The notes under the pieces: model-generated
The model's input: only the letters and a program-made list of their open reading frames with translations
Database searches by the model: none
What the model was told of the DNA's origin: nothing
Program-made: the position numbers and the translations under genes
Part shown: positions 1 through 64,000 of the stretch, one piece after another
Position numbering within the stretch: the stretch's first letter is position 1
Layout of the letters: every line of letters starts with the position of its first letter
Source of the DNA: Gemmiger formicilis
Lineage (GTDB): Bacteria > Bacillota > Clostridia > Oscillospirales > Ruminococcaceae
Direction: 5' to 3'
NCBI RefSeq assembly: GCF_900167555.1
Contig: NZ_FUYF01000001.1
Coordinates: forward strand, 310,001-374,000
Length of the DNA stretch: 64,000 nucleotides

Positions 1-1808
1 AGAACACCGAAGGTACCGACGACATTCTCCTTGGCAATCAGGCCGGAGATAGAAGCGACGGTTGCACGCCAGTTGCCGAAGCCCTGCGGGATGAAGATCC
101 AGGAAATTGCGCTTGCAACGATAGCCAGGATGGAGTTGTCCTGATCCTCGACCATCGTGAACGCGCCGTTCTCGAAGCCGAAGCCCTGCAGGAACCACAG
201 GATGATGGTGGCAGCCAGAATGACGGTGCCGGCACGCTTGATGAAGGACCAGCCGCGCTCCCAAGTAGCGCGCAGGACGTTGCCCCAGGCGGGCACATGG
301 TAAGCGGGCAGCTCCATAACGAACGGAGCAGGATCACCGGCGAACAACTTCGTCTTTTTCAGGATGATGCCGGAGATGATGATGGCTGCAAAGCCGATGA
401 AGTAAGCGGAGGTGGCGACCCAGCTGCTGCCGCCGAACAGAGCACCTGCGATCAGGCCGATGATGGGCATCTTGGCACCGCAGGGAATGAAGCAGGTGGT
501 CATGATCGTCATACGGCGGTCACGCTCGTTCTCGATGGTACGGGAAGCCATAACACCGGGAACACCGCAGCCGGTACCAACCAGAATGGGGATGAAGCTC
601 TTGCCGGACAGACCGAAGCGGCGGAAGATACGGTCCATGATGAAGGCGACACGGGCCATGTAGCCGACATCCTCCAGGATGGACAGCAGGAAGAACAGAA
701 CGAGCATCTGGGGAACGAAGCCCAGAACAGCGCCGACACCGGCGACGATGCCGTCCATGATCAGGCCGTACAGCCAGCCAGCAACGCCGATGGATTCCAG
801 CAGGCCGCCCAGGGCGTTCGGGACGATCTCACCGAACAGAACATCGTTCGTCCAGTCGGTGGCAAAGGTGCCGATGCCGATGCCGCCGTCCGCAACGGAG
901 GTGCCCATCGCGATGGCGTACATCAGCCACATGATGAGCGCGAAGATCGGCAGAGCCAGGATACGGTTCGTGACGAACTGGTCGACCTTATCGGAGACAG
1001 TCAGGTTCTCGGTGCGGGGCTTCTTCTTGACGGCCTTGTCAACAACGCCGTTGATGTAAGCGTAGCGCTGGTTGGTGATGATGCTCTCGGCGTCATCGTC
1101 CATTTCCTTCTCGCAGTCGGTGATGTGGGCGTCGATGTGGTCCAGCAGCTCTTTGTTCAGGTTCAGCTCAGCCTGGACCTTGTCGTCGCGCTCAAACAGC
1201 TTGACAGCGTACCAGCGCAGGAAGCGGCCATCGACCTTGCCCTGAATGGACTCCTCAATGTGGGCGATGGCATGCTCAACGCTGCCGGTAAAGACGTGAG
1301 GCAGCTCGCCTGCCTTGCCCTTCTTGGCAGCGGCGACGGCCAGCTCGGCAGCCTTCTCGCTGCCCTCGTTCTTCAGGGCGGAGATCTCGACGGCCTCGCA
1401 GCCCAGCTCGTTGGACAGCTTCTTCAGGTCGATCTTGTCGCCGTTCTTGCGGACGAGGTCGATCATGTTGACGGCCATGACCACGGGGATGCCGAGCTCG
1501 ATCAGCTGGGTGGTCAGGTAGAGGTTACGCTCGATGTTGGTGCCGTCGATGATGTTCAGGATGGCGTCGGGCTTCTCATTGACGAGGTAGCCGCGGGCAA
1601 CGACCTCCTCCAGCGTGTAGGGAGACAGAGAGTAGATACCGGGCAGGTCCTGGATCACGACGTCGTCGTGACCCTTGAGCTTGCCTTCCTTCTTCTCGAC
1701 GGTAACGCCGGGCCAGTTGCCGACATACTGGTTAGAACCGGTCAGGCTGTTGAACAGGGTGGTTTTACCGCAGTTCGGGTTGCCTGCCAGAGCAATTTTA
1801 ATTGCCAT
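1..1808 (-). CDS. feoB: Ferrous iron transporter FeoB (3' end beyond window)
   Basis: FeoB imports Fe(II) across the cytoplasmic membrane and carries a cytosolic G-protein domain. The first ~165 residues hold the GTPase motifs: GNPNCGKT (G1, residues 9-16), DLPG (G3), NMID (G4) and a SAL motif (G5). Hydrophobic segments follow from about residue 275, including the Cys-containing gate segment VGTGCGVPG and the second Cys stretch FIPCGAK. About 602 residues are visible and the C-terminus runs off the left edge. The ATG at 1808 is preceded by GAAAGGGG. It is the last gene of feoA-feoA-feoB, about 30 bp after the second feoA, so it should follow the operator-rich promoter near 2437-2464. Identity is clear; the C-terminal end cannot be assessed. 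Confidence 0.96.
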   Translation of the reverse strand, partial: MAIKIALAGNPNCGKTTLFNSLTGSNQYVGNWPGVTVEKKEGKLKGHDDVVIQDLPGIYSLSPYTLEEVVARGYLVNEKPDAILNIIDGTNIERNLYLTTQLIELGIPVVMAVNMIDLVRKNGDKIDLKKLSNELGCEAVEISALKNEGSEKAAELAVAAAKKGKAGELPHVFTGSVEHAIAHIEESIQGKVDGRFLRWYAVKLFERDDKVQAELNLNKELLDHIDAHITDCEKEMDDDAESIITNQRYAYINGVVDKAVKKKPRTENLTVSDKVDQFVTNRILALPIFALIMWLMYAIAMGTSVADGGIGIGTFATDWTNDVLFGEIVPNALGGLLESIGVAGWLYGLIMDGIVAGVGAVLGFVPQMLVLFFLLSILEDVGYMARVAFIMDRIFRRFGLSGKSFIPILVGTGCGVPGVMASRTIENERDRRMTIMTTCFIPCGAKMPIIGLIAGALFGGSSWVATSAYFIGFAAIIISGIILKKTKLFAGDPAPFVMELPAYHVPAWGNVLRATWERGWSFIKRAGTVILAATIILWFLQGFGFENGAFTMVEDQDNSILAIVASAISWIFIPQGFGNWRATVASISGLIAKENVVGTFGV

Positions 1809-1841
1809 TTGGTTAAACCCCTTTCTTTACTTTTTCAGAAC

Positions 1842-2063
1842 TCACTCAACTTCGATCATTTCGGCGTCAGCCTTGCGGACGCTGAGCTCGTAGTTGCGGA
1901 CGGTCAGCTCCATCGGGTCGCCCAGAGGTGCGACCTTGCGGACGTAAACCTTGGTGCCCTTGGTCAGGCCCATGTCCATGATGCGGCGCTTGACAGGGCC
2001 CTCGCCGTGCAGCTTGGCAACGGTGACGGTCTCGCCGACCTGTACATCTTTCAGAGTCTTCAT
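1842..2063 (-). CDS. feoA: FeoA-family SH3-like protein, copy proximal to feoB
   Basis: Small cytosolic FeoA protein of 73 residues, thought to act with FeoB in ferrous iron uptake. The sequence has the family pattern: a V-G-E-T-V-T-V strand, then RRIMDMGLTKGTKV, then a final beta-strand region ending at a stop 33 bp before feoB. I start it at ATG 2063 because AGGAGGAACGA lies just upstream; an in-frame ATG 24 bp further out has no better ribosome site. It differs clearly from the neighbouring feoA copy, so this is an old paralogue pair rather than a recent duplication. Co-transcription with feoB is inferred from spacing. Confidence 0.9.
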   Translation of the reverse strand: MKTLKDVQVGETVTVAKLHGEGPVKRRIMDMGLTKGTKVYVRKVAPLGDPMELTVRNYELSVRKADAEMIEVE

Positions 2064-2124
2064 ACTTCGTTCCTCCTCTTGGTACAATCAATCAAACAGC
2101 CGAGGGGCTGTGATTCCAAATTTT

Positions 2125-2337
2125 TTACGCAACGATAATGCGCATGGCCAGGGTCTTATCCAGCGCGATGCGCGCTTCCTTGACCTGAAGGATGAGGTTG
2201 CCGCTGATCTCATTGACCACGGTAACGGTCTCCCCCACGACAAAGCCAAGCTCGGCCAGATGCTGGCGGACCTCATCCTTGCCGGTGATCTTTCGGATGG
2301 TAACGGTATCGCCTGCTTTAGTCATCGTTAAAGGCAT
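2125..2337 (-). CDS. feoA: FeoA-family SH3-like protein, promoter-proximal copy
   Basis: First gene of the feo operon, 70 residues. It shows the FeoA core: MTKAGDTVTIRKITG, then VRQHLAELGFVVGETVTVV and a C-terminal strand. FeoA proteins are cytosolic and are believed to bind or regulate FeoB. ATG 2337 has AGGGGAG upstream; an in-frame ATG ten codons earlier would place the start inside the ribosome site and is rejected. The leader (2338-2458) carries three copies of the candidate iron operator. A tandem feoA-feoA-feoB order is common in Firmicutes. Confidence 0.9.
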   Translation of the reverse strand: MPLTMTKAGDTVTIRKITGKDEVRQHLAELGFVVGETVTVVNEISGNLILQVKEARIALDKTLAMRIIVA

Positions 2338-2370
2338 TCCACACACTCCCCTTTTGCAATTTTGCAATAT

Positions 2371-2386
2371 ATTAGCCTATGCTAAC
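2371..2386 (-). promoter_or_regulatory. Candidate iron-type operator, feo site 1
   Basis: On the minus strand it reads GTTAGCATAGGCTAAT, an inverted repeat GTTAG-N6-CTAAT in the feo leader. It matches the operator type at 2407, 6941, 6961, 8340 and 8441. The arms resemble DtxR/IdeR-type boxes; no repressor of that family is encoded in this window. Confidence 0.55.
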
Positions 2387-2403
2387 GCTTGGAGCAAAAG
2401 CAT

Positions 2404-2425
2404 GCGGTTAGAACGCTCTAACCGC
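2404..2425 (-). promoter_or_regulatory. Candidate iron-type operator, feo site 2 (strongest)
   Basis: A perfect inverted repeat with 9-bp arms GCGGTTAGA / TCTAACCGC and a 4-bp centre, containing the 16-bp core GTTAG-N6-CTAAC at 2407-2422. It lies just downstream of the -10 box of the feo promoter, where a bound repressor would block initiation. Confidence 0.65.
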
Positions 2426-2435
2426 TTACGATGGT

Positions 2436-2464
2436 AGTTTACCACCACTAACTCCCGATGTCAA
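2436..2464 (-). promoter_or_regulatory. feoA-feoA-feoB promoter
   Basis: On the minus strand: -35 TTGACA (2459-2464), 17-bp spacer, -10 TAAACT (2436-2441). The spacer and -10 carry a weaker operator copy, GTTAGTGGTGGTAAAC (2437-2452). A further palindromic GTTAGGCTAAC lies just upstream at 2472-2482. Confidence 0.65.
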
Positions 2465-2601
2465 GACGGAAGTTAGGCTAACCAAACAGGTTTGTGAAAA
2501 GTAGATAGTTATTACTAACTTGAATTGTGCAGTTTTGAACAAATTGTGAAGGAAAGGAGGAACGGCAGATGATTGGATAACCACCCGCTTTCGGGCCGGT
2601 C

Positions 2602-2689
2602 TGTAGGGGCGGGGCATGCCCCGCCCGCGGCTATACGTGGGCGCTCGTTTGCGGGGAAGGTGCCGGGCTGGGCGTGCCCGGCTCCTACA
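2602..2689. repeat. Family A palindromic repeat (TGTAGG...CCTACA)
   Basis: GC-rich repeat unit starting TGTAGGGGC and ending CCTACA, with internal hairpins such as GGGGCATGCCCC. Related units occur at 3062, 7022, 7131, 12503, 12593, 14239, 27666, 27838, 31364, 32243, 36146 and 42483. The rest of the gap between ygbA and the feo promoter holds nothing else I recognise. Confidence 0.75.
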
Positions 2690-2695
2690 GACAGC

Positions 2696-2730
2696 AAAAA
2701 AGCCGGAGGGACCTCTCTCCCCTTCCGGCA
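2696..2730 (-). terminator. Terminator after ygbA-like gene
   Basis: Minus-strand hairpin with arms GCCGGAAGGGG and CCCTCCGGC followed by TTTTTTGC. It closes the operon that begins at 6928. Confidence 0.75.
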
Positions 2731-2741
2731 TATTCAATATC

Positions 2742-3107
2742 TTATTGCCCCTTTTTCTGCTTCCGCGTCTCTGCCAGATGCCGCACCGCCAAAACGGGAT
2801 GGTGGAACAGCATCCGCGGACCGCTCCAGCGCATGACCTGGCGGATGCGCTCCTGCATCTCGGGCTTGTAGCAGTGCGTTTGGCAGACGCTGCAGAACGT
2901 TTTGGTCGCTATATGCGGGCAGTGGTCCACCCGCGCATCGGCGTAGTCCCGCAGGACCGCGCAGTCAGGGCAGAGCCGGCCCTTGGGCGTGCCGTGATGG
3001 CCGCGGCAGTATAGCTCAATCATCAGGCCGACAGTGGCCTTTTCCTGTTGGCGCTTTTTCTCCGGGGCGTCGGGGACGCCGCCCCCTACAGTGTTCGCAA
3101 CGGCCAT
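2742..3107 (-). CDS. YgbA-like 'nitrous oxide-stimulated promoter' family protein
   Basis: A 121-residue Cys/His-rich protein. From residue 29 it matches the family pattern: LYCRGHH, CPDC, YADARVDHCPH, FCSVCQTHCY. The many conserved Cys and His suggest a bound metal or Fe-S centre. E. coli YgbA is linked to nitrosative stress; the biochemical role is not established. The start ATG at 3107 overlaps the stop of the upstream ABC gene as ATGA, with GGAGG in front, so translation is coupled. Residues ~6-16 (GGGVPDAPEK) are encoded by a copy of the intergenic family A repeat, so the N-terminal tail is repeat-derived; a start at Met29 is a possible alternative. It is the last gene of an operon with two ABC half-transporters and an HMA protein. 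Confidence 0.8.
   Translation of the reverse strand: MAVANTVGGGVPDAPEKKRQQEKATVGLMIELYCRGHHGTPKGRLCPDCAVLRDYADARVDHCPHIATKTFCSVCQTHCYKPEMQERIRQVMRWSGPRMLFHHPVLAVRHLAETRKQKKGQ
3062..3090 (-). repeat. Family A repeat half-unit inside the ygbA-like gene
   Basis: The minus strand reads TGTAGGGGGCGGCGTCCCCG, the same unit seen at 12503 and 14239, here lying within codons ~7-16 of the reading frame without breaking it. Confidence 0.75.
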
Positions 3108-4774
3108 CAGCTCATCCTCCCGTTTTCCACAGAGTACGTCGTGTCAGCAATTCGCATCGTCGAGGCGCGGTGGGATACGAGCACCACGGTCTTGCTGGCC
3201 CGCTCCTCGGCCAAACTGCGCAAGATGACGGCCTCGTTCAGGCTGTCGAGGTTGCTTGTCGGTTCGTCCAGTAGAATGAACGGTGCATCGTGCAGAAATG
3301 CCCGCGCCACACCGAGCCGCTGCCGCTCGCCGCCCGAGAGGGTATCGCCCAGCTCCCCGACGGGCGTGTCGTAGCCCTGCGGCAGCGTCATGATAAAGTC
3401 GTGGATGGACGCCTTCCTGCAGGCTGCCATGACCTGCTCATGGGTCGCGTTCCGGTTGGCAATTTTGACATTTTCTTCAATACTGTCATGGAACAGCACG
3501 GTGTCCTGCTCGACGAAGCTCTCCGCTGCGCGCAGCGACGCCGTGTTGATGCCCTTGATGTTCTCGCCGGAAATCTCGACCTGTCCTAAATCCGTGTCCC
3601 AGAATCGCATGAGCAGCTTGAGCAGCGTGGATTTGCCGCTGCCGCTGCGGCCCGTGATGCCTACGATGCCGTGCTCCGGGATGTGCAGGCTGACCTCCTT
3701 CAAAATCTCGCTGTCGCGGTAGCCGAAGGTCACGCGGCGGGCGTCGGCACCGCGGAACACAATGTCCCTGCCGTCGGTGACCTCGCGCACAGCGGGCTGC
3801 TCATCGAGAATATCCAGAACGCGGTTGCCCGCGGCGAAGGTGCTTTGCAGCCCGGTGCCGAGATTCGCCAGCGCGATGACCGGGCCGAAGCTGCTCATGA
3901 GTGCCACAACGCTGACGAGCGCACCGTCAAACCCGATGGCACCCGCCATGAACAGGCTGCCAGCCAGCGCCAGCATACCGGCGTCCAACAGCAGGATGAT
4001 GGCCCCGGTCACGGCCTGTGCCGTGCCGCCGGCCTCCTTCAGGCGGCGCTCCTGCCCGGCCAGCGCGTCGGTGCGCTGGTTGATTTGCGCCAGCCGATGC
4101 GCGCCGTCGTTGTATTGCAGGCTCTCCCGCACGCCACGCAGGCTGTCCAGCACAAAGCCGTTCAGCGCGCCGAACTCCGCGCGGAAGCTCTCACCCGATT
4201 TGCGCGCACCTCTGGCGGCTGCCACGGGTATGCCGATGCCGATGACCGCATAGGCCAGCGCCGCGTACAGCCCCAGCGCGGGTGCATAGCTGCCCATAAA
4301 GCACGCCATAACGACGCTTACGATGACGGCAATGCAGATGGGCGAGATCGTGTGCGCGTAAAAAACCTCCAGCAGCTCAATGTCAGCGGTCAGCACGGCG
4401 ATCAGGTCGCCCTTGTCGCGACCCTCCAGCTTGGCGGGGGCGAGCTGGCGCAGCACGCCGAAGACCTTGTCCCGGATAAGTGCCAGCAGCTTGAAGGCGA
4501 TAAAATGGTTGCAGCCCTGCTCCGCGTAGTGCAGCACGCCGCGGGACACGGCCAGAATCGGCAGCAAAATACAGGCGGTTTTGAGTACAACGGGCACAGA
4601 AAAATGCAGGCTGTCCAGCAGCGCATACACACCCAGAACCGGGATGAAGATGGCGCAGAGGAAGCCCGCCACGCCCAGAAGCACGGCGCAGACCATGACC
4701 GGGGCGAGAGGGCGTACCAGCCCTACAAGGCGGCACATGACGTTGAAATTGCCGCGGGTACGTTTGTTTTCCAT
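3107..4774 (-). CDS. ABC exporter-fold half-transporter, second subunit (CydC / YbtQ-like)
   Basis: A 555-residue half-transporter: an N-terminal six-helix membrane domain (about residues 25-300) followed by an ATPase domain. Visible motifs are Walker A GRSGSGKST, signature LSGGERQRLGVARAF and Walker B FILLDEPTSNLD, with the catalytic Glu present. The ATG at 4774 overlaps the previous stop as ATGA and follows GGAAGGAGG. It should form a heterodimer with the gene before it. By architecture the pair could be a CydDC-type thiol exporter or a YbtPQ/IrtAB-type transporter used for metal-chelate import. The shared iron-type promoter favours a role in metal or heme handling, but the substrate cannot be read from sequence. 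Confidence 0.85.
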   Translation of the reverse strand: MENKRTRGNFNVMCRLVGLVRPLAPVMVCAVLLGVAGFLCAIFIPVLGVYALLDSLHFSVPVVLKTACILLPILAVSRGVLHYAEQGCNHFIAFKLLALIRDKVFGVLRQLAPAKLEGRDKGDLIAVLTADIELLEVFYAHTISPICIAVIVSVVMACFMGSYAPALGLYAALAYAVIGIGIPVAAARGARKSGESFRAEFGALNGFVLDSLRGVRESLQYNDGAHRLAQINQRTDALAGQERRLKEAGGTAQAVTGAIILLLDAGMLALAGSLFMAGAIGFDGALVSVVALMSSFGPVIALANLGTGLQSTFAAGNRVLDILDEQPAVREVTDGRDIVFRGADARRVTFGYRDSEILKEVSLHIPEHGIVGITGRSGSGKSTLLKLLMRFWDTDLGQVEISGENIKGINTASLRAAESFVEQDTVLFHDSIEENVKIANRNATHEQVMAACRKASIHDFIMTLPQGYDTPVGELGDTLSGGERQRLGVARAFLHDAPFILLDEPTSNLDSLNEAVILRSLAEERASKTVVLVSHRASTMRIADTTYSVENGRMS

Positions 4775-6498
4775 CACTGTGCCTCCTTCCCGTAGTTTTC
4801 CAGTGCCTGCTGGCGGTTCCACAGGTCGGCGTACAGCCCGCCCTGCGCCAGAAGTGCCTCGTGCGTGCCCTGCCCCGCCGGATGGCCGTGATCCAGCACG
4901 TAAATATTGTCCGCCTTTGTCACGTTGGCAAGGCGGTGGGAAATCAGGATGACCGTTTTGCGCCCGGCCAGCCGGTGGATGCCCGCCATGATGTCGTTCT
5001 CGCTCTCTACGTCGATGTTGGACGTTGCCTCGTCAAAAATATAGACGGGACTGTCATGCAGCAGTGCGCGGGCCAGTGCCAGCCGCTGCCGCTGGCCGCC
5101 GGACAGGTTGCCGCCGCCCTCGGTCAGCGGGGTGTCCAGTCCGTCCATCGAGCGCAGAAAGTCCGCCAGATTCACCTGCTCCAGCGCACCCCACAGCGCA
5201 CCGTCGTCTGCGCCGGGCGCGGCCATCCGCAGGTTGTCGGCCACCGTACCTTTAAAGAGGTGGCTGCCCAGGCTGACGAGTGTTACATTTTTGAGCAGGC
5301 TGGCCTCGCTGACGGCGGAAAGCTCCTGCCCGCCGATGGTCACATGCCCCGTGTAGCCGGACACGCGCCCGGTCAGCACGGCGGCAATCGTGGACTTGCC
5401 GCAGCCGCTCTCGCCCACCAGCGCGGTGAAGCTGCCCTGCGGAAAGTCGAGATTTAAGCCATGCAGCGTCTCTTTTTCGGCCGTGTAGCCAAAGTGCAGG
5501 TCACGGCAGGCAATCGCGCAGTCCGCGCCGAGCTGGGCGGTCCTGGCGCTGCCCTCGGGCAGGTCCAGCAGCTTGAAAATTTTGTCGCTGGCGGCCATGC
5601 CGTTCATGGCAACGTGGAAGTACGACCCCAGCGCGCGCATCGGCAGGAAGAAATCCGCCGACAGCAGAATGATGCAGAGAGCGCCCGGCAATGTTACGCG
5701 GTTTGCATTGAACTCATGCGCGGCCACGATGATGCCCAGCGCCGCGCCGCCGTAGGCGATGACGTCCATGACGATGATCGAGTTGAGCTGCATCGTCAGC
5801 ACCTTCATCGTCACCTTGCGGAAGTGCTCGGCCTCACGGTTCATGGCCGCGTGGCGGGCCCCGTCGGCCTGATAAATCTTGAGCGTGGTCAGCCCTTGCA
5901 GGTTCTCCAAAAAGCTGTCGCCCAGCGCAGCGTACCGGCCCCAGTACTTGCCCAGCAGCTTTTTAGCAAATTTCTGCACAGCCACGATGGAAACCGGGAT
6001 GAGCGGCACGCAGATCATCAGGATGACCGCCGCGTGCAGACTGACTGGGGCCAGCGCAATAAACAGCGTGACCGGTGCGATCATGGCGTAGAAAAACTGC
6101 GGTAGATACGCGCCGAAGTAGGTCTCGAGCTGCTCGACGCCCTCGCCTGCCAGCTGCAAAACCTCCGCGGTGGGCACGGCCTGGGTGTAGCTGCCGCCCA
6201 GGCGGAGCAGCTTTTCATAAATGGCGGCGCGCAGCGTTTTTTTGACGGTGCAGCTGGCGTTGTAGCTGGCCGACGCCGCGCCGCACGTGCAGAAAAAGCG
6301 CACGATCAGCGCACCGAGAATGTACAGAAGTGCGGTGGGCAGGTCCGGCTCTCTGCGCACAAGTCCCGTTAGAAAGAGGGACACGGCGAAGATCATCACG
6401 ATATTGGCCAGCAGTGCAAGGAATTGCAGCACAACATTCCACGCAATGTACTGTTTGGAGTCGCCCATCATCGAAATCAGGCGTTTGTTGATCATCAT
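4774..6498 (-). CDS. ABC exporter-fold half-transporter, first subunit (CydD / YbtP-like)
   Basis: A 574-residue half-transporter with an N-terminal membrane domain and a C-terminal ATPase domain carrying Walker A GESGCGKST, signature LSGGQRQRLALARAL, Walker B VYIFDEATSNID and an H-loop region LISHRLANV. Both this NBD and its partner look catalytically complete. The start is placed at ATG 6498 (or 6495) because AAAAAAGGAAC precedes it; an in-frame ATG at 6543 has a poorer site. It begins 56 bp after the HMA gene and ends in a 4-bp overlap with the partner, so all four genes form one operon. Substrate unknown; see the partner entry for the two candidate families. Confidence 0.85.
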   Translation of the reverse strand: MMINKRLISMMGDSKQYIAWNVVLQFLALLANIVMIFAVSLFLTGLVRREPDLPTALLYILGALIVRFFCTCGAASASYNASCTVKKTLRAAIYEKLLRLGGSYTQAVPTAEVLQLAGEGVEQLETYFGAYLPQFFYAMIAPVTLFIALAPVSLHAAVILMICVPLIPVSIVAVQKFAKKLLGKYWGRYAALGDSFLENLQGLTTLKIYQADGARHAAMNREAEHFRKVTMKVLTMQLNSIIVMDVIAYGGAALGIIVAAHEFNANRVTLPGALCIILLSADFFLPMRALGSYFHVAMNGMAASDKIFKLLDLPEGSARTAQLGADCAIACRDLHFGYTAEKETLHGLNLDFPQGSFTALVGESGCGKSTIAAVLTGRVSGYTGHVTIGGQELSAVSEASLLKNVTLVSLGSHLFKGTVADNLRMAAPGADDGALWGALEQVNLADFLRSMDGLDTPLTEGGGNLSGGQRQRLALARALLHDSPVYIFDEATSNIDVESENDIMAGIHRLAGRKTVILISHRLANVTKADNIYVLDHGHPAGQGTHEALLAQGGLYADLWNRQQALENYGKEAQ

Positions 6499-6553
6499 AA
6501 GCGGTTGTTCCTTTTTTACATAGTGCGGTAGAGGCCGGGACATACCCGAAAAA

Positions 6554-6928
6554 TCATACCTTTTCCTTCGTGCGCAGCGGCAGGTAGCCTGCGTCGCGGA
6601 TGGCCTTGCGGATGACCTCCTCGTCGGCGTCGGCCTTCGTCCAGACCGTCACGTGCCGGGCGCTCAGGTTCACCTCGGCCAGTGTGTCGGGCAGGGTGTT
6701 CAATGCGTTTTCCACATGGCGCTGGCAGTTCTGGCAGGTCATGCCGTCCACGCCCATGACGAGGCGGTGCGGATAGTGGCTCTTGTTGGTGTCCGCCGCC
6801 CTGACCTTTTTAGCGGGGGCGTCATGCTCACCGCAGCAGCCGCCGCCGTGGCGCAGATGGTGGATAAAGCTGTAGATGCCGTAGCCGACGGCAGCCACCA
6901 GAATCAGAACAATAATGACGTTTGCCAT
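6554..6928 (-). CDS. FeoB-associated-Cys-like membrane anchor fused to an HMA metal-binding domain
   Basis: A 124-residue protein with three parts. Residues 1-20 form one transmembrane helix (VIIVLILVAAVGYGIYSFI). Residues 28-33 form a short GGGCCG cluster; helix plus cluster resemble the small 'FeoB-associated Cys-rich membrane protein' family. Residues ~56-120 are a heavy-metal-associated ferredoxin-fold domain with MTCQNCQRHVENAL, giving a CxxC metal site. The helix would hold the HMA domain at the inner face of the membrane, close to the two ABC subunits encoded next. Start ATG 6928 follows AGGAGG. The promoter and two iron-type operators lie directly upstream. A role in passing metal or heme to or from the ABC pair is inferred, not shown. 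Confidence 0.8.
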   Translation of the reverse strand: MANVIIVLILVAAVGYGIYSFIHHLRHGGGCCGEHDAPAKKVRAADTNKSHYPHRLVMGVDGMTCQNCQRHVENALNTLPDTLAEVNLSARHVTVWTKADADEEVIRKAIRDAGYLPLRTKEKV

Positions 6929-6940
6929 AAAAGCCTCCTG

Positions 6941-6956
6941 GTTAGTGATTTCTAAT
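6941..6956 (-). promoter_or_regulatory. Candidate iron-type operator, HMA operon site 1
   Basis: Reads ATTAGAAATCACTAAC on the minus strand, one mismatch from GTTAG-N6-CTAAC, between the promoter and the ribosome site of the HMA gene. Confidence 0.5.
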
Positions 6957-6960
6957 TTGA

Positions 6961-6997
6961 CTTAGAATATACTAACTTCTGTTTCGCCTTTTGTCAA
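6961..6997 (-). promoter_or_regulatory. HMA-ABC-ABC-ygbA promoter with overlapping operator
   Basis: Minus strand: -35 TTGACA (6992-6997), 17-bp spacer, -10 TAGTAT (6969-6974). The operator GTTAGTATATTCTAAG (6961-6976) covers the -10 box. A perfect 8-bp hairpin GCAGTATC / GATACTGC with a T6 loop sits just upstream at about 6997-7018. Confidence 0.65.
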
Positions 6998-7021
6998 GCA
7001 GTATCTTTTTTGATACTGCCC

Positions 7022-7109
7022 TGTAGGGGCCGCACATGTGCGGCCCGCGGCTGTACGGAGGCTGCGCACCGGCGGGAAGGCCGCGGAGGGGTCAAGACCC
7101 CTCCCTACG
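7022..7109. repeat. Family A palindromic repeat
   Basis: Starts TGTAGGGGCCGCACATG and ends CCCTCCCTACGG, with an internal GGGGTCAAGACCCC palindrome. Confidence 0.75.
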
Positions 7110-7130
7110 GACTTTCGGACACGGGTGCTT

Positions 7131-7201
7131 TGTAGGGAGCGGTCTTGACCGCTCCGGGACTGTACGGAACCGGGCAATTACGGGAAGGCTGCGGGCCGCA
7201 C
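7131..7201. repeat. Family A palindromic repeat, variant
   Basis: Starts TGTAGGGAGCGGTCTTGACC and shares the TGTACGGAA..GGGAAGGCTGCGGG segment with the preceding unit. The two fill most of the gap between the HMA promoter and the flavodoxin gene. Confidence 0.7.
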
Positions 7202-7233
7202 AAACAAAGAAGGAGGGGCATCGCTGCCCCTCC
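7202..7233 (-). terminator. Terminator after flavodoxin
   Basis: Minus-strand hairpin GGAGGGGCA / TGCCCCTCC followed by TTCTTTGTTTG. Confidence 0.75.
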
Positions 7234-7257
7234 CGGTATGGATGGATATGGAGAAAA

Positions 7258-7686
7258 TCAGGCATTGGCCAGAGCGGTGCCAAGGGCTGCGCAGGCAGCC
7301 TCGGCGTCGCCGTCGGGGGAGCCGTTGGCCATGACAGGCTCAACGACCAGACGGGCACCGGCGGCCTCGGCGTCCTCGGCCCAGGTGCGGATCCACTCTC
7401 CGTCACCCCAGCCGTAGGAGCCGAACAGGCCAACGGGTTTGCCGCTCAGAGAGCCGCGCAGATCCTGGTACATCGGCTCGAACTCGCTCTCCTCCAGCTG
7501 CTCGGCGCCCATGGCGGGGCAGCCCAGCGCAAAGCCGGTGTAGTCGCCGGCGGAGGAAACGTTGAACTCGGAGGCGGTGAACTTGTCAACAGAAGCGCCG
7601 GCGGCGGTAGCTGCGTTGGCGACCAAATCGGCCATGGCCTCGGTGTTGCCGGTGCCGCTCCAATAGATAACTGCGATCTTGCTCAT
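7258..7686 (-). CDS. Short-chain flavodoxin
   Basis: A 142-residue FMN-binding electron carrier that can replace ferredoxin when iron is short. The N-terminal phosphate-binding loop reads VIYWSGTGNTEAMA (about residues 6-19). The isoalloxazine-contact loops are LGCPAMGAE and GSYGWGDGEW. Length is typical of short-chain flavodoxins. Start ATG 7686 follows AAAAGGAG. It lies 38 bp after the DUF3793 gene on the same strand and is very likely co-transcribed from the operator-bearing promoter at 8463-8491, which fits induction under iron limitation. Confidence 0.93.
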   Translation of the reverse strand: MSKIAVIYWSGTGNTEAMADLVANAATAAGASVDKFTASEFNVSSAGDYTGFALGCPAMGAEQLEESEFEPMYQDLRGSLSGKPVGLFGSYGWGDGEWIRTWAEDAEAAGARLVVEPVMANGSPDGDAEAACAALGTALANA

Positions 7687-7723
7687 AAATAACTACTCCT
7701 TTTATAATTTTTATGGTGCATCG

Positions 7724-8314
7724 TCAGGCGGCCACTGTCAGCCGCCTGATCGGGGTGCCGTTGTAATAGCAGCGGGCGTAGATGCGCTCGCACTTTTTAT
7801 AGCGGTCAAACTCTGCCTGCGCAGCGGTGGGGTCGGTGTAGACCTTCCAATAGCCACACGCGGTAAAGTTTTTGCCGCGGTTTTGGATGAACCCGATGAC
7901 ATCCGCCAGCGGGTAGCCCAGAAAAACGCCGATCTCATGCGGGAAATCTCCCTCGCAGCAGAGCCTTTCGGCCAGCTGGTCCAGCAGCTCGTCTGCGGTG
8001 CCGGGGGTGTAGCCCTCCCCTGCCAGAAAGTCCAGCATGTGCGGCGCTGCCAACAGCCTGGCCACACGGGCCGGGCGGTATACATAGACCAGCACAGCCC
8101 CGGTGCGCGGGCACTGCCTAAGCACCCGCACCGTGACCCCGCGGGGCGACAGCGCGGCGTGCCAGGCGGCGGCCATGGCGGCGGCATCCTGCCCGGGCGC
8201 GGGCTGGTAGCGGAACAGGCTGGCAGGCTTGAGCCCCGCCAGTGTGGGGGCGCATAGGGTGGCCAGGTCGCAGGCGAAGCTGCGCGGGCTGGGGATGACA
8301 CGCGATTGCTGCAT
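7724..8314 (-). CDS. DUF3793 family protein
   Basis: A 196-residue soluble protein of unknown function. The C-terminal half has the family's conserved block: FPHEIGVFLGYPLADVIGFI, then a Lys-Asn-Phe/Cys-Gly-Tyr-Trp-Lys-Val-Tyr segment and a YKKCERIYARCYYNGTPIRRL ending. Cys residues are conserved in this region. In anaerobic Firmicutes this family is often found beside flavodoxin and iron genes, as here. Start ATG 8314 follows TAAGGAG. A long leader with two iron-type operators and a terminator-like hairpin precedes it. Confidence 0.85.
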   Translation of the reverse strand: MQQSRVIPSPRSFACDLATLCAPTLAGLKPASLFRYQPAPGQDAAAMAAAWHAALSPRGVTVRVLRQCPRTGAVLVYVYRPARVARLLAAPHMLDFLAGEGYTPGTADELLDQLAERLCCEGDFPHEIGVFLGYPLADVIGFIQNRGKNFTACGYWKVYTDPTAAQAEFDRYKKCERIYARCYYNGTPIRRLTVAA

Positions 8315-8339
8315 GAGACGACTCCTTACCTCTACAATG

Positions 8340-8355
8340 GTTAGTGTCTGCTAAC
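8340..8355 (-). promoter_or_regulatory. Candidate iron-type operator, DUF3793-flavodoxin leader
   Basis: Perfect GTTAG-N6-CTAAC; the inverted repeat extends to 8-bp arms ATGGTTAG / CTAACCAT. It sits 25 bp upstream of the DUF3793 start, well downstream of the promoter. Confidence 0.6.
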
Positions 8356-8367
8356 CATCAGTCCCAT

Positions 8368-8406
8368 AAAACCGCCCGGCACGGGGAGAGAACCGCACCG
8401 GGCGGG
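8368..8406 (-). terminator. Terminator-like hairpin inside the DUF3793-flavodoxin leader
   Basis: Minus-strand stem CCGCCCGG / CCGGGCGG followed by TTTTATGGG. It lies between the only good promoter (8463-8491) and the first gene, so it may act as an attenuator rather than a gene-end terminator. Confidence 0.5.
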
Positions 8407-8440
8407 CTATGGTTGTTCCGAAGGTCGGATACTTGCTGCG

Positions 8441-8491
8441 GTTAGCCTTAACTAACGCTAACAATATAGCATGTCACACACGAACTGTCAA
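8441..8491 (-). promoter_or_regulatory. DUF3793-flavodoxin promoter with operator at the start site
   Basis: Minus strand: -35 TTGACA (8486-8491), 17-bp spacer, -10 TATATT (8463-8468). Immediately downstream is the operator GTTAGTTAAGGCTAAC (8441-8456), plus an extra half site GTTAG at 8458-8462. Confidence 0.7.
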
Positions 8492-8521
8492 GGGGTTAAG
8501 CAAAAAAAGGGAGGAGATGGG

Positions 8522-8652
8522 AGAGAGGAGTGAGGAGATTGCGCTGCGGTAAAGCTCTTAACGGACTTTTCGCATTATGCGCGTGCATCTGTTACCGCTC
8601 AATGTGCAGGAACGGATGTTATCTCCTCTCTCCTATCTCCTCACTCCTCTCT
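8522..8652. repeat. 131-bp element with 18-bp perfect terminal inverted repeats
   Basis: The 18-bp arm AGAGAGGAGTGAGGAGAT (8522-8539) is repeated inverted at 8635-8652. The 95-bp interior has no reading frame worth calling. It lies 4 bp after the rubrerythrin stop and could fold as that gene's terminator, or be a MITE-like insertion. Confidence 0.55.
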
Positions 8653-8656
8653 AAAC

Positions 8657-9199
8657 TTAATAGTTGCTGCTCTTCAGCTCAAAATAGCTCTGCGGATGTG
8701 CGCACACCGGGCACTTAACCGGCGCGTGCTGACCGATATAGACGAACCCGCAGTTGCGGCACTGCCAGACCTGCTCGGTCTCGCGGGCATAGACTTTGCC
8801 CGCCTCAATGTTGGCGGCCAGCGCTTTGTAGCGCTCCTCGTGGTCCTTCTCGATCGCGGCGACCATCGTGAACAGCGCGGCGATCTGGGTAAAGCCCTCC
8901 GCCTTCGCCTCGGCGGCCATGCGCGGGTACATCGAGGTGTGCTCCTCGTTCTCGCCCGCGGCGGCCATCTTCAGGCAGGTCAGCGTGTCGGGGATCTCGC
9001 CGTTTTCCATCAACAGCTTAAACCAGATCTTGGCGTGCTCCTTCTCGTTGTTGGCGGTCTCGGTGAAGATGGCGCTGATCTGCTCATAGCCCTCCTTCTT
9101 GGCCTTGGACGCGAAATAGGTGTATTTGTTCCGGGCCTGGCTCTCACCTGCGAAAGCCTCCCACAGGTTTTTCTCGGTCTTGCTGCCTCTGAGTTCCAT
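8657..9199 (-). CDS. rbr: Rubrerythrin
   Basis: A 180-residue cytosolic non-heme iron peroxidase that reduces hydrogen peroxide in anaerobes. Residues 1-140 form the diiron four-helix domain, with AGESQARNKY and TANNEKEHAKIW in the first helices and ExxH-type motifs (AAIEKDHEERY) in the last. Residues ~142-175 form a rubredoxin-like FeCys4 domain with CRNCGFVY and CPVC. Start ATG 9199 follows ACGGAGG. A strong promoter lies upstream and the Fur/PerR-like regulator is divergent, a classical arrangement for peroxide-responsive control. Confidence 0.96.
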   Translation of the reverse strand: MELRGSKTEKNLWEAFAGESQARNKYTYFASKAKKEGYEQISAIFTETANNEKEHAKIWFKLLMENGEIPDTLTCLKMAAAGENEEHTSMYPRMAAEAKAEGFTQIAALFTMVAAIEKDHEERYKALAANIEAGKVYARETEQVWQCRNCGFVYIGQHAPVKCPVCAHPQSYFELKSSNY

Positions 9200-9244
9200 A
9201 ATGAATACCTCCGTTTAAATAGGAATGAGTCTTAATATGACTTT

Positions 9245-9272
9245 ATTATAGCATACAAACAGCCCCTGTCAA
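9245..9272 (-). promoter_or_regulatory. Rubrerythrin promoter
   Basis: Minus strand: -35 TTGACA (9267-9272), 16-bp spacer, -10 TATAAT (9245-9250). An imperfect palindrome AGTC-N7-GACT (9230-9244) follows directly and may be an operator. Confidence 0.7.
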
Positions 9273-9314
9273 GTAAAATTTCGGAATGGAATCTTGGCGA
9301 TTTTGTACAGACGG

Positions 9315-9343
9315 TTGACAAAGCATACATTTTAGTGTACTAT
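9315..9343 (+). promoter_or_regulatory. perR-like promoter
   Basis: TTGACA (9315-9320), 17-bp spacer, TACTAT (9338-9343). An inverted repeat GAATA-N5-TATTC follows at 9346-9360 and may be an autoregulatory site. Confidence 0.6.
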
Positions 9344-9385
9344 CTGAATAAGATATATTCTTAAATCAGAAAAGGAGGTCTGCCC

Positions 9386-9760
9386 ATGACCCGCCAACGC
9401 GCCCTGATTTTGGGTATCATGCGTGAAAAATGCCCGGAGCATCTGACCGCTGACGAAATTTTCAGCCATGCGCGGCAGGCCATGCCGCACATTGCGCGCG
9501 GCACTGTGTACCGCAATCTGAAATTGATGGAGCTGGACGGTGAGATCGGTCATCTGGAAATGCCCGACGGCCCGGACCGCTACGACGCCAACCCGACCCC
9601 CCACGGCCACCTGCTGTGTGACAGCTGCGGCGACCTGGCCGACCTGCCGGTGGTGGGGCTGATCCGCGACATTGAGTCCGCCATCGGTACCGAGGTACGC
9701 GGCTACACGCTGACGATCCGCTACATCTGCCCGAAATGCCGCGCCAAAAACGCGCAGTGA
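9386..9760 (+). CDS. Fur-family regulator, PerR-like
   Basis: A 124-residue metal-dependent repressor. Residues ~1-75 form a winged helix with HLTADEIFSHARQ and ARGTVYRNLKLM, the Fur-family DNA-reading region. The C-terminal dimerisation domain has CDSC (about residues 79-82) and CPKC (about 115-118), the structural zinc site. The HGHLLCD stretch supplies regulatory-metal ligands. Size and context (divergent from rubrerythrin) favour PerR over Fur, but PerR and Fur cannot be separated with certainty by eye. Start ATG 9386 follows AAAGGAGG. The acyltransferase gene starts 11 bp after its stop and may be co-transcribed. Confidence 0.88.
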   Translation: MTRQRALILGIMREKCPEHLTADEIFSHARQAMPHIARGTVYRNLKLMELDGEIGHLEMPDGPDRYDANPTPHGHLLCDSCGDLADLPVVGLIRDIESAIGTEVRGYTLTIRYICPKCRAKNAQ

Positions 9761-9771
9761 GGTTCTGATTT

Positions 9772-10845
9772 ATGGCAAAACAGCGTGACCCTGTAATAGA
9801 TAGTATGCGCGGCATCGGCATTGTGCTTATGGTGCTGGGGCATTCGGGCTTTCCCGGAACGGACTTCATCTACCTGTTCCACATGGCCCTGTTTTTTATG
9901 CTGAGCGGCTGGCTTTTCAGCCTGCGCGGCGGGCCGGTGCACTTTATCAAGCGCAAAGCCGTCACGCTCTGGCTGCCCTTTGTGCTGGCAAACACCGCCT
10001 TTACCGTGCTGAACAACCTGTTTTTACAGCTGAATATTTTGACGAGTGATGAGCGCATTTTGCAGGTTCCCGGCAATGCCGTCACAACGCCCGTGACGGT
10101 GAAGGATGTGATTGGCCGCACCGTACACTGGTGCGTGTTTGACGGCGGCACCCAGCTGGGCGGCGCGATGTGGTTCATCCAAGCACTGTTTCAAGTATCT
10201 ATTCTGTACGCTTTGGTGGAATTTATTCTGCAAAGGCTGCTGCATGGTGCCGATACGCTGCTGCCGCAGGGACTTTTTTCCGGCGTGCTGCTGTGGGTGG
10301 GCTGGCGCTGCGGGCTGGCCGGATGGAACGTGTGGGGGCTGGGCATTGCGGCCAGCTGCTACTGCCTGTTCTACCTGGGCACGGTCCTGCGGCGCACGAC
10401 GCGGGAAAGCATACCGACGTACCAGCGCTGTATTTTTGCCGCGGCGGCCTTTGCGGTGCTGCTGATTCTGGAGCGGCTCGGCTCTGTGGGTCTGGCGGGC
10501 AATGGATACAGCAGCCCGATTTTCCTGCTGGTTGCCAGCCTGGCGGGCTGGGTGCTGGTGCGGGAGGCCGCGTGCCTGACCGCTCCCCTGCCCTGTGTCC
10601 GGGCGGCGCTGGCCTATCTGGGCCGTGCGACGATGCCGATTGTGATTTTGCACTTTTTGAGCTTCAAGCTCGTGACCTGGCTTGGCCTGCTGGCCACAGG
10701 CGGAGAGCCGTATCTTCTGGCCGCATTCCCGATTTACTTTACGGGCGGTGCCTGGTGGCTTGCCTACACCGCCGCGGGCCTGGTTCTGCCGCTGGCAGCA
10801 AATGCGGTGTACAAGAAAATAAAAAATACTGTCTTAGCGCATTGA
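9772..10845 (+). CDS. Membrane acyltransferase, acyltransferase-3 family
   Basis: A 357-residue polytopic membrane protein. The start reads DPVIDSMRGIGIVLMVLGHS, with the family's conserved Arg and the catalytic-type His of the LGHS motif near residue 24. FHMALFFMLSGWLFS follows, and about ten hydrophobic segments can be traced to the end. Such proteins O-acylate surface sugars or other envelope molecules from the membrane; the acceptor here is unknown. The start is 11 bp after the Fur-like gene with TGAGG as ribosome site. A strong terminator follows directly. Confidence 0.85.
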   Translation: MAKQRDPVIDSMRGIGIVLMVLGHSGFPGTDFIYLFHMALFFMLSGWLFSLRGGPVHFIKRKAVTLWLPFVLANTAFTVLNNLFLQLNILTSDERILQVPGNAVTTPVTVKDVIGRTVHWCVFDGGTQLGGAMWFIQALFQVSILYALVEFILQRLLHGADTLLPQGLFSGVLLWVGWRCGLAGWNVWGLGIAASCYCLFYLGTVLRRTTRESIPTYQRCIFAAAAFAVLLILERLGSVGLAGNGYSSPIFLLVASLAGWVLVREAACLTAPLPCVRAALAYLGRATMPIVILHFLSFKLVTWLGLLATGGEPYLLAAFPIYFTGGAWWLAYTAAGLVLPLAANAVYKKIKNTVLAH

Positions 10846-10850
10846 TGTAA

Positions 10851-10880
10851 AAAAAGAGCCCCGCGGGGCTCTTTTTTCTT
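10851..10880 (+). terminator. Terminator after acyltransferase
   Basis: AAAAAGAGCCCC / GGGGCTCTTTTTT, a perfect symmetrical hairpin with T-tract; may also work on the opposite strand. Confidence 0.9.
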
Positions 10881-10881
10881 G

Positions 10882-10942
10882 TCTCCCTCTGCGAGACAGA
10901 CTCCCCCGATACGGGGGAGGTGGCGCTTGCGCCAGAGGGGCC
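10882..10942. repeat. Family B repeat, short copy
   Basis: CTCCCTCTGCGAGACAGACT, then CCCCCGATACGGGGG and GGCGCTTGCGCC, ending GAGGGGCC. The same opening segment recurs at 30068 and, modified, at 34489. Confidence 0.75.
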
Positions 10943-11011
10943 AAGAAAATGCTTGATTTGTGACACATTCCTGCTCCCGTCGGCGTTATAAGGGTGAAAG
11001 GAGGCGAGCCG

Positions 11012-11497
11012 ATGCAAAACGAACAGGATTTAGAAAAGCTCGTACATGCCCATACCGCTGCACTGCTGCGGTACTGCACCGGCCTGCTGGGGTGCGAGGC
11101 CGACGCACAGGATGCTGTGCAGAAAACCTTCATCAAGGCGTGGCAGCAGCGCCACACGCTGCGCCATGACGGCACCGACAACGAGCGCGCGTGGCTCTAC
11201 CGCATCGCCTACCGCACCTCGCTGGACATGCTGCGGGCAACCAAACGCGCGGCGGCCTACCCCACCCCGGAGCCGTTGGAGCAGGACCCCGGCATCAGCG
11301 AAGAGCTGCGCGCGGCGCTGAACACGCTGGCCCCGCTGGATCGGGCCCTGATCTTAGAGCGTGTGCTGGACGGGCTGGATTACGCCGCACTGGCGTGCAT
11401 TCACGGACGGCCCGCCGCCTATCTGCGCACACGCTACCACCGCGCCAAAAAGCAGCTGGCGCAGCGATTGAAGGAGGGGGAGCACTATGAAGTATGA
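11012..11497 (+). CDS. ECF-type RNA polymerase sigma factor
   Basis: A 161-residue sigma-70 family protein with only regions 2 and 4. Region 2 is seen as LLRYCTGLLGCEADAQDAVQ and TFIKAWQ, then the WLYRIAYRTSLDMLR segment. Region 4 is seen as a helix-turn-helix around LDRALILERVLDGLDYAALA. I use ATG 11012 because AAAGGAGGCGAGCCG precedes it; an earlier in-frame ATG at 10994 lacks this. The stop overlaps the start of the next gene by 11 bp, the usual linkage of an ECF sigma factor with its membrane anti-sigma factor. Target promoters are unknown. Confidence 0.88.
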   Translation: MQNEQDLEKLVHAHTAALLRYCTGLLGCEADAQDAVQKTFIKAWQQRHTLRHDGTDNERAWLYRIAYRTSLDMLRATKRAAAYPTPEPLEQDPGISEELRAALNTLAPLDRALILERVLDGLDYAALACIHGRPAAYLRTRYHRAKKQLAQRLKEGEHYEV

Positions 11498-12497
11498 CCG
11501 CGAAGAAGCGTATTTGCACGAAAAGCTGACCGGCGGCCTGCACCCGGCAGGCGTTGACCTATGGCCCGCCGTGGCTGAGCACCTGCCCGACGCGCCCCCC
11601 GCACGGCACCCGCGCTGGAAGCTGGCAATCTGCCTGGCCGCGCCGCTGCTGATTGCCGCTGGAGTGCTGGCAGGCACGGCAGAGTTCACGAACCTGCGCG
11701 AAAACCCGCGCCCGTCCTTTGCGCCGGAGGCCAACACCGGGTACGCCATCACGTATGAGCGGCAGTATTTTGCGCTGGATGAGGATTTGCTGGCGGGAAT
11801 GGTGGCAAACCATAATGGGGAGATGTCAGACGATGGCTGGCTGCCGATGAACGCCAACATAAACGGCCAGCTGCACCCCACCGACGCGGACTACGCCGAT
11901 TGGTACGCCCGGGCTGCACGCGGGTACGACAGCTGGGGGGAAATGACCGCCGCGACTGGTCTGCCGCTGGCGCAGAACACGCTGCTGGATGAGGGAGATA
12001 CAAGCACTTTCCCGTCGATTGCCATGTATCCGTCCGGCATGATCGACATACCGGATGAATATGACGATGGCATGCCTTATACGCCGAAATTTCAGGAATA
12101 TCCCGCCGGATTTATCCCCATCGGGCGCAGCGATACACCGGACAAGCTCTACCTACGCACGGGTGTGCTTTTGGATGGCTACAATGTAGAAATCATGGCA
12201 GTTGCCTATCTTGGGGATGCGCCCAAGGAGATGGCAACGGATTTGTATTGGCAAAAAAGTGCCGGGTTGACGTGGCAATGTGAAAGCTACCCCATGGCCA
12301 ACGGCAACACCGCGCTGATCCCCCACTGTACAAGCAACCCGAACTCGAGGCCCTACATCCAGTCCAGAGCCTACTTTGCGCAGGACGGCATTTTGTACCA
12401 AGTCTATTGCCGTCCCTATACGGATAGCCTTTGTTACAGTGCCTCGCAGGAGAACATCTGGGCAGAACTGAAGGTGGTTTTGGACGGATTTACGTAA
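11487..12497 (+). CDS. Putative membrane anti-sigma factor
   Basis: A 336-residue protein with a ~45-residue cytosolic N-terminus, one transmembrane helix (about residues 49-67, LAICLAAPLLIAAGVLAG) and a large extracytoplasmic domain of ~265 residues that I do not recognise. The start lies inside the sigma-factor gene, with GGAGGGGG upstream, indicating translational coupling. Topology and position fit a regulator that holds the sigma factor at the membrane and releases it on an envelope signal. No zinc-binding HxxxCxxC motif is visible in the cytosolic part, so it is not a ZAS-type anti-sigma factor. Function rests mainly on context. Confidence 0.7.
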   Translation: MKYDREEAYLHEKLTGGLHPAGVDLWPAVAEHLPDAPPARHPRWKLAICLAAPLLIAAGVLAGTAEFTNLRENPRPSFAPEANTGYAITYERQYFALDEDLLAGMVANHNGEMSDDGWLPMNANINGQLHPTDADYADWYARAARGYDSWGEMTAATGLPLAQNTLLDEGDTSTFPSIAMYPSGMIDIPDEYDDGMPYTPKFQEYPAGFIPIGRSDTPDKLYLRTGVLLDGYNVEIMAVAYLGDAPKEMATDLYWQKSAGLTWQCESYPMANGNTALIPHCTSNPNSRPYIQSRAYFAQDGILYQVYCRPYTDSLCYSASQENIWAELKVVLDGFT

Positions 12498-12502
12498 CCT
12501 GT

Positions 12503-12650
12503 TGTAGGGGGCGGCGTCCCCGACGCCCCGCGGATGCCGTACACGTCCCGGGAGGGATAAATCCCTCCCCTACGCCCCCTTTTCCGGGAGAATGTAGGGC
12601 GGGGTGCCCTCACCCCGCCGCGGAGGGGGCAAGACTCTGCCCTGCAAAGC
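12503..12650. repeat. Two family A repeats in tandem
   Basis: One unit starts TGTAGGGGGCGGCG at 12503 and ends near 12573; a second starts TGTAGGGCGGGG at 12593. They fill the gap between convergent genes. Confidence 0.7.
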
Positions 12651-12674
12651 AGCCTCAAAAGGGGCTTTATAACC

Positions 12675-12725
12675 AAAAAGAGAGAAGAACCTTCGCCCTG
12701 TGCGAAAATTCTTCTCTCTTTTTTC
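12675..12725. terminator. Bidirectional terminator between anti-sigma gene and gltA
   Basis: AAAAAGAGAGAAGAA pairs with TTCTTCTCTCTTTTTT, with a nested TTCG/CGAA hairpin in the centre. A/T runs on both sides suit both strands. Confidence 0.85.
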
Positions 12726-12729
12726 TCTT

Positions 12730-14085
12730 TTATCTCTCCTCCAGCGGCACATACTCCCTTGTTTGCATGATGCTCTGGTAGGCCGGGCGGATGATCTTAT
12801 CCACGTTGACAAGCTCCTCCATGCGGTGGGCGGACCAGCCGACGATACGCGCAACCGCAAAGATCGGGGTGTACAGCTCCACCGGGATGCCCAGCATGTC
12901 ATATACAAAGCCGGAGTAGAAGTCCACGTTCGTCGAGACGCCCTTATAAATATGGCGCTTCTCGGCAATGACCTGCGGGGCCAGCCGCTCGATCGTGTTG
13001 TAATACTCAAAGTCGCGGCTGCGGCCCTTGGCGTCGGCCAGCTGGTGGACAAAGCTCTTGAACACCACCGCGCGCGGGTCGCTCAGCGAGTAGACCGCAT
13101 GGCCCATGCCGTAGATCAGGCCCTTCTGGTCGAACGCCTGGCGGTCCACAATGCGGCCCAGATAATCAGCCATGGCCTCCTCGTCCAGCGGGTCGGCGAC
13201 GTGGGCGCGGATGTCGTCCATCATCTGCATGACCTTGATGTTCGCGCCGCCGTGCTTGGGGCCCTTCAGGCTGGAAAGCGCCGCCGCAATGACGGAGTAG
13301 GTGTCCGACCCGGACGAGGTGACGACGCGGGTCGTGAAGGTCGAGTTGTTTCCGCCGCCGTGCTCCATGTGCAGCAGCAGGGCAATGTCCAGCACGTGGG
13401 CCTCGAGGTCGGTGTACTTCTGGTCTGGACGCAGCATCTTCAGCAGGTTTTCCGCCGTGGACAGGCTCGGGTCTGGACGGTGGATGTACATGCTGCCGCC
13501 GCACTCATAGTAATTGTAGGCGTGGTAGCCGTAGACCGCCAGCATCGGGAAAACGCTGATGAGCTTGATGCACTGTTCCAGCTGGGTCTGCAGGTCGGTC
13601 TTGCCGATGTCGTCATCGTAGCTGGCCAGCGTCAGCACGCTGCGGGTCAGCGAGTTCATCAGGTCGTGACTGGGGGCCTTCATGATGACGTCGCGCACAA
13701 AGTTTGTCGGCAGGTCGCGGCATTTGGCAAGGCAGGTGGTGAAGCTCTCGAGCTGCTCTTTGTTCGGCAGGTCGCCGAGCAGCAGCAGATAGGCCGCGCC
13801 CTCAAACGCATAGCGCTTGCCGCGCAGACCGCGGATCAGGTCATAGACATTGTAGCCGCGGTACCAGAGCTTGCCCTCGCAGGGAACCTTCTGGCCGTCG
13901 CGCTCCTCAAAGGCGTCGATGCGGGAAATATTCGTGATGCCCGCCAGCACGCCCTTGCCGTTTTTGTCGCGCAGGCCGCGCTTGATGTCGTATTGGGCAA
14001 ACAGCGTGGGATCAATGCGGTTGTTGGTGACACATTCCTCGGTAAAAATGCGGGCTTCCTTTTCAATGGCTGCGTAGTCGCTCAT
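12730..14085 (-). CDS. gltA: Citrate synthase
   Basis: A 451-residue enzyme condensing oxaloacetate and acetyl-CoA to citrate. Family features include the substrate His in LHMEHGGGNNSTF, the GPKHGGAN loop, and the C-terminal YGMGHAVY and Asp-containing VDFYSGFVYDMLG segment that carry the other catalytic His and Asp. The start ATG 14085 follows GGGAGG; a longer in-frame extension upstream contains the promoter and is rejected. It is a single gene with its own promoter and terminator. No other citrate-cycle gene is nearby, so the role is probably glutamate precursor synthesis in a partial cycle. Confidence 0.95.
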   Translation of the reverse strand: MSDYAAIEKEARIFTEECVTNNRIDPTLFAQYDIKRGLRDKNGKGVLAGITNISRIDAFEERDGQKVPCEGKLWYRGYNVYDLIRGLRGKRYAFEGAAYLLLLGDLPNKEQLESFTTCLAKCRDLPTNFVRDVIMKAPSHDLMNSLTRSVLTLASYDDDIGKTDLQTQLEQCIKLISVFPMLAVYGYHAYNYYECGGSMYIHRPDPSLSTAENLLKMLRPDQKYTDLEAHVLDIALLLHMEHGGGNNSTFTTRVVTSSGSDTYSVIAAALSSLKGPKHGGANIKVMQMMDDIRAHVADPLDEEAMADYLGRIVDRQAFDQKGLIYGMGHAVYSLSDPRAVVFKSFVHQLADAKGRSRDFEYYNTIERLAPQVIAEKRHIYKGVSTNVDFYSGFVYDMLGIPVELYTPIFAVARIVGWSAHRMEELVNVDKIIRPAYQSIMQTREYVPLEER

Positions 14086-14178
14086 GGTGACGGCCTCCCT
14101 TTCCCTTTTCTGTCCGTGTGTGGTAAACACTTTGTAGCAGCGGCGGGCTATTCTACAAATCGTATAACGTATAAGTCT

Positions 14179-14208
14179 ATTATACACGGAAATTGGACAG
14201 TCTGTCAA
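14179..14208 (-). promoter_or_regulatory. gltA promoter
   Basis: Minus strand: TTGACA (14203-14208), 18-bp spacer, TATAAT (14179-14184). Confidence 0.7.
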
Positions 14209-14238
14209 ACAAAGTTTTTGTGAACAAAATGACAAGGT

Positions 14239-14291
14239 TGTAGGGGCGGCGTCCTCGACGCCCCGCGGAGGGGTCAAGACCCCTCCCTACA
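14239..14291. repeat. Family A repeat, compact complete unit
   Basis: 53 bp bounded by TGTAGGGGCGGCG and CCCCTCCCTACA, the shortest copy with both termini. Confidence 0.75.
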
Positions 14292-14308
14292 AGGCCACAA
14301 TAAAAGGG

Positions 14309-14343
14309 GCGACAAACAAAAAGGGAGAGGCTCTCCCTCTCCC
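14309..14343 (-). terminator. Terminator after pulA
   Basis: Minus-strand GGGAGAG / CTCTCCC hairpin followed by TTTTTGTTTG. Confidence 0.7.
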
Positions 14344-14362
14344 ATGAAACGTGATTATACTT

Positions 14363-16294
14363 TTACTCCGCCACCAGCACCGTCACGCTCGTCGGGGCCA
14401 GCTCCAACGCATCCCGGAAACAGGGACCGAAGGGGGTCACACCGGCGTGGACGCCGTCGCTTACTTTGCGCCAGGTACCGGCGGGCAGGCTGGCCCACTG
14501 GCGGGTGCGCTCGGGGTTGTAGTAGACGGCCAGCTGACCCGCCGTGGCCGTGCCGTCGTTCTCCGGCACAAAGCCGATGAGCCAGCCCGGCAGCGCCAGA
14601 ATAAACGGCTCCGGCTCCCCTGCCGCGCCGCTCAGCCGCGGATAGGCGCGGCGGATGGCCAGCATGCCGCGGTAAAACGCCGTCAGCGCGGCAAACTCCG
14701 GGCGGTGGGCGCGGGTCCAGTCCAGCCGGTTCGTGGCCAGCGGCCCCTTGTAGCTGTTGTGGTCGCCGTACTTGGTGCGGCCCCACTCCTCGCCCGCCTG
14801 CATAAAGGGCAGACCCTGGCAGGTCAGGTAGATGCCCGCCGTCATGCGGTTCTGTGCCAGCAAATCGGCGTCGGGGCAGTCGTAATCGCCGCGGCGGCCC
14901 ACGGCGGCCAGTTTGTCCCAGAGCGTGTAGTTGTCATGGGCGGAGACGTACTGCACGACCTGCCCGGCGCGCTTGGGCCGGAAGCCGTGTGCGCCGCTGC
15001 GCCACGCACTGATCGAGTGCAGCACATCGTAGCCATGCTGCGGTGCGCCGTTGACATAGCCCGCGTTGGCCGCGTCAAAGACGTTGCCCTTGATGCAGTC
15101 CCGCGTGTCATCGCAGAAAAATCCGATGCGTTCATGCAGCGCGTCGAGGGCGCGCTTGTCGGCGGGGCGTGCGCCGCCTTCAAGGTTCGTGCCGCCGCCC
15201 ATCCAGGGCTCGCCGTACAGTAAAATGCTCTCGCCGCCGGGCAGACTGTCCAGCGCGGCGCGGATGGCGTTCATCGTGTCCACGTCTTCCAGCGCCATCA
15301 GGTCAAAGCGGAAACCGTCGATGTGGTAGGCTGTGGCCCAGTACAGCACCGACTCGACCACGTATTTGCGCACCATCGGGCGCTCGCTGGCCAGGTCACA
15401 GCCGCAGCCGGAGCCGTTGGTCATCATGCCGTTGGGCCAGCGGCGGTTCCAGTAGCCGGGCACGGTGCGCTCCAGATTGCTCTCGCCGTGGTAGGTGTGG
15501 TTGTAGACGACGTCCATCACGACGCCCAGCCCCGCGCGGTGCAGCGCGGCGACCATGGCGCGGCACTCCTTGACGCGCACCTCGCCGTGGAACGGGTCGG
15601 TGGCAAAGCTGCCCTCGGGCACGTTGTAGTTCTGCGGGTCGTAGCCCCAGTTGTAGCCGCCGTCGGGGCGAGACTCGTCCACCGTGGCGTAGTCGTAGAT
15701 GGGCTGTAATTGCACATGGCTGATGCCCAGATTTTTCAGATAGTTCAGGCAGGTCGGGTGTTCGCCGTCGTTGTCCAGCGTGGTGTCATCGGGCGTGAAG
15801 CCCATGAACTTGCCGCGCCACTCCGGGCGCACACCGCTGTGCCCGTCAGCGGAAAAGTCCGCCACATGCACCTCCCACACGCTGCGGGCGTGGGCCGGGA
15901 TGTCGGGGCGCCGGTCCTGCTCCCAGCCGTCGGGGGCGGCCTGTGTCAGGTCCACCACCATGCCGCGGGTGCCGTTGGCCCCGGCGCTGCGGGCGTAGGG
16001 GTCCACGACCTCATGCACGCGGCCATCCGGGAAGTAGATGCGGTAGATGTAATACGTCCCGTGCAGGTTGCCGGGCAGCACAATGGCCCAGACGCCGCCA
16101 TCGCCGCGGCGCATTTCGTGTACGCCCAGCTCTTTCGCGCCCGGCTCGGCGTCGGTGCCGGTGGCATACAGGCAGACCACGACCCCGCAGGCAGTGGGAG
16201 CCCACAGCTTGAAGGTGGTTTCCTCCGCCGTTGGATTTGCGCCGAGGTCGCTGCCGTGGTAATAGGGCAGCTCACAGGCCTGATGCCAGTTCAT
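14363..16294 (-). CDS. pulA: Type I pullulanase / glycogen debranching enzyme (GH13)
   Basis: A 643-residue enzyme that hydrolyses alpha-1,6 branch points. Residues ~20-115 form a CBM48-type N-terminal domain. The pullulanase signature YNWGYDP is at 214-220, followed by the GH13 regions: DVVYNH (261-266), GFRFD with nucleophile Asp331, YGEPW with acid/base Glu362, and SAHDN with Asp454. There is no signal peptide or surface anchor, so it should act in the cytosol on glycogen. Start ATG 16294 follows TAAGGAG. It sits next to glycogen phosphorylase on the same strand, but a terminator and a promoter separate them, so they are separate transcripts of one pathway. Confidence 0.94.
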   Translation of the reverse strand: MNWHQACELPYYHGSDLGANPTAEETTFKLWAPTACGVVVCLYATGTDAEPGAKELGVHEMRRGDGGVWAIVLPGNLHGTYYIYRIYFPDGRVHEVVDPYARSAGANGTRGMVVDLTQAAPDGWEQDRRPDIPAHARSVWEVHVADFSADGHSGVRPEWRGKFMGFTPDDTTLDNDGEHPTCLNYLKNLGISHVQLQPIYDYATVDESRPDGGYNWGYDPQNYNVPEGSFATDPFHGEVRVKECRAMVAALHRAGLGVVMDVVYNHTYHGESNLERTVPGYWNRRWPNGMMTNGSGCGCDLASERPMVRKYVVESVLYWATAYHIDGFRFDLMALEDVDTMNAIRAALDSLPGGESILLYGEPWMGGGTNLEGGARPADKRALDALHERIGFFCDDTRDCIKGNVFDAANAGYVNGAPQHGYDVLHSISAWRSGAHGFRPKRAGQVVQYVSAHDNYTLWDKLAAVGRRGDYDCPDADLLAQNRMTAGIYLTCQGLPFMQAGEEWGRTKYGDHNSYKGPLATNRLDWTRAHRPEFAALTAFYRGMLAIRRAYPRLSGAAGEPEPFILALPGWLIGFVPENDGTATAGQLAVYYNPERTRQWASLPAGTWRKVSDGVHAGVTPFGPCFRDALELAPTSVTVLVAE

Positions 16295-16326
16295 GAGTGA
16301 TCGCTCCTTACAAATAGTCTGCATTT

Positions 16327-16355
16327 ATTGTAGCAGGTAGAGCGACAGTTTGCAA
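16327..16355 (-). promoter_or_regulatory. pulA promoter
   Basis: Minus strand: TTGCAA (16350-16355), 17-bp spacer, TACAAT (16327-16332). Confidence 0.65.
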
Positions 16356-16421
16356 GGGAAACGTTTCAACGCCCAGCGGAGACCTCTGCATCCGGTATCC
16401 CATGTAAAGAAGCCATACACA

Positions 16422-16454
16422 AGCAAAAATCCCCTGCCCGTGCGGACAGGGGAT
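16422..16454 (-). terminator. Terminator after glgP
   Basis: Minus-strand ATCCCCTG / CAGGGGAT hairpin followed by TTTTTGCTT. Confidence 0.85.
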
Positions 16455-16475
16455 GCAGTTGCTTATAGAGGTGGA

Positions 16476-18737
16476 TCACTCGCCCAGATGCCAGATGTCC
16501 TTGTTGTACTCGGCAATCGTGCGGTCACTGCTGAACAGGCCGGCCTTGGCAATGTTGATGACGCACTTCTTGCGCCAGCCCAGCGGGTCGCAGGCGTAGT
16601 CGCTCAGGGCCTGACCCTTGCGCACCACATAGGCGTTGAAGTCGGGCAGCGTCTGGAACCAGTCCTTCCAGACCAGCTCGTCGTGCAGGCGGCGCAGGTT
16701 TTCCGCATGCCCGGCGGCCAGCATCTCCGGCCCGACGAGGAAATCGACGGCGCGGCGGATGTTGGGGTCACCCTCCACCCACTGGCTGGCCTGATAGTCG
16801 CCCATCTCATAGCGGTGGATGACCTGGTCGGACGTCTGGCCGAAGATATAGATGTTCTCATCGCCGACCTGCTGACAGATCTCGACGTTCGCACCGTCCA
16901 TCGTGCCCAGCGTCAGCGCACCGTTGAGCATGAACTTCATGTTGCCGGTGCCGGACGCCTCCTTGGAGGCCAGCGAGATCTGCTCCGACAGGTCGCAGGC
17001 GGGGATGAGCTTCTCAGCGGCGGTGACGTTGTAGTTTTCCACAAAGACAACTTGCAGATACTTCGACACGACCGGGTCCGCCGCAATGACCTTAGACAGG
17101 GTCAGCAGGGCGTGGATGATGTCCTTGGCAATCGTGTACGCCGGGGCGGCCTTGGCACCGAAGATGCTGACCAGCGGCGTGGCGGGCAGATGCCCGGCCT
17201 TGATCTCATGATACTGGTGGATCAGGTAGAGCAGGTTCAGCTGCTGGCGCTTGTACTCATGCAGGCGCTTGGACTGGATGTCGAACATGGCATCCGGGTC
17301 AACGGTGATGCCCTGCGTGCGGTGCAGCCAGTCGGCCAGAGCGCGCTTGTTCTGCGCCTTGACGGCGGAGAACTGCTGCAAAATATCGACATTTTCCGTG
17401 TAGGGCAGCAGTTTTTCAAGCTCGGTGGCGTCCTTGCGGAAGCCGGAACCGATGAGCTTTTCGATCTCGGCGGTCAGTGCCGGGTCGCACTCCAGCAGCC
17501 AGCGGCGGAAGGTGATGCCGTTGGTCTTGTTGTTGAATTTTTCGGGGTAGAGCTGGTAAAAGCCGTGCAGCTCGCTGTTTTTCAGGATTTCGGTGTGCAG
17601 ATAGGCAACGCCGTTCGTCGAGTGGGTGAAGTGGATGTCCATGTGGGCCATGTGAACGCGGTCGTCCCCGTCGATGATGGCCAGACTCTCGTCGGTGGTG
17701 CGGGTGCGGGCCAGCGTGTCGAGCTTTTCAATGATGGGCATGAGCTGCGGCACGACGGCGTCCAGATAGGTGCGGGGCCACTTTTCGAGCGCCTCGGCCA
17801 GAATGGTGTGGTTCGTGTAGGCACAGGTCTTTGTGACGATCTCGACGGCCTCGTCAAAGTCGATGCCCTTCTCCCCCAGCAGGCGGATCAGCTCGGGGAT
17901 AACCATGCTGGGGTGGGTGTCGTTGATCTGGATGGCGGCGTAGTCGGCCAGATCGTGGTAATCACAGCCGCGGGCGGCACACTCGGCCAGAATCAGCTGG
18001 GCCCCGGCGGAAACCATCAGGTACTGCTGGTAGACGCGCAGACGGCGTCCGGCCTCGTCGGAGTCATCGGGATACAGGAAAAGCGTCAGGTTTTTGTCGA
18101 TGTCGGTCTTGTCGAACGTGATGCCGTCGTGGACGATGCTCTCATCAATGGTGTCGAGATCGAACAGATTCAGCGTGTTCGTGCGGCCCTCGTAGCCCGT
18201 GACGGCCAGCTTGTACAGACGGGCGTTGTAGGTCTTGCCGGCCAGCTCGACGGGATAGACCGTATCCGTTTTTTCCGCCCAGGAGTGGGCGGTCAGCCAC
18301 GGGTCGGGCAGCTCGTTCTGGACGCCGTCCTTGAAGGACTGGTGGAACAGGCCGAAGTGATACCGCAGGCCGACACCGTCGCCGGGCAGGTTCAGCGTGG
18401 CGAGGGAGTCAAGGAAACAGGCGGCCAGACGGCCCAGCCCGCCGTTGCCAAGGCTTGGCTCCGGCTCGACCTCCTCAATATCGGACAGATTTTTCCCGGC
18501 AGCGGCCAGCGCGGCGCGGGTGTCGTCGTACAGCCCTAAATTGATAAGGTTGTTGGACAGCAGCTTGCCGATCAGAAACTCGGCGCTGATATAGTAGAGC
18601 TTGCGGCCCGTGACGGGACGGACGCGGGCGGCGCTCTGTTCGCGGACGATGTCCAGCAGGGCCAGATAGATTTCCTGATCCGTGCAGGCGGTCAGGGGCT
18701 TGTTGGTTCTGGCTTCCATCGCAGCAGTCATATTCAT
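16476..18737 (-). CDS. glgP: Glycogen / alpha-glucan phosphorylase
   Basis: A 753-residue GT35 enzyme releasing glucose-1-phosphate from glycogen. The PLP site is the highly conserved [15 protein letters not shown] segment with Lys601. Other family blocks are [31 protein letters not shown] and the RIHEYKRQ-type segment [13 protein letters not shown]. It is slightly shorter than typical bacterial phosphorylases (~790-830), mainly at the N-terminus. The start ATG 18737 is preceded by GGAGGG; the longer open frame upstream runs through the divergent promoter and is rejected. With pulA it makes a complete route for cytosolic glycogen breakdown. Confidence 0.95.
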
Positions 18738-18810
18738 AAGAGGTTCCCTCCATTCGTGTATGGGCTTCTTGGGTACAACTTGGTTATACCACACAAAACG
18801 TGCATCTGAC

Positions 18811-18840
18811 TTGCAAAATACCCGCAACTTATGGTACAAT
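18811..18840 (+). promoter_or_regulatory. araC-type regulator promoter
   Basis: TTGCAA (18811-18816), 18-bp spacer, TACAAT (18835-18840), in the 124-bp gap shared with divergent glgP. For glgP only a TATAAC-like -10 (18783-18788 on the minus strand) is visible. Confidence 0.55.
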
Positions 18841-18861
18841 ACTATCATGCGAGGTGAAAAT

Positions 18862-19722
18862 ATGGCGAAACAAGAGCGTTTACGCGAAGCAAAGCAACAC
18901 GGGGCCGCGTGGTTCCCGTTCAACATCTACCCGTGCACGATCCCGAAGGACTTCCCGCAGGTGGCACTGCACTGGCAAGACAGTATGGAGCTGGTCTTTG
19001 TCAAAAAAGGGCGCGGCATCGTGCAGGCCGGGCTGACGACCTACACGGCACAGGCGGGCGACATTTACGTGTTTGCCCCCGGCGTGCTGCACGCCCTGCG
19101 CCAGCTGCACGGTGAGGCAATGGAATATGAGAACATCATCTTTGAGCTGGAGCTGCTGGGCGGCGCCGGTGACATCTGTGCAGAGAAGTACCTGCTGCCG
19201 CTGCAGAGCGGACGTCTGGCTCTGCCCATGCGCCTTGGCCCGGAAGACTGGGGCTACAACTGGGCGGTGCGGTGCCTGCACGCGGCGGAGGAATTCAACA
19301 AGATCAAAGACGTGGGGTATGAACTCTGTATAAAGGGCGAGCTGCTGCTGTTTCTGGCGGCGCTGGTGGGCCGCGCCGGAGACCTGCCCCCTGCCGATAC
19401 CCCCGATACCCGGCGGCTGAAAACCGTGGTGCAGCTTGTGAATGAGGGCTACGCGGGGGCGCTGCATGTGACCGACGCAGCGGCGGCCTGCGGATGCAGC
19501 CCCAGCCATTTTATGCGCTGGTTCAAGAAAATGACCGGCCAGGGCTTTACCGAATACCTGAACGAGCAACGCCTGAACGCCGCCGCCGATGCCCTGCGCA
19601 GCGGCAGCGACACCGTGCTGGCGATTGCGGAGCAATGCGGGTTTGAGAATTTGTCCTACTTCAACCGTCTGTTCAAAAAGCGGTACGGGATGACGCCGCG
19701 GGAATACAGGGGGAGAAAATAA
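18862..19722 (+). CDS. AraC-family transcriptional regulator
   Basis: A 286-residue regulator. The N-terminal ~150 residues form a cupin-like sensing domain ([35 protein letters not shown]). The last ~100 residues form the two helix-turn-helix AraC domain ([20 protein letters not shown] and [20 protein letters not shown], ending [13 protein letters not shown]). The ATG at 18862 has GAGGTG seven bases upstream and is preferred to ATG 18847. It is divergent from glgP and may control it or other carbohydrate genes; the effector, probably a sugar, is not predictable. Confidence 0.88.
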
Positions 19723-19725
19723 AAA

Positions 19726-19864
19726 AGCCTTCCCCCGAGGGGGAAGGTGGCCCGAAGGGCCGGATGAGGGGCGAGTCTGCGGCGAAATCCCGTGAACGGG
19801 TGGCTGCGGAAGCTTTGCCCTCATCCGTCCGCTTCGCGGACAGCTTCCCCCGAGGGGGAAGCCT
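19726..19864. repeat. Family C palindromic repeat, copy 1
   Basis: Bounded by CCTTCCCCCGAGGGGGAAGG and GCTTCCCCCGAGGGGGAAGC, with internal GGCCCGAAGGGCC and GTCCGCTTCGCGGAC hairpins. About 139 bp. It follows the AraC gene directly and its first hairpin may terminate that gene. Confidence 0.8.
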
Positions 19865-19868
19865 GAAA

Positions 19869-20594
19869 TTATGCCTTTTTGCTGTAATCCCGTGCGCCGT
19901 AAATCGCCGTGCCGACACGGACGATGGTCGCGCCCTCGGCGATGGCGGCGGCGTAGTCGTGGCTCATGCCCATGGACAGAATGTCCATCTGTGCCCGGTC
20001 ATAGTGCCGGGCGTCGGCTCTGGCCAAAAGCTCCCGCATCTGTGCAAAAAAGCGGCGGGTCTCGGTGTCGTCGGCGTCGGCGGGCGGGATCGCCATCAGG
20101 CCGCGCAGACGGATGTGCTCCCTGGCGGCGGCAGCCTCCAAAAGCGGGAACAGGCTGTCGGCGTCCACGCCGCTCTTGCTGGCCTCCTCGCCGATGTTGA
20201 TCTCGACGAGGATGTCCTGCACCAGCCCCAGACGGGCCGCGGCGGCATCAATCTTATCCAAAAGGCGCGTGCTGTCCACGCTCTGGATCAGCGCGGCGCG
20301 GCCTACGACCTTGTTGACCTTGTTCGTCTGTAAATGCCCGATGAAGTGCCCGGGCTTGCCGTTGTAGGCGTTCGCGTCGGTCTTTTCGACCAGCTCCTGC
20401 ACATGGTTTTCACCGAACAGGTCAATGGGCAGGCCGGCGCTGTAGCGCACCTCCTCCACCGTGCGGGTCTTGCAGGCGGCGCAAAGGCGCACCTCTGCCG
20501 GGTCGCGGCCTGCGGCCTTGGCGGCAGCGGCCATCGTCTCACGGATCTTCGCGACGGCCTCGGCCATCTGCTGCTTCTGGGCTTCGGGAATCAT
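19869..20594 (-). CDS. YggS / PLPBP family PLP-binding protein
   Basis: A 241-residue PLP-binding protein with an alanine-racemase-like barrel fold and no known enzymatic activity; the family maintains vitamin B6 and amino-acid homeostasis. The PLP Lys is in CAACKTR near residue 42. Other family blocks are LFGENHVQELVEK, HFIGHLQTNK and LSMGMSHDYAAAIAEGATIVRVGTAIYG, the last forming the phosphate-binding region. The start overlaps the end of the preceding ywlG-like gene by 4 bp (ATGA), so the two are translationally coupled. Confidence 0.93.
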   Translation of the reverse strand: MIPEAQKQQMAEAVAKIRETMAAAAKAAGRDPAEVRLCAACKTRTVEEVRYSAGLPIDLFGENHVQELVEKTDANAYNGKPGHFIGHLQTNKVNKVVGRAALIQSVDSTRLLDKIDAAAARLGLVQDILVEINIGEEASKSGVDADSLFPLLEAAAAREHIRLRGLMAIPPADADDTETRRFFAQMRELLARADARHYDRAQMDILSMGMSHDYAAAIAEGATIVRVGTAIYGARDYSKKA

Positions 20595-21148
20595 CGCACT
20601 TCCTCCTGACTGTAAACGGCGCGGGAACCGCCGATGAACGGCGGACGGGTGCGGGCGCAGAGCAGAATTGCCTGCCCGATGTGGTCCATCGACAAGCGCA
20701 CCGGCACAGCCACGCGGCGCAGGTGCATACCGATCAGCGTACCGCCGATGTCCATGCCCGCGGCGGCCCTGACCTCCTCCACAAGGACGGGGTCGTTAAA
20801 GCGCTGCCAGCAGTTCGTGGCCCAGCTGCCGCCCGCGTGGGGCTGCGGAATGGCCGAGACGATCTGATAGCCGTTGGCTTTCGCGGCCTCGCGCTCAATG
20901 ACGATAGAACGGTTCAGATGCTCACAGCACTGGGCGGCCAGATAGACGCCCTGCTCCTGCAATGGCGGCAGCACGCCCGCCAGCACGGCAGCGGCAGCCT
21001 CCATGCTGGAATCCTTGCCGATGCGCCCGCCCATGATCTCGCTGCTGGAGCAGCCGACCACAAAAATATCCCCGGTCTCGAGATGCGCAGCCTGCAGCAG
21101 TTCTTCCGTAGCCTGCCGCGCCTGCGCCGTAAGTTTTGCATAATCCAC
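20591..21148 (-). CDS. UPF0340 / TIGR01440 family protein (YwlG-like)
   Basis: A 185-residue soluble protein of unknown function. Family features are VGCSSSEIMGGRIG near residue 33, QCCEHLNRSIVIE, PHAGGSWAT and the C-terminal HIGQAILLCARTRPPFIGGSR. It begins with GTG at 21148 behind AAAGGGGG. An extended -10 box (TGCTATAAT, minus strand, 21172-21177) lies just upstream. Pairing with the YggS gene is by 4-bp overlap. I do not know a function for this family. Confidence 0.85.
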   Translation of the reverse strand: MDYAKLTAQARQATEELLQAAHLETGDIFVVGCSSSEIMGGRIGKDSSMEAAAAVLAGVLPPLQEQGVYLAAQCCEHLNRSIVIEREAAKANGYQIVSAIPQPHAGGSWATNCWQRFNDPVLVEEVRAAAGMDIGGTLIGMHLRRVAVPVRLSMDHIGQAILLCARTRPPFIGGSRAVYSQEEVR

Positions 21149-21199
21149 AGGTAATGCCCCCTTTGGTTACTATTATAGCAGGGGTGTCAATAAAAGAAA

Positions 21200-21338
21200 A
21201 GCCTTCCCCCGCGGGGGAAGGTGGCCCGCAGGGTCGGATGAGGGCGACCCTGCGGATACTGCTCATAAATGGGTGGCTGCGGGAGCTTTGCCCTCATCAG
21301 TCCGCTTCGCGGACAGCTTCCCCCGCGGGGGAAGCCTT
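21200..21338. repeat. Family C palindromic repeat, copy 2
   Basis: Same architecture and length as 19726-19864: CCTTCCCCCGCGGGGGAAGG at the left, GCTTCCCCCGCGGGGGAAGC at the right. The outer hairpins carry matched base changes (CGAG to CGCG), so pairing is preserved. Confidence 0.8.
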
Positions 21339-21360
21339 AGAACCAACCTGCGTCAATTTG

Positions 21361-23172
21361 TCAAGCCGTCACATCCTCAAACTGACTGTTGTACAAATCG
21401 GCATAGAACCCGCCGGCTTCGATCAGCTCGTCGTGGGTGCCCTGCTCGACAATGTCGCCCTCGCGCATGACCAGGATCAAATCGGCATCGCGGATGGTGG
21501 ACAGGCGGTGCGCAATGACGAAGCTCGTGCGGCCCTGCATCAGGCGGTCCATAGCCGTCTGGATGCGCTGCTCGGTGCGGGTGTCAACGCTCGATGTCGC
21601 CTCATCGAGGATCAGGATGCGGTTGTCCGCCAAAATCGTGCGGGCAATCGTCAAAAGCTGCTTCTGGCCCTGGCTGACGTTGGAGGCGTCTTCGTTCAGC
21701 TCCATCTGGTAGCCGCCGGGCAGCGTGCGGATAAAGTGGTCGGCGTTTGCAGCCTTCGCGGCGGCAATGACCTCCTCGTCCGTGGCATCCAGACGGCCAT
21801 AGCGGATGTTCTCCATGATCGTGCCCTTGAACAGCCAGGTATCCTGCAGCACCATCCCGAAGCCCTCGCGCAGGTCGCTGCGGTCAAAGTCCCTGACGTT
21901 GTGGCCGTTCAGCAAAATTTCGCCGGAATCCACATCATAGAACCGCATGAGCAGCTTGACCATTGTGGTCTTGCCCGCGCCGGTGGGGCCGACGATGGCG
22001 ACCTTCTGGCCGGGCTTGACATTGCAGCTGAAATTGTGGATGACGGTCTTTTCCGGCGTGTAGCCGAACTTTACATGGTCAAATGTGACCTGACCGTCGA
22101 TGCAGGCGGGGTCGGCGCGGCGGGCGGGGTCGGCCAGCTGGTCCTCCTCGGGCTCGTTCAAAAATTCAAAGACGCGCTCGGCGGCGGCGGTCATGCTTTG
22201 CAGCATGTTGGACACCTGCGCCAGCTGCTGGATAGGCTGGGTGAAGTTCTTGACGTACTGGATGAACGCCTGAATATCGCCGATGGTGATGGCGCCCGCT
22301 GCGGCAAAAATGCTGCCGACGATGGCAACGGCCACATAGCCCAGGTTGCCCACAAAGTTCATGATGGGCTGCATCAGGCCGGACAAAAACTGCGATTTCC
22401 ACGCGGATTCGTACAGCTTATCGTTTGCGGCGTTGAAGTCGTCCAGCACGGCGGCCTCGCGGTTGAACGCCTTGATGACGTTGTGGCCGGAGTAGACCTC
22501 CTCGACCTGACCGTTGACAACGCCCAGTGTCGCCTGCTGCGCCTTGAAATACTTCTGGCTGAACTTGACGACCACCAGCACCAGCGCCAGCGAGACCGGC
22601 AGGATCAGTAGGGCGATCAGCGTCATTTTAGGGCTGATGGACAGCATCATGATGAGCACGCCGACCATCGTCGCAACGCTGGTGATCAGCTGGGTCACGC
22701 TCTGGTTCAGGCTCTGGCCCAGCGTATCCACGTCGTTTGTAATGCGGGACAGCACCTCGCCGACGGTGCGCTTTTCAAAGTAGGCCAGCGGCAGGCGGTT
22801 GATCTTTTTGCTGATCTGGTCGCGGAAGTCGTAGCAGACCTTCTGCGACAGGCCGGACATGAGCCAGCCCTGAATGAAGCTGAACGCCGCGGACAGCAGG
22901 TACATGCCCAGCAGGAACAGCAGCACCTTGCCGATGTAGGCAAAGTCGATGCCGCCCACGCCGCGCAGCTTGGCGATCCAGCCGGTGGCCAGCGCCGTGG
23001 TGGCCTTGGCCAGGATCTTCGGCCCTGCAATGTTGAAAATGGTTGACAGAACAGCAAAAACAATGACGACGACCAGCGACAGCTTATACTTGCTCATGGC
23101 GGCCAGCAGCTGGCGCAGCGTGCCCTTGAAGTCCTTGGCGCGCTCCGTCGTCATGCGTCCGGGTCTTGGCAT
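21361..23172 (-). CDS. Heterodimeric ABC exporter subunit with canonical ATPase site
   Basis: A 603-residue half-transporter: six-helix membrane domain to about residue 330, then an ATPase domain with Walker A GPTGAGKTT, Walker B ILILDEATSSVD and an H-loop VIAHRLSTI. The signature is degenerate (NVSQGQKQLLTIA instead of LSGGQ). The partner has the reverse pattern, typical of TM287/288 or LmrCD-type exporters with one active and one degenerate site. I start it at ATG 23172, after GGAGGGTGAG; a GTG at 23181 has no room for a ribosome site. Likely exports drugs or amphipathic compounds; substrate unknown. Confidence 0.88.
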   Translation of the reverse strand: MPRPGRMTTERAKDFKGTLRQLLAAMSKYKLSLVVVIVFAVLSTIFNIAGPKILAKATTALATGWIAKLRGVGGIDFAYIGKVLLFLLGMYLLSAAFSFIQGWLMSGLSQKVCYDFRDQISKKINRLPLAYFEKRTVGEVLSRITNDVDTLGQSLNQSVTQLITSVATMVGVLIMMLSISPKMTLIALLILPVSLALVLVVVKFSQKYFKAQQATLGVVNGQVEEVYSGHNVIKAFNREAAVLDDFNAANDKLYESAWKSQFLSGLMQPIMNFVGNLGYVAVAIVGSIFAAAGAITIGDIQAFIQYVKNFTQPIQQLAQVSNMLQSMTAAAERVFEFLNEPEEDQLADPARRADPACIDGQVTFDHVKFGYTPEKTVIHNFSCNVKPGQKVAIVGPTGAGKTTMVKLLMRFYDVDSGEILLNGHNVRDFDRSDLREGFGMVLQDTWLFKGTIMENIRYGRLDATDEEVIAAAKAANADHFIRTLPGGYQMELNEDASNVSQGQKQLLTIARTILADNRILILDEATSSVDTRTEQRIQTAMDRLMQGRTSFVIAHRLSTIRDADLILVMREGDIVEQGTHDELIEAGGFYADLYNSQFEDVTA

Positions 23173-23173
23173 A

Positions 23174-25375
23174 TCACTCACCCTCCTTCTGCAAATTCAG
23201 TTCCTTCTGGCTCAGCTGGCTGCGCGCAATTTCCTGATACGCGGGGCAGCTTTCCATCAGCTGGGCATGGGTGCCCTTGCCGACGAGGCGCCCCTCATCC
23301 AGCACCAGGATCTGGTTCGCGTGCAGCACGGTGGAGATGCGCTGCGCCACAATAATGACCGTGGCGTTGTCGGTTTTAGCCTTCAGCGCACGGCGCAGCG
23401 CCACGTCGGTCTTGTAGTCCAGCGCCGAGAAGCTGTCGTCAAACAGATAGATCTGCGGGTGCTTGGCAATGGCGCGGGCAATCGAAAGGCGCTGCTTCTG
23501 CCCGCCGGAGACGTTGCTGCCGCCCTGGGCAATCGGGCTGTCGAAGCCCTCGGGCTTGGCGGAGATGAACTCCGTGGCTTGAGCGATCTCGGCGGCCTGC
23601 TCTGCGTCGGCGTCGGTGATGTGGTCGCCGCCGAACTTCAGGTTGGATGTGATCGTGCCGCTGAACAGCACGCCCTTCTGCGGTACATAGCCCAGCTCGT
23701 CGTGCAGCTGTGCCTGGGTCATGTCGCGCACGTCAACGCCGTCAATCGTCACGCTGCCCTCGGTCACATCGTAGAAGCGCGGGATCAGGTTGAGCAGCGT
23801 AGATTTGCCGCAGCCCGTGGAGCCGATGATGGCCGTTGTCTCGCCGGGTCTGGCCGTGAAGCTGATGTGCTCGAGCGCGTCCTCGTCGGAGCCGGGATAG
23901 CGGAAGCTGACGTCATGGAACGCCACAACGCCGTGGGTGCCGTCCGCGGGCAGTGCCTTGGGCGCATCGGGGTCATGGATGGTCGAGGGGGTCTTGATGA
24001 CCTCGTCAATGCGGTCCGCAGCCACACCGGCGCGGGGCAGCATGACGGCGACCATCGAGAGCATGAGGAACGACATGACAATCTGCATCGTGTAGGTGAT
24101 GAACGCGATCATCTCACCCACCTGCATGTTGCCCAGATCCATCGCCTTGCCGCCGAACCAGACGATGAGAAGGCTTGTGCCGTTCATGATGAGCGTCATA
24201 AACGGCATCATGGCGACCATCGTGCGGTTGGTGAACAGCTGGGTCTTCATCAGGTCGGTGTTGGCCCTGTCAAAGCGCTTTTCCTCAAATTCCTCGCGGC
24301 TGAACGCGCGGATGGGCATAATGCCGGTCAGGATTTCGCGGCTGACAAGGTTCAGCCGGTCCACCAAAACTTGCATCTGCTTGAATTTCGGCATGGCTAC
24401 GTTCATCAAAACGGCGATGAGCGCCAGCAGTGCGGCCACGGCCACAAAGATGATCCATTCCAGCCCCGTGTTGCCGCTGGCAACGTGCATAATGCCGCCA
24501 ATGCCCAAAATGGGCGCGTAGGCTACCATGCGCAGCAGGATCACGCAGACGAACTGCACCTGCTGGATGTCGTTCGTGGTGCGGGTAATCAGCGAAGCAG
24601 TGGAAAATTTTTCGATTTCGGCGTTGGAGTAGCCGACGACGGTCCTGAACACGTCGCGGCGCAGGTCACGGCCAATGGCGGCGGAGACGCGGGACGCGAT
24701 AAAGCCTACGGCGACGGCCACGGCAACCATGAGCAGCGTTAAAGCCAGCATCTGGCCGCCCGTGCGCAGCAGATAGGACATTTGCACGTCATGGGCAATG
24801 CCCTGAGCGTCATATTCCAGCGCGACGAGCAGCATGGCTTGGCTGGACAGGCTGTCGGCGACGGTCTCGTCCAGCTGGGCGAGACCGTCCGTCAGTTGGC
24901 TCTGCAGCATTTCCCGTGCGCCGGGGGCCTGGGACGCGGCGGCCAGCTGCGTGGCGACGGCGTCGAGGTCATAGGCCGTGGGGACCACGGTGTCGGTGGC
25001 ACCGGCGGCAGTGGCGGCATTCTTCGCCGCGGCCATGTACAGCACAACGTCCGGCGTTGTGAACGCATTTTCCAGCGCGGCGGTGTCCGCGTCCGGGTTC
25101 AGTGTGCGCATACCGTCCGCATCGGGGTCGGTGTAGGCTTCGTCCGCCAGTGCGGCGTCGTTCTCGGACATGAGCAGCTCGAGCGCCTGCAGCGTTGTGC
25201 TGCGGACGGTGTCGGGCACGGGGCTTTCAATGCCGCCCTGCTGGATGCCGGTGTCCACAATTTTGCTTGTGTAGTCGGGCAGGCTTAAATCGCAGTATGC
25301 CTGCACGATGAGCAGCGCAACGACGGCCAGGCAGGCCGCCCAGTGCCGCCCCAGCTGCTTAAAAATTTTCGTCAT
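23174..25375 (-). CDS. Heterodimeric ABC exporter subunit with degenerate Walker B
   Basis: A 733-residue half-transporter. A ~180-residue extracytoplasmic insertion lies between the first two membrane helices (about residues 30-215), rich in Ala and Asp, as in some Firmicute exporters. The ATPase domain has Walker A GSTGCGKST, signature VSGGQKQRLSIARA and a Walker B reading IYLFDDSFSALD, in which the catalytic Glu is Ser. With the partner this gives one canonical and one degenerate nucleotide site. Start ATG 25375 follows GGAGAAC, inside the 3' end of the marR gene (17-bp overlap), so expression is tied to that regulator. Confidence 0.88.
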   Translation of the reverse strand: MTKIFKQLGRHWAACLAVVALLIVQAYCDLSLPDYTSKIVDTGIQQGGIESPVPDTVRSTTLQALELLMSENDAALADEAYTDPDADGMRTLNPDADTAALENAFTTPDVVLYMAAAKNAATAAGATDTVVPTAYDLDAVATQLAAASQAPGAREMLQSQLTDGLAQLDETVADSLSSQAMLLVALEYDAQGIAHDVQMSYLLRTGGQMLALTLLMVAVAVAVGFIASRVSAAIGRDLRRDVFRTVVGYSNAEIEKFSTASLITRTTNDIQQVQFVCVILLRMVAYAPILGIGGIMHVASGNTGLEWIIFVAVAALLALIAVLMNVAMPKFKQMQVLVDRLNLVSREILTGIMPIRAFSREEFEEKRFDRANTDLMKTQLFTNRTMVAMMPFMTLIMNGTSLLIVWFGGKAMDLGNMQVGEMIAFITYTMQIVMSFLMLSMVAVMLPRAGVAADRIDEVIKTPSTIHDPDAPKALPADGTHGVVAFHDVSFRYPGSDEDALEHISFTARPGETTAIIGSTGCGKSTLLNLIPRFYDVTEGSVTIDGVDVRDMTQAQLHDELGYVPQKGVLFSGTITSNLKFGGDHITDADAEQAAEIAQATEFISAKPEGFDSPIAQGGSNVSGGQKQRLSIARAIAKHPQIYLFDDSFSALDYKTDVALRRALKAKTDNATVIIVAQRISTVLHANQILVLDEGRLVGKGTHAQLMESCPAYQEIARSQLSQKELNLQKEGE

Positions 25376-25865
25376 GCGGGGGTTCTCCTTTCAAATCGGT
25401 TTTCATAGCGGCGTTCTCGGCCTCGATGGCGGCGAGCAGAGCGTCCTTTACGGCGTTGGCCTGCGCCAGCTGCTCCGGGGTCAGCCGCGCCATGATGCGG
25501 GCAAAGTAGTCGTTCATGGCCTGCTCATTGGCTTTGCGGGCGCGCTCCCCTGCCGGGGTGATGCGCACCAGCGTCTTGCGGCGGTCCTTGGGGTCTGTCT
25601 CGCGGACGATGTGGCCGTCCTGCTCCATCTGACGCAGCCCGCGGGAAATCGCCGGCATAGGCTGGTGCATCTGCCGCGCAATGCCCGAGACATAGATCGC
25701 GCCGTCGCAGCCGTGCTGCTCAATGAGATTGTACAGACTTTGCAGCATGCCATAGCGGCATTTGGGCTGCCCGGCCAGTGCCATGCGCATCCCGCGCTTG
25801 GACAGTGTGTGCAGCCGCGCCGCAAAGCGGAACACCCCGCTCAGATAAGGGGCTTCAGTGCCCAT
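25359..25865 (-). CDS. MarR-family regulator of the adjacent ABC exporter
   Basis: A 168-residue winged-helix protein. The DNA-binding part reads GAIYVSGIARQMHQPMPAIS, followed by the wing with RETDPKDRRKTLVRITPAG, the MarR hallmark with the DxRDRR-like stretch. It is the first gene of a three-gene operon with the two ABC subunits and probably represses it until a ligand binds. Start ATG 25865 follows CAGGAGG. The AT-rich upstream sequence (25880-25925) has several TTAAT half-sites that could be its operator, but no clean palindrome stands out. Confidence 0.9.
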   Translation of the reverse strand: MGTEAPYLSGVFRFAARLHTLSKRGMRMALAGQPKCRYGMLQSLYNLIEQHGCDGAIYVSGIARQMHQPMPAISRGLRQMEQDGHIVRETDPKDRRKTLVRITPAGERARKANEQAMNDYFARIMARLTPEQLAQANAVKDALLAAIEAENAAMKTDLKGEPPHDENF

Positions 25866-25916
25866 CTGTGAACACCTCCTGTTAATAGTTGGCTTGTGTT
25901 AATTATTAAAACATGA

Positions 25917-25955
25917 TAATAATACACCCTCCTGCACCGCGGTGCAAGAGGGTGT
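25917..25955 (-). terminator. Hairpin downstream of GH28, overlapping the marR promoter region
   Basis: ACACCCTCCTGCACC / GGTGCAAGAGGGTGT with one mismatch, then ATTATTATC on the minus strand. It probably ends the GH28 transcript. A TTGCAC in its arm, 17 bp from TATTAT, could be the -35 of the marR promoter. Confidence 0.55.
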
Positions 25956-25999
25956 AAGGAAGTTTTAAGATTTGTTCATAAAGTGGGGAGGCTTTAGGC

Positions 26000-27493
26000 T
26001 TATTCCTTCACACACGCAAGATTGCTCAGCGTCACACCCTTGCACAGCCCCAGCGGCAGGGCGACGGACGGCTTGGTGATGGTAATATCCTTAAAGACAA
26101 TGTCCTCGACCTCATAGCCCGGCTTGTCAAAGCCCGCGATCTCGATCGGGGCGGCATCGTGTCGGCTGCGATCATGGTCCAGTACCTCGGCGGTCAGGGT
26201 CAGCCGCTCAAAGAAGCAGTGCTCGAGCTTCGGCGGGGCACCAGCGGGCACACCGTCGTCATTGTACGGTACGCTGTGCAGCATGACGCGGGGCGTGATG
26301 CAGTCCCGCACGGTCACGCCGCGCACATAGCCGCCGCGCTTGGGTGTAGCCTTGATCTCGATGCCGGACAGCGAGTTTGCCAGATCACAGTCCCAGATCT
26401 GCACGTCCTCCACGCCGCCGCTCACCTCGCTGCCGATGCAGATGCCGTGGCCGCAGTCGCTGCGGCAGTCAAACACCCGGATATGCGCGCAGGGACGGTT
26501 GATTTCGTTGCCCTCGGGGTTTTTGCCGCTCTTGATGGCGACAGCGTCGTCCCCCGTGAAGAACTCCGACGCAAACAGCGTGCAGTTCGTCGAGGAGTCC
26601 GGGTCCCAGCCGTCGCCGTTCCAGACGCCCTCGGACACAAAGGTGCAGTGGTCGGTCTGGATGTCGTCGCAGTAGATCATGTGGACGTTCCAGGACGGGC
26701 CGCTTTTCAGCGTGATACCGCTGATCCAGACGTTCTCACAGTTGCTTAAATTGATAAGCCGCGGGCGGACGCGGCCCGGGAGCGTGTCGCTGTTCTCGCA
26801 GCTTTCGACGAGCTCCCGGTTGTCGTCCAGAAAGCTCTTGATGCGGGCACGCTCGTCCTCAATGATCTTGCGGGCCAGCTCCTGCCCGCCGCCGCAGATC
26901 GTGCCCCTGCCGCGGATGATGATATTGCGGCAGTTCGGGCCGGTCTTGTGGTTCATGTCGCCCGCGTTCAAAAGGCTTGAGTAGCAGCGCATCTCGGTGC
27001 CCTCAAACCGGCTGGGGATGCGGGGCGAATAGTCGTGAATGTTCGTTGTGCCCTGCAGGACCGCGCCCTTGGCCAGATAAATTTCCAAATCGCTGTGCAG
27101 CCGCAGTGCGCCGGTCAGGAAATCGCCCGCCGGCACGTACAGAATATCGTCCGCGCCGCAGTCGTTGATGGCCCGCTGTAAATTGTCGGTGTTCAGGATA
27201 TGGCCGTCGCCCTTGCAGAAGTAGGGCGCGGCGGTAATGTCGATGCGGCGTTTTTCCCTGCCGAACTGCAGCGTGGCCGAGCCGATGCAGTAGCTGCCGC
27301 TGACCACGTCCACCCGGAAGGCACTGCCGTAGCTCAGCCCCTCTATCGTAAAATGGGTGCGGTCTGTGCGGCCAATGGCCTCGCCGTTCAGGGAGACCGT
27401 GTATTCCGCCCCGCTGGGCGCGGCGGCGGGTTTATCCCAGTACAGCACCGCGTAATCTTCGGTGCAGCGTATATTCAAATTGCCTTGTTTCAT
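26000..27493 (-). CDS. Intracellular glycoside hydrolase family 28 (polygalacturonase-like)
   Basis: A 497-residue protein. Residues ~1-80 look like a small fibronectin-III-like domain; the rest is a right-handed beta-helix. GH28 motifs are NGDGWDPDS (292-300), GDD (314-316), GHG (348-350) and an EIK at about 381 corresponding to the RIK motif with Arg replaced by Glu. These carry the catalytic Asp residues and the His. No signal peptide is present, so it probably removes galacturonate from imported pectin oligomers in the cytosol (exo-type). It is a single gene with its own promoter. Exact substrate is uncertain. Confidence 0.9.
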   Translation of the reverse strand: MKQGNLNIRCTEDYAVLYWDKPAAAPSGAEYTVSLNGEAIGRTDRTHFTIEGLSYGSAFRVDVVSGSYCIGSATLQFGREKRRIDITAAPYFCKGDGHILNTDNLQRAINDCGADDILYVPAGDFLTGALRLHSDLEIYLAKGAVLQGTTNIHDYSPRIPSRFEGTEMRCYSSLLNAGDMNHKTGPNCRNIIIRGRGTICGGGQELARKIIEDERARIKSFLDDNRELVESCENSDTLPGRVRPRLINLSNCENVWISGITLKSGPSWNVHMIYCDDIQTDHCTFVSEGVWNGDGWDPDSSTNCTLFASEFFTGDDAVAIKSGKNPEGNEINRPCAHIRVFDCRSDCGHGICIGSEVSGGVEDVQIWDCDLANSLSGIEIKATPKRGGYVRGVTVRDCITPRVMLHSVPYNDDGVPAGAPPKLEHCFFERLTLTAEVLDHDRSRHDAAPIEIAGFDKPGYEVEDIVFKDITITKPSVALPLGLCKGVTLSNLACVKE

Positions 27494-27535
27494 GGTGACG
27501 TCCTTTGGTTATGGGGAGTTTGCTCTTTCTTACAT

Positions 27536-27564
27536 ATTGTACCACAGTGTGCGCGTTTATCCAA
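27536..27564 (-). promoter_or_regulatory. GH28 promoter
   Basis: Minus strand: TTGGAT (27559-27564), 17-bp spacer, TACAAT (27536-27541). Confidence 0.6.
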
Positions 27565-27665
27565 GACTTGGGGGTGACAAAATACGCGGGCTGAAACGCT
27601 GCAGGTTTTTACACTTTGCAAGGTTGACATTTATAATCACATCTGCATAGTAGGGATATAGAGAA

Positions 27666-27700
27666 GTAGGGGCCGGGCATGCCCGGCCCGCGGCTTTGCC
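27666..27700. repeat. Family A repeat, partial
   Basis: GTAGGGGCCGGGCATGCCCG followed by GCCCGCGGC, one arm of the repeat. The rest of 27565-27790 shows no gene. Confidence 0.65.
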
Positions 27701-27798
27701 CATAGAACTCGTTTACGGGCGAGAGAGGAACGATACATGTTAAACCGGTTTTCACGCGCGCAATTACTGCTCGGCAAGGAGGGCATGGACCGGCTGCT

Positions 27799-27827
27799 TT
27801 GCTTTTGTGCGGGATGTATGGTACAAT
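27799..27827 (+). promoter_or_regulatory. uvrD-type helicase promoter
   Basis: TTGCTT (27799-27804), 17-bp spacer, TACAAT (27822-27827), 132 bp upstream of the gene. Confidence 0.6.
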
Positions 27828-27837
27828 AGGAAAACAC

Positions 27838-27925
27838 TGTAGGGACCGGGCATGCCCGGCCCGCGGCCTGCCTATAGGCGGGCGTCCCCCGTGAAGCTGC
27901 GGGCCGCACATGTGCGGCCCCTACT
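27838..27925. repeat. Family A repeat in the helicase leader
   Basis: Starts TGTAGGGACCGGGCATGCCC and ends GCCCCTACT. It lies between the promoter and the start codon, so it would be transcribed as a structured 5' leader. Confidence 0.75.
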
Positions 27926-27959
27926 GCGCGGCAATTGATACTGCACGAAAGGAACTGCC

Positions 27960-30059
27960 ATGGACAAGGCTATATTTGAAACGGCCCATCTGGCGGCCCT
28001 GAACGACCAGCAGCGCGCGGCGGTGGAGGCGGTCAACGGCCCGGTGCTGCTGCTGGCTGTGCCGGGCAGCGGCAAAACCACCGTGCTCATCACCCGGCTG
28101 GGCTATATGACCGAGGTCTGCGGCATTGCGCCGGAAGCCATCCTGACAATGACCTACACCGTCGCCGCCACGCAGGAGATGCGCACCCGGTTCGCGGCGC
28201 GGTTCGGCGGCGAATTGGCCGCACGGCTGGAGTTCCGCACCATCAACGGTGTGGCGGCGCGTATCATCGCGCTGTACAGCCGCATGTATGGCCGTACCCC
28301 GCCGGAGCTCATCCGCAATGAGAGCGAGACCACGCCGCTGCTCATGCGGCTATGGCAGGACACAAACCACGAGTACCCCGCCGAGAGCACGGTCAAGGAT
28401 CTGCGCACGGCCATCACCTACATTAAAAATATGTGCCTGACCGACGCGGAATTGGACGAGCTGGAAACCGACATTGAGAATCTGCCCGACCTGTACCGCG
28501 GCTACCAGAAGGCGCTGAAGGCCGCGCACAAAATGGACTACGACGACCAGCTCTGCTTTGCGCTGCAAATCCTGCGCGGTGCGCCCGCGGTTGCGGCGGC
28601 GTTCCGCAAACGGTACAAGTATTTCTGCATCGATGAGTCGCAGGATACGTCCAAGGTACAGCATGAAATTATCCGCGTGCTGGCGCAGGAAAGCGGCAAT
28701 ATCTTTATGGTCGGCGACGAGGACCAGAGCATTTACGGCTTCCGTGCCGCCTACCCCCAGGCGCTTATGGACTTTGAAAAGACCTATCCCGGCGCACAGA
28801 TTTTGCTGATGGAGCAGAACTATCGCTCCACAGAGCCGATTCTGGAGGCTGCCAACCGCTTTGTGGCGCGCAACCGCTATCGCCGCCCCAAGACCATCGC
28901 GCCGACGCAGGGTCCCGGCGCACCGCTGCAGATCGTCACCGTGCCGCGCCGTGCCGACCAACTGCCATTCTTGTTTGAGACGGCGCAGCACTGCGATACC
29001 GGGACGGCGGTGCTGTTCCGCAACCACGAGAGCGCACTGCCCATCATCGACTTGTGCGAGCGGCGGGGCATCCCCTACGCCTGCAAGGCAGTGGACCAGA
29101 CCTTTTTTACCAACAAGATCGTCCGCGATGTGACCGATATTTTCACGCTGGCCGCACACCCCGCGGATGGGGAAACTTTTCTGCGCTGCTACTACAAATT
29201 CGGCGTGCCCGTCACCCGCGCACAGGCGCTGTTTGCCTGCAATCAGGCGCGGCAGTACGGGCAGGGCTGCTGGACGGCCCTGCTGAATGAGGACAGCATC
29301 CGTCCGCGCACCCGCGCCGCCATGGCTGACGTGGCGGACGGTCTGGCGCGTCTGCCCAAAATGGCCGCGGACGATGCGGTGCGGTTCCTGGCCGACCAGC
29401 TGGGCTACGGCAAATATCTGGACAAAAGCGGCATGGACCGCACGAAGCTGGCTGTGCTGGAAATGCTCGGCGCACAGGAGCCGACGCCGCGGCACCTGCT
29501 GCGGCGGCTGGAAAAGCTGCGCAGCATCATACAAAACCATGAGAATCCGCCCGGGTGCAGGTTTTTGCTGTCGACGATCCATTCGGCCAAGGGGCTGGAA
29601 TATGACCGGGTCATTTTGTTGGATGTGCTGGACGGCATCCTGCCCGCCAAGCCGGAGCTGTGCTGCCGCACGCCCGGTGAGACACAGCAGTATGAGGAGG
29701 ACCGACGGCTGTTTTACGTGGCCATGACCCGCGCGCGGCAGCAGTTGGTGCTGTTTGACTGCGCGGCGGAGCGCTCGACCTTTGTGGATGAGGTGCTGTC
29801 CGGTCTGCCCGGCCACCGCAAACGCCACGACGCCGAGCCCGCGGGCCGCCGCACACCCCCGCCCGCGGCACGCGCCCCGCTGCCGCCCGTGGATGTGGAC
29901 AGCATCACCGCCGTCGGTGCCCATGTGCGGCATGCCGTCTTTGGCCCCGGCACCGTGGAAAGCGTTGCGGGACGCCGTGTGACCGTGCGCTTTACGGCAG
30001 GTCCGCGCACACTGGACGCCCAGGTCGTCGCGGAGCGGCATCTGATGTGGGCGGAATGA
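27960..30059 (+). CDS. UvrD/Rep-family superfamily 1 DNA helicase
   Basis: A 699-residue 3'-5' helicase. Motif I is AVPGSGKTTVLITR (near residue 35). Motif II is CIDESQDTS near residue 223, with the DExQ pattern of UvrD proteins. Other motifs are GDEDQSIYGFRAA (III), MEQNYRSTE (IV), STIHSAKGLEYDRV (V) and FYVAMTRARQQL (VI). The C-terminal ~50 residues (VGAHVRHAVFGPGTVESV) resemble the Tudor-like tail of PcrA that contacts RNA polymerase. It is shorter than main PcrA proteins, so it is probably an additional repair helicase rather than the housekeeping PcrA. Start ATG 27960 follows AAAGGAAC. Confidence 0.92.
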   Translation: MDKAIFETAHLAALNDQQRAAVEAVNGPVLLLAVPGSGKTTVLITRLGYMTEVCGIAPEAILTMTYTVAATQEMRTRFAARFGGELAARLEFRTINGVAARIIALYSRMYGRTPPELIRNESETTPLLMRLWQDTNHEYPAESTVKDLRTAITYIKNMCLTDAELDELETDIENLPDLYRGYQKALKAAHKMDYDDQLCFALQILRGAPAVAAAFRKRYKYFCIDESQDTSKVQHEIIRVLAQESGNIFMVGDEDQSIYGFRAAYPQALMDFEKTYPGAQILLMEQNYRSTEPILEAANRFVARNRYRRPKTIAPTQGPGAPLQIVTVPRRADQLPFLFETAQHCDTGTAVLFRNHESALPIIDLCERRGIPYACKAVDQTFFTNKIVRDVTDIFTLAAHPADGETFLRCYYKFGVPVTRAQALFACNQARQYGQGCWTALLNEDSIRPRTRAAMADVADGLARLPKMAADDAVRFLADQLGYGKYLDKSGMDRTKLAVLEMLGAQEPTPRHLLRRLEKLRSIIQNHENPPGCRFLLSTIHSAKGLEYDRVILLDVLDGILPAKPELCCRTPGETQQYEEDRRLFYVAMTRARQQLVLFDCAAERSTFVDEVLSGLPGHRKRHDAEPAGRRTPPPAARAPLPPVDVDSITAVGAHVRHAVFGPGTVESVAGRRVTVRFTAGPRTLDAQVVAERHLMWAE

Positions 30060-30067
30060 AAAGCTCT

Positions 30068-30249
30068 TGCCTCCCTCTGCGAGACAGACTCCCCCGATAC
30101 GGGGGAGGTGGCGCTTGCGCCAGAAGGGGAGCGGTGGCCCGTAGGGCCGGAGGGAGAGAACTTTGCCATGACCCGAAATATTTCGGATAACCGTGAAGCT
30201 CTCTCCCCCACCGCCTGCGGGCGGAGCCCCCTCGCAGAGGGGGCCAAGG
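30068..30249. repeat. Family B repeat, long copy
   Basis: About 182 bp from CTCCCTCTGCGAG to CTCGCAGAGGGGGCC, so its ends are inverted copies, with internal GGGGGAG hairpins, GGCCCGTAGGGCC and AAATATTTCGG. It ends 15 bp before the asparaginase start codon, leaving only the ribosome site between. Confidence 0.8.
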
Positions 30250-30264
30250 AAGTGAGGTACTTTG

Positions 30265-31260
30265 ATGAAAAAAATTCTGCTTCTCGCCACAGGCGGGACG
30301 ATTGCAAGCCGCCCTACGGCGGCGGGCGGGCTGGCCCCGGCCATCACGTCAGAGGAGCTGCTGGCCTGCGTGCCCGAGCTGGCCGACCTGTGCGAGGTCA
30401 GCGCTGTGCAGGTGTTCAACCTGGATTCGACGAACGTCGGCCCCGTGCAGTGGCAGAGCATTGTGCGCTGCATCAAAGAAAATTATGATGCCTGCGACGG
30501 CTTTGTCATCGCCCACGGCACAGACACGATGGCCTACACCGCCGCGGCGCTCAGCTACATGGTGCAGAACAGCGCGAAGCCCGTTGTGCTGACCGGCAGC
30601 CAGAAGTCCATCTACAACCGCGATACCGACGCGCGCAACAACCTCTACCGCGCGTTCGTCTACGCGGTCAGCGACGGCGCATGGGGTGTGCAGCTGGTGT
30701 TTGACAACAAGGTCATTCTGGGCACACGCGCGCGCAAGACGCGGACGCGCAGCTTCAATGCGTTTTCCAGCATCGACTACCCCGAGACCGCGGTGTTCCG
30801 CGATACGCGGCTGGTGACGTTTCTGCGCCGCCCCACGGACCAGCCGCCCGTGCGGTTCTATGAAAGGCTTGAGCCCGCCGTTTTTGTGCTGCGGCTTGTG
30901 CCGGGCATGCGGGCGGACATCATCCCGCTGCTGGCCCCGCACTACCGCGCGCTGGTGCTGGAGAGCTTCGGCGTCGGCGGCCTGCCGGGCGGGGAGCACG
31001 GCGAGATGTTCGCCGCCCTGCGCCGCTGGTGTGAGAGCGGGCGGCTGGCGGTGTTTACCACGCAGGTCCCGCACGAGGGCTGCGACCTTGCCGTCTACGA
31101 GGTGGGCCGCGCCGTCGGTGAGTTGCCCGGCGTCCTGGAGGCCCGCGACATGACCCCCGAGGCTGTCGCCGTCAAGCTGATGTGGGCGCTGGGCCAGACC
31201 GAGGACCGGGAGAAGGCGGCACGGCTGTTTGAGACGCCGATTGAATACGACATAATGTAA
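30265..31260 (+). CDS. ansA: L-asparaginase, type I
   Basis: A 331-residue cytosolic enzyme hydrolysing L-asparagine to aspartate and ammonia. Both asparaginase signatures are present: LLATGGTIAS at residues 6-15 with the nucleophilic Thr, and the second Thr-Asp motif in AHGTDTMAYTAAAL near residue 90. A Lys is at the expected later position (VLTGSQKS). There is no signal peptide, which fits the low-affinity cytosolic type. I start it at ATG 30265 after GAGGTAC; a TTG three bases earlier is possible but less likely. A long family B repeat directly precedes it. Confidence 0.94.
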   Translation: MKKILLLATGGTIASRPTAAGGLAPAITSEELLACVPELADLCEVSAVQVFNLDSTNVGPVQWQSIVRCIKENYDACDGFVIAHGTDTMAYTAAALSYMVQNSAKPVVLTGSQKSIYNRDTDARNNLYRAFVYAVSDGAWGVQLVFDNKVILGTRARKTRTRSFNAFSSIDYPETAVFRDTRLVTFLRRPTDQPPVRFYERLEPAVFVLRLVPGMRADIIPLLAPHYRALVLESFGVGGLPGGEHGEMFAALRRWCESGRLAVFTTQVPHEGCDLAVYEVGRAVGELPGVLEARDMTPEAVAVKLMWALGQTEDREKAARLFETPIEYDIM

Positions 31261-31363
31261 AGGTGAGAAGCTTTCTCCCCCGTGAGCAGGCGTTAGAAAG
31301 CAAAGGCTGCCCCGCGCATGACCGGAGCGCAGGCTTCCCATTAGCGGGCACTTGCGGGTAAGT

Positions 31364-31497
31364 CGTAGGGAGGGGTCTTGACCCCTCCGCAGGAGGCTTG
31401 TGGCAGTGATGCACTTTCCCAGGCAGCATACATGCGTCCCGGGGTGGTCTGCGGCTGCCGCAAACGTCCCGGAGGGGTCAAGACCCCTCCCTACGGG
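31364..31497. repeat. Two family A repeat segments
   Basis: GTAGGGAGGGGTCTTGACCC at 31364 and GGAGGGGTCAAGACCCCTCC ending near 31497 bracket a GC-rich stretch without genes between ansA and the hsp20 promoter. Confidence 0.7.
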
Positions 31498-31577
31498 CTA
31501 GCAAAACAGACGTATCATCGTAATTCAACAAAACTTATTACATATTTTGTGAACAAACATTACATAACATGTAAACA

Positions 31578-31604
31578 TTAGCACTCTACTATTGACAGTG
31601 CTAA
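31578..31604 (+). promoter_or_regulatory. CIRCE element (HrcA operator)
   Basis: TTAGCACTC-N9-CAGTGCTAA: the left arm is identical to the CIRCE consensus and the right arm differs at one base. It overlaps the -35 box of the hsp20 promoter. Confidence 0.88.
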
Positions 31605-31620
31605 TGTTCGGTGCTATTAT
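31592..31620 (+). promoter_or_regulatory. hsp20 promoter
   Basis: TTGACA (31592-31597), 17-bp spacer, TATTAT (31615-31620), overlapping CIRCE. Confidence 0.8.
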
Positions 31621-31744
31621 AGAGGCGTTCCAAGGGAAAGAGGAACGGAAGAACCGAATCCCCAAAGGGAACGCAACAATGTGTATCAAAAGTCAACCGC
31701 TCACAAACAAAACGGGCGGCCGATGAAAATTGGAGGAATGACTT

Positions 31745-32212
31745 ATGATGATGGTTCCGTATATGTTCAATGAGGCTTTGATGGATGATCTGTTCAGCAA
31801 CGATTGGGAGCACGATTTTGACCGCGCCATGAAGGCCGCTGCGCCCCGCGGCATGTTTGGCAAACGTGCCGCCAATGTGATGAAAACCGATGTCCGCGAG
31901 AACAAGGACAGCTACGATGTGTTCGTTGATCTGCCCGGCTTCAAGAAGGAGGATGTCAAGCTGGATTTGGACAACGGCTATCTGACCATCAGCGCCCAGC
32001 GCAATGAGGAGCTGGATGACAAGGACAACGAGGGCCGCTATATCCGCCAGGAGCGTGCTACCGGCAGCTGCGCACGCAGCTTCTACGTCGGCAAGGAGTT
32101 GGAGCCCAAGGATATCAGCGCTAAGTTTGAGAACGGCATCCTGACCCTGCATCTGCCCAAGGCCGAGGCCAAGAAGCTCGAGCCGAAGCAGACGCTGATT
32201 GAGATCGAGTGA
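31745..32212 (+). CDS. Small heat shock protein Hsp20
   Basis: A 155-residue cytosolic ATP-independent chaperone. The alpha-crystallin domain spans about residues 45-140 (VRENKDSYDVFVDLPGFKKE through KFENGILTLHLPK, containing the A/G-x-L-x-L-like motif GILTL). The start has GGAGGA seven bases upstream of ATG 31745. The CIRCE-bearing promoter, about 125 bp upstream, shows heat-shock control by HrcA. It is a single-gene transcript; the terminator lies at 32369. Confidence 0.94.
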   Translation: MMMVPYMFNEALMDDLFSNDWEHDFDRAMKAAAPRGMFGKRAANVMKTDVRENKDSYDVFVDLPGFKKEDVKLDLDNGYLTISAQRNEELDDKDNEGRYIRQERATGSCARSFYVGKELEPKDISAKFENGILTLHLPKAEAKKLEPKQTLIEIE

Positions 32213-32242
32213 TTGCAAAAAAATGTGCAGCCATGCTGCACC

Positions 32243-32345
32243 GTAGGGGCGCATTCTATATGCGCCCGCTTGGCAGCATCCCGTTGTGAAAAAAGATGAA
32301 CGCAGGGTAAACGTCCACGGGCGGATATAGAAACCGCCCCTACAG
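32243..32345. repeat. Family A repeat, variant
   Basis: Starts GTAGGGGCGCATTCTATATG and ends AAACCGCCCCTACAG; internal GCGCATTCTATATGCGC and GGGCGGATATAGAAACCGCCC hairpins. Confidence 0.7.
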
Positions 32346-32368
32346 AGTCCCTGCCCTAAAAATCATCA

Positions 32369-32407
32369 GGCCGCAGCCCAAAATTCCGGGCTGCGGCCTT
32401 TTGTTTT
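32369..32407 (+). terminator. Terminator downstream of hsp20
   Basis: GGCCGCAGCCC / GGGCTGCGGCC with an 8-base loop followed by TTTTGTTTT. Confidence 0.85.
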
Positions 32408-32466
32408 GCCGCAAGGTGTGCTATACTTCCATATAGATGTAAGAAAAGTACAGGGAGGTCCTGCCC

Positions 32467-34440
32467 GTGCAATATTCCGATGAGCATCTGCGCTATCTGC
32501 GCCTGCTGTCTCAGAAATACCAGACCGTGGCCGCCGCGGCCAGCGAGATCATCCGCATTGAGGCCCTGCTCCGTCTGCCCAAGGGCACCGAGCACTTCAT
32601 GAGTGACCTGCACGGCGAGCACGAAGCGTTCGTACATATATTAAACAGCGCATCGGGCGTCATCCGTGAAAAAATCGACACGGTGCTTGGCAACGGTGTC
32701 CCCGCCGAGGAGCGTGCCGAGCTGGCGACGCTCGTCTATTATCCCAATCAGAAGCTGCCCGAGCTGAAAGCCCGCCAGAGGGACCTGCACGCCTGGTATC
32801 GTATGACGCTGCTGCGGCTCATCGACCTGTGCCGGTTCGTGTCCAGCAAGCATACCCGCGACCATGTGCGCCGCTGTCTGCCGCAGAACTGCGGCTACAT
32901 CCTCGACGAGCTGCTTCACGCCCACTTTGAGGACCACGACAAGGACCAGTATTACGGCGAGATCATTGAGAGCATCATCCGCTATGACCGCGCCGACGCC
33001 TATATTATCCGCTTCTGCGAGGTCATCAAGCGGCTGGCCGTGGACCGTCTGCACATTGTGGGCGACCTGTTTGACCGCGGCCCGCGCCCGGACCGCATTC
33101 TGGACAGTCTGATGGCGCATCATCAGGTGGACATCCAGTGGGGCAACCACGACGTGGTCTGGATGGGCGCGGCAGCGGGCAGCCCGCTCTGCATTATGAC
33201 CGTGCTGAAAACAACGCTGGCCTACAACAATCTTGACACGCTGGAGGGCGGCTACGGCATCAGCCTGCGCCGCTTGGAGCGCTTTGCCCAGCATACTTAC
33301 GCGGATTCCGATGTTTCGCGCTGGCTGCCCCACGCCGACCAGCGCACAGCGGCAGGCGACCTGACCGCCGCCGCGCGGATGCACAAGGCCGTGACCGTTA
33401 TGATGCTCAAGCTGGAGGCGCAGGTCATTGCCCGCAACCCGGATTTTGATTTGCAGGGCCGCGACTTTTTGAACCACATTGACTTTGCCGCGGGCACGGT
33501 GGACTATTTCGGTACGACCTATCCCCTGCTGGACTGCGACTTTCCCACCGTTGACCCGGCCAACCCCGCCGCGCTGACTGCCGACGAGGAAAAGATCGCC
33601 GCCGAGCTGGTGCGCAGCTTTGCCGAGAGCGAGCGCCTGCAGCGCCATGTGCAATTTTTGTACGCCCACGGCGCGTTTTATAAAATGTGCAACGGCAATC
33701 TGCTCTACCATGGCGCAGTGCCGATGACCGAGGACGGCGCGTTTGCGGCCATTCGGTTTGAGGGCACCGCCCGCAGCGGCAAGCAGCTGTTCGACTACTG
33801 TGACCGCCGCGCCCGCCAGGGCTACAGCGCGCCCGCGGGCAGCCCGGCACGGCTGGCCGGACAGGACTTTTTGTGGTACCTGTGGTGCGGGGCAAAATCG
33901 CCGCTGTTTGGCCGCAGCGCCATGACGACGTTTGAGCGGCTCTATATTGCCGACCCGGCGGCCCAGGTGGAGATCAAGGACCCCTACTACAGGCACATTG
34001 CCGACCCGCGCACCGCCGAGCATATTTTGCGCGAATTTGGACTGTCCGGCGAGGGCAGCCACATCGTGAACGGCCATGTCCCGGTCCGCGCCATCGAGGG
34101 GGAAAGCCCCATCAAGGGCGGCGGACGGCTCATCATTATTGACGGCGGCTTCTGCCGTGCCTACCACCGGCGCACCGGCATAGCCGGCTACACACTGGTC
34201 TATAACTCCCGCGGGTTGATCTTGCGCACCCACCAGCCGTTTGAGAGCGTGGACAAGGCCATCCACGAGGACGAGGACATTGCCAGCAAGAGCGAGTATA
34301 TCTATACTGCGCCCCAGCGCATTCTGGTGCGCGACACCGACGAGGGCGGGCGCAAGCAGGCGCTGATCCGTGACCTGACAGCCCTGGTCGAAGCCTACCA
34401 GAGCGGTGTGATCGCGCAGGGTGTGGCGCAGGAAATGTGA
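32467..34440 (+). CDS. fbp: Fructose-1,6-bisphosphatase class 3
   Basis: A 657-residue gluconeogenic phosphatase of the Firmicute class III type, with a metallophosphoesterase core: SDLHGEHEAF near residue 46, GDLFDRGPRPD near 199, and GNHD near 227. The late NGHVPV and long C-terminal part are typical of the class. It starts with GTG at 32467 behind GGGAGGT; no ATG suits. With pckA 2 kb downstream it covers two committed steps of gluconeogenesis. No membrane segment is seen, so it acts in the cytosol. Confidence 0.95.
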   Translation: MQYSDEHLRYLRLLSQKYQTVAAAASEIIRIEALLRLPKGTEHFMSDLHGEHEAFVHILNSASGVIREKIDTVLGNGVPAEERAELATLVYYPNQKLPELKARQRDLHAWYRMTLLRLIDLCRFVSSKHTRDHVRRCLPQNCGYILDELLHAHFEDHDKDQYYGEIIESIIRYDRADAYIIRFCEVIKRLAVDRLHIVGDLFDRGPRPDRILDSLMAHHQVDIQWGNHDVVWMGAAAGSPLCIMTVLKTTLAYNNLDTLEGGYGISLRRLERFAQHTYADSDVSRWLPHADQRTAAGDLTAAARMHKAVTVMMLKLEAQVIARNPDFDLQGRDFLNHIDFAAGTVDYFGTTYPLLDCDFPTVDPANPAALTADEEKIAAELVRSFAESERLQRHVQFLYAHGAFYKMCNGNLLYHGAVPMTEDGAFAAIRFEGTARSGKQLFDYCDRRARQGYSAPAGSPARLAGQDFLWYLWCGAKSPLFGRSAMTTFERLYIADPAAQVEIKDPYYRHIADPRTAEHILREFGLSGEGSHIVNGHVPVRAIEGESPIKGGGRLIIIDGGFCRAYHRRTGIAGYTLVYNSRGLILRTHQPFESVDKAIHEDEDIASKSEYIYTAPQRILVRDTDEGGRKQALIRDLTALVEAYQSGVIAQGVAQEM

Positions 34441-34488
34441 CGGTTGAAATTTGAAAAAATGAGTTTATAATGTAAAGGATGCCATACT

Positions 34489-34625
34489 TGCCTCCCTCTG
34501 CGAGGGAGGTGGCCCCGCAGGGCCGGAGGGAGAGAACCTTGCGGTTATCCGGAATATTTCGGACAATGGCAAGGTTCTCTCCCCCACCGCCTGCGGGCGG
34601 AGCCCCCTCGCAGAGAGGGCCAAGA
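34489..34625. repeat. Family B repeat
   Basis: CCTCCCTCTGCGAGGGAGG then GGCCCCGCAGGGCC, an AATATTTCGGA centre, GGCGGAGCCCCCTCGCAGAG at the end. It stops about 20 bp before the dipeptidase start, close to the ribosome site, as at 30068. Confidence 0.8.
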
Positions 34626-34646
34626 GAGATAAGGAGATGTTTAACC

Positions 34647-36089
34647 ATGGCTTGCACCACCATTCTGGTCGGAAAAAATGCGTCCTACGACGGGTCCACG
34701 ATGATCGCCCGCAACGACGATTCCGGCTCCGGCCATTTTACTGCCAAAAAGTTTACCGTTTTTCAGCCGCAGGACTACCCCGCGGTCTATAAATCCGTCA
34801 TTTCGGGCGTCGAGATCCCGCTGCCCGACAGCGGCCTGCGTATTACCGCGGTGCCCAACGCTGTCGAAGGCAAGGGCCTGTGGGCGGCCAGCGGCGTCAA
34901 CGCGGCCAACGTCGGCATGACGGCTACCGAGACCATTACCTCCAACCCGCGCGTGCTGGGCGCTGACCCGCTCGTCAAGGGCGGCATCGGCGAGGAGGAC
35001 ATTGTCTATCTGGTCCTGCCCTATGTCCGCTCCGCGCGCGAGGGCGTCCGGCGCCTTGGCAGTCTGCTGGAGCAGTACGGCACCTATGAGATGAACGGCA
35101 TCGCGTTCCAGGATGCGGACGAGGTCTGGTGGCTCGAGACCATCGGCGGCCACCACTGGATGGCCCGCCGCGTGCCTGATGACGTCTATGTGGTCATGCC
35201 GAACCAGCTCGGCCTTGACACGCTCGACCTGGACGACGCACTGGGCGGGCAGAAGGAGTTCATGTGCTCCGCTGACCTGCGCGGCTTTATCGACAAGTAC
35301 CATCTTGACCTGTCCCTGGACGGTGCGCTGAATCCGCGCGACACCTTCGGCAGCCACGACGATGCCGACCATGTCTACAACACGCCCCGCGGCTGGTACA
35401 TGCTGCGTTATTTCAACCCCAATACGTTCGCCTGGGACGGCCCGGACGCCGACTTTACGCCGCGCTCCGACGACCTGCCCTGGTGCATGGTGCCCGAGAA
35501 AAAAATCACGCCCGAGGACGTAAAGTACGTGCTGTCGAGCCATTATCAGGGCACGCCGTATGACCCCTATGCGGCCACGGCTTCCGAGAGGGGCATCTAC
35601 CGTCCCATCGGCGTGAACCGCAACGACTTTATGGCACTGCTGCAAATGCGCCCCGACGTACCGGAGGACTTCCGCGCTGTGGAGTGGCTGGCCTTTGCGT
35701 CCAACGCCTTCAACACGATGGTGCCCTTCTACGCCAACGTGGACACGACGCCGGAGTACCTGTCCAACACGACGGGCGATGTCTCCACCGACAACTTCTA
35801 CTGGGCCAGCCGTCTGCTGGCCGCCATGGCCGATGCGTCCTACGCAAAATCGGTGTTCCACATCGAGCGCTACACGCTGAGCGTCGGCAGCAAAGCCAAC
35901 GGCATCATCAACGCCTATGATGATGCCCAGCGCGGCGAGGCCGACCCCGCCGCCCGTGCCGCCCTGCGCACCAAGGCCAACGAGGAGCTGGCCGCTATGG
36001 TCAAGGCCGAGACGACGGACGCCCTGAATAAGGTCCTGTTTGAGCTGAGCAGCGGCATGAAGAATGCGTATTCGCGCTCGGATGCGTAA
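34647..36089 (+). CDS. C69-family dipeptidase (PepD-like, Ntn hydrolase)
   Basis: A 480-residue peptidase. It begins MACTTILVGKNASYDGSTMI: Cys3 is the expected N-terminal nucleophile after removal of the first residues, and the following IARNDDS matches the C69 pattern. It has no export signal, fitting a cytosolic dipeptidase that recycles peptides. ATG 34647 follows AAGGAGATG; the long frame upstream is repeat sequence and is rejected. The gene is preceded by a family B repeat and followed by a terminator. Confidence 0.92.
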   Translation: MACTTILVGKNASYDGSTMIARNDDSGSGHFTAKKFTVFQPQDYPAVYKSVISGVEIPLPDSGLRITAVPNAVEGKGLWAASGVNAANVGMTATETITSNPRVLGADPLVKGGIGEEDIVYLVLPYVRSAREGVRRLGSLLEQYGTYEMNGIAFQDADEVWWLETIGGHHWMARRVPDDVYVVMPNQLGLDTLDLDDALGGQKEFMCSADLRGFIDKYHLDLSLDGALNPRDTFGSHDDADHVYNTPRGWYMLRYFNPNTFAWDGPDADFTPRSDDLPWCMVPEKKITPEDVKYVLSSHYQGTPYDPYAATASERGIYRPIGVNRNDFMALLQMRPDVPEDFRAVEWLAFASNAFNTMVPFYANVDTTPEYLSNTTGDVSTDNFYWASRLLAAMADASYAKSVFHIERYTLSVGSKANGIINAYDDAQRGEADPAARAALRTKANEELAAMVKAETTDALNKVLFELSSGMKNAYSRSDA

Positions 36090-36100
36090 ATGATATTGAG

Positions 36101-36132
36101 AAGGGACGTGCCGGAGGGTGCGTCCTTTTTTG
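36101..36132 (+). terminator. Terminator after C69 dipeptidase
   Basis: GGACG / CGTCC stem followed by TTTTTT. Confidence 0.7.
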
Positions 36133-36145
36133 CCGGTACACCTGC

Positions 36146-36180
36146 AACGCAGGGGCGGATATAGAATCCGCCCCTGCGGG
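36146..36180. repeat. Family A repeat, short
   Basis: CGCAGGGGCGGATATAGAATC paired with GATTCCGCCCCTGCG-like arm; a single hairpin version of the unit. Confidence 0.6.
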
Positions 36181-36243
36181 GATACGATATGTAAAATTCA
36201 AACTATTTTACAATAATGTCACAATCTTTGAAAGAATTTGAAC

Positions 36244-36272
36244 TTGCTTTTATGCCGAAATCTTTGTATAAT
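36244..36272 (+). promoter_or_regulatory. pckA promoter
   Basis: TTGCTT (36244-36249), 17-bp spacer, consensus TATAAT (36267-36272). Confidence 0.7.
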
Positions 36273-36359
36273 AAATGTCAGGATGGGGCACTAGGAGGCT
36301 GACTTAGTCCCCTTGTCCCCCATTCAGCCAAAAGTATAGAGAAAGAGGTATATGTAAAC

Positions 36360-37964
<1,605 letters not shown>

Positions 37965-38000
37965 TCTGAGCGATTGCTCTTAAAGTAAAGGCATAATAAA

Positions 38001-38040
38001 CGCCCGCACGTCATGTTTTTGTGACGTGCGGGCGTTTTTT
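38001..38040 (+). terminator. Terminator after pckA
   Basis: 13-bp perfect stem CGCCCGCACGTCA / TGACGTGCGGGCG followed by TTTTTT. Confidence 0.95.
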
Positions 38041-38049
38041 GCCGGGAGT

Positions 38050-38090
38050 GAAATAAAACACCGCGCTGCGGATTCTCCACAGCGCGGTGT
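38050..38090 (-). terminator. Terminator after glmM
   Basis: Minus-strand ACACCGCGCTG / CAGCGCGGTGT hairpin followed by TTTATTTC. Confidence 0.85.
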
Positions 38091-38106
38091 AAACTTTTAC
38101 AACAAA

Positions 38107-39492
38107 TTAAATTGCGTAGCCCTTGGCCTTGATGACGTCCACGACCTGCTGGACGTACTTTTCGCAGGTCTCGTGCTCGGGAGCCTCGACCATGACGCGG
38201 ACCAGCGGCTCGGTGCCGGACTCACGGACCAGGATGCGGCCTGTGTCGCCCAGAGCCTCGCCTACGGCCTTGACGGCGGCCTGCACATCGGCGTCATCCT
38301 GCGCGGCCTTCTTGTCGGTGACCTTGACGTTCTTCAGCACCTGCGGATAGATCTTCAGCGGTGCGGCCAGCTCGCTCATCGGCTTCTTCTTGGCCAGCAT
38401 GACCTCCATCATCTTCAGGCTCGTCAGGATGCCGTCGCCGGTGCTGGCGTACTTGGAGAAGATGATGTGGCCGCTCTGCTCGCCGCCGATGCGGCAGCCG
38501 TTTTTGGCCATGTACTCATAAACATACTTGTCACCGACGGCAGTCTTGGCGTAGCCGATGCCCTGCTCGTCGAACGCCTTGTACAGACCGAAGTTAGACA
38601 TGACGGTGGTGACGACGGTGTTCATCAGCAGCTTGCCGCGCTCCTTCATGTAACAGCCGTAAATGTACAGGATATGGTCGCCGGTGATGACGTTGCCCTT
38701 CTCATCCACGCAGAGGCAGCGGTCGGCGTCGCCGTCGTAGGCAAAGCCGATGTCGAGGTGGTTCTCCACGACGAACTTCTGCAGACCCTCAATGTGGGTG
38801 GAGCCGGCGTTCAGGTTGATGTTCAGGCCGTTGGGCTTGTTGTTGATGACGTAGGTGTCTGCACCGAGAGCATCAAAAATGCTCTTGGCAATGTTCCAGC
38901 TGGAACCGTTGGCGCAGTCCAGGCCGACCTTGACCCCCTTGAAGGAGTAAATCCCCAGAGAGATCAGGTATCCCATGTAGCGGTTGCGTCCGCTGACGTA
39001 GTCGACGGTGCAGCCGACATGGTCGCGGCTGGCAAACGGCAGCTCGGGCCAATCCTGGTCAAAGACGTGCAGCTTGCCGTCGAGGTAATCCTCGACGAGC
39101 AGCAGCGTTTCCTCGTCCATCTTCTCGCCGTAGCAGTCGATGAGCTTGATGCCGTTGTCATAATAGGGGTTGTGGCTGGCGGAGATCATGATGCCGCAGT
39201 CAAAGTCGTCCACGCGGGCAATATATGCGACGCTGGGTGTGGTGGTGACATGCAGCAGGTAGGCGTCCGCGCCGGAAGCCGTCAGGCCTGCGACGAGACT
39301 GTACTCAAACATGTAGGAGCTGCGGCGGGTATCTTTGCCGATGACGATGCGCGGCGTGGTGGCCTCGCCGTTGCGCTGGCGCAGCATACCGTAATACCAA
39401 CCGAGGAAGCGGCCAACCTTGTAGGCATGGTCGGCGGTCAAGGTGACACCGGCCTCCCCGCGGAAGCCGTCAGTACCAAAGTATTTTCCCAT
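38107..39492 (-). CDS. glmM: Phosphoglucosamine mutase
   Basis: A 461-residue enzyme converting glucosamine-6-phosphate to glucosamine-1-phosphate for UDP-GlcNAc and cell-wall synthesis. It begins GKYFGTDGFRG, the family start. The phosphoserine loop is ISASHNPYYDNG (near residue 105). The metal loop is DGDADRC near residue 249, and the phosphate loop RESGTEPLVRVMVE is near the end. ATG 39492 is chosen over the GTG at 39501, which would leave no room for the ribosome site. It is convergent with pckA, each with its own terminator. Confidence 0.95.
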   Translation of the reverse strand: MGKYFGTDGFRGEAGVTLTADHAYKVGRFLGWYYGMLRQRNGEATTPRIVIGKDTRRSSYMFEYSLVAGLTASGADAYLLHVTTTPSVAYIARVDDFDCGIMISASHNPYYDNGIKLIDCYGEKMDEETLLLVEDYLDGKLHVFDQDWPELPFASRDHVGCTVDYVSGRNRYMGYLISLGIYSFKGVKVGLDCANGSSWNIAKSIFDALGADTYVINNKPNGLNINLNAGSTHIEGLQKFVVENHLDIGFAYDGDADRCLCVDEKGNVITGDHILYIYGCYMKERGKLLMNTVVTTVMSNFGLYKAFDEQGIGYAKTAVGDKYVYEYMAKNGCRIGGEQSGHIIFSKYASTGDGILTSLKMMEVMLAKKKPMSELAAPLKIYPQVLKNVKVTDKKAAQDDADVQAAVKAVGEALGDTGRILVRESGTEPLVRVMVEAPEHETCEKYVQQVVDVIKAKGYAI

Positions 39493-39548
39493 TGTATACA
39501 CTCTTTCCTTTCGGATTGAACTTGACTGGATGGAAATAATCCTTTAAT

Positions 39549-39577
39549 ATCATAGCACATATCGCACATAAATGCAA
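39549..39577 (-). promoter_or_regulatory. glmM promoter
   Basis: Minus strand: TTGCAT (39572-39577), 17-bp spacer, TATGAT (39549-39554); lies just after the stop-proximal end of the phosphatase gene. Confidence 0.6.
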
Positions 39578-39582
39578 TGTTT

Positions 39583-40053
39583 TTACATGGCTTGCGAGGT
39601 GAGAGAGGTGATTGCCTTCAAAAGACCGCGGCAGCCTTCCGCAACGTCCCGCCAGGTGGCCGAAAAATCACCCGTGTACCACGGGTCGGCCACGTCGCCG
39701 GGGCGGGTGGTGTAGTCGAGCAGACGGTGGATTTTGCCCGCCGGGTCGCCGCCGCAGATGCGCGTCATATTGCGGATGTTGGCGCTGTCCATCCCGATGA
39801 GCAGGTCGTATTTGTCGTAGTCCGCCCGCGTCATCTGCCGCGCCGTGTGCGGCCCGCAGAACACGCCGTGCGCCGCCAGCTCCCGCCGCGCCGGTGGGTA
39901 GACCGGGTTGCCGAGCTCCTCGGTGCTTGTCGCCGCAGAGTCAATGACGAACCGCTCCCCTGCCCCGGCTTTAGCGGCCATATCCTTCATCACAAACTCC
40001 GCCATCGGACTGCGGCAGATGTTGCCGTGGCAGATGAATAAAATCTTTTTCAT
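39583..40053 (-). CDS. Low-molecular-weight protein tyrosine phosphatase
   Basis: A 156-residue cytosolic phosphatase. The P-loop CHGNICRSPMAE near residue 8 has the CX5R(S) catalytic Cys and Arg; the general-acid Asp is in VADPWYTGDF near residue 122. Its length and fold match the bacterial Wzb/YwlE class, which act on tyrosine- or arginine-phosphorylated proteins; which one applies here is unclear. ATG 40053 begins MKKILFICHGN, the usual start; the ribosome site is weak (AGGGA at long spacing). Divergent from the YbaK-like gene and 91 bp upstream of glmM. Confidence 0.92.
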   Translation of the reverse strand: MKKILFICHGNICRSPMAEFVMKDMAAKAGAGERFVIDSAATSTEELGNPVYPPARRELAAHGVFCGPHTARQMTRADYDKYDLLIGMDSANIRNMTRICGGDPAGKIHRLLDYTTRPGDVADPWYTGDFSATWRDVAEGCRGLLKAITSLTSQAM

Positions 40054-40109
40054 AGCAAAATCCCATTTCCCTAAAAATATCATTTACGGGTCAGTCTGGC
40101 ATCCGGCTC

Positions 40110-40160
40110 AGTATAACACATTTTTCCCCACTTTGCAAAATGCGGAAAGACTGCTATAAT
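40110..40160. promoter_or_regulatory. Divergent promoter pair sharing one palindromic -35 hexamer
   Basis: TTGCAA at 40133-40138 is its own reverse complement. Rightward it pairs with TATAAT (40155-40160, 16-bp spacer) for the YbaK-like gene. Leftward it pairs with TATACT (40110-40115, 17-bp spacer) for the phosphatase gene. Confidence 0.65.
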
Positions 40161-40186
40161 GGGAGAAAACGCAAGGGGGCTTTGGA

Positions 40187-40720
40187 ATGGAGCTGCAAAA
40201 GGGGCGGCCTGCGGACACGGCGGGCCGATTGGAAAAGGAGATCCGCACCTACGACCTGCTGGACCGGCTGGGTGTGGCATACGAGAGGGTCGACCACGCA
40301 CCGGCTATGACAATGGAGGTCTGTCAGGAGATCGACCAGACGCTGCAGGCGGTCATCTGCAAGAATCTGTTCCTGTGTAATCGACAGGAAACAGCCTTTT
40401 ACCTGCTGATGATCCCGGACACGAAGGTTTTCCATACAAAGGATCTGTCTGCGCAGATCGGCGCGGCGCGCCTGTCCTTTGCCAAGCCGGAATACATGGA
40501 AAAGTTTCTGGATATTACGCCCGGCTCGGTCAGCGTGCTGGGACTGATGAATGACACCGGGCGCCGCGTGCAGCTGCTGATCGACGAGGATGTGCTGAAC
40601 AGCGAGTTTGTGGGCTGTCACCCCTGCATCAACACGTCCAGCCTGCGGCTGCGGACAAAGGATTTGATTGAAAAAATCCTTCCCGCTGTGGAGCACGACT
40701 TTATCAGGGTGAAGCTGTGA
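40187..40720 (+). CDS. YbaK / ProRS-associated domain protein (aminoacyl-tRNA deacylase type)
   Basis: A 177-residue single-domain protein of the YbaK/ProX superfamily, which hydrolyses mis-charged tRNAs, for example Ala-tRNAPro. Recognisable features are the N-terminal YDLLDRLGVAYERVDH, the catalytic-type Lys in AVICKNLFLCN, the LSAQIGAARLSFA segment, and SVLGLMNDTGRRVQLLIDE with HPCINTSSLRL near the end. The pattern is closest to the PrdX-type free-standing editing protein. ATG 40187 follows AAGGGGG. Its promoter overlaps that of the divergent phosphatase. Confidence 0.88.
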   Translation: MELQKGRPADTAGRLEKEIRTYDLLDRLGVAYERVDHAPAMTMEVCQEIDQTLQAVICKNLFLCNRQETAFYLLMIPDTKVFHTKDLSAQIGAARLSFAKPEYMEKFLDITPGSVSVLGLMNDTGRRVQLLIDEDVLNSEFVGCHPCINTSSLRLRTKDLIEKILPAVEHDFIRVKL

Positions 40721-40748
40721 ATTTTACGGACTTCCGTGCGCAGAAACA

Positions 40749-40777
40749 TTGACAAATGTCCGCTGTTTGATTATATT
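40749..40777 (+). promoter_or_regulatory. trpS promoter
   Basis: TTGACA (40749-40754), 17-bp spacer, TATATT (40772-40777). The leader is only about 70 bases, too short for a T-box. Confidence 0.7.
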
Positions 40778-40851
40778 TTATAGTATATAAATAAAGGAAG
40801 AAGCCACCTGCCCGCCGTGGGCAGAACGGCTTACAAGGGAGATACATCATA

Positions 40852-41862
40852 ATGGCAGAAGAAAAACGTAAACGCATTCTTTCGGGCATTCAGCCCACCG
40901 GCACGCCGACCCTGGGCAACTACATCGGCGCGGTGCGCAACTGGGCCCTCTTGCAGTCCGATTACGACTGCCTGTACATGGTGGCCGACCTGCACAGCCT
41001 GACCGTGCGCCAGGTGCCCGCAGACCTGCGCCGCCGCACCCGTGAGCTGGCCGCCCTGCTGCTGGCCGTAGGCATCGACCCGAAGGAGCACGTTCTGTTT
41101 GTACAGAGCCACGTGCCCGCGCACACCGAGCTTGCCTGGGTGCTGGCCTGCAACACGCAGTTTGGTGAGCTGTCGCGCATGACCCAGTTCAAGGATAAGA
41201 GCGCCAAGCACCCCGACAACGTCAACGGCGGTCTGTTCACCTACCCCGTGCTGATGGCAGCGGACATCCTCATCTATAATGCCGACCTCGTGCCCGTGGG
41301 GCAGGATCAGACCCAGCATCTGGAAATTGCCCGCGACATCGCAGGCCGCTTCAACGGCATTTACGGTGATACCTTCACCCTGCCCGAGGGCTACGTGCCC
41401 GCCGCGGGCGCCAAGATCATGTCGCTGGCCGAGCCGACCAAGAAGATGAGCAAGTCCGACACGAACATCAACAGCTTTATCCTGATGACCGATGACAAGG
41501 ATGCCATCGTGCGCAAGTTCAAGCGCGCCGTGACCGACTCCGACGGCGTAGTCCGCTTTGACCGCGAGACGAAGCCCGGCGTGTCCAACCTGATGTGCAT
41601 TTACAGCACCTTCACGGGCAAGTCCAACGACGAGATCGCTGCCGAGTTTGAGGGAAAGGGCTACGGTGACTTCAAATTGGCCGTGGCCGAGGTCACCGCC
41701 GACGCGCTGGCCCCCGTGCAGGCTGAGTATGCCCGCATTCTGGCCGACAAGGCCTACGTGGACGAGGTCCTCAAGAGTGGTGCGGAGCGTGCCTCCCGCC
41801 TGGCCAACCGCACTGTCAGCAAGGTCTACCGCAAGGTTGGCCTTTTGCAGCTGGATAAATGA
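40852..41862 (+). CDS. trpS: Tryptophan-tRNA ligase
   Basis: A 336-residue class I aminoacyl-tRNA synthetase charging tRNATrp. The HIGH-equivalent is PTGTPTLGNYIGA (residues 15-27) and the KMSKS motif is KKMSKSD near residue 200. VGQDQTQHLEIARDIA is the conserved ATP/Trp pocket region. Start ATG 40852 follows AAGGGAG. No T-box leader is present, unusual but not rare for trpS. The following greA has its own promoter. Confidence 0.97.
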   Translation: MAEEKRKRILSGIQPTGTPTLGNYIGAVRNWALLQSDYDCLYMVADLHSLTVRQVPADLRRRTRELAALLLAVGIDPKEHVLFVQSHVPAHTELAWVLACNTQFGELSRMTQFKDKSAKHPDNVNGGLFTYPVLMAADILIYNADLVPVGQDQTQHLEIARDIAGRFNGIYGDTFTLPEGYVPAAGAKIMSLAEPTKKMSKSDTNINSFILMTDDKDAIVRKFKRAVTDSDGVVRFDRETKPGVSNLMCIYSTFTGKSNDEIAAEFEGKGYGDFKLAVAEVTADALAPVQAEYARILADKAYVDEVLKSGAERASRLANRTVSKVYRKVGLLQLDK

Positions 41863-41871
41863 CGCTGTGCC

Positions 41872-41900
41872 TTGACAAATCCGTTTTGAACCCGTATAAT
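41872..41900 (+). promoter_or_regulatory. greA-lysS promoter
   Basis: TTGACA (41872-41877), 17-bp spacer, consensus TATAAT (41895-41900). It probably serves greA and lysS, which are 96 bp apart. Confidence 0.75.
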
Positions 41901-41973
41901 ATATGAGTTAGTGCGGCTCCCCAGTTGGTGCCGCACATCTTTTACTATCCATTTTACGTTAGGAGACACTGGT

Positions 41974-42462
41974 ATGGCTAAAGAAGTTGTCGTTACCCGA
42001 GAGGGTTATAATAAACTGGAGCAGGAGCTGGAAAACCTGCGCACCGTCAAGCGTAAGGAAGTTGCCGACAAGATCAAGGTCGCCCGCGGTTACGGCGACT
42101 TGAGCGAGAATGCCGAGTACGACGCCGCCAAGGAGGAGCAGGCTTCTGTGGAGGCCCGCATTGCCGACCTGGAGGCTACCCTGAAGCTGGCCCGTATCAT
42201 GGATGAGAGCGAGCTGTCCAACGACACCGCCTCCATCGGTATGCACGTCAAGATCCTGGCCGAGGGCGATGACCTGGAGGACGCCGAGGAGTACGACCTG
42301 ACCGGCTCCACCGAGGCTGACATGGATCTGAACCGTATCAGCGACGAGAGCCCCGTCGGCGCGGCACTGATTGGCTGCAAGGTCGGCGACAGCGTTGATG
42401 TCACCCTGCCCAACGGCAACATCATCACGTACAAGCTGCTGGAAGTCAGCCGCTCGAAGTAA
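41974..42462 (+). CDS. greA: Transcription elongation factor GreA
   Basis: A 162-residue factor that rescues backtracked RNA polymerase by stimulating transcript cleavage. The N-terminal ~75 residues form the coiled coil whose tip carries the catalytic acidic residues in GYGDLSENAEYDAAKEEQ. The C-terminal half is the FKBP-like domain ending SPVGAALIGCKVGDSVDVTL..YKLLEV. Start ATG 41974 follows AGGAGAC. Usually neighbours lysS in this bacterial group, as here. Confidence 0.96.
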   Translation: MAKEVVVTREGYNKLEQELENLRTVKRKEVADKIKVARGYGDLSENAEYDAAKEEQASVEARIADLEATLKLARIMDESELSNDTASIGMHVKILAEGDDLEDAEEYDLTGSTEADMDLNRISDESPVGAALIGCKVGDSVDVTLPNGNIITYKLLEVSRSK

Positions 42463-42482
42463 TAACCCGCAATAAATTCTGA

Positions 42483-42511
42483 AGGGGCGGATGCTTGCAT
42501 CGACCCCTACA
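42483..42511. repeat. Family A repeat, minimal copy between greA and lysS
   Basis: AGGGGCGGATGCTTGCATCG and CCCCTAC form a single hairpin; it is transcribed within the greA-lysS unit. Confidence 0.6.
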
Positions 42512-42558
42512 AGCAACCCATATCAACAGAATTAAAAATCACGAAAGGACGATCTCAC

Positions 42559-44061
42559 ATGGAGCAGAATAAGCCCCAGACCGAGCAGGAGCTGACCCAG
42601 CAGGCCGCTGTGCGCCGCCAGAAGCTGGCAGACCTGTGTGAAGCCGGTCATAACCCCTTTGAAATCACCAAATATGCGCAGGATGCGTACTCGGCCGACC
42701 TCAAAAATGAGTTTGCTGACCTTCCTGCCGAGGCTGAGACCGGAAAGATCGTCTCTCTGGCTGGCCGCATGATGTCCAAGCGCATCATGGGCAAAGCCAG
42801 CTTTGCCCATCTGCGCGACCAGAAGGGCGACATCCAGATTTTTGTCAAGCGCGACCTGCTGGGCGATGAAGCCTACGCCGCCTTCAAGAAGCTGGACATC
42901 GGTGACATCATCGGCGTCAAGGGCGAGGTGTTCCGCACGAAGATGGGCGAAATTTCTGTCCGCATCTCCGAGCTGACACTGCTCTCCAAGAGTCTGCTGC
43001 CCCTGCCCGAGAAGTTCCACGGCCTGACGGACCGCGAGGCGCGTTACCGCCAGCGCTACGTTGACCTCATCATGAACCCCGAGGTCAAGGACACTTTTGT
43101 CAAGCGCAGCCTGATTTTGAAGGAGATCCGCGCCTATCTGGACGAAAAGGGCTTCCTGGAGGTCGACACCCCCATCCTGACCCCGTTCGAGATCGGCGCG
43201 TCCGCCCGCCCCTTCTACACCCACCACAACACCCTGAACATGGACATGGTCCTGCGCATTGAGACCGAGCTGTACCTCAAGCGCCTGATCGTGGGCGGCA
43301 TGGACCGCGTGTATGAGGTTGGCCGCATCTTCCGCAACGAGGGCATGGATCCCAAGCATAACCCCGAGTTCACGACCATCGAGCTGTACCAGGCATTCAC
43401 CGACTTCCACGGCATGATGGATCTGGTCGAGGAAATGTACAAGCGCCTGGCCCTCAAGGTCTGCGGCAGCCTGGAGATCACCTACCAGGGCAAGCAGATT
43501 GATATGGGTCACTGGGAACGCCTGACGATGGTCGAGGCCGTCAAGAAGTATTCCGGCGTTGACTTCAACGACTGGAAAACCGACGAGGATGCCATCGCTG
43601 CCGCCAAGGAGCATCATGTAGAGCTGCCCGAGGTCCCGACAAAGGGCGCGATCCTGGCCGAGTTCTTCGACGCCTTTGTCGAGGATAAGCTCATCCAGCC
43701 CACCTTCATCTATGACTACCCCGTCGAGATCAGCCCGCTGGCCAAGCGCAAGCCCACCGACCCGGCCTTCACCGAGCGCTTTGAGTATTTCATCGACTGC
43801 ACCGAGTACGGCAACGCATTCAGCGAGCTGAACGACCCGATCGACCAGAAGGCCCGCTTCGAGCGCCAGGTCGCCGAGCGCAAGGCCATTGAGCCTGACT
43901 GCAAGGCCCAGGTCGACTACGACTACGTCAACGCCCTTGAGTACGGCCTGCCCCCCACGGGCGGCCTCGGCTTCGGCGTGGATCGCCTCGTCATGCTGCT
44001 GACCGACAGCGCGTCGATTCGTGACGTGCTGCTGTTCCCGACGATGAAGCCGATTGACTAA
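42559..44061 (+). CDS. lysS: Lysine-tRNA ligase, class II; host of the attachment site
   Basis: A 500-residue class II synthetase. An N-terminal OB-fold (residues ~55-165) binds the anticodon. The catalytic domain shows motif 2 VGRIFRNEGMDPKHNPEFT and motif 3 GLGFGVDRLVMLL near the end. Start ATG 42559 follows GAAAGGACG. The last codons (PTMKPID-stop) coincide with the left attachment site of the integrated element. The equivalent sequence at the right end reads PTMKPIDQ-stop, so insertion appears to have replaced the final codon and stop while keeping the enzyme intact. Confidence 0.97.
   Translation: MEQNKPQTEQELTQQAAVRRQKLADLCEAGHNPFEITKYAQDAYSADLKNEFADLPAEAETGKIVSLAGRMMSKRIMGKASFAHLRDQKGDIQIFVKRDLLGDEAYAAFKKLDIGDIIGVKGEVFRTKMGEISVRISELTLLSKSLLPLPEKFHGLTDREARYRQRYVDLIMNPEVKDTFVKRSLILKEIRAYLDEKGFLEVDTPILTPFEIGASARPFYTHHNTLNMDMVLRIETELYLKRLIVGGMDRVYEVGRIFRNEGMDPKHNPEFTTIELYQAFTDFHGMMDLVEEMYKRLALKVCGSLEITYQGKQIDMGHWERLTMVEAVKKYSGVDFNDWKTDEDAIAAAKEHHVELPEVPTKGAILAEFFDAFVEDKLIQPTFIYDYPVEISPLAKRKPTDPAFTERFEYFIDCTEYGNAFSELNDPIDQKARFERQVAERKAIEPDCKAQVDYDYVNALEYGLPPTGGLGFGVDRLVMLLTDSASIRDVLLFPTMKPID
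44036..44058. repeat. Left attachment site (attL) in the lysS 3' end
   Basis: A 23-bp sequence containing CCCGACGATGAAGCC, then G-ATTGAC. It matches 62549-62571 with one mismatch (G against T at position 17). Confidence 0.85.
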
Positions 44062-44104
44062 AAAGCATTGATTCCACGCCTTTTATCAACCCGGTTTGGC
44101 TGAT

Positions 44105-44124
44105 TTGACACCACATTGACACCA
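44105..44124. repeat. Left-end integrase arm-type repeats
   Basis: Two copies of TTGACACCA (44105-44113 and 44116-44124) spaced 11 bp apart. The same 9-mer recurs three times at 62401-62430. Confidence 0.65.
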
Positions 44125-44151
44125 AACTTGTGCAGAAAAGGCTTTACAAGA

Positions 44152-44194
44152 AAGCAGAGAGTTATCCTCTTTACGGATGACTCTCTGCTTTTTT
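44152..44194 (+). terminator. Element-borne terminator just downstream of lysS
   Basis: AAGCAGAGAG..ATCC pairs with GGAT..CTCTCTGCTT followed by TTTTG. It can terminate lysS, replacing the native terminator displaced to 62595. Confidence 0.8.
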
Positions 44195-44196
44195 GT

Positions 44197-44334
44197 TTAT
44201 GTAGTTGTGCATTTCTGCGCGGAAGCAATGAGGTGATACCATTCGCAGCTTTTACATTCCGGCAGGTCACCGCAGGCAGGAACGCCGGTATCCGGGTCAT
44301 CGGGGCAATTATAATAATCATATTTCCAATCCAT
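44197..44334 (-). CDS. Small Cys-rich protein, unknown function
   Basis: A 45-residue reading frame starting MDWKYDYYNCPDDPDTG with five Cys (10, 21, 27, 30, 43), including CKSC, and many acidic and aromatic residues. AGGAG lies seven bases before ATG 44334. It follows the SprT-like gene by 77 bp on the same strand and may be co-transcribed. The Cys pattern suggests a small zinc-bound fold. I do not recognise a family; the call rests on ribosome site, start and composition. Confidence 0.5.
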   Translation of the reverse strand: MDWKYDYYNCPDDPDTGVPACGDLPECKSCEWYHLIASAQKCTTT

Positions 44335-44411
44335 TTTGAAAGCTCCTGTTAAAATGTGCATTATAAAAATTGCCTACTCTCACTCGGCTGTTGTCTCTGT
44401 CTGATGGTCAC

Positions 44412-45062
44412 TTACTCGGTGGGTTCCATCTTCTCCATGCAATCACCGCAAAGGATGTTCACGGCTTTTGTGGCTCTCACGCTCTGGTGGCAGCAGGGGC
44501 AAATATATTTGCGGGTGCTGCTGGGCTTCTTGGTCTTGGGGGCTGTTCCGTTGCCTGCCCCTTTGGGGAGCGTTCCAATTACATCCCACAAGCTGACCGC
44601 CTCGCACATTTGAAGGTCTTGCCAGCCCTGTTCCTCGATGAAGTCCAGCAGCGGAAGTCCGGGGCTTGTAATCGTCCAACCGTATTTTGGATGCTTCTCA
44701 ACGCAAAGCCCGTGACTTTCGGCAATCTCCTTATACTTCCGATTGTGGTAAAAGTTCCCGGAACCGCTGGTATCTTTGATACCTTTTTCTGCCGCAAGAC
44801 AATGGCACATTTCGTGCAAAAGCGTGGCGCAGGTTTCCTCGATTGGGCGGCTAAGTGTGGCGCTGCTGATGTTGATTTCATATCGCCGCTCGTCTCCTGC
44901 CTGCCAGACCTTATTGCAAGTGAAATGACCATAAGCACCCACGGTCTTTTTTAGGCTGATGACGACTTCGGGCAGTTCCCCGTTGAAAAATCTGGCGTTC
45001 AGCAGACGGTACATTTTTTCAAGCTGTCCTGCAACGCGGCTGGTCTTGACGGTCTTTTTCAT
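44412..45062 (-). CDS. SprT-like zinc metallopeptidase domain protein
   Basis: A 216-residue protein. The SprT-like core has the zinc motif LLHEMCHCLA with His83, Glu84, His87, after a NARFFNGELPEVVISL segment typical of the family. The C-terminal ~40 residues form a zinc ribbon (CPCC...CGDC). Relatives include Spartan-type proteases that process DNA-protein crosslinks; a role in protecting or resolving relaxase-DNA intermediates is conceivable but unproven. Start ATG 45062 follows GAGAGG; a longer frame upstream lacks a site. Such genes are frequent on Firmicute plasmids and integrative elements. Confidence 0.85.
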   Translation of the reverse strand: MKKTVKTSRVAGQLEKMYRLLNARFFNGELPEVVISLKKTVGAYGHFTCNKVWQAGDERRYEINISSATLSRPIEETCATLLHEMCHCLAAEKGIKDTSGSGNFYHNRKYKEIAESHGLCVEKHPKYGWTITSPGLPLLDFIEEQGWQDLQMCEAVSLWDVIGTLPKGAGNGTAPKTKKPSSTRKYICPCCHQSVRATKAVNILCGDCMEKMEPTE

Positions 45063-45423
45063 TTTGAAAACCTCTCTTTCAAAGTTCACTTTTAAATCGC
45101 CTTTGGCGGGGGTGGGAATTATTGGCCCCAACCGGCGACCAAAAAGAGAGGCAAATAGAGGCTGTGGCAAGGGGAACGTGGAATACCGAAGCTGAGCGAG
45201 GATATGCCGCGAAAGCCCCTTGCCCAAAGCCGAGAGTTGCCCATAATACTGGGCGCGGTTGGGACAATCCCCCGTCGTTCCCCTGTTTGTGCCGGAAAAC
45301 GGCGCAAAGTCCAAACCTTCCTTAAAAAGCCCAAAAGTTTGAACTTTTGGTGCGCAGAAGCGGCCCCGTATAAAACAGGTATTTGGGCCGCGTCAAAACT
45401 TATGTTCAAAAGGAGCGTACAAA
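45063..45423. other. Intergenic region between SprT-like gene and resolvase
   Basis: No gene recognised. It presumably holds divergent promoters. A hairpin GCGGCCC / GGGCCGC (45349-45380), about 45 bp before the resolvase, is a candidate operator or recombinase-binding site. Confidence 0.4.
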
Positions 45424-45999
45424 ATGGCCTATTATGGCTACATCAGAGTGTCAACCAAAGGGCAGGTGCCCGGAACCTCTTTGACCGAGCAGGAGCAGCA
45501 GATAAAGGAGCGCTATCCGACTGCGACTATTGTAAAAGAGGCCGCGTCCGGCGCTCACGAACGGCAGGCATTTGATAACCTGTGCAAAACCTTACAGGCG
45601 GGTGATACTTTGGTGGTCTGCAAAATGGATAGGTTTTGCAGGTCAGCAAAGGAAGGCTTGCAGTATGTGGATTTGCTGCGGGATAAAGGTGTTGCCGTCC
45701 ACATTCTCAATATGGGCCTGTTGGACAACTCCCCTATGGGGCGGCTTGTGGCAACGATGCTGCTTGCTTTTGCTGAATTTGAAAGAGCGCAGATAATCGA
45801 GCGCACTCAGAGTGGCCGACAGGCAGCAATGGCAAAACCGGGCTTCCGGGATGGACGCCCACAAAAATTCACGGCATTGCAGGTGAAACACGCACTTGGG
45901 TTACTAAGTGAGTATAGTTATAAACAGGTAGAGGCCATGACAGGCATTTCCAGAAGCACCCTGCAAAGGGCTAAGAAGAAAGTTGAGGTACAACAATGA
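45424..45999 (+). CDS. Small serine recombinase (resolvase/invertase type)
   Basis: A 191-residue recombinase. The catalytic domain begins [14 protein letters not shown] with nucleophile Ser10; the [13 protein letters not shown] and [16 protein letters not shown] segments are family hallmarks. The last ~45 residues form a helix-turn-helix ([23 protein letters not shown]) that reads DNA. Size matches resolvases and invertases, not large integrases. Start ATG 45424 follows AAAGGAGCG. It overlaps the next gene by 4 bp. It might resolve multimers of the circular form; no invertible segment is evident. Confidence 0.92.
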
Positions 46000-46589
46000 A
46001 AATTACTATCAAACTGTCCGAAACAAACAATGCACTGCTCAACCGCGTGGTCAAGGAAGAAAAGGTGGACGCAAGCGAGTTCGCCAACAACGCTTTCCTT
46101 GACAAGTTCCTGCCGGTATCGGAAAAGCTGGGGATTGAAGCAGGCTTCATCCTTCAGGAGCATGAAGCCGGAACGCTGAATGCGTGGCTCGTCAAACAGA
46201 GCATCTCCCGTGGAATCCGTTGGCTGGGAAAGCACCCTATCCGTGACTGCGCCATTCTGAAACAGATTCTTGGACACTTCCCGTTTGACACGAAAGACAA
46301 CGGGAAAATCTCTACCTGCAACGAATGTGTGCAGTCGGATATGGATAGTGTGGTTGCACTGCTGAAGGAGCGTGTTTCCGGTTATGTATCCGCGAAGAAC
46401 GGATATAACGGGCTGGTGGAAGATGTTCTTGCAAATTGGGAGTACATCTGGAACGAAGCCATCGTATACAATGTGCTGGCCACGATTGTATACACCAACG
46501 AGCCGAAAAAAGATTTTGACTGGTATGACGGTCTGAAATTGCTGCATCTCATTGACTTTGCAGCATGGCAGCAGTGGTGTGATGCGTGA
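45996..46589 (+). CDS. Unknown protein coupled to the resolvase
   Basis: A 197-residue soluble protein that I do not recognise. The first ~35 residues ([20 protein letters not shown] then [14 protein letters not shown]) could be a ribbon-helix-helix-like segment, which would suit a DNA-binding or plasmid-type regulator. The remainder is mixed helical with several Trp. There are no membrane segments. Its ATGA overlap with the resolvase implies coupled translation and a linked job in element maintenance. Function unknown. Confidence 0.7.
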
Positions 46590-46753
46590 TGGTGCATCAC
46601 GGCAGACGGCTGCAAACCCAAGGGGGCAAGAACGGCGGAAAGTCGTTCTGATGGGGGCCGCAGCCCCCACTGACGGCAAGCGGGCCTTGTCGGCAGCGGG
46701 GAGTCCAGAGGGGGCACGCCCCTTTGGCAAGGTAAGCCCGCAAGGGCGGTGGG

Positions 46754-46787
46754 AGTTTCCGGGGAAACTGCCATACCTTGTATGGCA
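46754..46787. other. Candidate origin of transfer (oriT)
   Basis: Two adjacent inverted repeats: AGTTTCC-GG-GGAAACT (46754-46769) and TGCCATA-CCTTG-TATGGCA (46769-46787). They lie about 100 bp upstream of the relaxase gene in a 294-bp gap without genes, the usual place for a MobV oriT. The nick site cannot be assigned from sequence. Confidence 0.4.
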
Positions 46788-46883
46788 CATCAGTCCGCGA
46801 CTAAATGAGCTGCTTCGTTGTGCAGGGCATTTCAAGGTGTGGGCAGAGGGGACATGAACCCCGTATAGGAAAGTGAGATTACA

Positions 46884-47549
46884 ATGGCAAGTGTAGAGAA
46901 GTTTTCAGCGGGTGCAGTCCGCAATCAACTGCGGCACAATCGCCGCGAAATCGAACATTCCGGCAATCCTGACATAGACCCGTCTCGGCAGGGGCAGGAC
47001 TATGTTCTGTCCCCCGATAGGGGCATGACCGAGTACGACTATTTTTTACACCGCAAATCCGAACTGTACTGCTATAACCGCGATGATGTGAAAGTTATGG
47101 CAGGATGGATAGTAACCGCCCCGCAGGATTTAGACCCTGCCCGCTATGACGATTTTTTCTGTGCCACATACGATTTCATGGCAAATCGCTATGGGAAAGA
47201 AAATGTCGTACAGGCCATCGTCCATGATGACGAGGGCGGCCAGCCGCATTTGCATTTCTGCTTTATTCCTGTCGAGGAAGATTTGAAGCACGAACAGGGC
47301 TGCAAAATCTGTGCTAATGATGTTCTTGACCGCCGCGAACTGCGCAATTTTCACCCTGACCTGCAACGCTATCTGGACGAGCACGGTTTGGAAGATGCCC
47401 ATGTTATGACTGGCGTGACAAAGCGGCAGGGCGGCAACCGCACTGTCGCGCAGTTGAAAGCCGAGCGCGAGCAGGAATACCAGCAGGAAGTAGAGCGTCC
47501 CGCATTGTATTTTGGAGAATCCAAAATTGAACAGGGACTTCACTTTTAA
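46884..47549 (+). CDS. MobV-family relaxase, short form
   Basis: A 221-residue protein carrying the MobV (Pre/Mob) metal-binding core HDDEGGQPHLHF: His114, Glu117, His122, His124. FMANRYGKENVVQAIVH before it and NFHPDLQRYLDEHG after it match the family. It would nick one strand at oriT and pilot it to the recipient. Classical MobV proteins are 400-500 residues; here only the relaxase domain is present and the long coiled C-terminal part is absent. The next gene, a coupling protein, starts 9 bp after the stop. Confidence 0.85.
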   Translation: MASVEKFSAGAVRNQLRHNRREIEHSGNPDIDPSRQGQDYVLSPDRGMTEYDYFLHRKSELYCYNRDDVKVMAGWIVTAPQDLDPARYDDFFCATYDFMANRYGKENVVQAIVHDDEGGQPHLHFCFIPVEEDLKHEQGCKICANDVLDRRELRNFHPDLQRYLDEHGLEDAHVMTGVTKRQGGNRTVAQLKAEREQEYQQEVERPALYFGESKIEQGLHF

Positions 47550-47558
47550 GGGGCAACC

Positions 47559-48893
47559 ATGAAGCAGATTGTATGGATTATCAACGGCTATCTATATGGC
47601 GCTACGGTGATTCTACTGGTTGTGCTGGCACTGCTGGTGTATCTGCGTGGGCAGGCTAATCATCTGCCCAACCCGTTTGCCCGCAGGAACATCGTCTATC
47701 GCCCCAAAGAAAAGGCACAGGGCGTGTTGTTGGGGAAGAAATTCGGCCTGCTGGCTTATTCCCCCGAACAGGACGAGGGACACATTCTTGTAATGGGGCC
47801 ATCCGGCACAGGCAAGACAAGTGCCCTGTTGATTCCGACTTTGCGGAGTTGGCAGGGCACGGCTCTTGTGGTAGATATATCCGGCGACATATCGGCTAAT
47901 GTACATACAGAGAACAAAATCATTTTTGACCCTACGGCGGCGGACTGTATTCCGTATGATGTGTTTGCGTCCATTGACGCAGCCCCGGACGATACCGAGC
48001 GGCAAGAGCGTTTGGAGCAGCTGGCCTATCTGCTGCTGCCGGACAAGGCCAACGACAGCGAAGCAGGCGTATTTTTCACCAAGAACGGGCGCAAGATGAT
48101 AACGGCAGCCCTTATCTGCTACTATGGCATGGGCTGGGGCTTTATCGAAATCTGCGAGTTTTTCCTCGGCCATGATTGGCGCTCCCTGCTGAACGATATT
48201 GCCAAACAGGAAAACACCGCAGCCAACGCACATATTAGTTCCTTTGCCGGGGCCAGTGAGCAGAACACCGCAGGCTGCAAGCAAAGTGCAGATGACGCGC
48301 TCAAACTATTTGCAACCAACAGCAAAATTAAAAATGCACTTAGAAAAGTTCCAACTTATGAAAAATCTATCTGTCCGGCCACATTGGAGCAGAACAGCAT
48401 TTATATTTTCATCCCAGACGAAAAACTCAAAATCTATGGCGACCTGCTGCGCATTATTACGGCGCAGTCGATGGAATACTTTTCATCCAGACCGCCAGAA
48501 CACAAGCAGATGATTCTATTTTGTCTTGACGAATTTGCCTCGTTCGGCAAGCTGCAAATTACAGAGGCCCTGCGCAAGCTGCGGAAGCGCCACATCCGTA
48601 TTATGGTGCTGACCCAATCGCTGGCCGACCTCGATATGATTTACGGCAAGGACGAACGGAAAGCCATGCTTGGCAACTTTAAGTTTACCGTTCTGCTCGG
48701 CTGCAAGGATACCGATACGCAGGAATACTTTTCTAAAATGATAGGCGAAAAGCACACACTGCTGGCCGCCGACACCAGCCAGAAGCCGCAGCCAATCATT
48801 AAGCCCGCCGACCTCGCACACTTGGAGCAAGACCTATTTGTAATCTGCGATGACGGCGCAATACGGCTGTGCAAGAACTTTTACTTCAAATGA
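47559..48893 (+). CDS. VirD4/TraG-type coupling protein (T4CP)
   Basis: A 444-residue membrane ATPase that links a relaxase-DNA complex to a type IV secretion channel. The N-terminal ~35 residues contain a transmembrane helix (YGATVILLVVLALLVYL). Walker A is MGPSGTGKTS (Gly80, Lys86, Thr87); Walker B lies in MILFCLDEFASFG. RKRHIRIMVLTQSLADL is the conserved motif-III-like stretch. It is compact compared with full TraG proteins (~600). No mating-pore genes follow, so the element must borrow a channel. Terminator at 48926. Confidence 0.9.
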   Translation: MKQIVWIINGYLYGATVILLVVLALLVYLRGQANHLPNPFARRNIVYRPKEKAQGVLLGKKFGLLAYSPEQDEGHILVMGPSGTGKTSALLIPTLRSWQGTALVVDISGDISANVHTENKIIFDPTAADCIPYDVFASIDAAPDDTERQERLEQLAYLLLPDKANDSEAGVFFTKNGRKMITAALICYYGMGWGFIEICEFFLGHDWRSLLNDIAKQENTAANAHISSFAGASEQNTAGCKQSADDALKLFATNSKIKNALRKVPTYEKSICPATLEQNSIYIFIPDEKLKIYGDLLRIITAQSMEYFSSRPPEHKQMILFCLDEFASFGKLQITEALRKLRKRHIRIMVLTQSLADLDMIYGKDERKAMLGNFKFTVLLGCKDTDTQEYFSKMIGEKHTLLAADTSQKPQPIIKPADLAHLEQDLFVICDDGAIRLCKNFYFK

Positions 48894-49097
48894 CGTTGCC
48901 AAAAAACGTTTCGTAAGCGGCAACCGGGAGCAGTTCGCTTGGATTTCTCCAAGTGGGCTGCTCCCTTTTCTTTGGCGTAAATCTTTCCGGGGCAGCTTGG
49001 GGCAAGTGATTTAGTTTATTTCTAAAAAAGATTGCTTTTTAGTTTTTATGAAAATACCTGCCACATACTGCCCCAACGAACGTTTTTTGGCAATGTA
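48894..49097. repeat. ~205-bp segment bounded by imperfect ~20-bp inverted repeats
   Basis: CGTTGCCAAAAAACGTTTCG at 48894 and, inverted, ACGAACGTTTTTTGGCAATG ending at 49097 pair except for one base insertion and one mismatch. The terminator at 48926 lies inside. It may be a small IS-derived or MITE-like element before the restriction locus. Confidence 0.5.
48926..48973 (+). terminator. Terminator after the coupling protein
   Basis: GGGAGCAG..CTTGG pairs with CCAAG..CTGCTCCC, followed by TTTTCTTT. Confidence 0.85.
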
Positions 49098-49132
49098 ACT
49101 GGAAAAAGGTTCCCATTTTTATGGATTTATGG

Positions 49133-49138
49133 TACAAT
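49133..49138 (+). promoter_or_regulatory. Likely -10 box of the restriction-modification operon
   Basis: TACAAT 48 bp before the ORF; TTCCCA lies 17 bp upstream as a weak -35. Confidence 0.4.
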
Positions 49139-49185
49139 TCTAATATCGTGTAAGTGTACCCAAATGCGGGAGTTGGGGGTGTAGG

Positions 49186-52100
49186 ATGTCAACCAAGAGG
49201 CCGAAGCCGGAACTGTCGGCTCACTTTATCCGTGATAAGCGGCTCCTTAAAGCGGCTGATACCGCTAAATACAATGCAAGGTTGAAGGAAATCGACCTGC
49301 CGGATGATTATGCCATTTACGGTTATGAACCATCCAGTGGGAGAAAACCCGCTGCTTACTGGGTGTGTAAGCAAAGTGTTGGCGAATGCCCGGAATGTGG
49401 TACACCCTATCTGGAGGATGCGATTGCCAGCGTGTCGGAATCCAAGCTGACGCATTATTGCAGAGTAGCAATTCCGCACGAGGGGGAAAAGCCCACCTAC
49501 GATACTCACCCTGCAACGCTTTATTTGCGCCGCATACGATGGATGTGCTATAACTGCTATTCTAAGCGGAAGACATACAATGCGAAAATGCAGGATGATT
49601 CCCAACTTGTGGATGAGAAAGATAGAAAGCTGACCTTGCAGTTGAAGAAATATCTTGGGCAGCAAGCTATGCATATGGAGATAAATACGCTTGCGGAAAT
49701 ATTTGATATTTCCCCGCATACAGTCAAAAATTGCTTTGACAAAGCATTGGCGGAGTATGAAAAAAGGCGCAATTGGGATGATATTTCTACGCTCGGTTTG
49801 TACACTGTAACACTGAATGTGCAGGGGCAACAAACAAATTTTTGCCTATGCGCGGACGTGGATACTGAAAGCCTGATTGAATTGTTCGCCTACGAGGACA
49901 AAGAGGCCGCAGCAAACTTTTTGAGCAAGCTAAAGAATAAGCAGAATATCCAACGTGTTTTTATCAGCATAGACAGCGCGGCATTTAATTTCGCCAAAAC
50001 CAATTTCCCTATCAAAACAATTATGGTAGATAGGCTGGATGTTCGCAAGCGCTTGCTGAACGGATTGGAAACGGTCAAAAAAGGCAACGATGACAGCCAA
50101 GACTTCCCCATACTGCGGCGGCATTGGAAGTTGCTAAAAAATGTGGAAGAGGCAATCCCGGCCAACAGTAAGGATTATGTCTTTCTCAAGGAAGTGCTGA
50201 ATGCATTCCCCCACGTGGGTGATGCATACTGGCTGAAAGAAGCCGGTATGGATATTTACCGTAAAACTACGGGCCAGTGCAAGCTGGTGAACGATTGGAT
50301 TTCCAGCGACAAGTACAATATCCTGCCGTATGAACAGTTAGAGCAATATATGATTCAGGCGCAGGAGCCAGTTGTACGCTTTGCAGTGCAGTACAATGGC
50401 GTTGACCGTAGCAGATATGAAAGGGCTATATTAGAAGCGGAAAGCCCCTTGATAAGTTATGTCGGCCTGACCGGCACAAGTAAATCTGCGCTTTGGTCGC
50501 GGGCTGCGTCTTTACAGATGATTCGTGCCCGCGTTTTGTACGGTGCTGCGATGATGGCAAACTATTTTGCGGCGCAGGAACCAAACGAAAAATCTCACGA
50601 AGAATACGCGATACATAAGGGAATGTATTTTACAACGGTTGACCGCATAACAACTGCAAAAATTAACACACCTGCGGTTAAAGCAGAAACCACGCCGGAA
50701 ATCTATCTCCATAATTTTAGAATCCCATTATCCATATATCCAACCCTGTTAAGTTACGGTCTGACAGAATACAGGGGTGTATTGTTGGATTTGAAACCGT
50801 TGAAAAAAGACGGACTATCGAGAAACAAGCAGACGGAGGAAACAATGTCGGACAAAATTGCCTTTGACGCACTGTGGGATGAATCCCCGATTGATGTCAC
50901 CCCAGAAGTGAACTTTATTTGGAGCATCGCCAACAAACTGCGCGGCTCCTATATGCCGGATAAGTACGGCGATGTCATTATCCCGATGACGATTCTGCGC
51001 CGCTTGGAGTGTGCCTTGGAGCTGCACAAGGAAGCTGTTTTGGCCAAATTTGCAGAAAATCCGAACTATCCGCCGAAGGCAATGTACCGCATTTCCGGAT
51101 ATCAGTTCTATAACACCTCGCCCTACACGCTGAAAGAACTGTGCAACGAGCCGGACAACATCAAATCCAATTTCAAAGTGTATATTCAAGGCTTCTCCGC
51201 CGAAGTGCAGGAAATCTTTAATGGCCTTGAAATGTTCAGTCACATCGACAAGATGGATAAGGACGGCTGTCTGTTCAGCGTGGTGCAGGCATTTGCCGAC
51301 TTGGATTTGGACCCAAAGACCTACGACAGCATCAAGATGGGCTATATCTTCGAGCATCTGATTGGCAAGTTCTATCAGAATGTAGACGCAGGTCAGTTTT
51401 ACACAGGTCGTGACATTATCAAGTGCCTTGTGGCTGTGCTTATCAGCGAAGGCTGTGATGATATTTTCGATGATGGCAAGGTCGTAACTGTCTGCGACCA
51501 AGCCTGCGGAACGGGCGGTATGCTTAGCACGGCGTACAGCTTTATCAAGCACTACAATCCCAGCGCCGATGTGCGCCTGTTCGGGCAGGAGTTTATGCCC
51601 CAGTCCTATGCTGTCGGTCTGGCAGAGATGATGATTAAAGGGCAGAATATCGAGAACTTCCGCAATGCCGATACTTTCAAAGAGGATTGCTTCCCCAACA
51701 TCAAGATGCGCTTTGTGCTGGAAAACCCGCCTTTTGGGACCCCGTGGGCCGGAAAAGATGCCAAGGCCGGACAGGAAGATGCCGTCCGCAATGAGTTCAA
51801 GCGCGGCAAGGATGGCCGCTGGGGCGCAGGTCTGCCGAGCGGCGGCGATTCCCAGTTGATTTTTATGCAGTCGGCTATTGATAAGATGGACGACAAAGTT
51901 GGCCGCGCTGCGATTATCGAGAACGGCAGCCCTCTGTTTACAGGCGGTACGGCATCCGGCGAAAGCCAGATTCGCCGCTGGATTCTGGAACAGGATTTTC
52001 TGGAAGCCATTATCGCGCTGCCCACCGACCTGTTTTACAACACCGGCATTGCCACCTATGTCTGGATTTTGTCTAAAAACAAGCGCCCGGAACGCAAGGG

Positions 52101-52938
52101 CTATGTGCAGTTGATTGATGCCACCAGCATCTTCCACAAGCTGCGCAAAGCCGCAGGCAACAAGAAAAACGAACTGCTGCCGGAGGACCGCGACAGAATC
52201 GTTAAGCTGTACACGGCGTTTGAAGAGAACGAATACTGCAAAATCTTCAAAAACGAAGAATTTATGTATCGTGAGTATACGGTCATGCAGCCGTTGCAGC
52301 GCAGCTATGCCATCACGGAGGAGCGCATCCAGCAGATGCTGGCGGACGGCACACTGAATTCCGTATATGACCCCGCCAAGGTCGATGAACTGGAAGAACA
52401 GGGCTCGCAGATTTCCGTCAAGGACAAAATGAAGCTGGACAAGCTGTATGAGCAGAAGCCTGTCTACGAGGCTATTATTTCTGATTTGCAGGATGCTGCT
52501 TCGGATGAAATCTATCTTTCCCCGGAAGCGTTTATGCCGGTATTGCGCAAGGCACTGGCAAAAGTGACCGATGATAAAAAGCTGCTGGACAAAATCGCGG
52601 ATGGCTTGTCTGTGATGGATAAGAACGCCGAAATCCAGCGGGATAAGCACGGCGAAATTCTCTACGATAAAGATTCCAAAGATACAGAGCGTGTGTCTTA
52701 CGAGGAATCCATTGATGATTACATGGCGCGGGAAGTTTTGCCCCATGTGCCGGATGCAAAGGCGTTCTGGGAAGAAAAGGCCGATGCTAAGAAGCCTGTT
52801 ATCAAGACGGGTGCGGAGATTCCGTTCACGCAGTATTTCTACAAGTACGAGCAGCCTGTACCCAGTGAGGAACTGGCAAAGCAGTTTATGGAACTGGAAC
52901 AGTCTGTCAGCCAGCGCATTGCGAAGCTGTTCGGGTAA
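49186..52938 (+). CDS. In-frame ORF: ISL3-transposase-like protein joined to HsdM
   Basis: One uninterrupted 1250-codon frame. Residues 1-~552 resemble an ISL3-family transposase: a zinc finger (CPEC near 66, CYNC near 113), a helix-turn-helix (NTLAEIFDISPHTVKNC) and an RNase H-like core. The second catalytic Asp region (VFISIDSAAFNFA) and the IMVDRLDV strand are recognisable. At the position where ISL3 proteins have LGIDE this one reads LGLYT, so the first catalytic Asp seems lost. No clear third acidic residue is visible either. Residues 554-1250 are HsdM. There is no stop between them, but an internal GGAGG-ATG at 50845 could start HsdM independently. The ORF is therefore either a true fusion or two in-frame products. 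No IS terminal repeats are evident around the transposase-like part. Starts at ATG 49186 behind GGGGGTGTAGG. Confidence 0.75.
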   Translation: MSTKRPKPELSAHFIRDKRLLKAADTAKYNARLKEIDLPDDYAIYGYEPSSGRKPAAYWVCKQSVGECPECGTPYLEDAIASVSESKLTHYCRVAIPHEGEKPTYDTHPATLYLRRIRWMCYNCYSKRKTYNAKMQDDSQLVDEKDRKLTLQLKKYLGQQAMHMEINTLAEIFDISPHTVKNCFDKALAEYEKRRNWDDISTLGLYTVTLNVQGQQTNFCLCADVDTESLIELFAYEDKEAAANFLSKLKNKQNIQRVFISIDSAAFNFAKTNFPIKTIMVDRLDVRKRLLNGLETVKKGNDDSQDFPILRRHWKLLKNVEEAIPANSKDYVFLKEVLNAFPHVGDAYWLKEAGMDIYRKTTGQCKLVNDWISSDKYNILPYEQLEQYMIQAQEPVVRFAVQYNGVDRSRYERAILEAESPLISYVGLTGTSKSALWSRAASLQMIRARVLYGAAMMANYFAAQEPNEKSHEEYAIHKGMYFTTVDRITTAKINTPAVKAETTPEIYLHNFRIPLSIYPTLLSYGLTEYRGVLLDLKPLKKDGLSRNKQTEETMSDKIAFDALWDESPIDVTPEVNFIWSIANKLRGSYMPDKYGDVIIPMTILRRLECALELHKEAVLAKFAENPNYPPKAMYRISGYQFYNTSPYTLKELCNEPDNIKSNFKVYIQGFSAEVQEIFNGLEMFSHIDKMDKDGCLFSVVQAFADLDLDPKTYDSIKMGYIFEHLIGKFYQNVDAGQFYTGRDIIKCLVAVLISEGCDDIFDDGKVVTVCDQACGTGGMLSTAYSFIKHYNPSADVRLFGQEFMPQSYAVGLAEMMIKGQNIENFRNADTFKEDCFPNIKMRFVLENPPFGTPWAGKDAKAGQEDAVRNEFKRGKDGRWGAGLPSGGDSQLIFMQSAIDKMDDKVGRAAIIENGSPLFTGGTASGESQIRRWILEQDFLEAIIALPTDLFYNTGIATYVWILSKNKRPERKGYVQLIDATSIFHKLRKAAGNKKNELLPEDRDRIVKLYTAFEENEYCKIFKNEEFMYREYTVMQPLQRSYAITEERIQQMLADGTLNSVYDPAKVDELEEQGSQISVKDKMKLDKLYEQKPVYEAIISDLQDAASDEIYLSPEAFMPVLRKALAKVTDDKKLLDKIADGLSVMDKNAEIQRDKHGEILYDKDSKDTERVSYEESIDDYMAREVLPHVPDAKAFWEEKADAKKPVIKTGAEIPFTQYFYKYEQPVPSEELAKQFMELEQSVSQRIAKLFG
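50845..52938 (+). CDS. hsdM: Type I restriction-modification methyltransferase subunit HsdM
   Basis: The HsdM part, 697 residues if started at ATG 50845, which has ACGGAGGAAACA immediately upstream. It begins with an HsdM N-terminal helical domain (FIWSIANKLRGSYMPDKYGD). The methyltransferase core has the SAM motif ACGTGGML at residues 220-227 and the N6-adenine catalytic motif NPPF starting at 294. A long C-terminal helical region contacts HsdS and the other subunits. It modifies adenines in the site chosen by HsdS. The neighbours are hsdS 12 bp on, then FRG and hsdR. The independent start is inferred from the ribosome site; the same codons are also open from the upstream transposase-like frame. 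Confidence 0.92.
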   Translation: MSDKIAFDALWDESPIDVTPEVNFIWSIANKLRGSYMPDKYGDVIIPMTILRRLECALELHKEAVLAKFAENPNYPPKAMYRISGYQFYNTSPYTLKELCNEPDNIKSNFKVYIQGFSAEVQEIFNGLEMFSHIDKMDKDGCLFSVVQAFADLDLDPKTYDSIKMGYIFEHLIGKFYQNVDAGQFYTGRDIIKCLVAVLISEGCDDIFDDGKVVTVCDQACGTGGMLSTAYSFIKHYNPSADVRLFGQEFMPQSYAVGLAEMMIKGQNIENFRNADTFKEDCFPNIKMRFVLENPPFGTPWAGKDAKAGQEDAVRNEFKRGKDGRWGAGLPSGGDSQLIFMQSAIDKMDDKVGRAAIIENGSPLFTGGTASGESQIRRWILEQDFLEAIIALPTDLFYNTGIATYVWILSKNKRPERKGYVQLIDATSIFHKLRKAAGNKKNELLPEDRDRIVKLYTAFEENEYCKIFKNEEFMYREYTVMQPLQRSYAITEERIQQMLADGTLNSVYDPAKVDELEEQGSQISVKDKMKLDKLYEQKPVYEAIISDLQDAASDEIYLSPEAFMPVLRKALAKVTDDKKLLDKIADGLSVMDKNAEIQRDKHGEILYDKDSKDTERVSYEESIDDYMAREVLPHVPDAKAFWEEKADAKKPVIKTGAEIPFTQYFYKYEQPVPSEELAKQFMELEQSVSQRIAKLFG

Positions 52939-52950
52939 GGTGGTGGAACT

Positions 52951-54216
52951 ATGCGTGAAATGAAAGATAGCGGAATTGAATGGATTGGCAATATCCCGGC
53001 TTCATGGAAATCGGTTCCGATGAGGTATCTCTTTAGAGAATGCACCACAAAGAACAGACTGGGGCAAGAAAAAACGGCACTAAAATTCACCTATGGAACG
53101 ATTATTCCAAAAACGAATTTTGATGCTAATACGGATGACTATGTAGCCAATACAATAATGTCTTATACCGTTGTGCATCCCGGTGTCATAATGATTAACT
53201 GTCTTAATTTAAATTACGACTTTGTAAGCCAACGAATTGGACTTGTTAAGGATTATGGCGCAATAACATCAGCATACTTAGCTATCGAACCAAACAATCA
53301 GGTGTTGTCTGCTTATGCAACCTATCAACTAAAATCGTGGGATGCCGCGAAAGCATTCCATAATATGGGAACAGGCGTAAGAAAAACTTTGGATTTTTCA
53401 GAATTGGGGAAAAAGCACTTTGTACTTCCTACATTAGGAGAACAGAAAAACATCGTTGCATTTCTCGATTCTAAATGCTCCGAAATTGATGCCATCTCTG
53501 CTGACATTCAGAAAGAAATCGAAACATTAGAGCAGTACAAGCGTTCCCTTGTATTTGAAGCGATTTCCAAAGGAATCAATGGAGAAAAAGCAGCCAATAC
53601 GTCATCCGATATTTGGAAGGAAATTCCTCAAAGCTGGAAATTGGTTGACATTAAATATCTCTTTGAGATTGTAAAACGAATTGCGGGCCGTGAGGGGTAT
53701 AATATTCTCTCTGTCACGCAAAAAGGCTTAAAAGTAAAAGATATTTCAGGAAATCAGGGCCAAATTGCAGAAAATTACAGCGGTTATCAGTTTGTATTTC
53801 CCTCTGATTATGTTATGAACCACATGGATTTACTTACTGGTTGGATTGATTGTTCAGACCAATTTGGTGTTACAAGTCCAGACTATCGTGTGTTTAGACT
53901 TAGGGATAAAACTCAAAATGATACCGAGTATTACAAATATGTAATGCAATGTTGCTATATGTGCAGAATCTTCTATTCACTTGGTCAAGGTGTATCCACA
54001 CTTGGACGTTGGCGCTTACAAACATCTGCCTTCATGAATTTCAAAGTTCCTGTTCCTCCTCTTCATGAACAAAAAGAAATTGCACGCTATTTGAATGATA
54101 AATGCAAAGAGATTGAACTTTCTATTGAGCAAAAAAGAAAACAACTCGAATTGCTTAGTGCCTACAAAAAATCTCTTATCTACGAATATGTGACGGGTAA
54201 AAAGGAAGTGATTTAA
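52951..54216 (+). CDS. hsdS: Type I restriction-modification specificity subunit HsdS
   Basis: A 421-residue protein with two target recognition domains. Each begins with a short WIGNIPASWK- or WKEIPQSWK-type lead and ends in a conserved helix: LPTLGEQKNIVAFLDSKCSE near residue 160 and PPLHEQKEIARYLNDKCKE near 370. This gives two half-sites separated by coiled-coil spacers. The gene is clearly more AT-rich than hsdM and hsdR, as is usual for specificity genes exchanged by recombination. The recognition sequence cannot be read. ATG 52951 follows AAGGTGG; Met4 is an alternative start. Its stop overlaps the FRG gene start (TAATG). Confidence 0.95.
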   Translation: MREMKDSGIEWIGNIPASWKSVPMRYLFRECTTKNRLGQEKTALKFTYGTIIPKTNFDANTDDYVANTIMSYTVVHPGVIMINCLNLNYDFVSQRIGLVKDYGAITSAYLAIEPNNQVLSAYATYQLKSWDAAKAFHNMGTGVRKTLDFSELGKKHFVLPTLGEQKNIVAFLDSKCSEIDAISADIQKEIETLEQYKRSLVFEAISKGINGEKAANTSSDIWKEIPQSWKLVDIKYLFEIVKRIAGREGYNILSVTQKGLKVKDISGNQGQIAENYSGYQFVFPSDYVMNHMDLLTGWIDCSDQFGVTSPDYRVFRLRDKTQNDTEYYKYVMQCCYMCRIFYSLGQGVSTLGRWRLQTSAFMNFKVPVPPLHEQKEIARYLNDKCKEIELSIEQKRKQLELLSAYKKSLIYEYVTGKKEVI

Positions 54217-55151
54217 TGCAGGAAATGTCTATAAGTACCGTAGACGAATATGTGAAAGCAATCTGCGATATTAGGAAAACATTTCATAAAGAATATCCTA
54301 TGGTCAACGAGGTGCCGCTATTTCGCGGACAAGCAGATGTTTCGTATGAATTGCTCCCCTCCATTGCTCGTGGAAGACATAGTGAAATCGATATTACAAT
54401 TTTTAATGAAGAACGAAATCTACTGGAAATGGCAAAATATAAGTTGCCTTCAATTTTTACCGATGACTTAAAGCCAATAGAGTTATTAGCATTAGCACAG
54501 CATCATGGTATTCCTACCAGACTGTTGGATGTAACGGAAAATGCCCTTGTAGCACTGTACTTTGCATGCGCATCTTGTGGTGACAAGGATGGAGAAGTTA
54601 TTGTCTTTAAGGAAAATTCCAAAAGCGTAACGAATTATCCGATTTTGCAGGCTGTTGCAGACTCATGTAGGTTATGCGAAGGAACTTGGACTTTTGCAAC
54701 AGACTTTGTTAAGAAGGCCATGAGTTTCAACTATTTTGCGGAACAGCGATATTTGGCACAAGTTCTTGATAAGAAATTCGATGAACAACCTGCCAATGGG
54801 ATTCCTACCCAATTTGATATTTGGATTGATGGTCTGCTGAAAGAGCCTCTTTTTATTTATGCTCCGTTTACAAGCATCCGTCAAAAAATGCAGCAGGGGC
54901 GTTACATTCTTTTTCCAAACAGAATTGGCTATGACCATAACGGCACTGTAATTATTAGTCAAGAAATAGCTGCTATTCCCAAAGACCACAACAGCATTAC
55001 AATGAAAATACAAATCAATAGTGCATCAAAGGCTCAAATTTTATCAGACCTTCGGCTGTTTGGAATCAGTAGAGAATCTCTGTTTGCCGATAGCACGGAT
55101 ACCGTTTGCGAAGAAATAACAAAAGATGCATACAATACAATCAACGACTAA
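54216..55151 (+). CDS. FRG-domain protein inside the type I RM operon
   Basis: A 311-residue soluble protein. The FRG domain is seen as VPLFRGQADVSYELLPSIAR near residue 35 and ALAQHHGIPTRLLDVTENAL near 105, followed by VALYFAC. The domain's chemistry is not established. It starts at the last base of the hsdS stop codon and ends 48 bp before hsdR, so it is a genuine part of the operon. AT-rich like hsdS. FRG proteins recur in restriction and other phage-defence contexts; an accessory defence role is inferred. No nuclease or ATPase motif is evident. Confidence 0.85.
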   Translation: MQEMSISTVDEYVKAICDIRKTFHKEYPMVNEVPLFRGQADVSYELLPSIARGRHSEIDITIFNEERNLLEMAKYKLPSIFTDDLKPIELLALAQHHGIPTRLLDVTENALVALYFACASCGDKDGEVIVFKENSKSVTNYPILQAVADSCRLCEGTWTFATDFVKKAMSFNYFAEQRYLAQVLDKKFDEQPANGIPTQFDIWIDGLLKEPLFIYAPFTSIRQKMQQGRYILFPNRIGYDHNGTVIISQEIAAIPKDHNSITMKIQINSASKAQILSDLRLFGISRESLFADSTDTVCEEITKDAYNTIND

Positions 55152-55199
55152 ATATCAAACTTCGGCATTGTTTTGTAATATGAATTGGGAGGTGTTTCC

Positions 55200-58100
55200 G
55201 TGAAAAGCATCGGAACAGAACGCGACTATCAGCGTTATATCATTGATTATTTAATTGATAATAACGGCTACATAGAGCGCAAATGCAAAACTGATTATGA
55301 CCGCACCACGGCCATGGACCGCAAACTGCTGTTTCGCTTTCTGGAAACGACACAGCCGCACACAATGGCGGCATTGCGGAAAATCTATAACGGGCAGACC
55401 GAGGAAACCGTCGCCAAATTTATACTCCAGAGCATTGACAACAAGGGCAGCAGCCTTATCGAAACGCTGAAATCCGGCATTGAGATTTCCAATATGCATC
55501 TGGACCTGCTGTACGGTAAGCCCGCCACCGATTACAACATCGACCTTGTCGCCAAGTACAATGCCAACATTTTCTCCATCATGGAGGAAGTCTGGATTAA
55601 CGATGACCAGCGCATCGACCTTGTTGTGTTCCTGAACGGTTTTGCCATTGCGACCTTTGAGCTGAAATGCCAGAGCACAGGTCAGAACTACCGCATGGCA
55701 ATCAAGCAGTATTCCGAGGACCGCGACCAGAAGAACCGCTTGTTCCTGTTCAAAGCGGGCGCTCTGGTCAACTTTGCCATGGACCTCGACACCTGCTATA
55801 TGACCACCAAGCTGGACGGTCTGGGCACACGCTTTATCCCGTTCAACCGTGGGCGCGGCGAGGGTGTCAACACCGGAGAAGGCAACCCCTTGGATGACGG
55901 CGTGGACGATTATCCGATGCATTATATGTGGGATGATATTCTGCGCCGCGACAGCCTGATTGAACTGATTACCAAGTTCGTATTCATCCAGCGTGAACAG
56001 GTCGTGGACGAACTGACAGGGAAAAAGTCCATCAAGGAAAAGCTGATTTTCCCGCGCTACCATCAGCGCGATGCCGTCCGCCAGCTTTTGGCGGATGCCG
56101 AGTACAACGGCACACAGCTTAATTATTTAATTGAACATTCCGCGGGTTCCGGAAAAACCAATACCATCGCGTGGCTGGCGCATCGGCTGGTATCCCTGCA
56201 TGATACCCAAAACCATATTGTCTATGACAGCGTTCTGGTCATTACAGACCGTGTGGTGGTAGACCGCCAGTTGCAGGATGCAATCAAGGGTATCGACCAT
56301 AAGAGTGGACTTGTCTGCACCATTGATGACAAAAAGACCTCTGCCGACCTTGCCGATGCGCTGAAAGGCAACTATAAAATCATTGTCACCACGATTCAGA
56401 AGTTCCTCTATGTAGATTTCTGGAAGCTGGCGCAGAACCAGAACAACAAGACCTTTGCCATTATCATTGACGAAGCCCATTCGTCCACGTCCGGCAAGGA
56501 TATGATTGCGGTCAAAAATACGCTGGGGCAAAATGATGGCCCCGAAGAAGCCGATGCGCAGGATGCTATCGAGAATGAAATCCAGCGCCACGGCAAGGCA
56601 CCCAACGTGTCGGTCTTTGCCTTTACTGCCACGCCCAAGCCGATGACGCTGCGCCTGTTTGGCCGTGAAAGTATTGATGCAGACGGACATCCCGTGTATC
56701 AGCCGTTCCACCTGTACAGCATGAAGCAGGCCATCGAGGAGGGGTATATCCTTGATGTGCTGCAAAATTATATCGAATACAAGACCTACTACAAGCTGAA
56801 CAAGACCATCGAAGACGACCCGGAGATGAAGACGATTGCCGCCAAGCGGCAGATTGCACGCTATATTGATTTGTTTGACGATAACATCAATCAGCGCGTC
56901 AATATCATTGTCGAGCATTTCCGTTCCACTGTTATGCAGGAACTCGGCGGGCAGGCAAAAGCAATGGTTATCACGGCATCCCGCGAGGCGGCGGTGAAGT
57001 ATCGTCAGGCATTTGAGGATTATGTCACCCGCCATAATTACAAGGATGTAAAAGCGCTGGTGGCGTTCTCCGGCAAAGTGAAAATTGACGATACCGAATA
57101 CACCGAACCGAGCATGAATGGCTTTGCTGAGGATAAGCTGCCAAAGGTGTTTGACGGGGACGAGTATAACGTTCTGCTGGTGGCGAATAAGTATCAGGTC
57201 GGTTTCGACCAGCCGAAGCTCTGCGCCATGTATGTGCTGAAAAAGCTGCGTGGTGTAAATGCGGTGCAGACGCTTTCCCGCTTGAACCGTGTATGCCCGC
57301 CCTTTGACAAAAAGGTCGTGGTCATGGACTTTGTGAACCATGCAGAGGAAATGGAAGATGCCTTTGCGCCATTCTATACCACTACGGTTTTGTCCAACAC
57401 GGCCACGATTGCCCAGCTCCGCGAACTGGAAAATAAGATTGACGGTTACAATGTTCTGGATGACCGCGATGTGGATACGGTTGCGAGCATCGTCTACAAT
57501 CCGAAAGGGAAGCGCACCACAGCCAAAGAGGACCGTCTGGTTTACCAGTGCATCCAGCGTGCTGTGAATGTGCTGAAAAATCAGTTCAACGAGGACCACC
57601 AGCGTGCTTTTACCAAAAACTGTCGTGGGTTTGTACGCCTGTATGAGTTCCTGTCGATGGCTTCCAGCTTTGGCGACCCGGAACTACACAAAAAATATGT
57701 GTTTGTCAACCTGCTGCTGACCTATCTCGTCGTTGGCAACAGCGGCGGCATCAGCTTGAAGGATAAGATTCAAGCTACGAATTTTGTGCAGGAAAGTCAG
57801 GGCGATAAGGGCAACAAGCAGCGCCATGTCAGCGCCCCGAACGTAAAGTTGAGCGGGGCCGATGTTGGTCTGACCGTGGATGAGGTAAAGCACCTGTCGG
57901 AAATTATTGACGAGGTGAACTCCCGCGCAGGCAAGGGCTATGATAGCAGCGCCATGACGAAAGTTATGCTGCAAATCAAGGACCTGCTGCTGCATTCGGA
58001 AAAGCTGAAGACCTCCGCCAAGAACAACACCGAGCAGGACTTTGAGTTCAGCTTCTATGACAATACCGATGACGCGCTGATTGAGGGACTTTCCCAGAAT

Positions 58101-58202
58101 CAGGATTTCTTCAGCCTGCTGCTGAGCAATGACGACATCAAGCACCGTGTGCTGGGCGTGTTCCTGCATGAGGTTTATAAGGAACTGCGGGAGCAGCCGT
58201 AA
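55200..58202 (+). CDS. hsdR: Type I restriction enzyme subunit HsdR
   Basis: A 1000-residue DNA translocase and endonuclease. The N-terminal PD-(D/E)xK nuclease has Asp140 and ELK (Glu154, Lys156). The helicase part has Walker A SAGSGKT (Lys319), DEAH (424-427), and motif III FAFTATPKP; later motifs include FSGKVKIDD and the QTLSRLNR-type motif VI. The C-terminal helical region binds the methyltransferase. It starts at GTG 55200 behind GGGAGGT; the TTG further upstream is unlikely. Together with HsdM and HsdS this forms a complete type I restriction-modification complex acting in the cytosol on unmodified DNA. Confidence 0.95.
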   Translation: MKSIGTERDYQRYIIDYLIDNNGYIERKCKTDYDRTTAMDRKLLFRFLETTQPHTMAALRKIYNGQTEETVAKFILQSIDNKGSSLIETLKSGIEISNMHLDLLYGKPATDYNIDLVAKYNANIFSIMEEVWINDDQRIDLVVFLNGFAIATFELKCQSTGQNYRMAIKQYSEDRDQKNRLFLFKAGALVNFAMDLDTCYMTTKLDGLGTRFIPFNRGRGEGVNTGEGNPLDDGVDDYPMHYMWDDILRRDSLIELITKFVFIQREQVVDELTGKKSIKEKLIFPRYHQRDAVRQLLADAEYNGTQLNYLIEHSAGSGKTNTIAWLAHRLVSLHDTQNHIVYDSVLVITDRVVVDRQLQDAIKGIDHKSGLVCTIDDKKTSADLADALKGNYKIIVTTIQKFLYVDFWKLAQNQNNKTFAIIIDEAHSSTSGKDMIAVKNTLGQNDGPEEADAQDAIENEIQRHGKAPNVSVFAFTATPKPMTLRLFGRESIDADGHPVYQPFHLYSMKQAIEEGYILDVLQNYIEYKTYYKLNKTIEDDPEMKTIAAKRQIARYIDLFDDNINQRVNIIVEHFRSTVMQELGGQAKAMVITASREAAVKYRQAFEDYVTRHNYKDVKALVAFSGKVKIDDTEYTEPSMNGFAEDKLPKVFDGDEYNVLLVANKYQVGFDQPKLCAMYVLKKLRGVNAVQTLSRLNRVCPPFDKKVVVMDFVNHAEEMEDAFAPFYTTTVLSNTATIAQLRELENKIDGYNVLDDRDVDTVASIVYNPKGKRTTAKEDRLVYQCIQRAVNVLKNQFNEDHQRAFTKNCRGFVRLYEFLSMASSFGDPELHKKYVFVNLLLTYLVVGNSGGISLKDKIQATNFVQESQGDKGNKQRHVSAPNVKLSGADVGLTVDEVKHLSEIIDEVNSRAGKGYDSSAMTKVMLQIKDLLLHSEKLKTSAKNNTEQDFEFSFYDNTDDALIEGLSQNQDFFSLLLSNDDIKHRVLGVFLHEVYKELREQP

Positions 58203-58283
58203 ACGGCGTGTAGGGCAACCAATTACAAAATTGACCGCCTGAGCATCATTCAAATGCATCTGTAAAACTAAAAATACACTTTT

Positions 58284-58320
58284 AAGGAGTGGCTGTGAAA
58301 GCAGCTGCTCCTTATTTTTT
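58284..58320 (+). terminator. Terminator after hsdR
   Basis: AAGGAGTGGCTG pairs with CAGCTGCTCCTT (two wobble pairs) followed by ATTTTTT. Confidence 0.8.
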
Positions 58321-58329
58321 GCAACTTTA

Positions 58330-58370
58330 ACAGCATACTGCACTATACGGGTAAAGTTACAGCATACTGC
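58330..58370. repeat. Direct repeats upstream of the primase gene (iteron-like)
   Basis: ACAGCATACTGC occurs at 58330-58341 and 58359-58370, each preceded by a CTTTA- or AAGTT-type stretch and followed by TATACG. Period 29 bp. May be an origin or an operator. A TATAAT lies at 58407-58412. Confidence 0.5.
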
Positions 58371-58467
58371 CGTTATACGCTAATAGTTGTTTCCCCTATA
58401 TGGCACTATAATTTTAGCGTGCACAGAAATTATGAAAGGAAAACATGGCGCGCTATGAAATTGAATT

Positions 58468-60771
58468 ATGAAAATCGTATATGAAAACGTAAGTGACCGC
58501 CTCCAGACCATCCTCTCTCGCCTGAAAGGCGTGAAGAAGGTTGGCCCGAACACCTATCGGGCTTACAGCCCTCTCCGTGACGAGAAGGAACCCAGCCTGT
58601 ACATCACCGAGAAACCCGATGGCACCATTCTTATGTGTGACCACGGTGGCGGCGACACCAAAGCAATCCTCGAAGCCATTGGGCTGACGATGCGTATCCT
58701 GTTCCCGGATGGTGGGAGTTCCGGATCAGAGCCTAAGGGCTCTGACCCGGAACGGAAGGTTGCTGCCATCTACCAGTACCTTGACACAAACGGAGAACTC
58801 GTTGCAGAGAAAGTCCGTTATACGAACAAAACCTTCTTCTGGCGCAGCAAAAAAACTGACGGCAGCTACGACTACCATAAACCGAAGAATGTTCCCCTGT
58901 ATAATGGAACAGTACTGGAAAAGACGGAAGCAGTCTTTCTGGTTGAGGGCGAAAAGGATGTTGACACGCTCACGAAATATGGTCTCCCGGCGGTCAGCCT
59001 GCCGAATGGCGCCCATTGGGAAAATGAGTATGTCGCATACTTTTCCGACAAGGTGATTATCATCCTGCCGGACAACGATGGTGCAGGTCGTGGCTACGCA
59101 AAAGCAGCACTCAAGGCACTTAAGCCCACGAATTACAACACGGGCATTATGCAGCTGAATAACTGGTGGTCGGAAATCCCCGAAAAGGGCGATGTTTCCG
59201 ACTATATAGCGGCAAAGGGCGAGGAAGCAGTTGCAAAACTGAAAGAAACTCTCGATGTCGTGACCCGGAACAAGAAACCGGCTCCGGCCGTAAAGGCTGT
59301 GCCCGCTGCGCAGTGCAGCACGGCGACTGTTACGGTAGCTGCCACGTCTGCCCCGTTGATGCTGAAAACCCACATCGATTATTGCATTGTCATCAAGAAA
59401 TTTGACCCTCACTCCAACCCCAAGTATTCTACTACCGATAACGGAAGCGGACGGCTCTTTTCTGACATCGTCAGGGGGCAGGCTCGCTATGTGGCAAGCC
59501 GCAAATCGTGGTTCATCTATGACGGAGCTCGTTGGGCACCCGATGAAGGCAACATGGCAACGATGGAAATGTGCAAGGCCATTGGCGATGCACTGACCCA
59601 TTACGCCTTTGCAATTCAGGATGAAAATGAGCGCAATCAGTATCTGAAGTACACCATGCGCTGGATGACGCGCAATTATCGCAAAACCATCCTTGACGAT
59701 GCCGCCAGTGTTTACAACATCGGCATGGGCGAGTTTGACGCAGACGTGAATTTGCTCAACTGCAAAAACGGCACGTTGGATTTGAAAACCATGCAGTTTC
59801 GCAGCCACAACCCTGACGATAAAATCACCAAGATTGCCGATGTCGTTTACGACCCCAATGCAAGATGCCCTCGCTTCGAGCAGTTCCTGACTGAAGTCAT
59901 GAGCGGTGATGCAGATAAAAGTGCATTTTTACAAAAAGCACTGGGGTACGCACTTAGCGGCGATTCCCGGTACGAGTGTATGTTCATCTTGTATGGTGCA
60001 ACGACCCGTAACGGCAAAAGTACCCTGATGGAAAGCGTTCTGCGCGTGTTTGGCGATTACGGTCTGACCGTGGCTCCGGAGACGATTGCTGCAAAGCAGC
60101 GCAACAGTTCCGGGCCGAGCGAAGACCTTGCCCGCCTTGCGGGTAGACGGCTTGCCAATATTTCCGAACCCTCGCGCGGGATGCGGCTGAACGCTGCGCA
60201 GGTAAAGAGTATGACCGGCAATGACAGCATCAATGCCCGCTTCCTGCACTGCAATTCGTTCGATTTCCGTCCGCAGTTCAAATTGTACATCAATACCAAC
60301 TATCTGCCCAGCGTGGATGATATGTCCCTGTTTTCTTCTAATCGTGTGCGTGTCATTCCGTTTGACCGCCACTTTGAGCCGCAGGAGCAGGACCCGAATT
60401 TGAAGCATGTGTTTGCGGAAGAAGATGCCAAGAGCGCTATCCTGAATTGGCTGATTGCCGGTTGGCAGCTGTTGCAGAAGGAAGGCCTGAACTCTCCGGC
60501 AGCAGTTGTGGAAGCCACCAAGGAATACAGCCACGATAGCAACAAGATTGCACTGTTTGCAGAGGACAATCTGGAACCCGATGCAAATCGTGAAGTTCGT
60601 ACTTCGGAAATCTATGCTCACTATAAAGTGTGGTGTGAGGTCAACGGTTGTCTGCCGGAGAATAGCACCAACTTTAAGAAGTCCTTGCAGGCGATTGGAA
60701 CTGTTGTCCGCAAGCGTCCTCGTGACGGTAGCGAGAAGACGACGCTTTTGCTCGGCTATCGTTTGAAGTAA
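58468..60771 (+). CDS. Primase-helicase for element replication (Toprim + D5/SF3 helicase)
   Basis: A 767-residue protein. Residues ~1-75 look like a degenerate primase zinc-finger region without the Cys ligands (YSPLRDEKEPSLYI). A Toprim domain follows (EGEKDVDTL with Glu160, and LPDNDGAGRG near 200). After an Ala/Pro-rich linker (~270-300) comes a D5_N region. The superfamily 3 helicase has Walker A GATTRNGKST (510-519) and the motif C region LYINTNYLP. The C-terminus resembles a D5/primase C-terminal winged helix. It probably replicates the excised circle. Weak ribosome site at ATG 58468. Confidence 0.88.
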   Translation: MKIVYENVSDRLQTILSRLKGVKKVGPNTYRAYSPLRDEKEPSLYITEKPDGTILMCDHGGGDTKAILEAIGLTMRILFPDGGSSGSEPKGSDPERKVAAIYQYLDTNGELVAEKVRYTNKTFFWRSKKTDGSYDYHKPKNVPLYNGTVLEKTEAVFLVEGEKDVDTLTKYGLPAVSLPNGAHWENEYVAYFSDKVIIILPDNDGAGRGYAKAALKALKPTNYNTGIMQLNNWWSEIPEKGDVSDYIAAKGEEAVAKLKETLDVVTRNKKPAPAVKAVPAAQCSTATVTVAATSAPLMLKTHIDYCIVIKKFDPHSNPKYSTTDNGSGRLFSDIVRGQARYVASRKSWFIYDGARWAPDEGNMATMEMCKAIGDALTHYAFAIQDENERNQYLKYTMRWMTRNYRKTILDDAASVYNIGMGEFDADVNLLNCKNGTLDLKTMQFRSHNPDDKITKIADVVYDPNARCPRFEQFLTEVMSGDADKSAFLQKALGYALSGDSRYECMFILYGATTRNGKSTLMESVLRVFGDYGLTVAPETIAAKQRNSSGPSEDLARLAGRRLANISEPSRGMRLNAAQVKSMTGNDSINARFLHCNSFDFRPQFKLYINTNYLPSVDDMSLFSSNRVRVIPFDRHFEPQEQDPNLKHVFAEEDAKSAILNWLIAGWQLLQKEGLNSPAAVVEATKEYSHDSNKIALFAEDNLEPDANREVRTSEIYAHYKVWCEVNGCLPENSTNFKKSLQAIGTVVRKRPRDGSEKTTLLLGYRLK

Positions 60772-60781
60772 GGGGACACTT

Positions 60782-60979
60782 ATGAAGTACGAAGTCCCTA
60801 TCTGGGAAAAATACTGTCTCACGCTGGATGAAGCCGCCGCCTACTTTGGCATCGGCATCAACAAACTGCGGGAAATGACGGATGATTCAACCTGCACGTT
60901 TGTGGTCTTCAATGGAACGAAGCGCCTTATCAAGCGCAAGAAACTGGAAGAATGTCTCGCTGATACAGATGTGATTTAA
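60782..60979 (+). CDS. xis: Excisionase (Tn916 Xis type)
   Basis: A 65-residue winged-helix DNA-binding protein: VPIWEKYCLTLDEAAAYFGIG then INKLREMTDD and FNGTKRLIKRKKLEEC. The pattern matches the Tn916-type excisionase family, which bends DNA at the element ends and steers the integrase toward excision. ATG 60782 follows AAGGGG; it lies 10 bp after the primase gene and upstream of the integrase, the usual order. Confidence 0.92.
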   Translation: MKYEVPIWEKYCLTLDEAAAYFGIGINKLREMTDDSTCTFVVFNGTKRLIKRKKLEECLADTDVI

Positions 60980-60989
60980 TTCAGAATGG

Positions 60990-61022
60990 ATCCCTGATTG
61001 GGCCTGCGGCCCACTCAGGGAT
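60990..61022 (+). terminator. Hairpin after excisionase
   Basis: ATCCCTGA..GGGCC pairs with GGCCC..TCAGGGAT, followed by TTTATCTG; a likely terminator between xis and int. Confidence 0.65.
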
Positions 61023-61082
61023 TTATCTGAACATATCACATGACACCAGAATCGTAGAAAAACGTAATATATAGACTGGCAA

Positions 61083-61128
61083 AAAGGCTTTACGCCTGTT
61101 ATAATAACAGATGTAAAGCCTTTTCTGC
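61083..61128. repeat. AAGGCTTTAC inverted repeat upstream of the integrase
   Basis: AAAGGCTTTAC and GTAAAGCCTTT form a hairpin, and TGTAAAGCCTTTTCTGC (61112-61128) is an exact 17-bp inverted copy of 44132-44148 at the left end. Confidence 0.55.
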
Positions 61129-61154
61129 TTTATAGAGTAGAAAAGGAGCCTACT

Positions 61155-62396
61155 ATGGAACGCCGTAAGGATAAGAATAATCATGTGCTGAAAGATGGTG
61201 AAAGCTACCGCGAAAAAGAGCATCGTTATATGTATAGGTGGGTTGACAGCGACAAGAAGCGTCATTGTACCTATGCACAGACGTTGCGCGAACTGCGTAA
61301 GAAGGAAGCGGAAATCAACCGCAATAAAAGTGACGGCATCAGCAGTGCCGGAAGTAATCTGCGCTTGGATGATGTGTACAATCTCTGGAAAAAGAACAAG
61401 GTCGGTCTGAAACAGTCCACTTATGTTAATTACCTGTATATGTATGAGCACTTTATCGGCCCCAAAATCGGGAAGATGAAAATCAAGGATATTCGTAAAT
61501 CGACAGTCCTTGGTCTTTATAATGACCTGACAAGGAGTAGCGATATTGGCAAGACGATGGCAATTAACACGTTGGAAGTTATTCACAACGTGCTGCGGCA
61601 GGTCTTGCAGGTTGCGGTGGATGATGACTACATCCGTAAAAATCCGACAGAGGGCGCTTTGCGGGAAGTTAAGAAGGCAAATAATTACGAACGTCCGAAA
61701 CGCAAGGCATTGACTTTGGAACAGCAGAACGCATTTGTAAAGTTTCTGAAATCCAAGCCGCTGTATTACTCTTGGAGTATTTTGTTTGCCGTCCTGCTGG
61801 GAACGGGTTGCCGCATTGCAGAATTTATCGGCCTGCGCTGGTGTGATATTGATTGGGAAAATAACACGATTTCCATCAATCACAACTTGGTCTATCGGAA
61901 ACATACAGATGGCAAATGCTACTTTTCCGTGACGACACCAAAGACAAGCGCTGGATGCAGGACTATCCCGATGATGAAAGGTGTCCGCAGGGCACTTGAA
62001 GATGAAAAGATTCGGCAGCAGGAATTAGGTGTTAGGTGTACAACTGTAATTGACGGCTATACTGATTTCGTCTTTTTCAATCGCTTCGGGCAACCCCACA
62101 ATCCGGCAGCAATTAACCGCGAAATTGACCGGCTTGTACTTGCTTACAATGCGCAGGAAATGGAAAAGGCAGCGGAAGAAAACCGCACTCCCGTTATCCT
62201 GCCGGATTTCAGCTGCCACCAACTGCGGCACACTTTTTGTACCCGCTATTGCGAGATTGAACCAAATATTAAAGTGATTCAGGAAGTCATGGGCCACAAG
62301 GACATCAAAACGACAATGGAAATCTATGCGGAAGCACAGAAGGAATTGAAGGAACGCTCCGTGCAGAACATTTCCGGGAAATTTGATGTCTACTAA
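61155..62396 (+). CDS. int: Tyrosine integrase (Tn916 Int family)
   Basis: A 413-residue site-specific recombinase. The N-terminal ~70 residues form an arm-binding AP2-like/Int DNA-binding domain. A SAM-like core-binding domain follows (about 75-180), then the catalytic domain. Catalytic residues visible are Arg220 (GTGCRIAEFIGLRW), His355 and Arg358 (CHQLRHTFCTR), His381 (MGHKDIKTT) and nucleophile Tyr391 (EIYAEAQ). Start ATG 61155 follows AAAAGGAG. It faces the right end, 153 bp from attR, as expected for the enzyme that placed the element in lysS. Confidence 0.95.
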   Translation: MERRKDKNNHVLKDGESYREKEHRYMYRWVDSDKKRHCTYAQTLRELRKKEAEINRNKSDGISSAGSNLRLDDVYNLWKKNKVGLKQSTYVNYLYMYEHFIGPKIGKMKIKDIRKSTVLGLYNDLTRSSDIGKTMAINTLEVIHNVLRQVLQVAVDDDYIRKNPTEGALREVKKANNYERPKRKALTLEQQNAFVKFLKSKPLYYSWSILFAVLLGTGCRIAEFIGLRWCDIDWENNTISINHNLVYRKHTDGKCYFSVTTPKTSAGCRTIPMMKGVRRALEDEKIRQQELGVRCTTVIDGYTDFVFFNRFGQPHNPAAINREIDRLVLAYNAQEMEKAAEENRTPVILPDFSCHQLRHTFCTRYCEIEPNIKVIQEVMGHKDIKTTMEIYAEAQKELKERSVQNISGKFDVY

Positions 62397-62400
62397 GCGT

Positions 62401-62430
62401 CTGACACCATTGACACCAATATTGACACCA
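62401..62430. repeat. Right-end integrase arm-type repeats
   Basis: CTGACACCA (62401), TTGACACCA (62410) and TTGACACCA (62422). They match the two left-end copies at 44105 and 44116. Confidence 0.65.
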
Positions 62431-62548
62431 GATTCGGATTGATATATAATAAGTTATGTAGAGATACATAACTCCCCGCAAACGAAAAAATGCTGCTGCA
62501 ACGGGTTTTGGTGGGATATAAAGACTTACATAAAATTGTCTGGCCCAA

Positions 62549-62571
62549 TCCCGACGATGAAGCCTATTGAC
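62549..62571. repeat. Right attachment site (attR)
   Basis: 23-bp repeat of the lysS 3' end with T in place of G at position 17; read in the lysS frame it ends PTMKPIDQ-stop. Confidence 0.85.
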
Positions 62572-62594
62572 CAGTAAATTGTCAATTTAAGCAC

Positions 62595-62645
62595 AAAAAA
62601 GCCTGAAATTTCTTGATGATACGAGAAATTTCAGGCTTTTTCTTT
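62595..62645 (+). terminator. Displaced native lysS terminator
   Basis: AAAAAGCCTGAAATTTCT pairs with AGAAATTTCAGGCTTTTTC, 24 bp beyond attR. Its place suggests it ended lysS before insertion. Confidence 0.8.
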
Positions 62646-62851
62646 TGGCGGGTTTCTAACTGAAATCATGCCCTACGCCAATCTTACGCCAAACGATGTA
62701 TAAACTTATGCAAGAGAAAAAGAGCGTTGTTCCCGTTTGGCATAAAATTCGAGCTGACGGGGTGTAGATGTAGGTTTACGGCCACTTGTATTAAGAGCAG
62801 GCTTTATTTTTAATAAAATTTACACCGTTTTCAGATGCCTTAGAAAGAGCT
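62646..62851. other. Gene-poor stretch with possible relics of another element
   Basis: No complete gene. TACGCCAA occurs twice 11 bp apart (62674 and 62685), the same spacing as the integrase arm sites. A minus-strand frame without start (62706-62820) reads ALNTSGRKPTSTPRQLEFY near its end and stops after a basic tail; it may be the remains of a DNA-binding protein. Confidence 0.35.
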
Positions 62852-63286
62852 TTACACAGTCTGCAAAATTCTTCCTAAAGTGTTTCTATATGTTATGTCT
62901 TGCTCCTTCGTTCGCTTGGATGCCCCTTTAGGGTGCTTCCCGGCGCGGAGGAGCTTTTTGTTTTCGTGGCGGCGGAACAGCAGCCCGTCGATATTTTCGG
63001 GCGTGTACTCTAAGCCGTTTTGGTTCAGCACACGGGCGCGGCGCGCCAGACACATACTTGCCAGCCCGTAGTCCTGCGTAATAACAAGGTCGCCCGCGCA
63101 TACGCGGTTCACCAGTGCAAAATCCACGCTGTCGGCACCCTTGCCAAAGGTTAGGGTTTGTGCGCCGTCGCGCTGAATTTGGTGGGCAGTATCGCATAGA
63201 ATCAGCACGGGAACGTTATATTTTGCGGCCGTCTGAAGGGTCAGATCCACCACCGGGCAGCCATCGGCATCTATCAGAATCGTCAT
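62852..63286 (-). CDS. YaiI/YqxD (UPF0178, DUF188) family protein
   Basis: A 144-residue protein of unknown function with a PIN-like look. It starts TILIDADGCPVVDLTLQTA, with the family's Asp-Ala-Asp motif. GADSVDFALVNRVCAGDLVITQDYGLA is the second conserved acidic block, and the basic C-terminus follows the NIDGLLFRRHENKKLLRAGK region. The acidic residues suggest metal binding, but no activity is established. Its ATG (63286) overlaps the esterase stop as ATGA, indicating a two-gene operon. Confidence 0.88.
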   Translation of the reverse strand: MTILIDADGCPVVDLTLQTAAKYNVPVLILCDTAHQIQRDGAQTLTFGKGADSVDFALVNRVCAGDLVITQDYGLASMCLARRARVLNQNGLEYTPENIDGLLFRRHENKKLLRAGKHPKGASKRTKEQDITYRNTLGRILQTV

Positions 63287-63975
63287 TTCTCGCTCTCCAT
63301 AGTCCAGGCAAACGCCCTTGCTGTCCGCAGGTCGGCATCCTTGAAGTGACCGCCTGCGTTCCATTCCAGTGTGCAATCTGCGCCGCGCCGAGTCAGGGCG
63401 GTGTGCAGGGCGCGGATGTTGTCACCCACAGCCGCCATCGTCTGATTTTTGGTATGTTCCTCGCGGTCACCAAGGCTGAGGTAAACGCGCTGCGTTTGGA
63501 TAGGGTGCGCCGCTTCGTATTCTGGCCAGCCGGGAAACCACACGGACGGCGAAGCCGCCGCCACGCCGTACAGGGTATCGGTCCGGGTTGCCGCCCACAG
63601 CGCAAACAGCCCCGCCAGCGAGTAGCCGCCCAAAATAACCTTGGCATCTTCCTTTATAGAATACTGCCGACGGATGCTCGGCACAGCCTGCTCCAGCCAC
63701 GCCAGCGTATCCTCTGCCCTGCCGCCGAAGCCCTGCTTGCCCCACGCGGGCGGTGCGGACCAAGGCGACAGGTCGTCGTTCCAATTTTCCACGGGGACAG
63801 CGACCAGCAAAAACGGTCGTGCGGTTTGCCGTCGCAGGGCTTCCGCTTCCCGTTCCATCCCTGCAGGGTCGTGCTCGTCCGCCATTTGCAGCAGCAGGTA
63901 TTCGGCGCCGACCGTGCCATAGACTCGGCAGGTTCTGTTTTGTATCTGCAATACCCGGTCATCCATAAAATTCAT
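63283..63975 (-). CDS. Alpha/beta-hydrolase, putative esterase family
   Basis: A 230-residue alpha/beta-hydrolase. The nucleophile elbow is GGYSLAG (about residues 116-122) with Ser119. An oxyanion-side VAVPVENWNDDLSPW lies earlier. The catalytic Asp is probably in LSLGDREEHTKN and the His in NAGGHFKDAD. The pattern resembles the esterase D / IroE / YbbA-type group, which can hydrolyse siderophore or other esters; substrate not predictable. No signal peptide is seen. Start ATG 63975 is used; ATG 63966 is an alternative. Coupled to the YaiI-like gene. Confidence 0.82.
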   Translation of the reverse strand: MNFMDDRVLQIQNRTCRVYGTVGAEYLLLQMADEHDPAGMEREAEALRRQTARPFLLVAVPVENWNDDLSPWSAPPAWGKQGFGGRAEDTLAWLEQAVPSIRRQYSIKEDAKVILGGYSLAGLFALWAATRTDTLYGVAAASPSVWFPGWPEYEAAHPIQTQRVYLSLGDREEHTKNQTMAAVGDNIRALHTALTRRGADCTLEWNAGGHFKDADLRTARAFAWTMESEK

Positions 63976-64000
63976 GATTCCTTTTCTTTGCTTTCTTTTG

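Follow-up and report, generated by a model that had tools for sequence, protein, structure and literature searches.

Within the window (the whole 64,000-nucleotide stretch of Gemmiger formicilis DNA that was analysed), an integrative element carries a restriction-modification operon as its cargo, and the hsdM gene of this operon shares a single open frame with an ISL3-like coding region that precedes it. The features of the locus are given below. The integrase, lysS and SprT-like genes of the window were named from their sequences.

44036..62564, no strand: integrative element of 18.5 kb in the 3' end of lysS, with hsdM, hsdS, an FRG gene and hsdR as cargo
44036-44051 (end of lysS) and 62549-62564, no strand: 16-bp direct repeats, the ends of the element
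46884-47549, strand not given: MobV (family matches)
47559-48893, strand not given: VirD4-like (family matches)
48885..49104, no strand: imperfect, nested palindrome whose 15-bp arms (TTGCCAAAAAACGTT) are perfect, lying between virD4 and the promoter-like site (z −7.9)
48926-48965, no strand: terminator-like hairpin inside this palindrome
49110..49138, + strand: promoter-like site, TG preceding the −10 hexamer, 47 nt 5' of the long gene start (weak evidence)
49186..52938, + strand: single frame of ISL3-like protein and HsdM, 1250 codons, ATG start, uninterrupted
49186..50844, + strand: ISL3-like N-terminal part (N-part), 553 codons, matched by Pfam, NCBIfam, PHROG and profile alignment
aa 68, 71, 121 and 124, + strand: zinc-finger cysteines of the N-part (C68, C71, C121, C124), all retained
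aa about 147-186, + strand: HTH of the N-part, aligned by profile
aa about 200-453, + strand: RNase H-like core of the N-part, first catalytic Asp missing
aa about 454-553, + strand: unmatched tail of the N-part, outside the ISL3 homology
50835..50839, + strand: internal Shine-Dalgarno GGAGG, 5 nt from ATG 50845 (−9.5 kcal/mol, rank 2/88)
50845..52938, + strand: hsdM, complete, 697 aa, with its own start where several relatives start
52951..54216, + strand: hsdS (family matches)
54216..55151, + strand: FRG-domain gene between hsdS and hsdR (family matches)
55185..58202, + strand: hsdR, start probably GTG 55200, with a strong Shine-Dalgarno
61155-62396, strand not given: tyrosine-integrase-like ORF (named from sequence)

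A reading made from the sequence only had described one open frame of 1250 codons here, and the ORF listing bears this out. Codons 1–553 encode a very divergent ISL3-like protein, and codons 554–1250 a complete type I HsdM. Among 2000 first-order Markov sequences, none remained open for 553 codons, nor did any (0/2000) for the final 163 codons before the junction, a stretch in which the alternative frames contain 11 and 10 stops. Three-base periodicity is weak at ∼50356–50760, at and past the end of the ISL3 homology, in the unmatched tail; the possibility that this tail is read in another frame was rejected, as the alternative frames are full of stops.

The N-part belongs to the ISL3 sequence family, as it exceeds the Pfam cut-off for DDE_Tnp_ISL3 (PF01610; E 3.6e-8, 33.9 bits, cut-off 23) and aligns by profile to a 10-member ISL3 alignment (probability 99.3%, E 7.5e-21). 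It also matches PHROG 5749 ‘transposase’ (E 4.5e-25) and, below the equivalog cut-off of 180, the NCBIfam ISL3 model NF033550 (E 2e-18, 66.6 bits). The order of its parts (cysteines of the zinc finger, then the HTH region, then the RNase H-like core) is that of ISL3 transposases, with 26% identity over 314 columns of the profile alignment, but the N-part differs from these in having 30-odd extra residues at its N-terminus, an inserted stretch within the core and a tail of ∼100 unmatched residues. Identity to 13 aligned ISL3 proteins is 18–24% (some proteins recur in both sets). Conserved columns are retained at 7/12 in the zinc-finger stretch, 18/53 in the core and 2/7 in the HTH stretch, and the Pfam HTH_Tnp_ISL3 match (E 0.0028) falls under the gathering threshold; together, the last two observations weaken the DNA-binding reading of the N-part. 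Where the core of ISL3 proteins has the Asp-Glu of ‘GIDE’, the N-part has Y206-T207; D282 and E417 are retained. I take Y206, D282 and E417 to occupy the ISL3 catalytic triad positions; the D, D, E triad is then incomplete, with Tyr206 in place of the first Asp, in agreement with the earlier description of an ISL3-like protein lacking this residue. Judging by its sequence, the N-part has probably lost transposase activity.

The earlier description of the second part of the frame as a complete HsdM also holds. It is of full length, carries the NPPF and DQACGTGG motifs and the HsdM_N and N6_Mtase domains (PADLOC type MTase_I PDLC03029), and its Met1 lines up with the start codons used by several relatives (L013, L014, L016). 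With these domains and the motif, and with hsdS and hsdR adjoining, the operon is by gene content a type I restriction-modification system.

When the 88 in-frame ATG, GTG and TTG codons were ranked by Shine-Dalgarno duplex energy, the top two were 49186 (−9.7) and 50845 (−9.5), with the third at −8.0, and the good internal ribosome site claimed for ATG 50845 was thereby confirmed. Since its two best Shine-Dalgarno sites stand at these positions, the gene has the look of one with two starts, for ISL3-HsdM and free HsdM. With a shared frame and a ribosome site this strong inside it, readthrough together with internal initiation is a natural expectation. It is thus predicted that both the long ISL3-HsdM and the normal HsdM are probably made.

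Upstream of the long gene and into it (48800–51000, both strands), six promoter-like sites were found against 3.0 expected, twice the shuffled rate. In a search for a palindrome family, the exact arms of the palindrome were found at this locus alone in the genome, and in 0/34 other genomes of the genus. An 18-base version of the palindrome has exact matches in 10 viral contigs. As for the surrounding element, one genome (G928) has the same mobile-element backbone with different cargo after virD4, and a comparison of virD4 and the following spacer DNA to 146 genomes of the family returned, besides the self match, only four short matches (25–44 bases).

I then consider whether the fusion exists elsewhere. 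Among HsdM relatives at about 62–73% identity, none (0/90 loci) possesses the 553 extra in-frame codons seen here, and the fusion is equally absent from 12 more distant HsdM loci at 39–45% identity, six of the genus and six others of the family, where the N-part had no match at E 10. None of these relatives shows a stop codon between the two parts, because none has the N-part at all. In the other genomes of the genus HsdM is present in 4/34, at merely 39–42% identity. The upstream neighbours of hsdM in relatives vary (AAA_13 in 11/39, WYL in 3/39, AAA_14/DUF4143 in two of the 39). An upstream match to the N-part in L042 (E 0.0036, among 80 HsdM loci) is AAA ATPase-like by sequence and was taken as chance, and the 240 open codons recorded for L045 stem from a match stitched across a separate upstream gene.

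The N-part was also searched in whole genomes, in five overlapping sets: 35 of the genus (E 1e-3), 148 of the family (E 1e-5), 394 of the order (E 1e-12), 391 of the class (E 1e-9) and 398 of the phylum (E 1e-8). At E 0.001, none of the 34 others in the genus contained it, and at the thresholds given, which in order and class are strict enough to leave weaker ISL3 matches unlisted, G134 (E 3.6e-7) and G716 (E 7.2e-10) alone gave weak ISL3 matches. By tblastn, 267 plasmid records matched the N-part, the 40 matches listed having ∼21–25% identity and all being annotated as ISL3 transposase; the four phage records (∼24–25% identity) are annotated as transposase or hypothetical. No close relatives of the N-part were found in viral contigs or in genome contigs by scans with short exact peptide patterns, which relatives at roughly 40–60% identity would escape. 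The fusion is, on this sequence evidence, a singleton in the collections searched, be it functional or accidental. The sequence-only reading had proposed either a genuine fusion or a two-form design. Its elements stand, namely the ISL3-derived part, the shared frame and the strong internal site, but the comparison speaks neither for conservation nor for functional design: with 0/90 and 0/12 loci carrying the fusion, nothing indicates that selection maintains it.

An N-terminal DNA-binding fusion to a methyltransferase is in itself already known from type II regulatory methyltransferases, PMC12707154 describing N-terminal HTH repressors fused to Ecl18kI, probably SsoII, and EcoRII. The present frame shares with these an in-frame N-terminal fusion, its putative HTH aligning by profile but falling under the Pfam threshold with 2/7 conserved columns kept. 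Here the methyltransferase is a type I subunit, the added domain is transposase-derived, a second, internal start is present, and repression is hypothetical. McrBL and McrBS of E. coli are likewise given as products of one frame, internal initiation yielding a form that lacks the DNA-binding domain at the N-terminus (PMC12707154). A good in-frame internal ribosome site of the McrB type is found at 50845, although the proteins are unrelated to ISL3-HsdM and internal initiation is here a prediction. Also described there is a Mycoplasma gallisepticum hsd operon headed by a putative DNA-binding controller (C) gene, upstream of hsdM (PMC12707154); this C protein is separate, whereas the regulator-like part here is ISL3-derived and fused. 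As reported in PMC6158711, an engineered HsdM that carried a nuclease domain at its N-terminus still methylated and formed an assembly with HsdS and a shorter fragment, a single one of the N-terminal HsdM fusions being expressible, without restriction. Among the literature matches listed, there is no type I case of such a fusion and no ISL3-HsdM fusion, in line with the earlier statement that no described type I system is known to be so arranged.

The reading that I tentatively favour, at somewhat less than an even chance, is that a degenerate ISL3-derived DNA-binding protein stands first in the type I operon and shares the frame of hsdM, with two products, the long one minor and possibly autoregulatory. 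It is supported by the open frame, the ISL3 homology, the loss of the Asp with the zinc cysteines kept, the intact HsdM with its start where relatives start, and the placing of the two strongest Shine-Dalgarno sites. The promoter-like site shortly ahead of 49186, the unusual palindrome next to it and the parallels in PMC12707154 and PMC6158711 also count in its favour; the absence of the fusion from relatives, the low HTH score, the weak periodicity of the tail and the promoter-site rate of only twice the shuffled one count against it, as does the lack of restriction by the expressible fusion of PMC6158711. Translation from 49186 would yield an ISL3-HsdM protein of roughly 140 kDa, and translation from 50845 the normal HsdM; the free HsdM would assemble as usual with HsdS and HsdR, the long form being a minority partner. 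If active at all, the long form would use its zinc finger and HTH to bind DNA, most plausibly near the operon's promoter-like site and the palindrome beside this, and by analogy to type II dual-function methyltransferase repressors, such binding would couple expression of the operon to HsdM protein. In a more specific version, which I consider rather unlikely, a domesticated dead ISL3 transposase fused to HsdM controls the operon, the long form recognising the promoter palindrome and reporting HsdM abundance while the internal start supplies free HsdM. This recognition would mirror that of transposon ends by its ancestor, and the system would match, among type I enzymes, the dual-function methyltransferase-repressors of type II, its sensor being derived from a transposase.

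The arrangement may also be a harmless accident, in which the stop of an unrelated gene upstream was lost, or that gene was joined on during cargo exchange, HsdM being made from its own site and the long form being a functionless by-product. I regard this as a serious possibility, if a doubtful one. The fusion is confined to this one locus across the genomes and loci searched, the neighbours upstream of hsdM are diverse in relatives, the G928 backbone holds other cargo at the same place, and adjacent gene pairs share a frame in one third of cases; but the N-part is intact over its whole length despite its low identity to ISL3 proteins, and the Shine-Dalgarno at its start is the strongest in the whole frame, which suggests that the N-part is kept as a protein, and the long form must arise whenever the N-part is translated. 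That same Shine-Dalgarno, the joining of the parts without a stop and the retained zinc cysteines would suit an obligate fusion, with the long protein as the working methyltransferase subunit and the ISL3 part as a second DNA-binding module. However, the internal start is nearly as strong and lies where relatives start, and the fusion is absent from these relatives, and I find this reading distinctly improbable.

I give a similarly low probability to an assembly or sequencing error, with a stop hidden or two fragments wrongly joined. The N-part is known from one assembly, with no second genome carrying it, but the source contig comprises 375,470 bases with the long ORF ending ∼12.5 kb inside its nearer end, the frame stays open for 163 codons before the junction against the many stops of the other frames, and the junction coincides precisely with a good ribosome site. 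An ordinary, recent ISL3 insertion beside hsdM would account for the family-level homology, but it is already contradicted and scarcely credible. No terminal inverted repeats above shuffled sequence were found around the N-part (48894–49186 against 50500–50900 and 50700–50850; best scores 17 and 17, shuffled means 18.3 and 16.8), from which it follows that the N-part is no ordinary insertion sequence. The first Asp is absent, the sequence is divergent, and the N-part has one copy in its own genome and none in the others of the genus. An active, recently inserted IS, which would have undone the earlier reading, was thus rejected.

Were the long form of the favoured two-product reading functional, a restriction system on a mobile element would have come under the control of the DNA-binding half of a transposase, and methyltransferase-regulator fusions would extend from type II to type I. 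Were it functionless, the locus would be a clean case of defence cargo shuffling on integrative elements, in which an hsdM that keeps its own start lets an accidental fusion be tolerated.

Loss of the first catalytic Asp is also seen in an ISL3-like protein of the C. difficile plasmid record pCd18_2 (L104), which reads LSING for LGIDE, is 100% identical in six viral contigs and is 25% identical to the N-part. It stands alone, without a methyltransferase fusion. None of the other nine ISL3 proteins compared is as degenerate (it keeps 54/94 conserved positions), yet the N-part is more so (27/72, by a nearly equal measure).

A single open frame on the plus strand, 49186–52938, runs for 1250 codons in the ORF listing, exactly the position and length that the sequence-only reading had given for an ISL3-like protein joined to a complete HsdM. 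Family matches bear out both parts: HsdM is complete in residues 554–1250 in family scans, and residues 1–553 (P0001, hereafter the N-part) show homology to ISL3 transposases in Pfam, NCBIfam, PHROG and a profile comparison. The Pfam DDE_Tnp_ISL3 match (residues 221–399, E 3.6e-8) scores above gathering and HTH_Tnp_ISL3 (residues 147–186, E 0.0028) below it; NCBIfam ISL3 matches with E 2e-18, far under the family cut-off, and PHROG 5749 with E 4.5e-25, while comparison with ten ISL3 proteins gives a probability of 99.3% at 26% identity over 314 columns. None of 2000 first-order Markov sequences was open across 553 codons. In the stretch of 163 codons that ends at the junction, the other two frames contain 11 and 10 stops. 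The openness of the 553-codon frame is therefore not due to chance.

Alignment with ISL3 relatives shows that all four zinc cysteines of the N-part (68, 71, 121 and 124) are kept. The 'GIDE' pair with the first catalytic Asp is replaced by Tyr206-Thr207, Tyr206 standing at the Asp position, so that the RNase H-like core does lack this residue, as had been claimed; Asp282 (the second Asp) and Glu417 are present. I take these three aligned positions to be the ISL3 catalytic triad. Near the latter two, LDV stands in place of FHV, and the Glu is followed by Ser where the ISL3 relatives have Asn. When conserved columns are defined as those identical in at least nine of the ten ISL3 proteins, the N-part keeps 7/12 in the zinc-finger stretch, 2/7 in the HTH stretch and 18/53 in the core. 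Terminal inverted repeats were sought around the N-part and none was found. Together with the lost Asp and the degenerate columns, this speaks against an active transposase, which the N-part very probably is not. Loss of the triad is not unique to it among ISL3-like proteins, since an ISL3-like 'transposase' from a C. difficile plasmid record (L104, 702–2009; identical copy in six viral contigs) also lacks the first Asp in the alignment. Of the ten ISL3 proteins this one has degenerated furthest, keeping 54 of 94 conserved positions (leave-one-out), but less far than the N-part; it may be a further ISL3 protein that has been repurposed.

For each of the 88 in-frame ATG, GTG and TTG codons of the ORF, the energy of pairing with the 16S tail was calculated. 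The strongest Shine-Dalgarno duplex belongs to the first codon, 49186 (−9.7 kcal/mol), and the second to 50845 (−9.5 kcal/mol), ahead of a third at −8.0, which upholds the internal ribosome site and ATG proposed at 50845. Since these are the two best energies, and since several HsdM relatives start at the position aligned with 50845, I expect two products, a long ISL3-HsdM form of ∼140 kDa and a free HsdM of ∼79 kDa (masses estimated from protein length). Evidence for a promoter-like site at 49110–49138 is weak, the scan giving 6 sites against 3.0 expected.

The gene lies within a region bearing the following features:

44036–44051 (end of lysS) and 62549–62564, 16-bp direct repeats
48885–49104, imperfect nested palindrome of 220 bases between virD4 and the promoter of the long gene (z −7.9)
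61155–62396, open frame that I take to be integrase-like

The repeats and the integrase-like ORF, with a MobV relaxase, a VirD4-like protein and a small resolvase identified by family scans, mark 44036–62564 as an integrative element of 18.5 kb, located in the lysS 3′ end. Its left end (44036–44241, 206 bases) has 96–97% copies on contig C72 of the same genome and contig C32 of G928, a genome of the same genus. In G928, two loci share with the window a block of MobV, VirD4 and a presumably SprT-like gene up to 48891, and continue with other genes, one of them including a remote match to HsdM (E 1.8e-18, 24% identity). Because these blocks match up to 48891 and then diverge in gene content, the restriction system and its ISL3-like leader look like exchangeable cargo starting just after virD4, which suggests a defence-cargo slot there. 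The exact 15-bp palindrome arms have no second site in the own genome and none in 34 other genomes of the genus. L122–L125 (G928 contigs C70 and C52) carry this same SprT-like/MobV/VirD4 block with different cargo, followed by genes that, I presume, resemble Tn7-type transposition proteins. The FRG-domain gene between hsdS and hsdR (54216–55151) strongly matches the PADLOC candidate family PDC-S15 (E 1.8e-140).

Conservation of the fusion was assessed in 90 HsdM loci, comprising 80 genome-contig loci (the best 80 of 242), seven viral loci and three from the family search (65–67%); they are partly dependent, as L046 and L047 share one contig, L004 and L077 apparently do so too (their contigs have the same length), and some others are close kin. 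An in-frame upstream extension of hsdM is found in 0/90, the open stretch ahead of the match never exceeding 65 codons except in L045, where the match is stitched across a separate gene; the DNA before the match spans only 37 bases in L096 and only 99–498 in seven other loci. In twelve more distant HsdM loci (39–45%, family and genus), the upstream frame is open for no more than 51 codons, and nothing there matches the N-part. Among ORFs of 60 aa or more in the 90 loci, the single weak match to the N-part (L042, E 0.0036) was rejected, its sequence resembling an AAA ATPase. Genome searches found no close relative of the N-part in another genome, viral contigs yielded none, and plasmids and phages match it only as ISL3, at ∼21–25%. 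An HsdM with an N-terminal ISL3 domain is thus confirmed in frame here and shared by none of these relatives.

The sequence-only reading was therefore right in its observations (ORF, domains and starts), and its interpretation, a genuine fusion or a domesticated transposase gene placed so as to give two forms of HsdM, is plausible. Since no relative shares the arrangement, a functional fusion is only slightly more likely than an accidental, tolerated one. Any translation of the N-part would yield the long form, and free HsdM from 50845 would combine with HsdS and HsdR into the normal enzyme. For two forms arising from a single frame, a review describes a precedent in the internal initiation of mcrB (PMC12707154). 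A mixed complex here is plausible given two precedents: an engineered HsdM carrying a nuclease domain at its N-terminus formed a complex with HsdS and a shorter fragment and retained methylation, only one such fusion being expressible and that one giving no restriction (PMC6158711), and an EcoKI HsdM-HsdS fusion was functional, its purified form being active once HsdR and extra HsdM were added (PMC3510504). If the N-part has a role, DNA binding is the most plausible one, by analogy with type II methyltransferases that have fused N-terminal HTH repressors, or with the M. gallisepticum hsd operon, which has a C gene at its head (both PMC12707154). The poor retention of HTH columns weakens an easy DNA-binding reading.

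Upstream neighbours of hsdM differ among relatives. In 39 scanned (plus strand, within 300 bases, at least 120 aa; from 80 loci with an upstream ORF listed, among 87 examined), AAA_13 occurs in 11 and WYL in 3, and ISL3 is absent from the 25 families listed, of 44. In many relatives (L013, L016, L018, L019, L061, L063, L065, L080, L082, L083 and L098, the AAA_13 assignment per locus being inferred from the sequences), hsdM is immediately preceded by a gene for a protein of ∼760 aa, and I take these AAA_13-type proteins to be a possible RloC/PrrC-like partner. Within 150 bases before hsdM, 9/89 loci (L005, L013, L014, L081–L084, L088 and L098; one of the 90 was too short) have an inverted motif resembling GTCC-(spacer)-GGGAC, against 0.45 expected from simple shuffles, for a pattern picked after viewing the sequences. 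The motif could be an operator or a −35 region; the window lacks it ahead of both 50845 and 49186. Finally, HsdR probably begins at GTG 55200 (Shine-Dalgarno −11.5 kcal/mol), not at TTG 55185 (+0.4).
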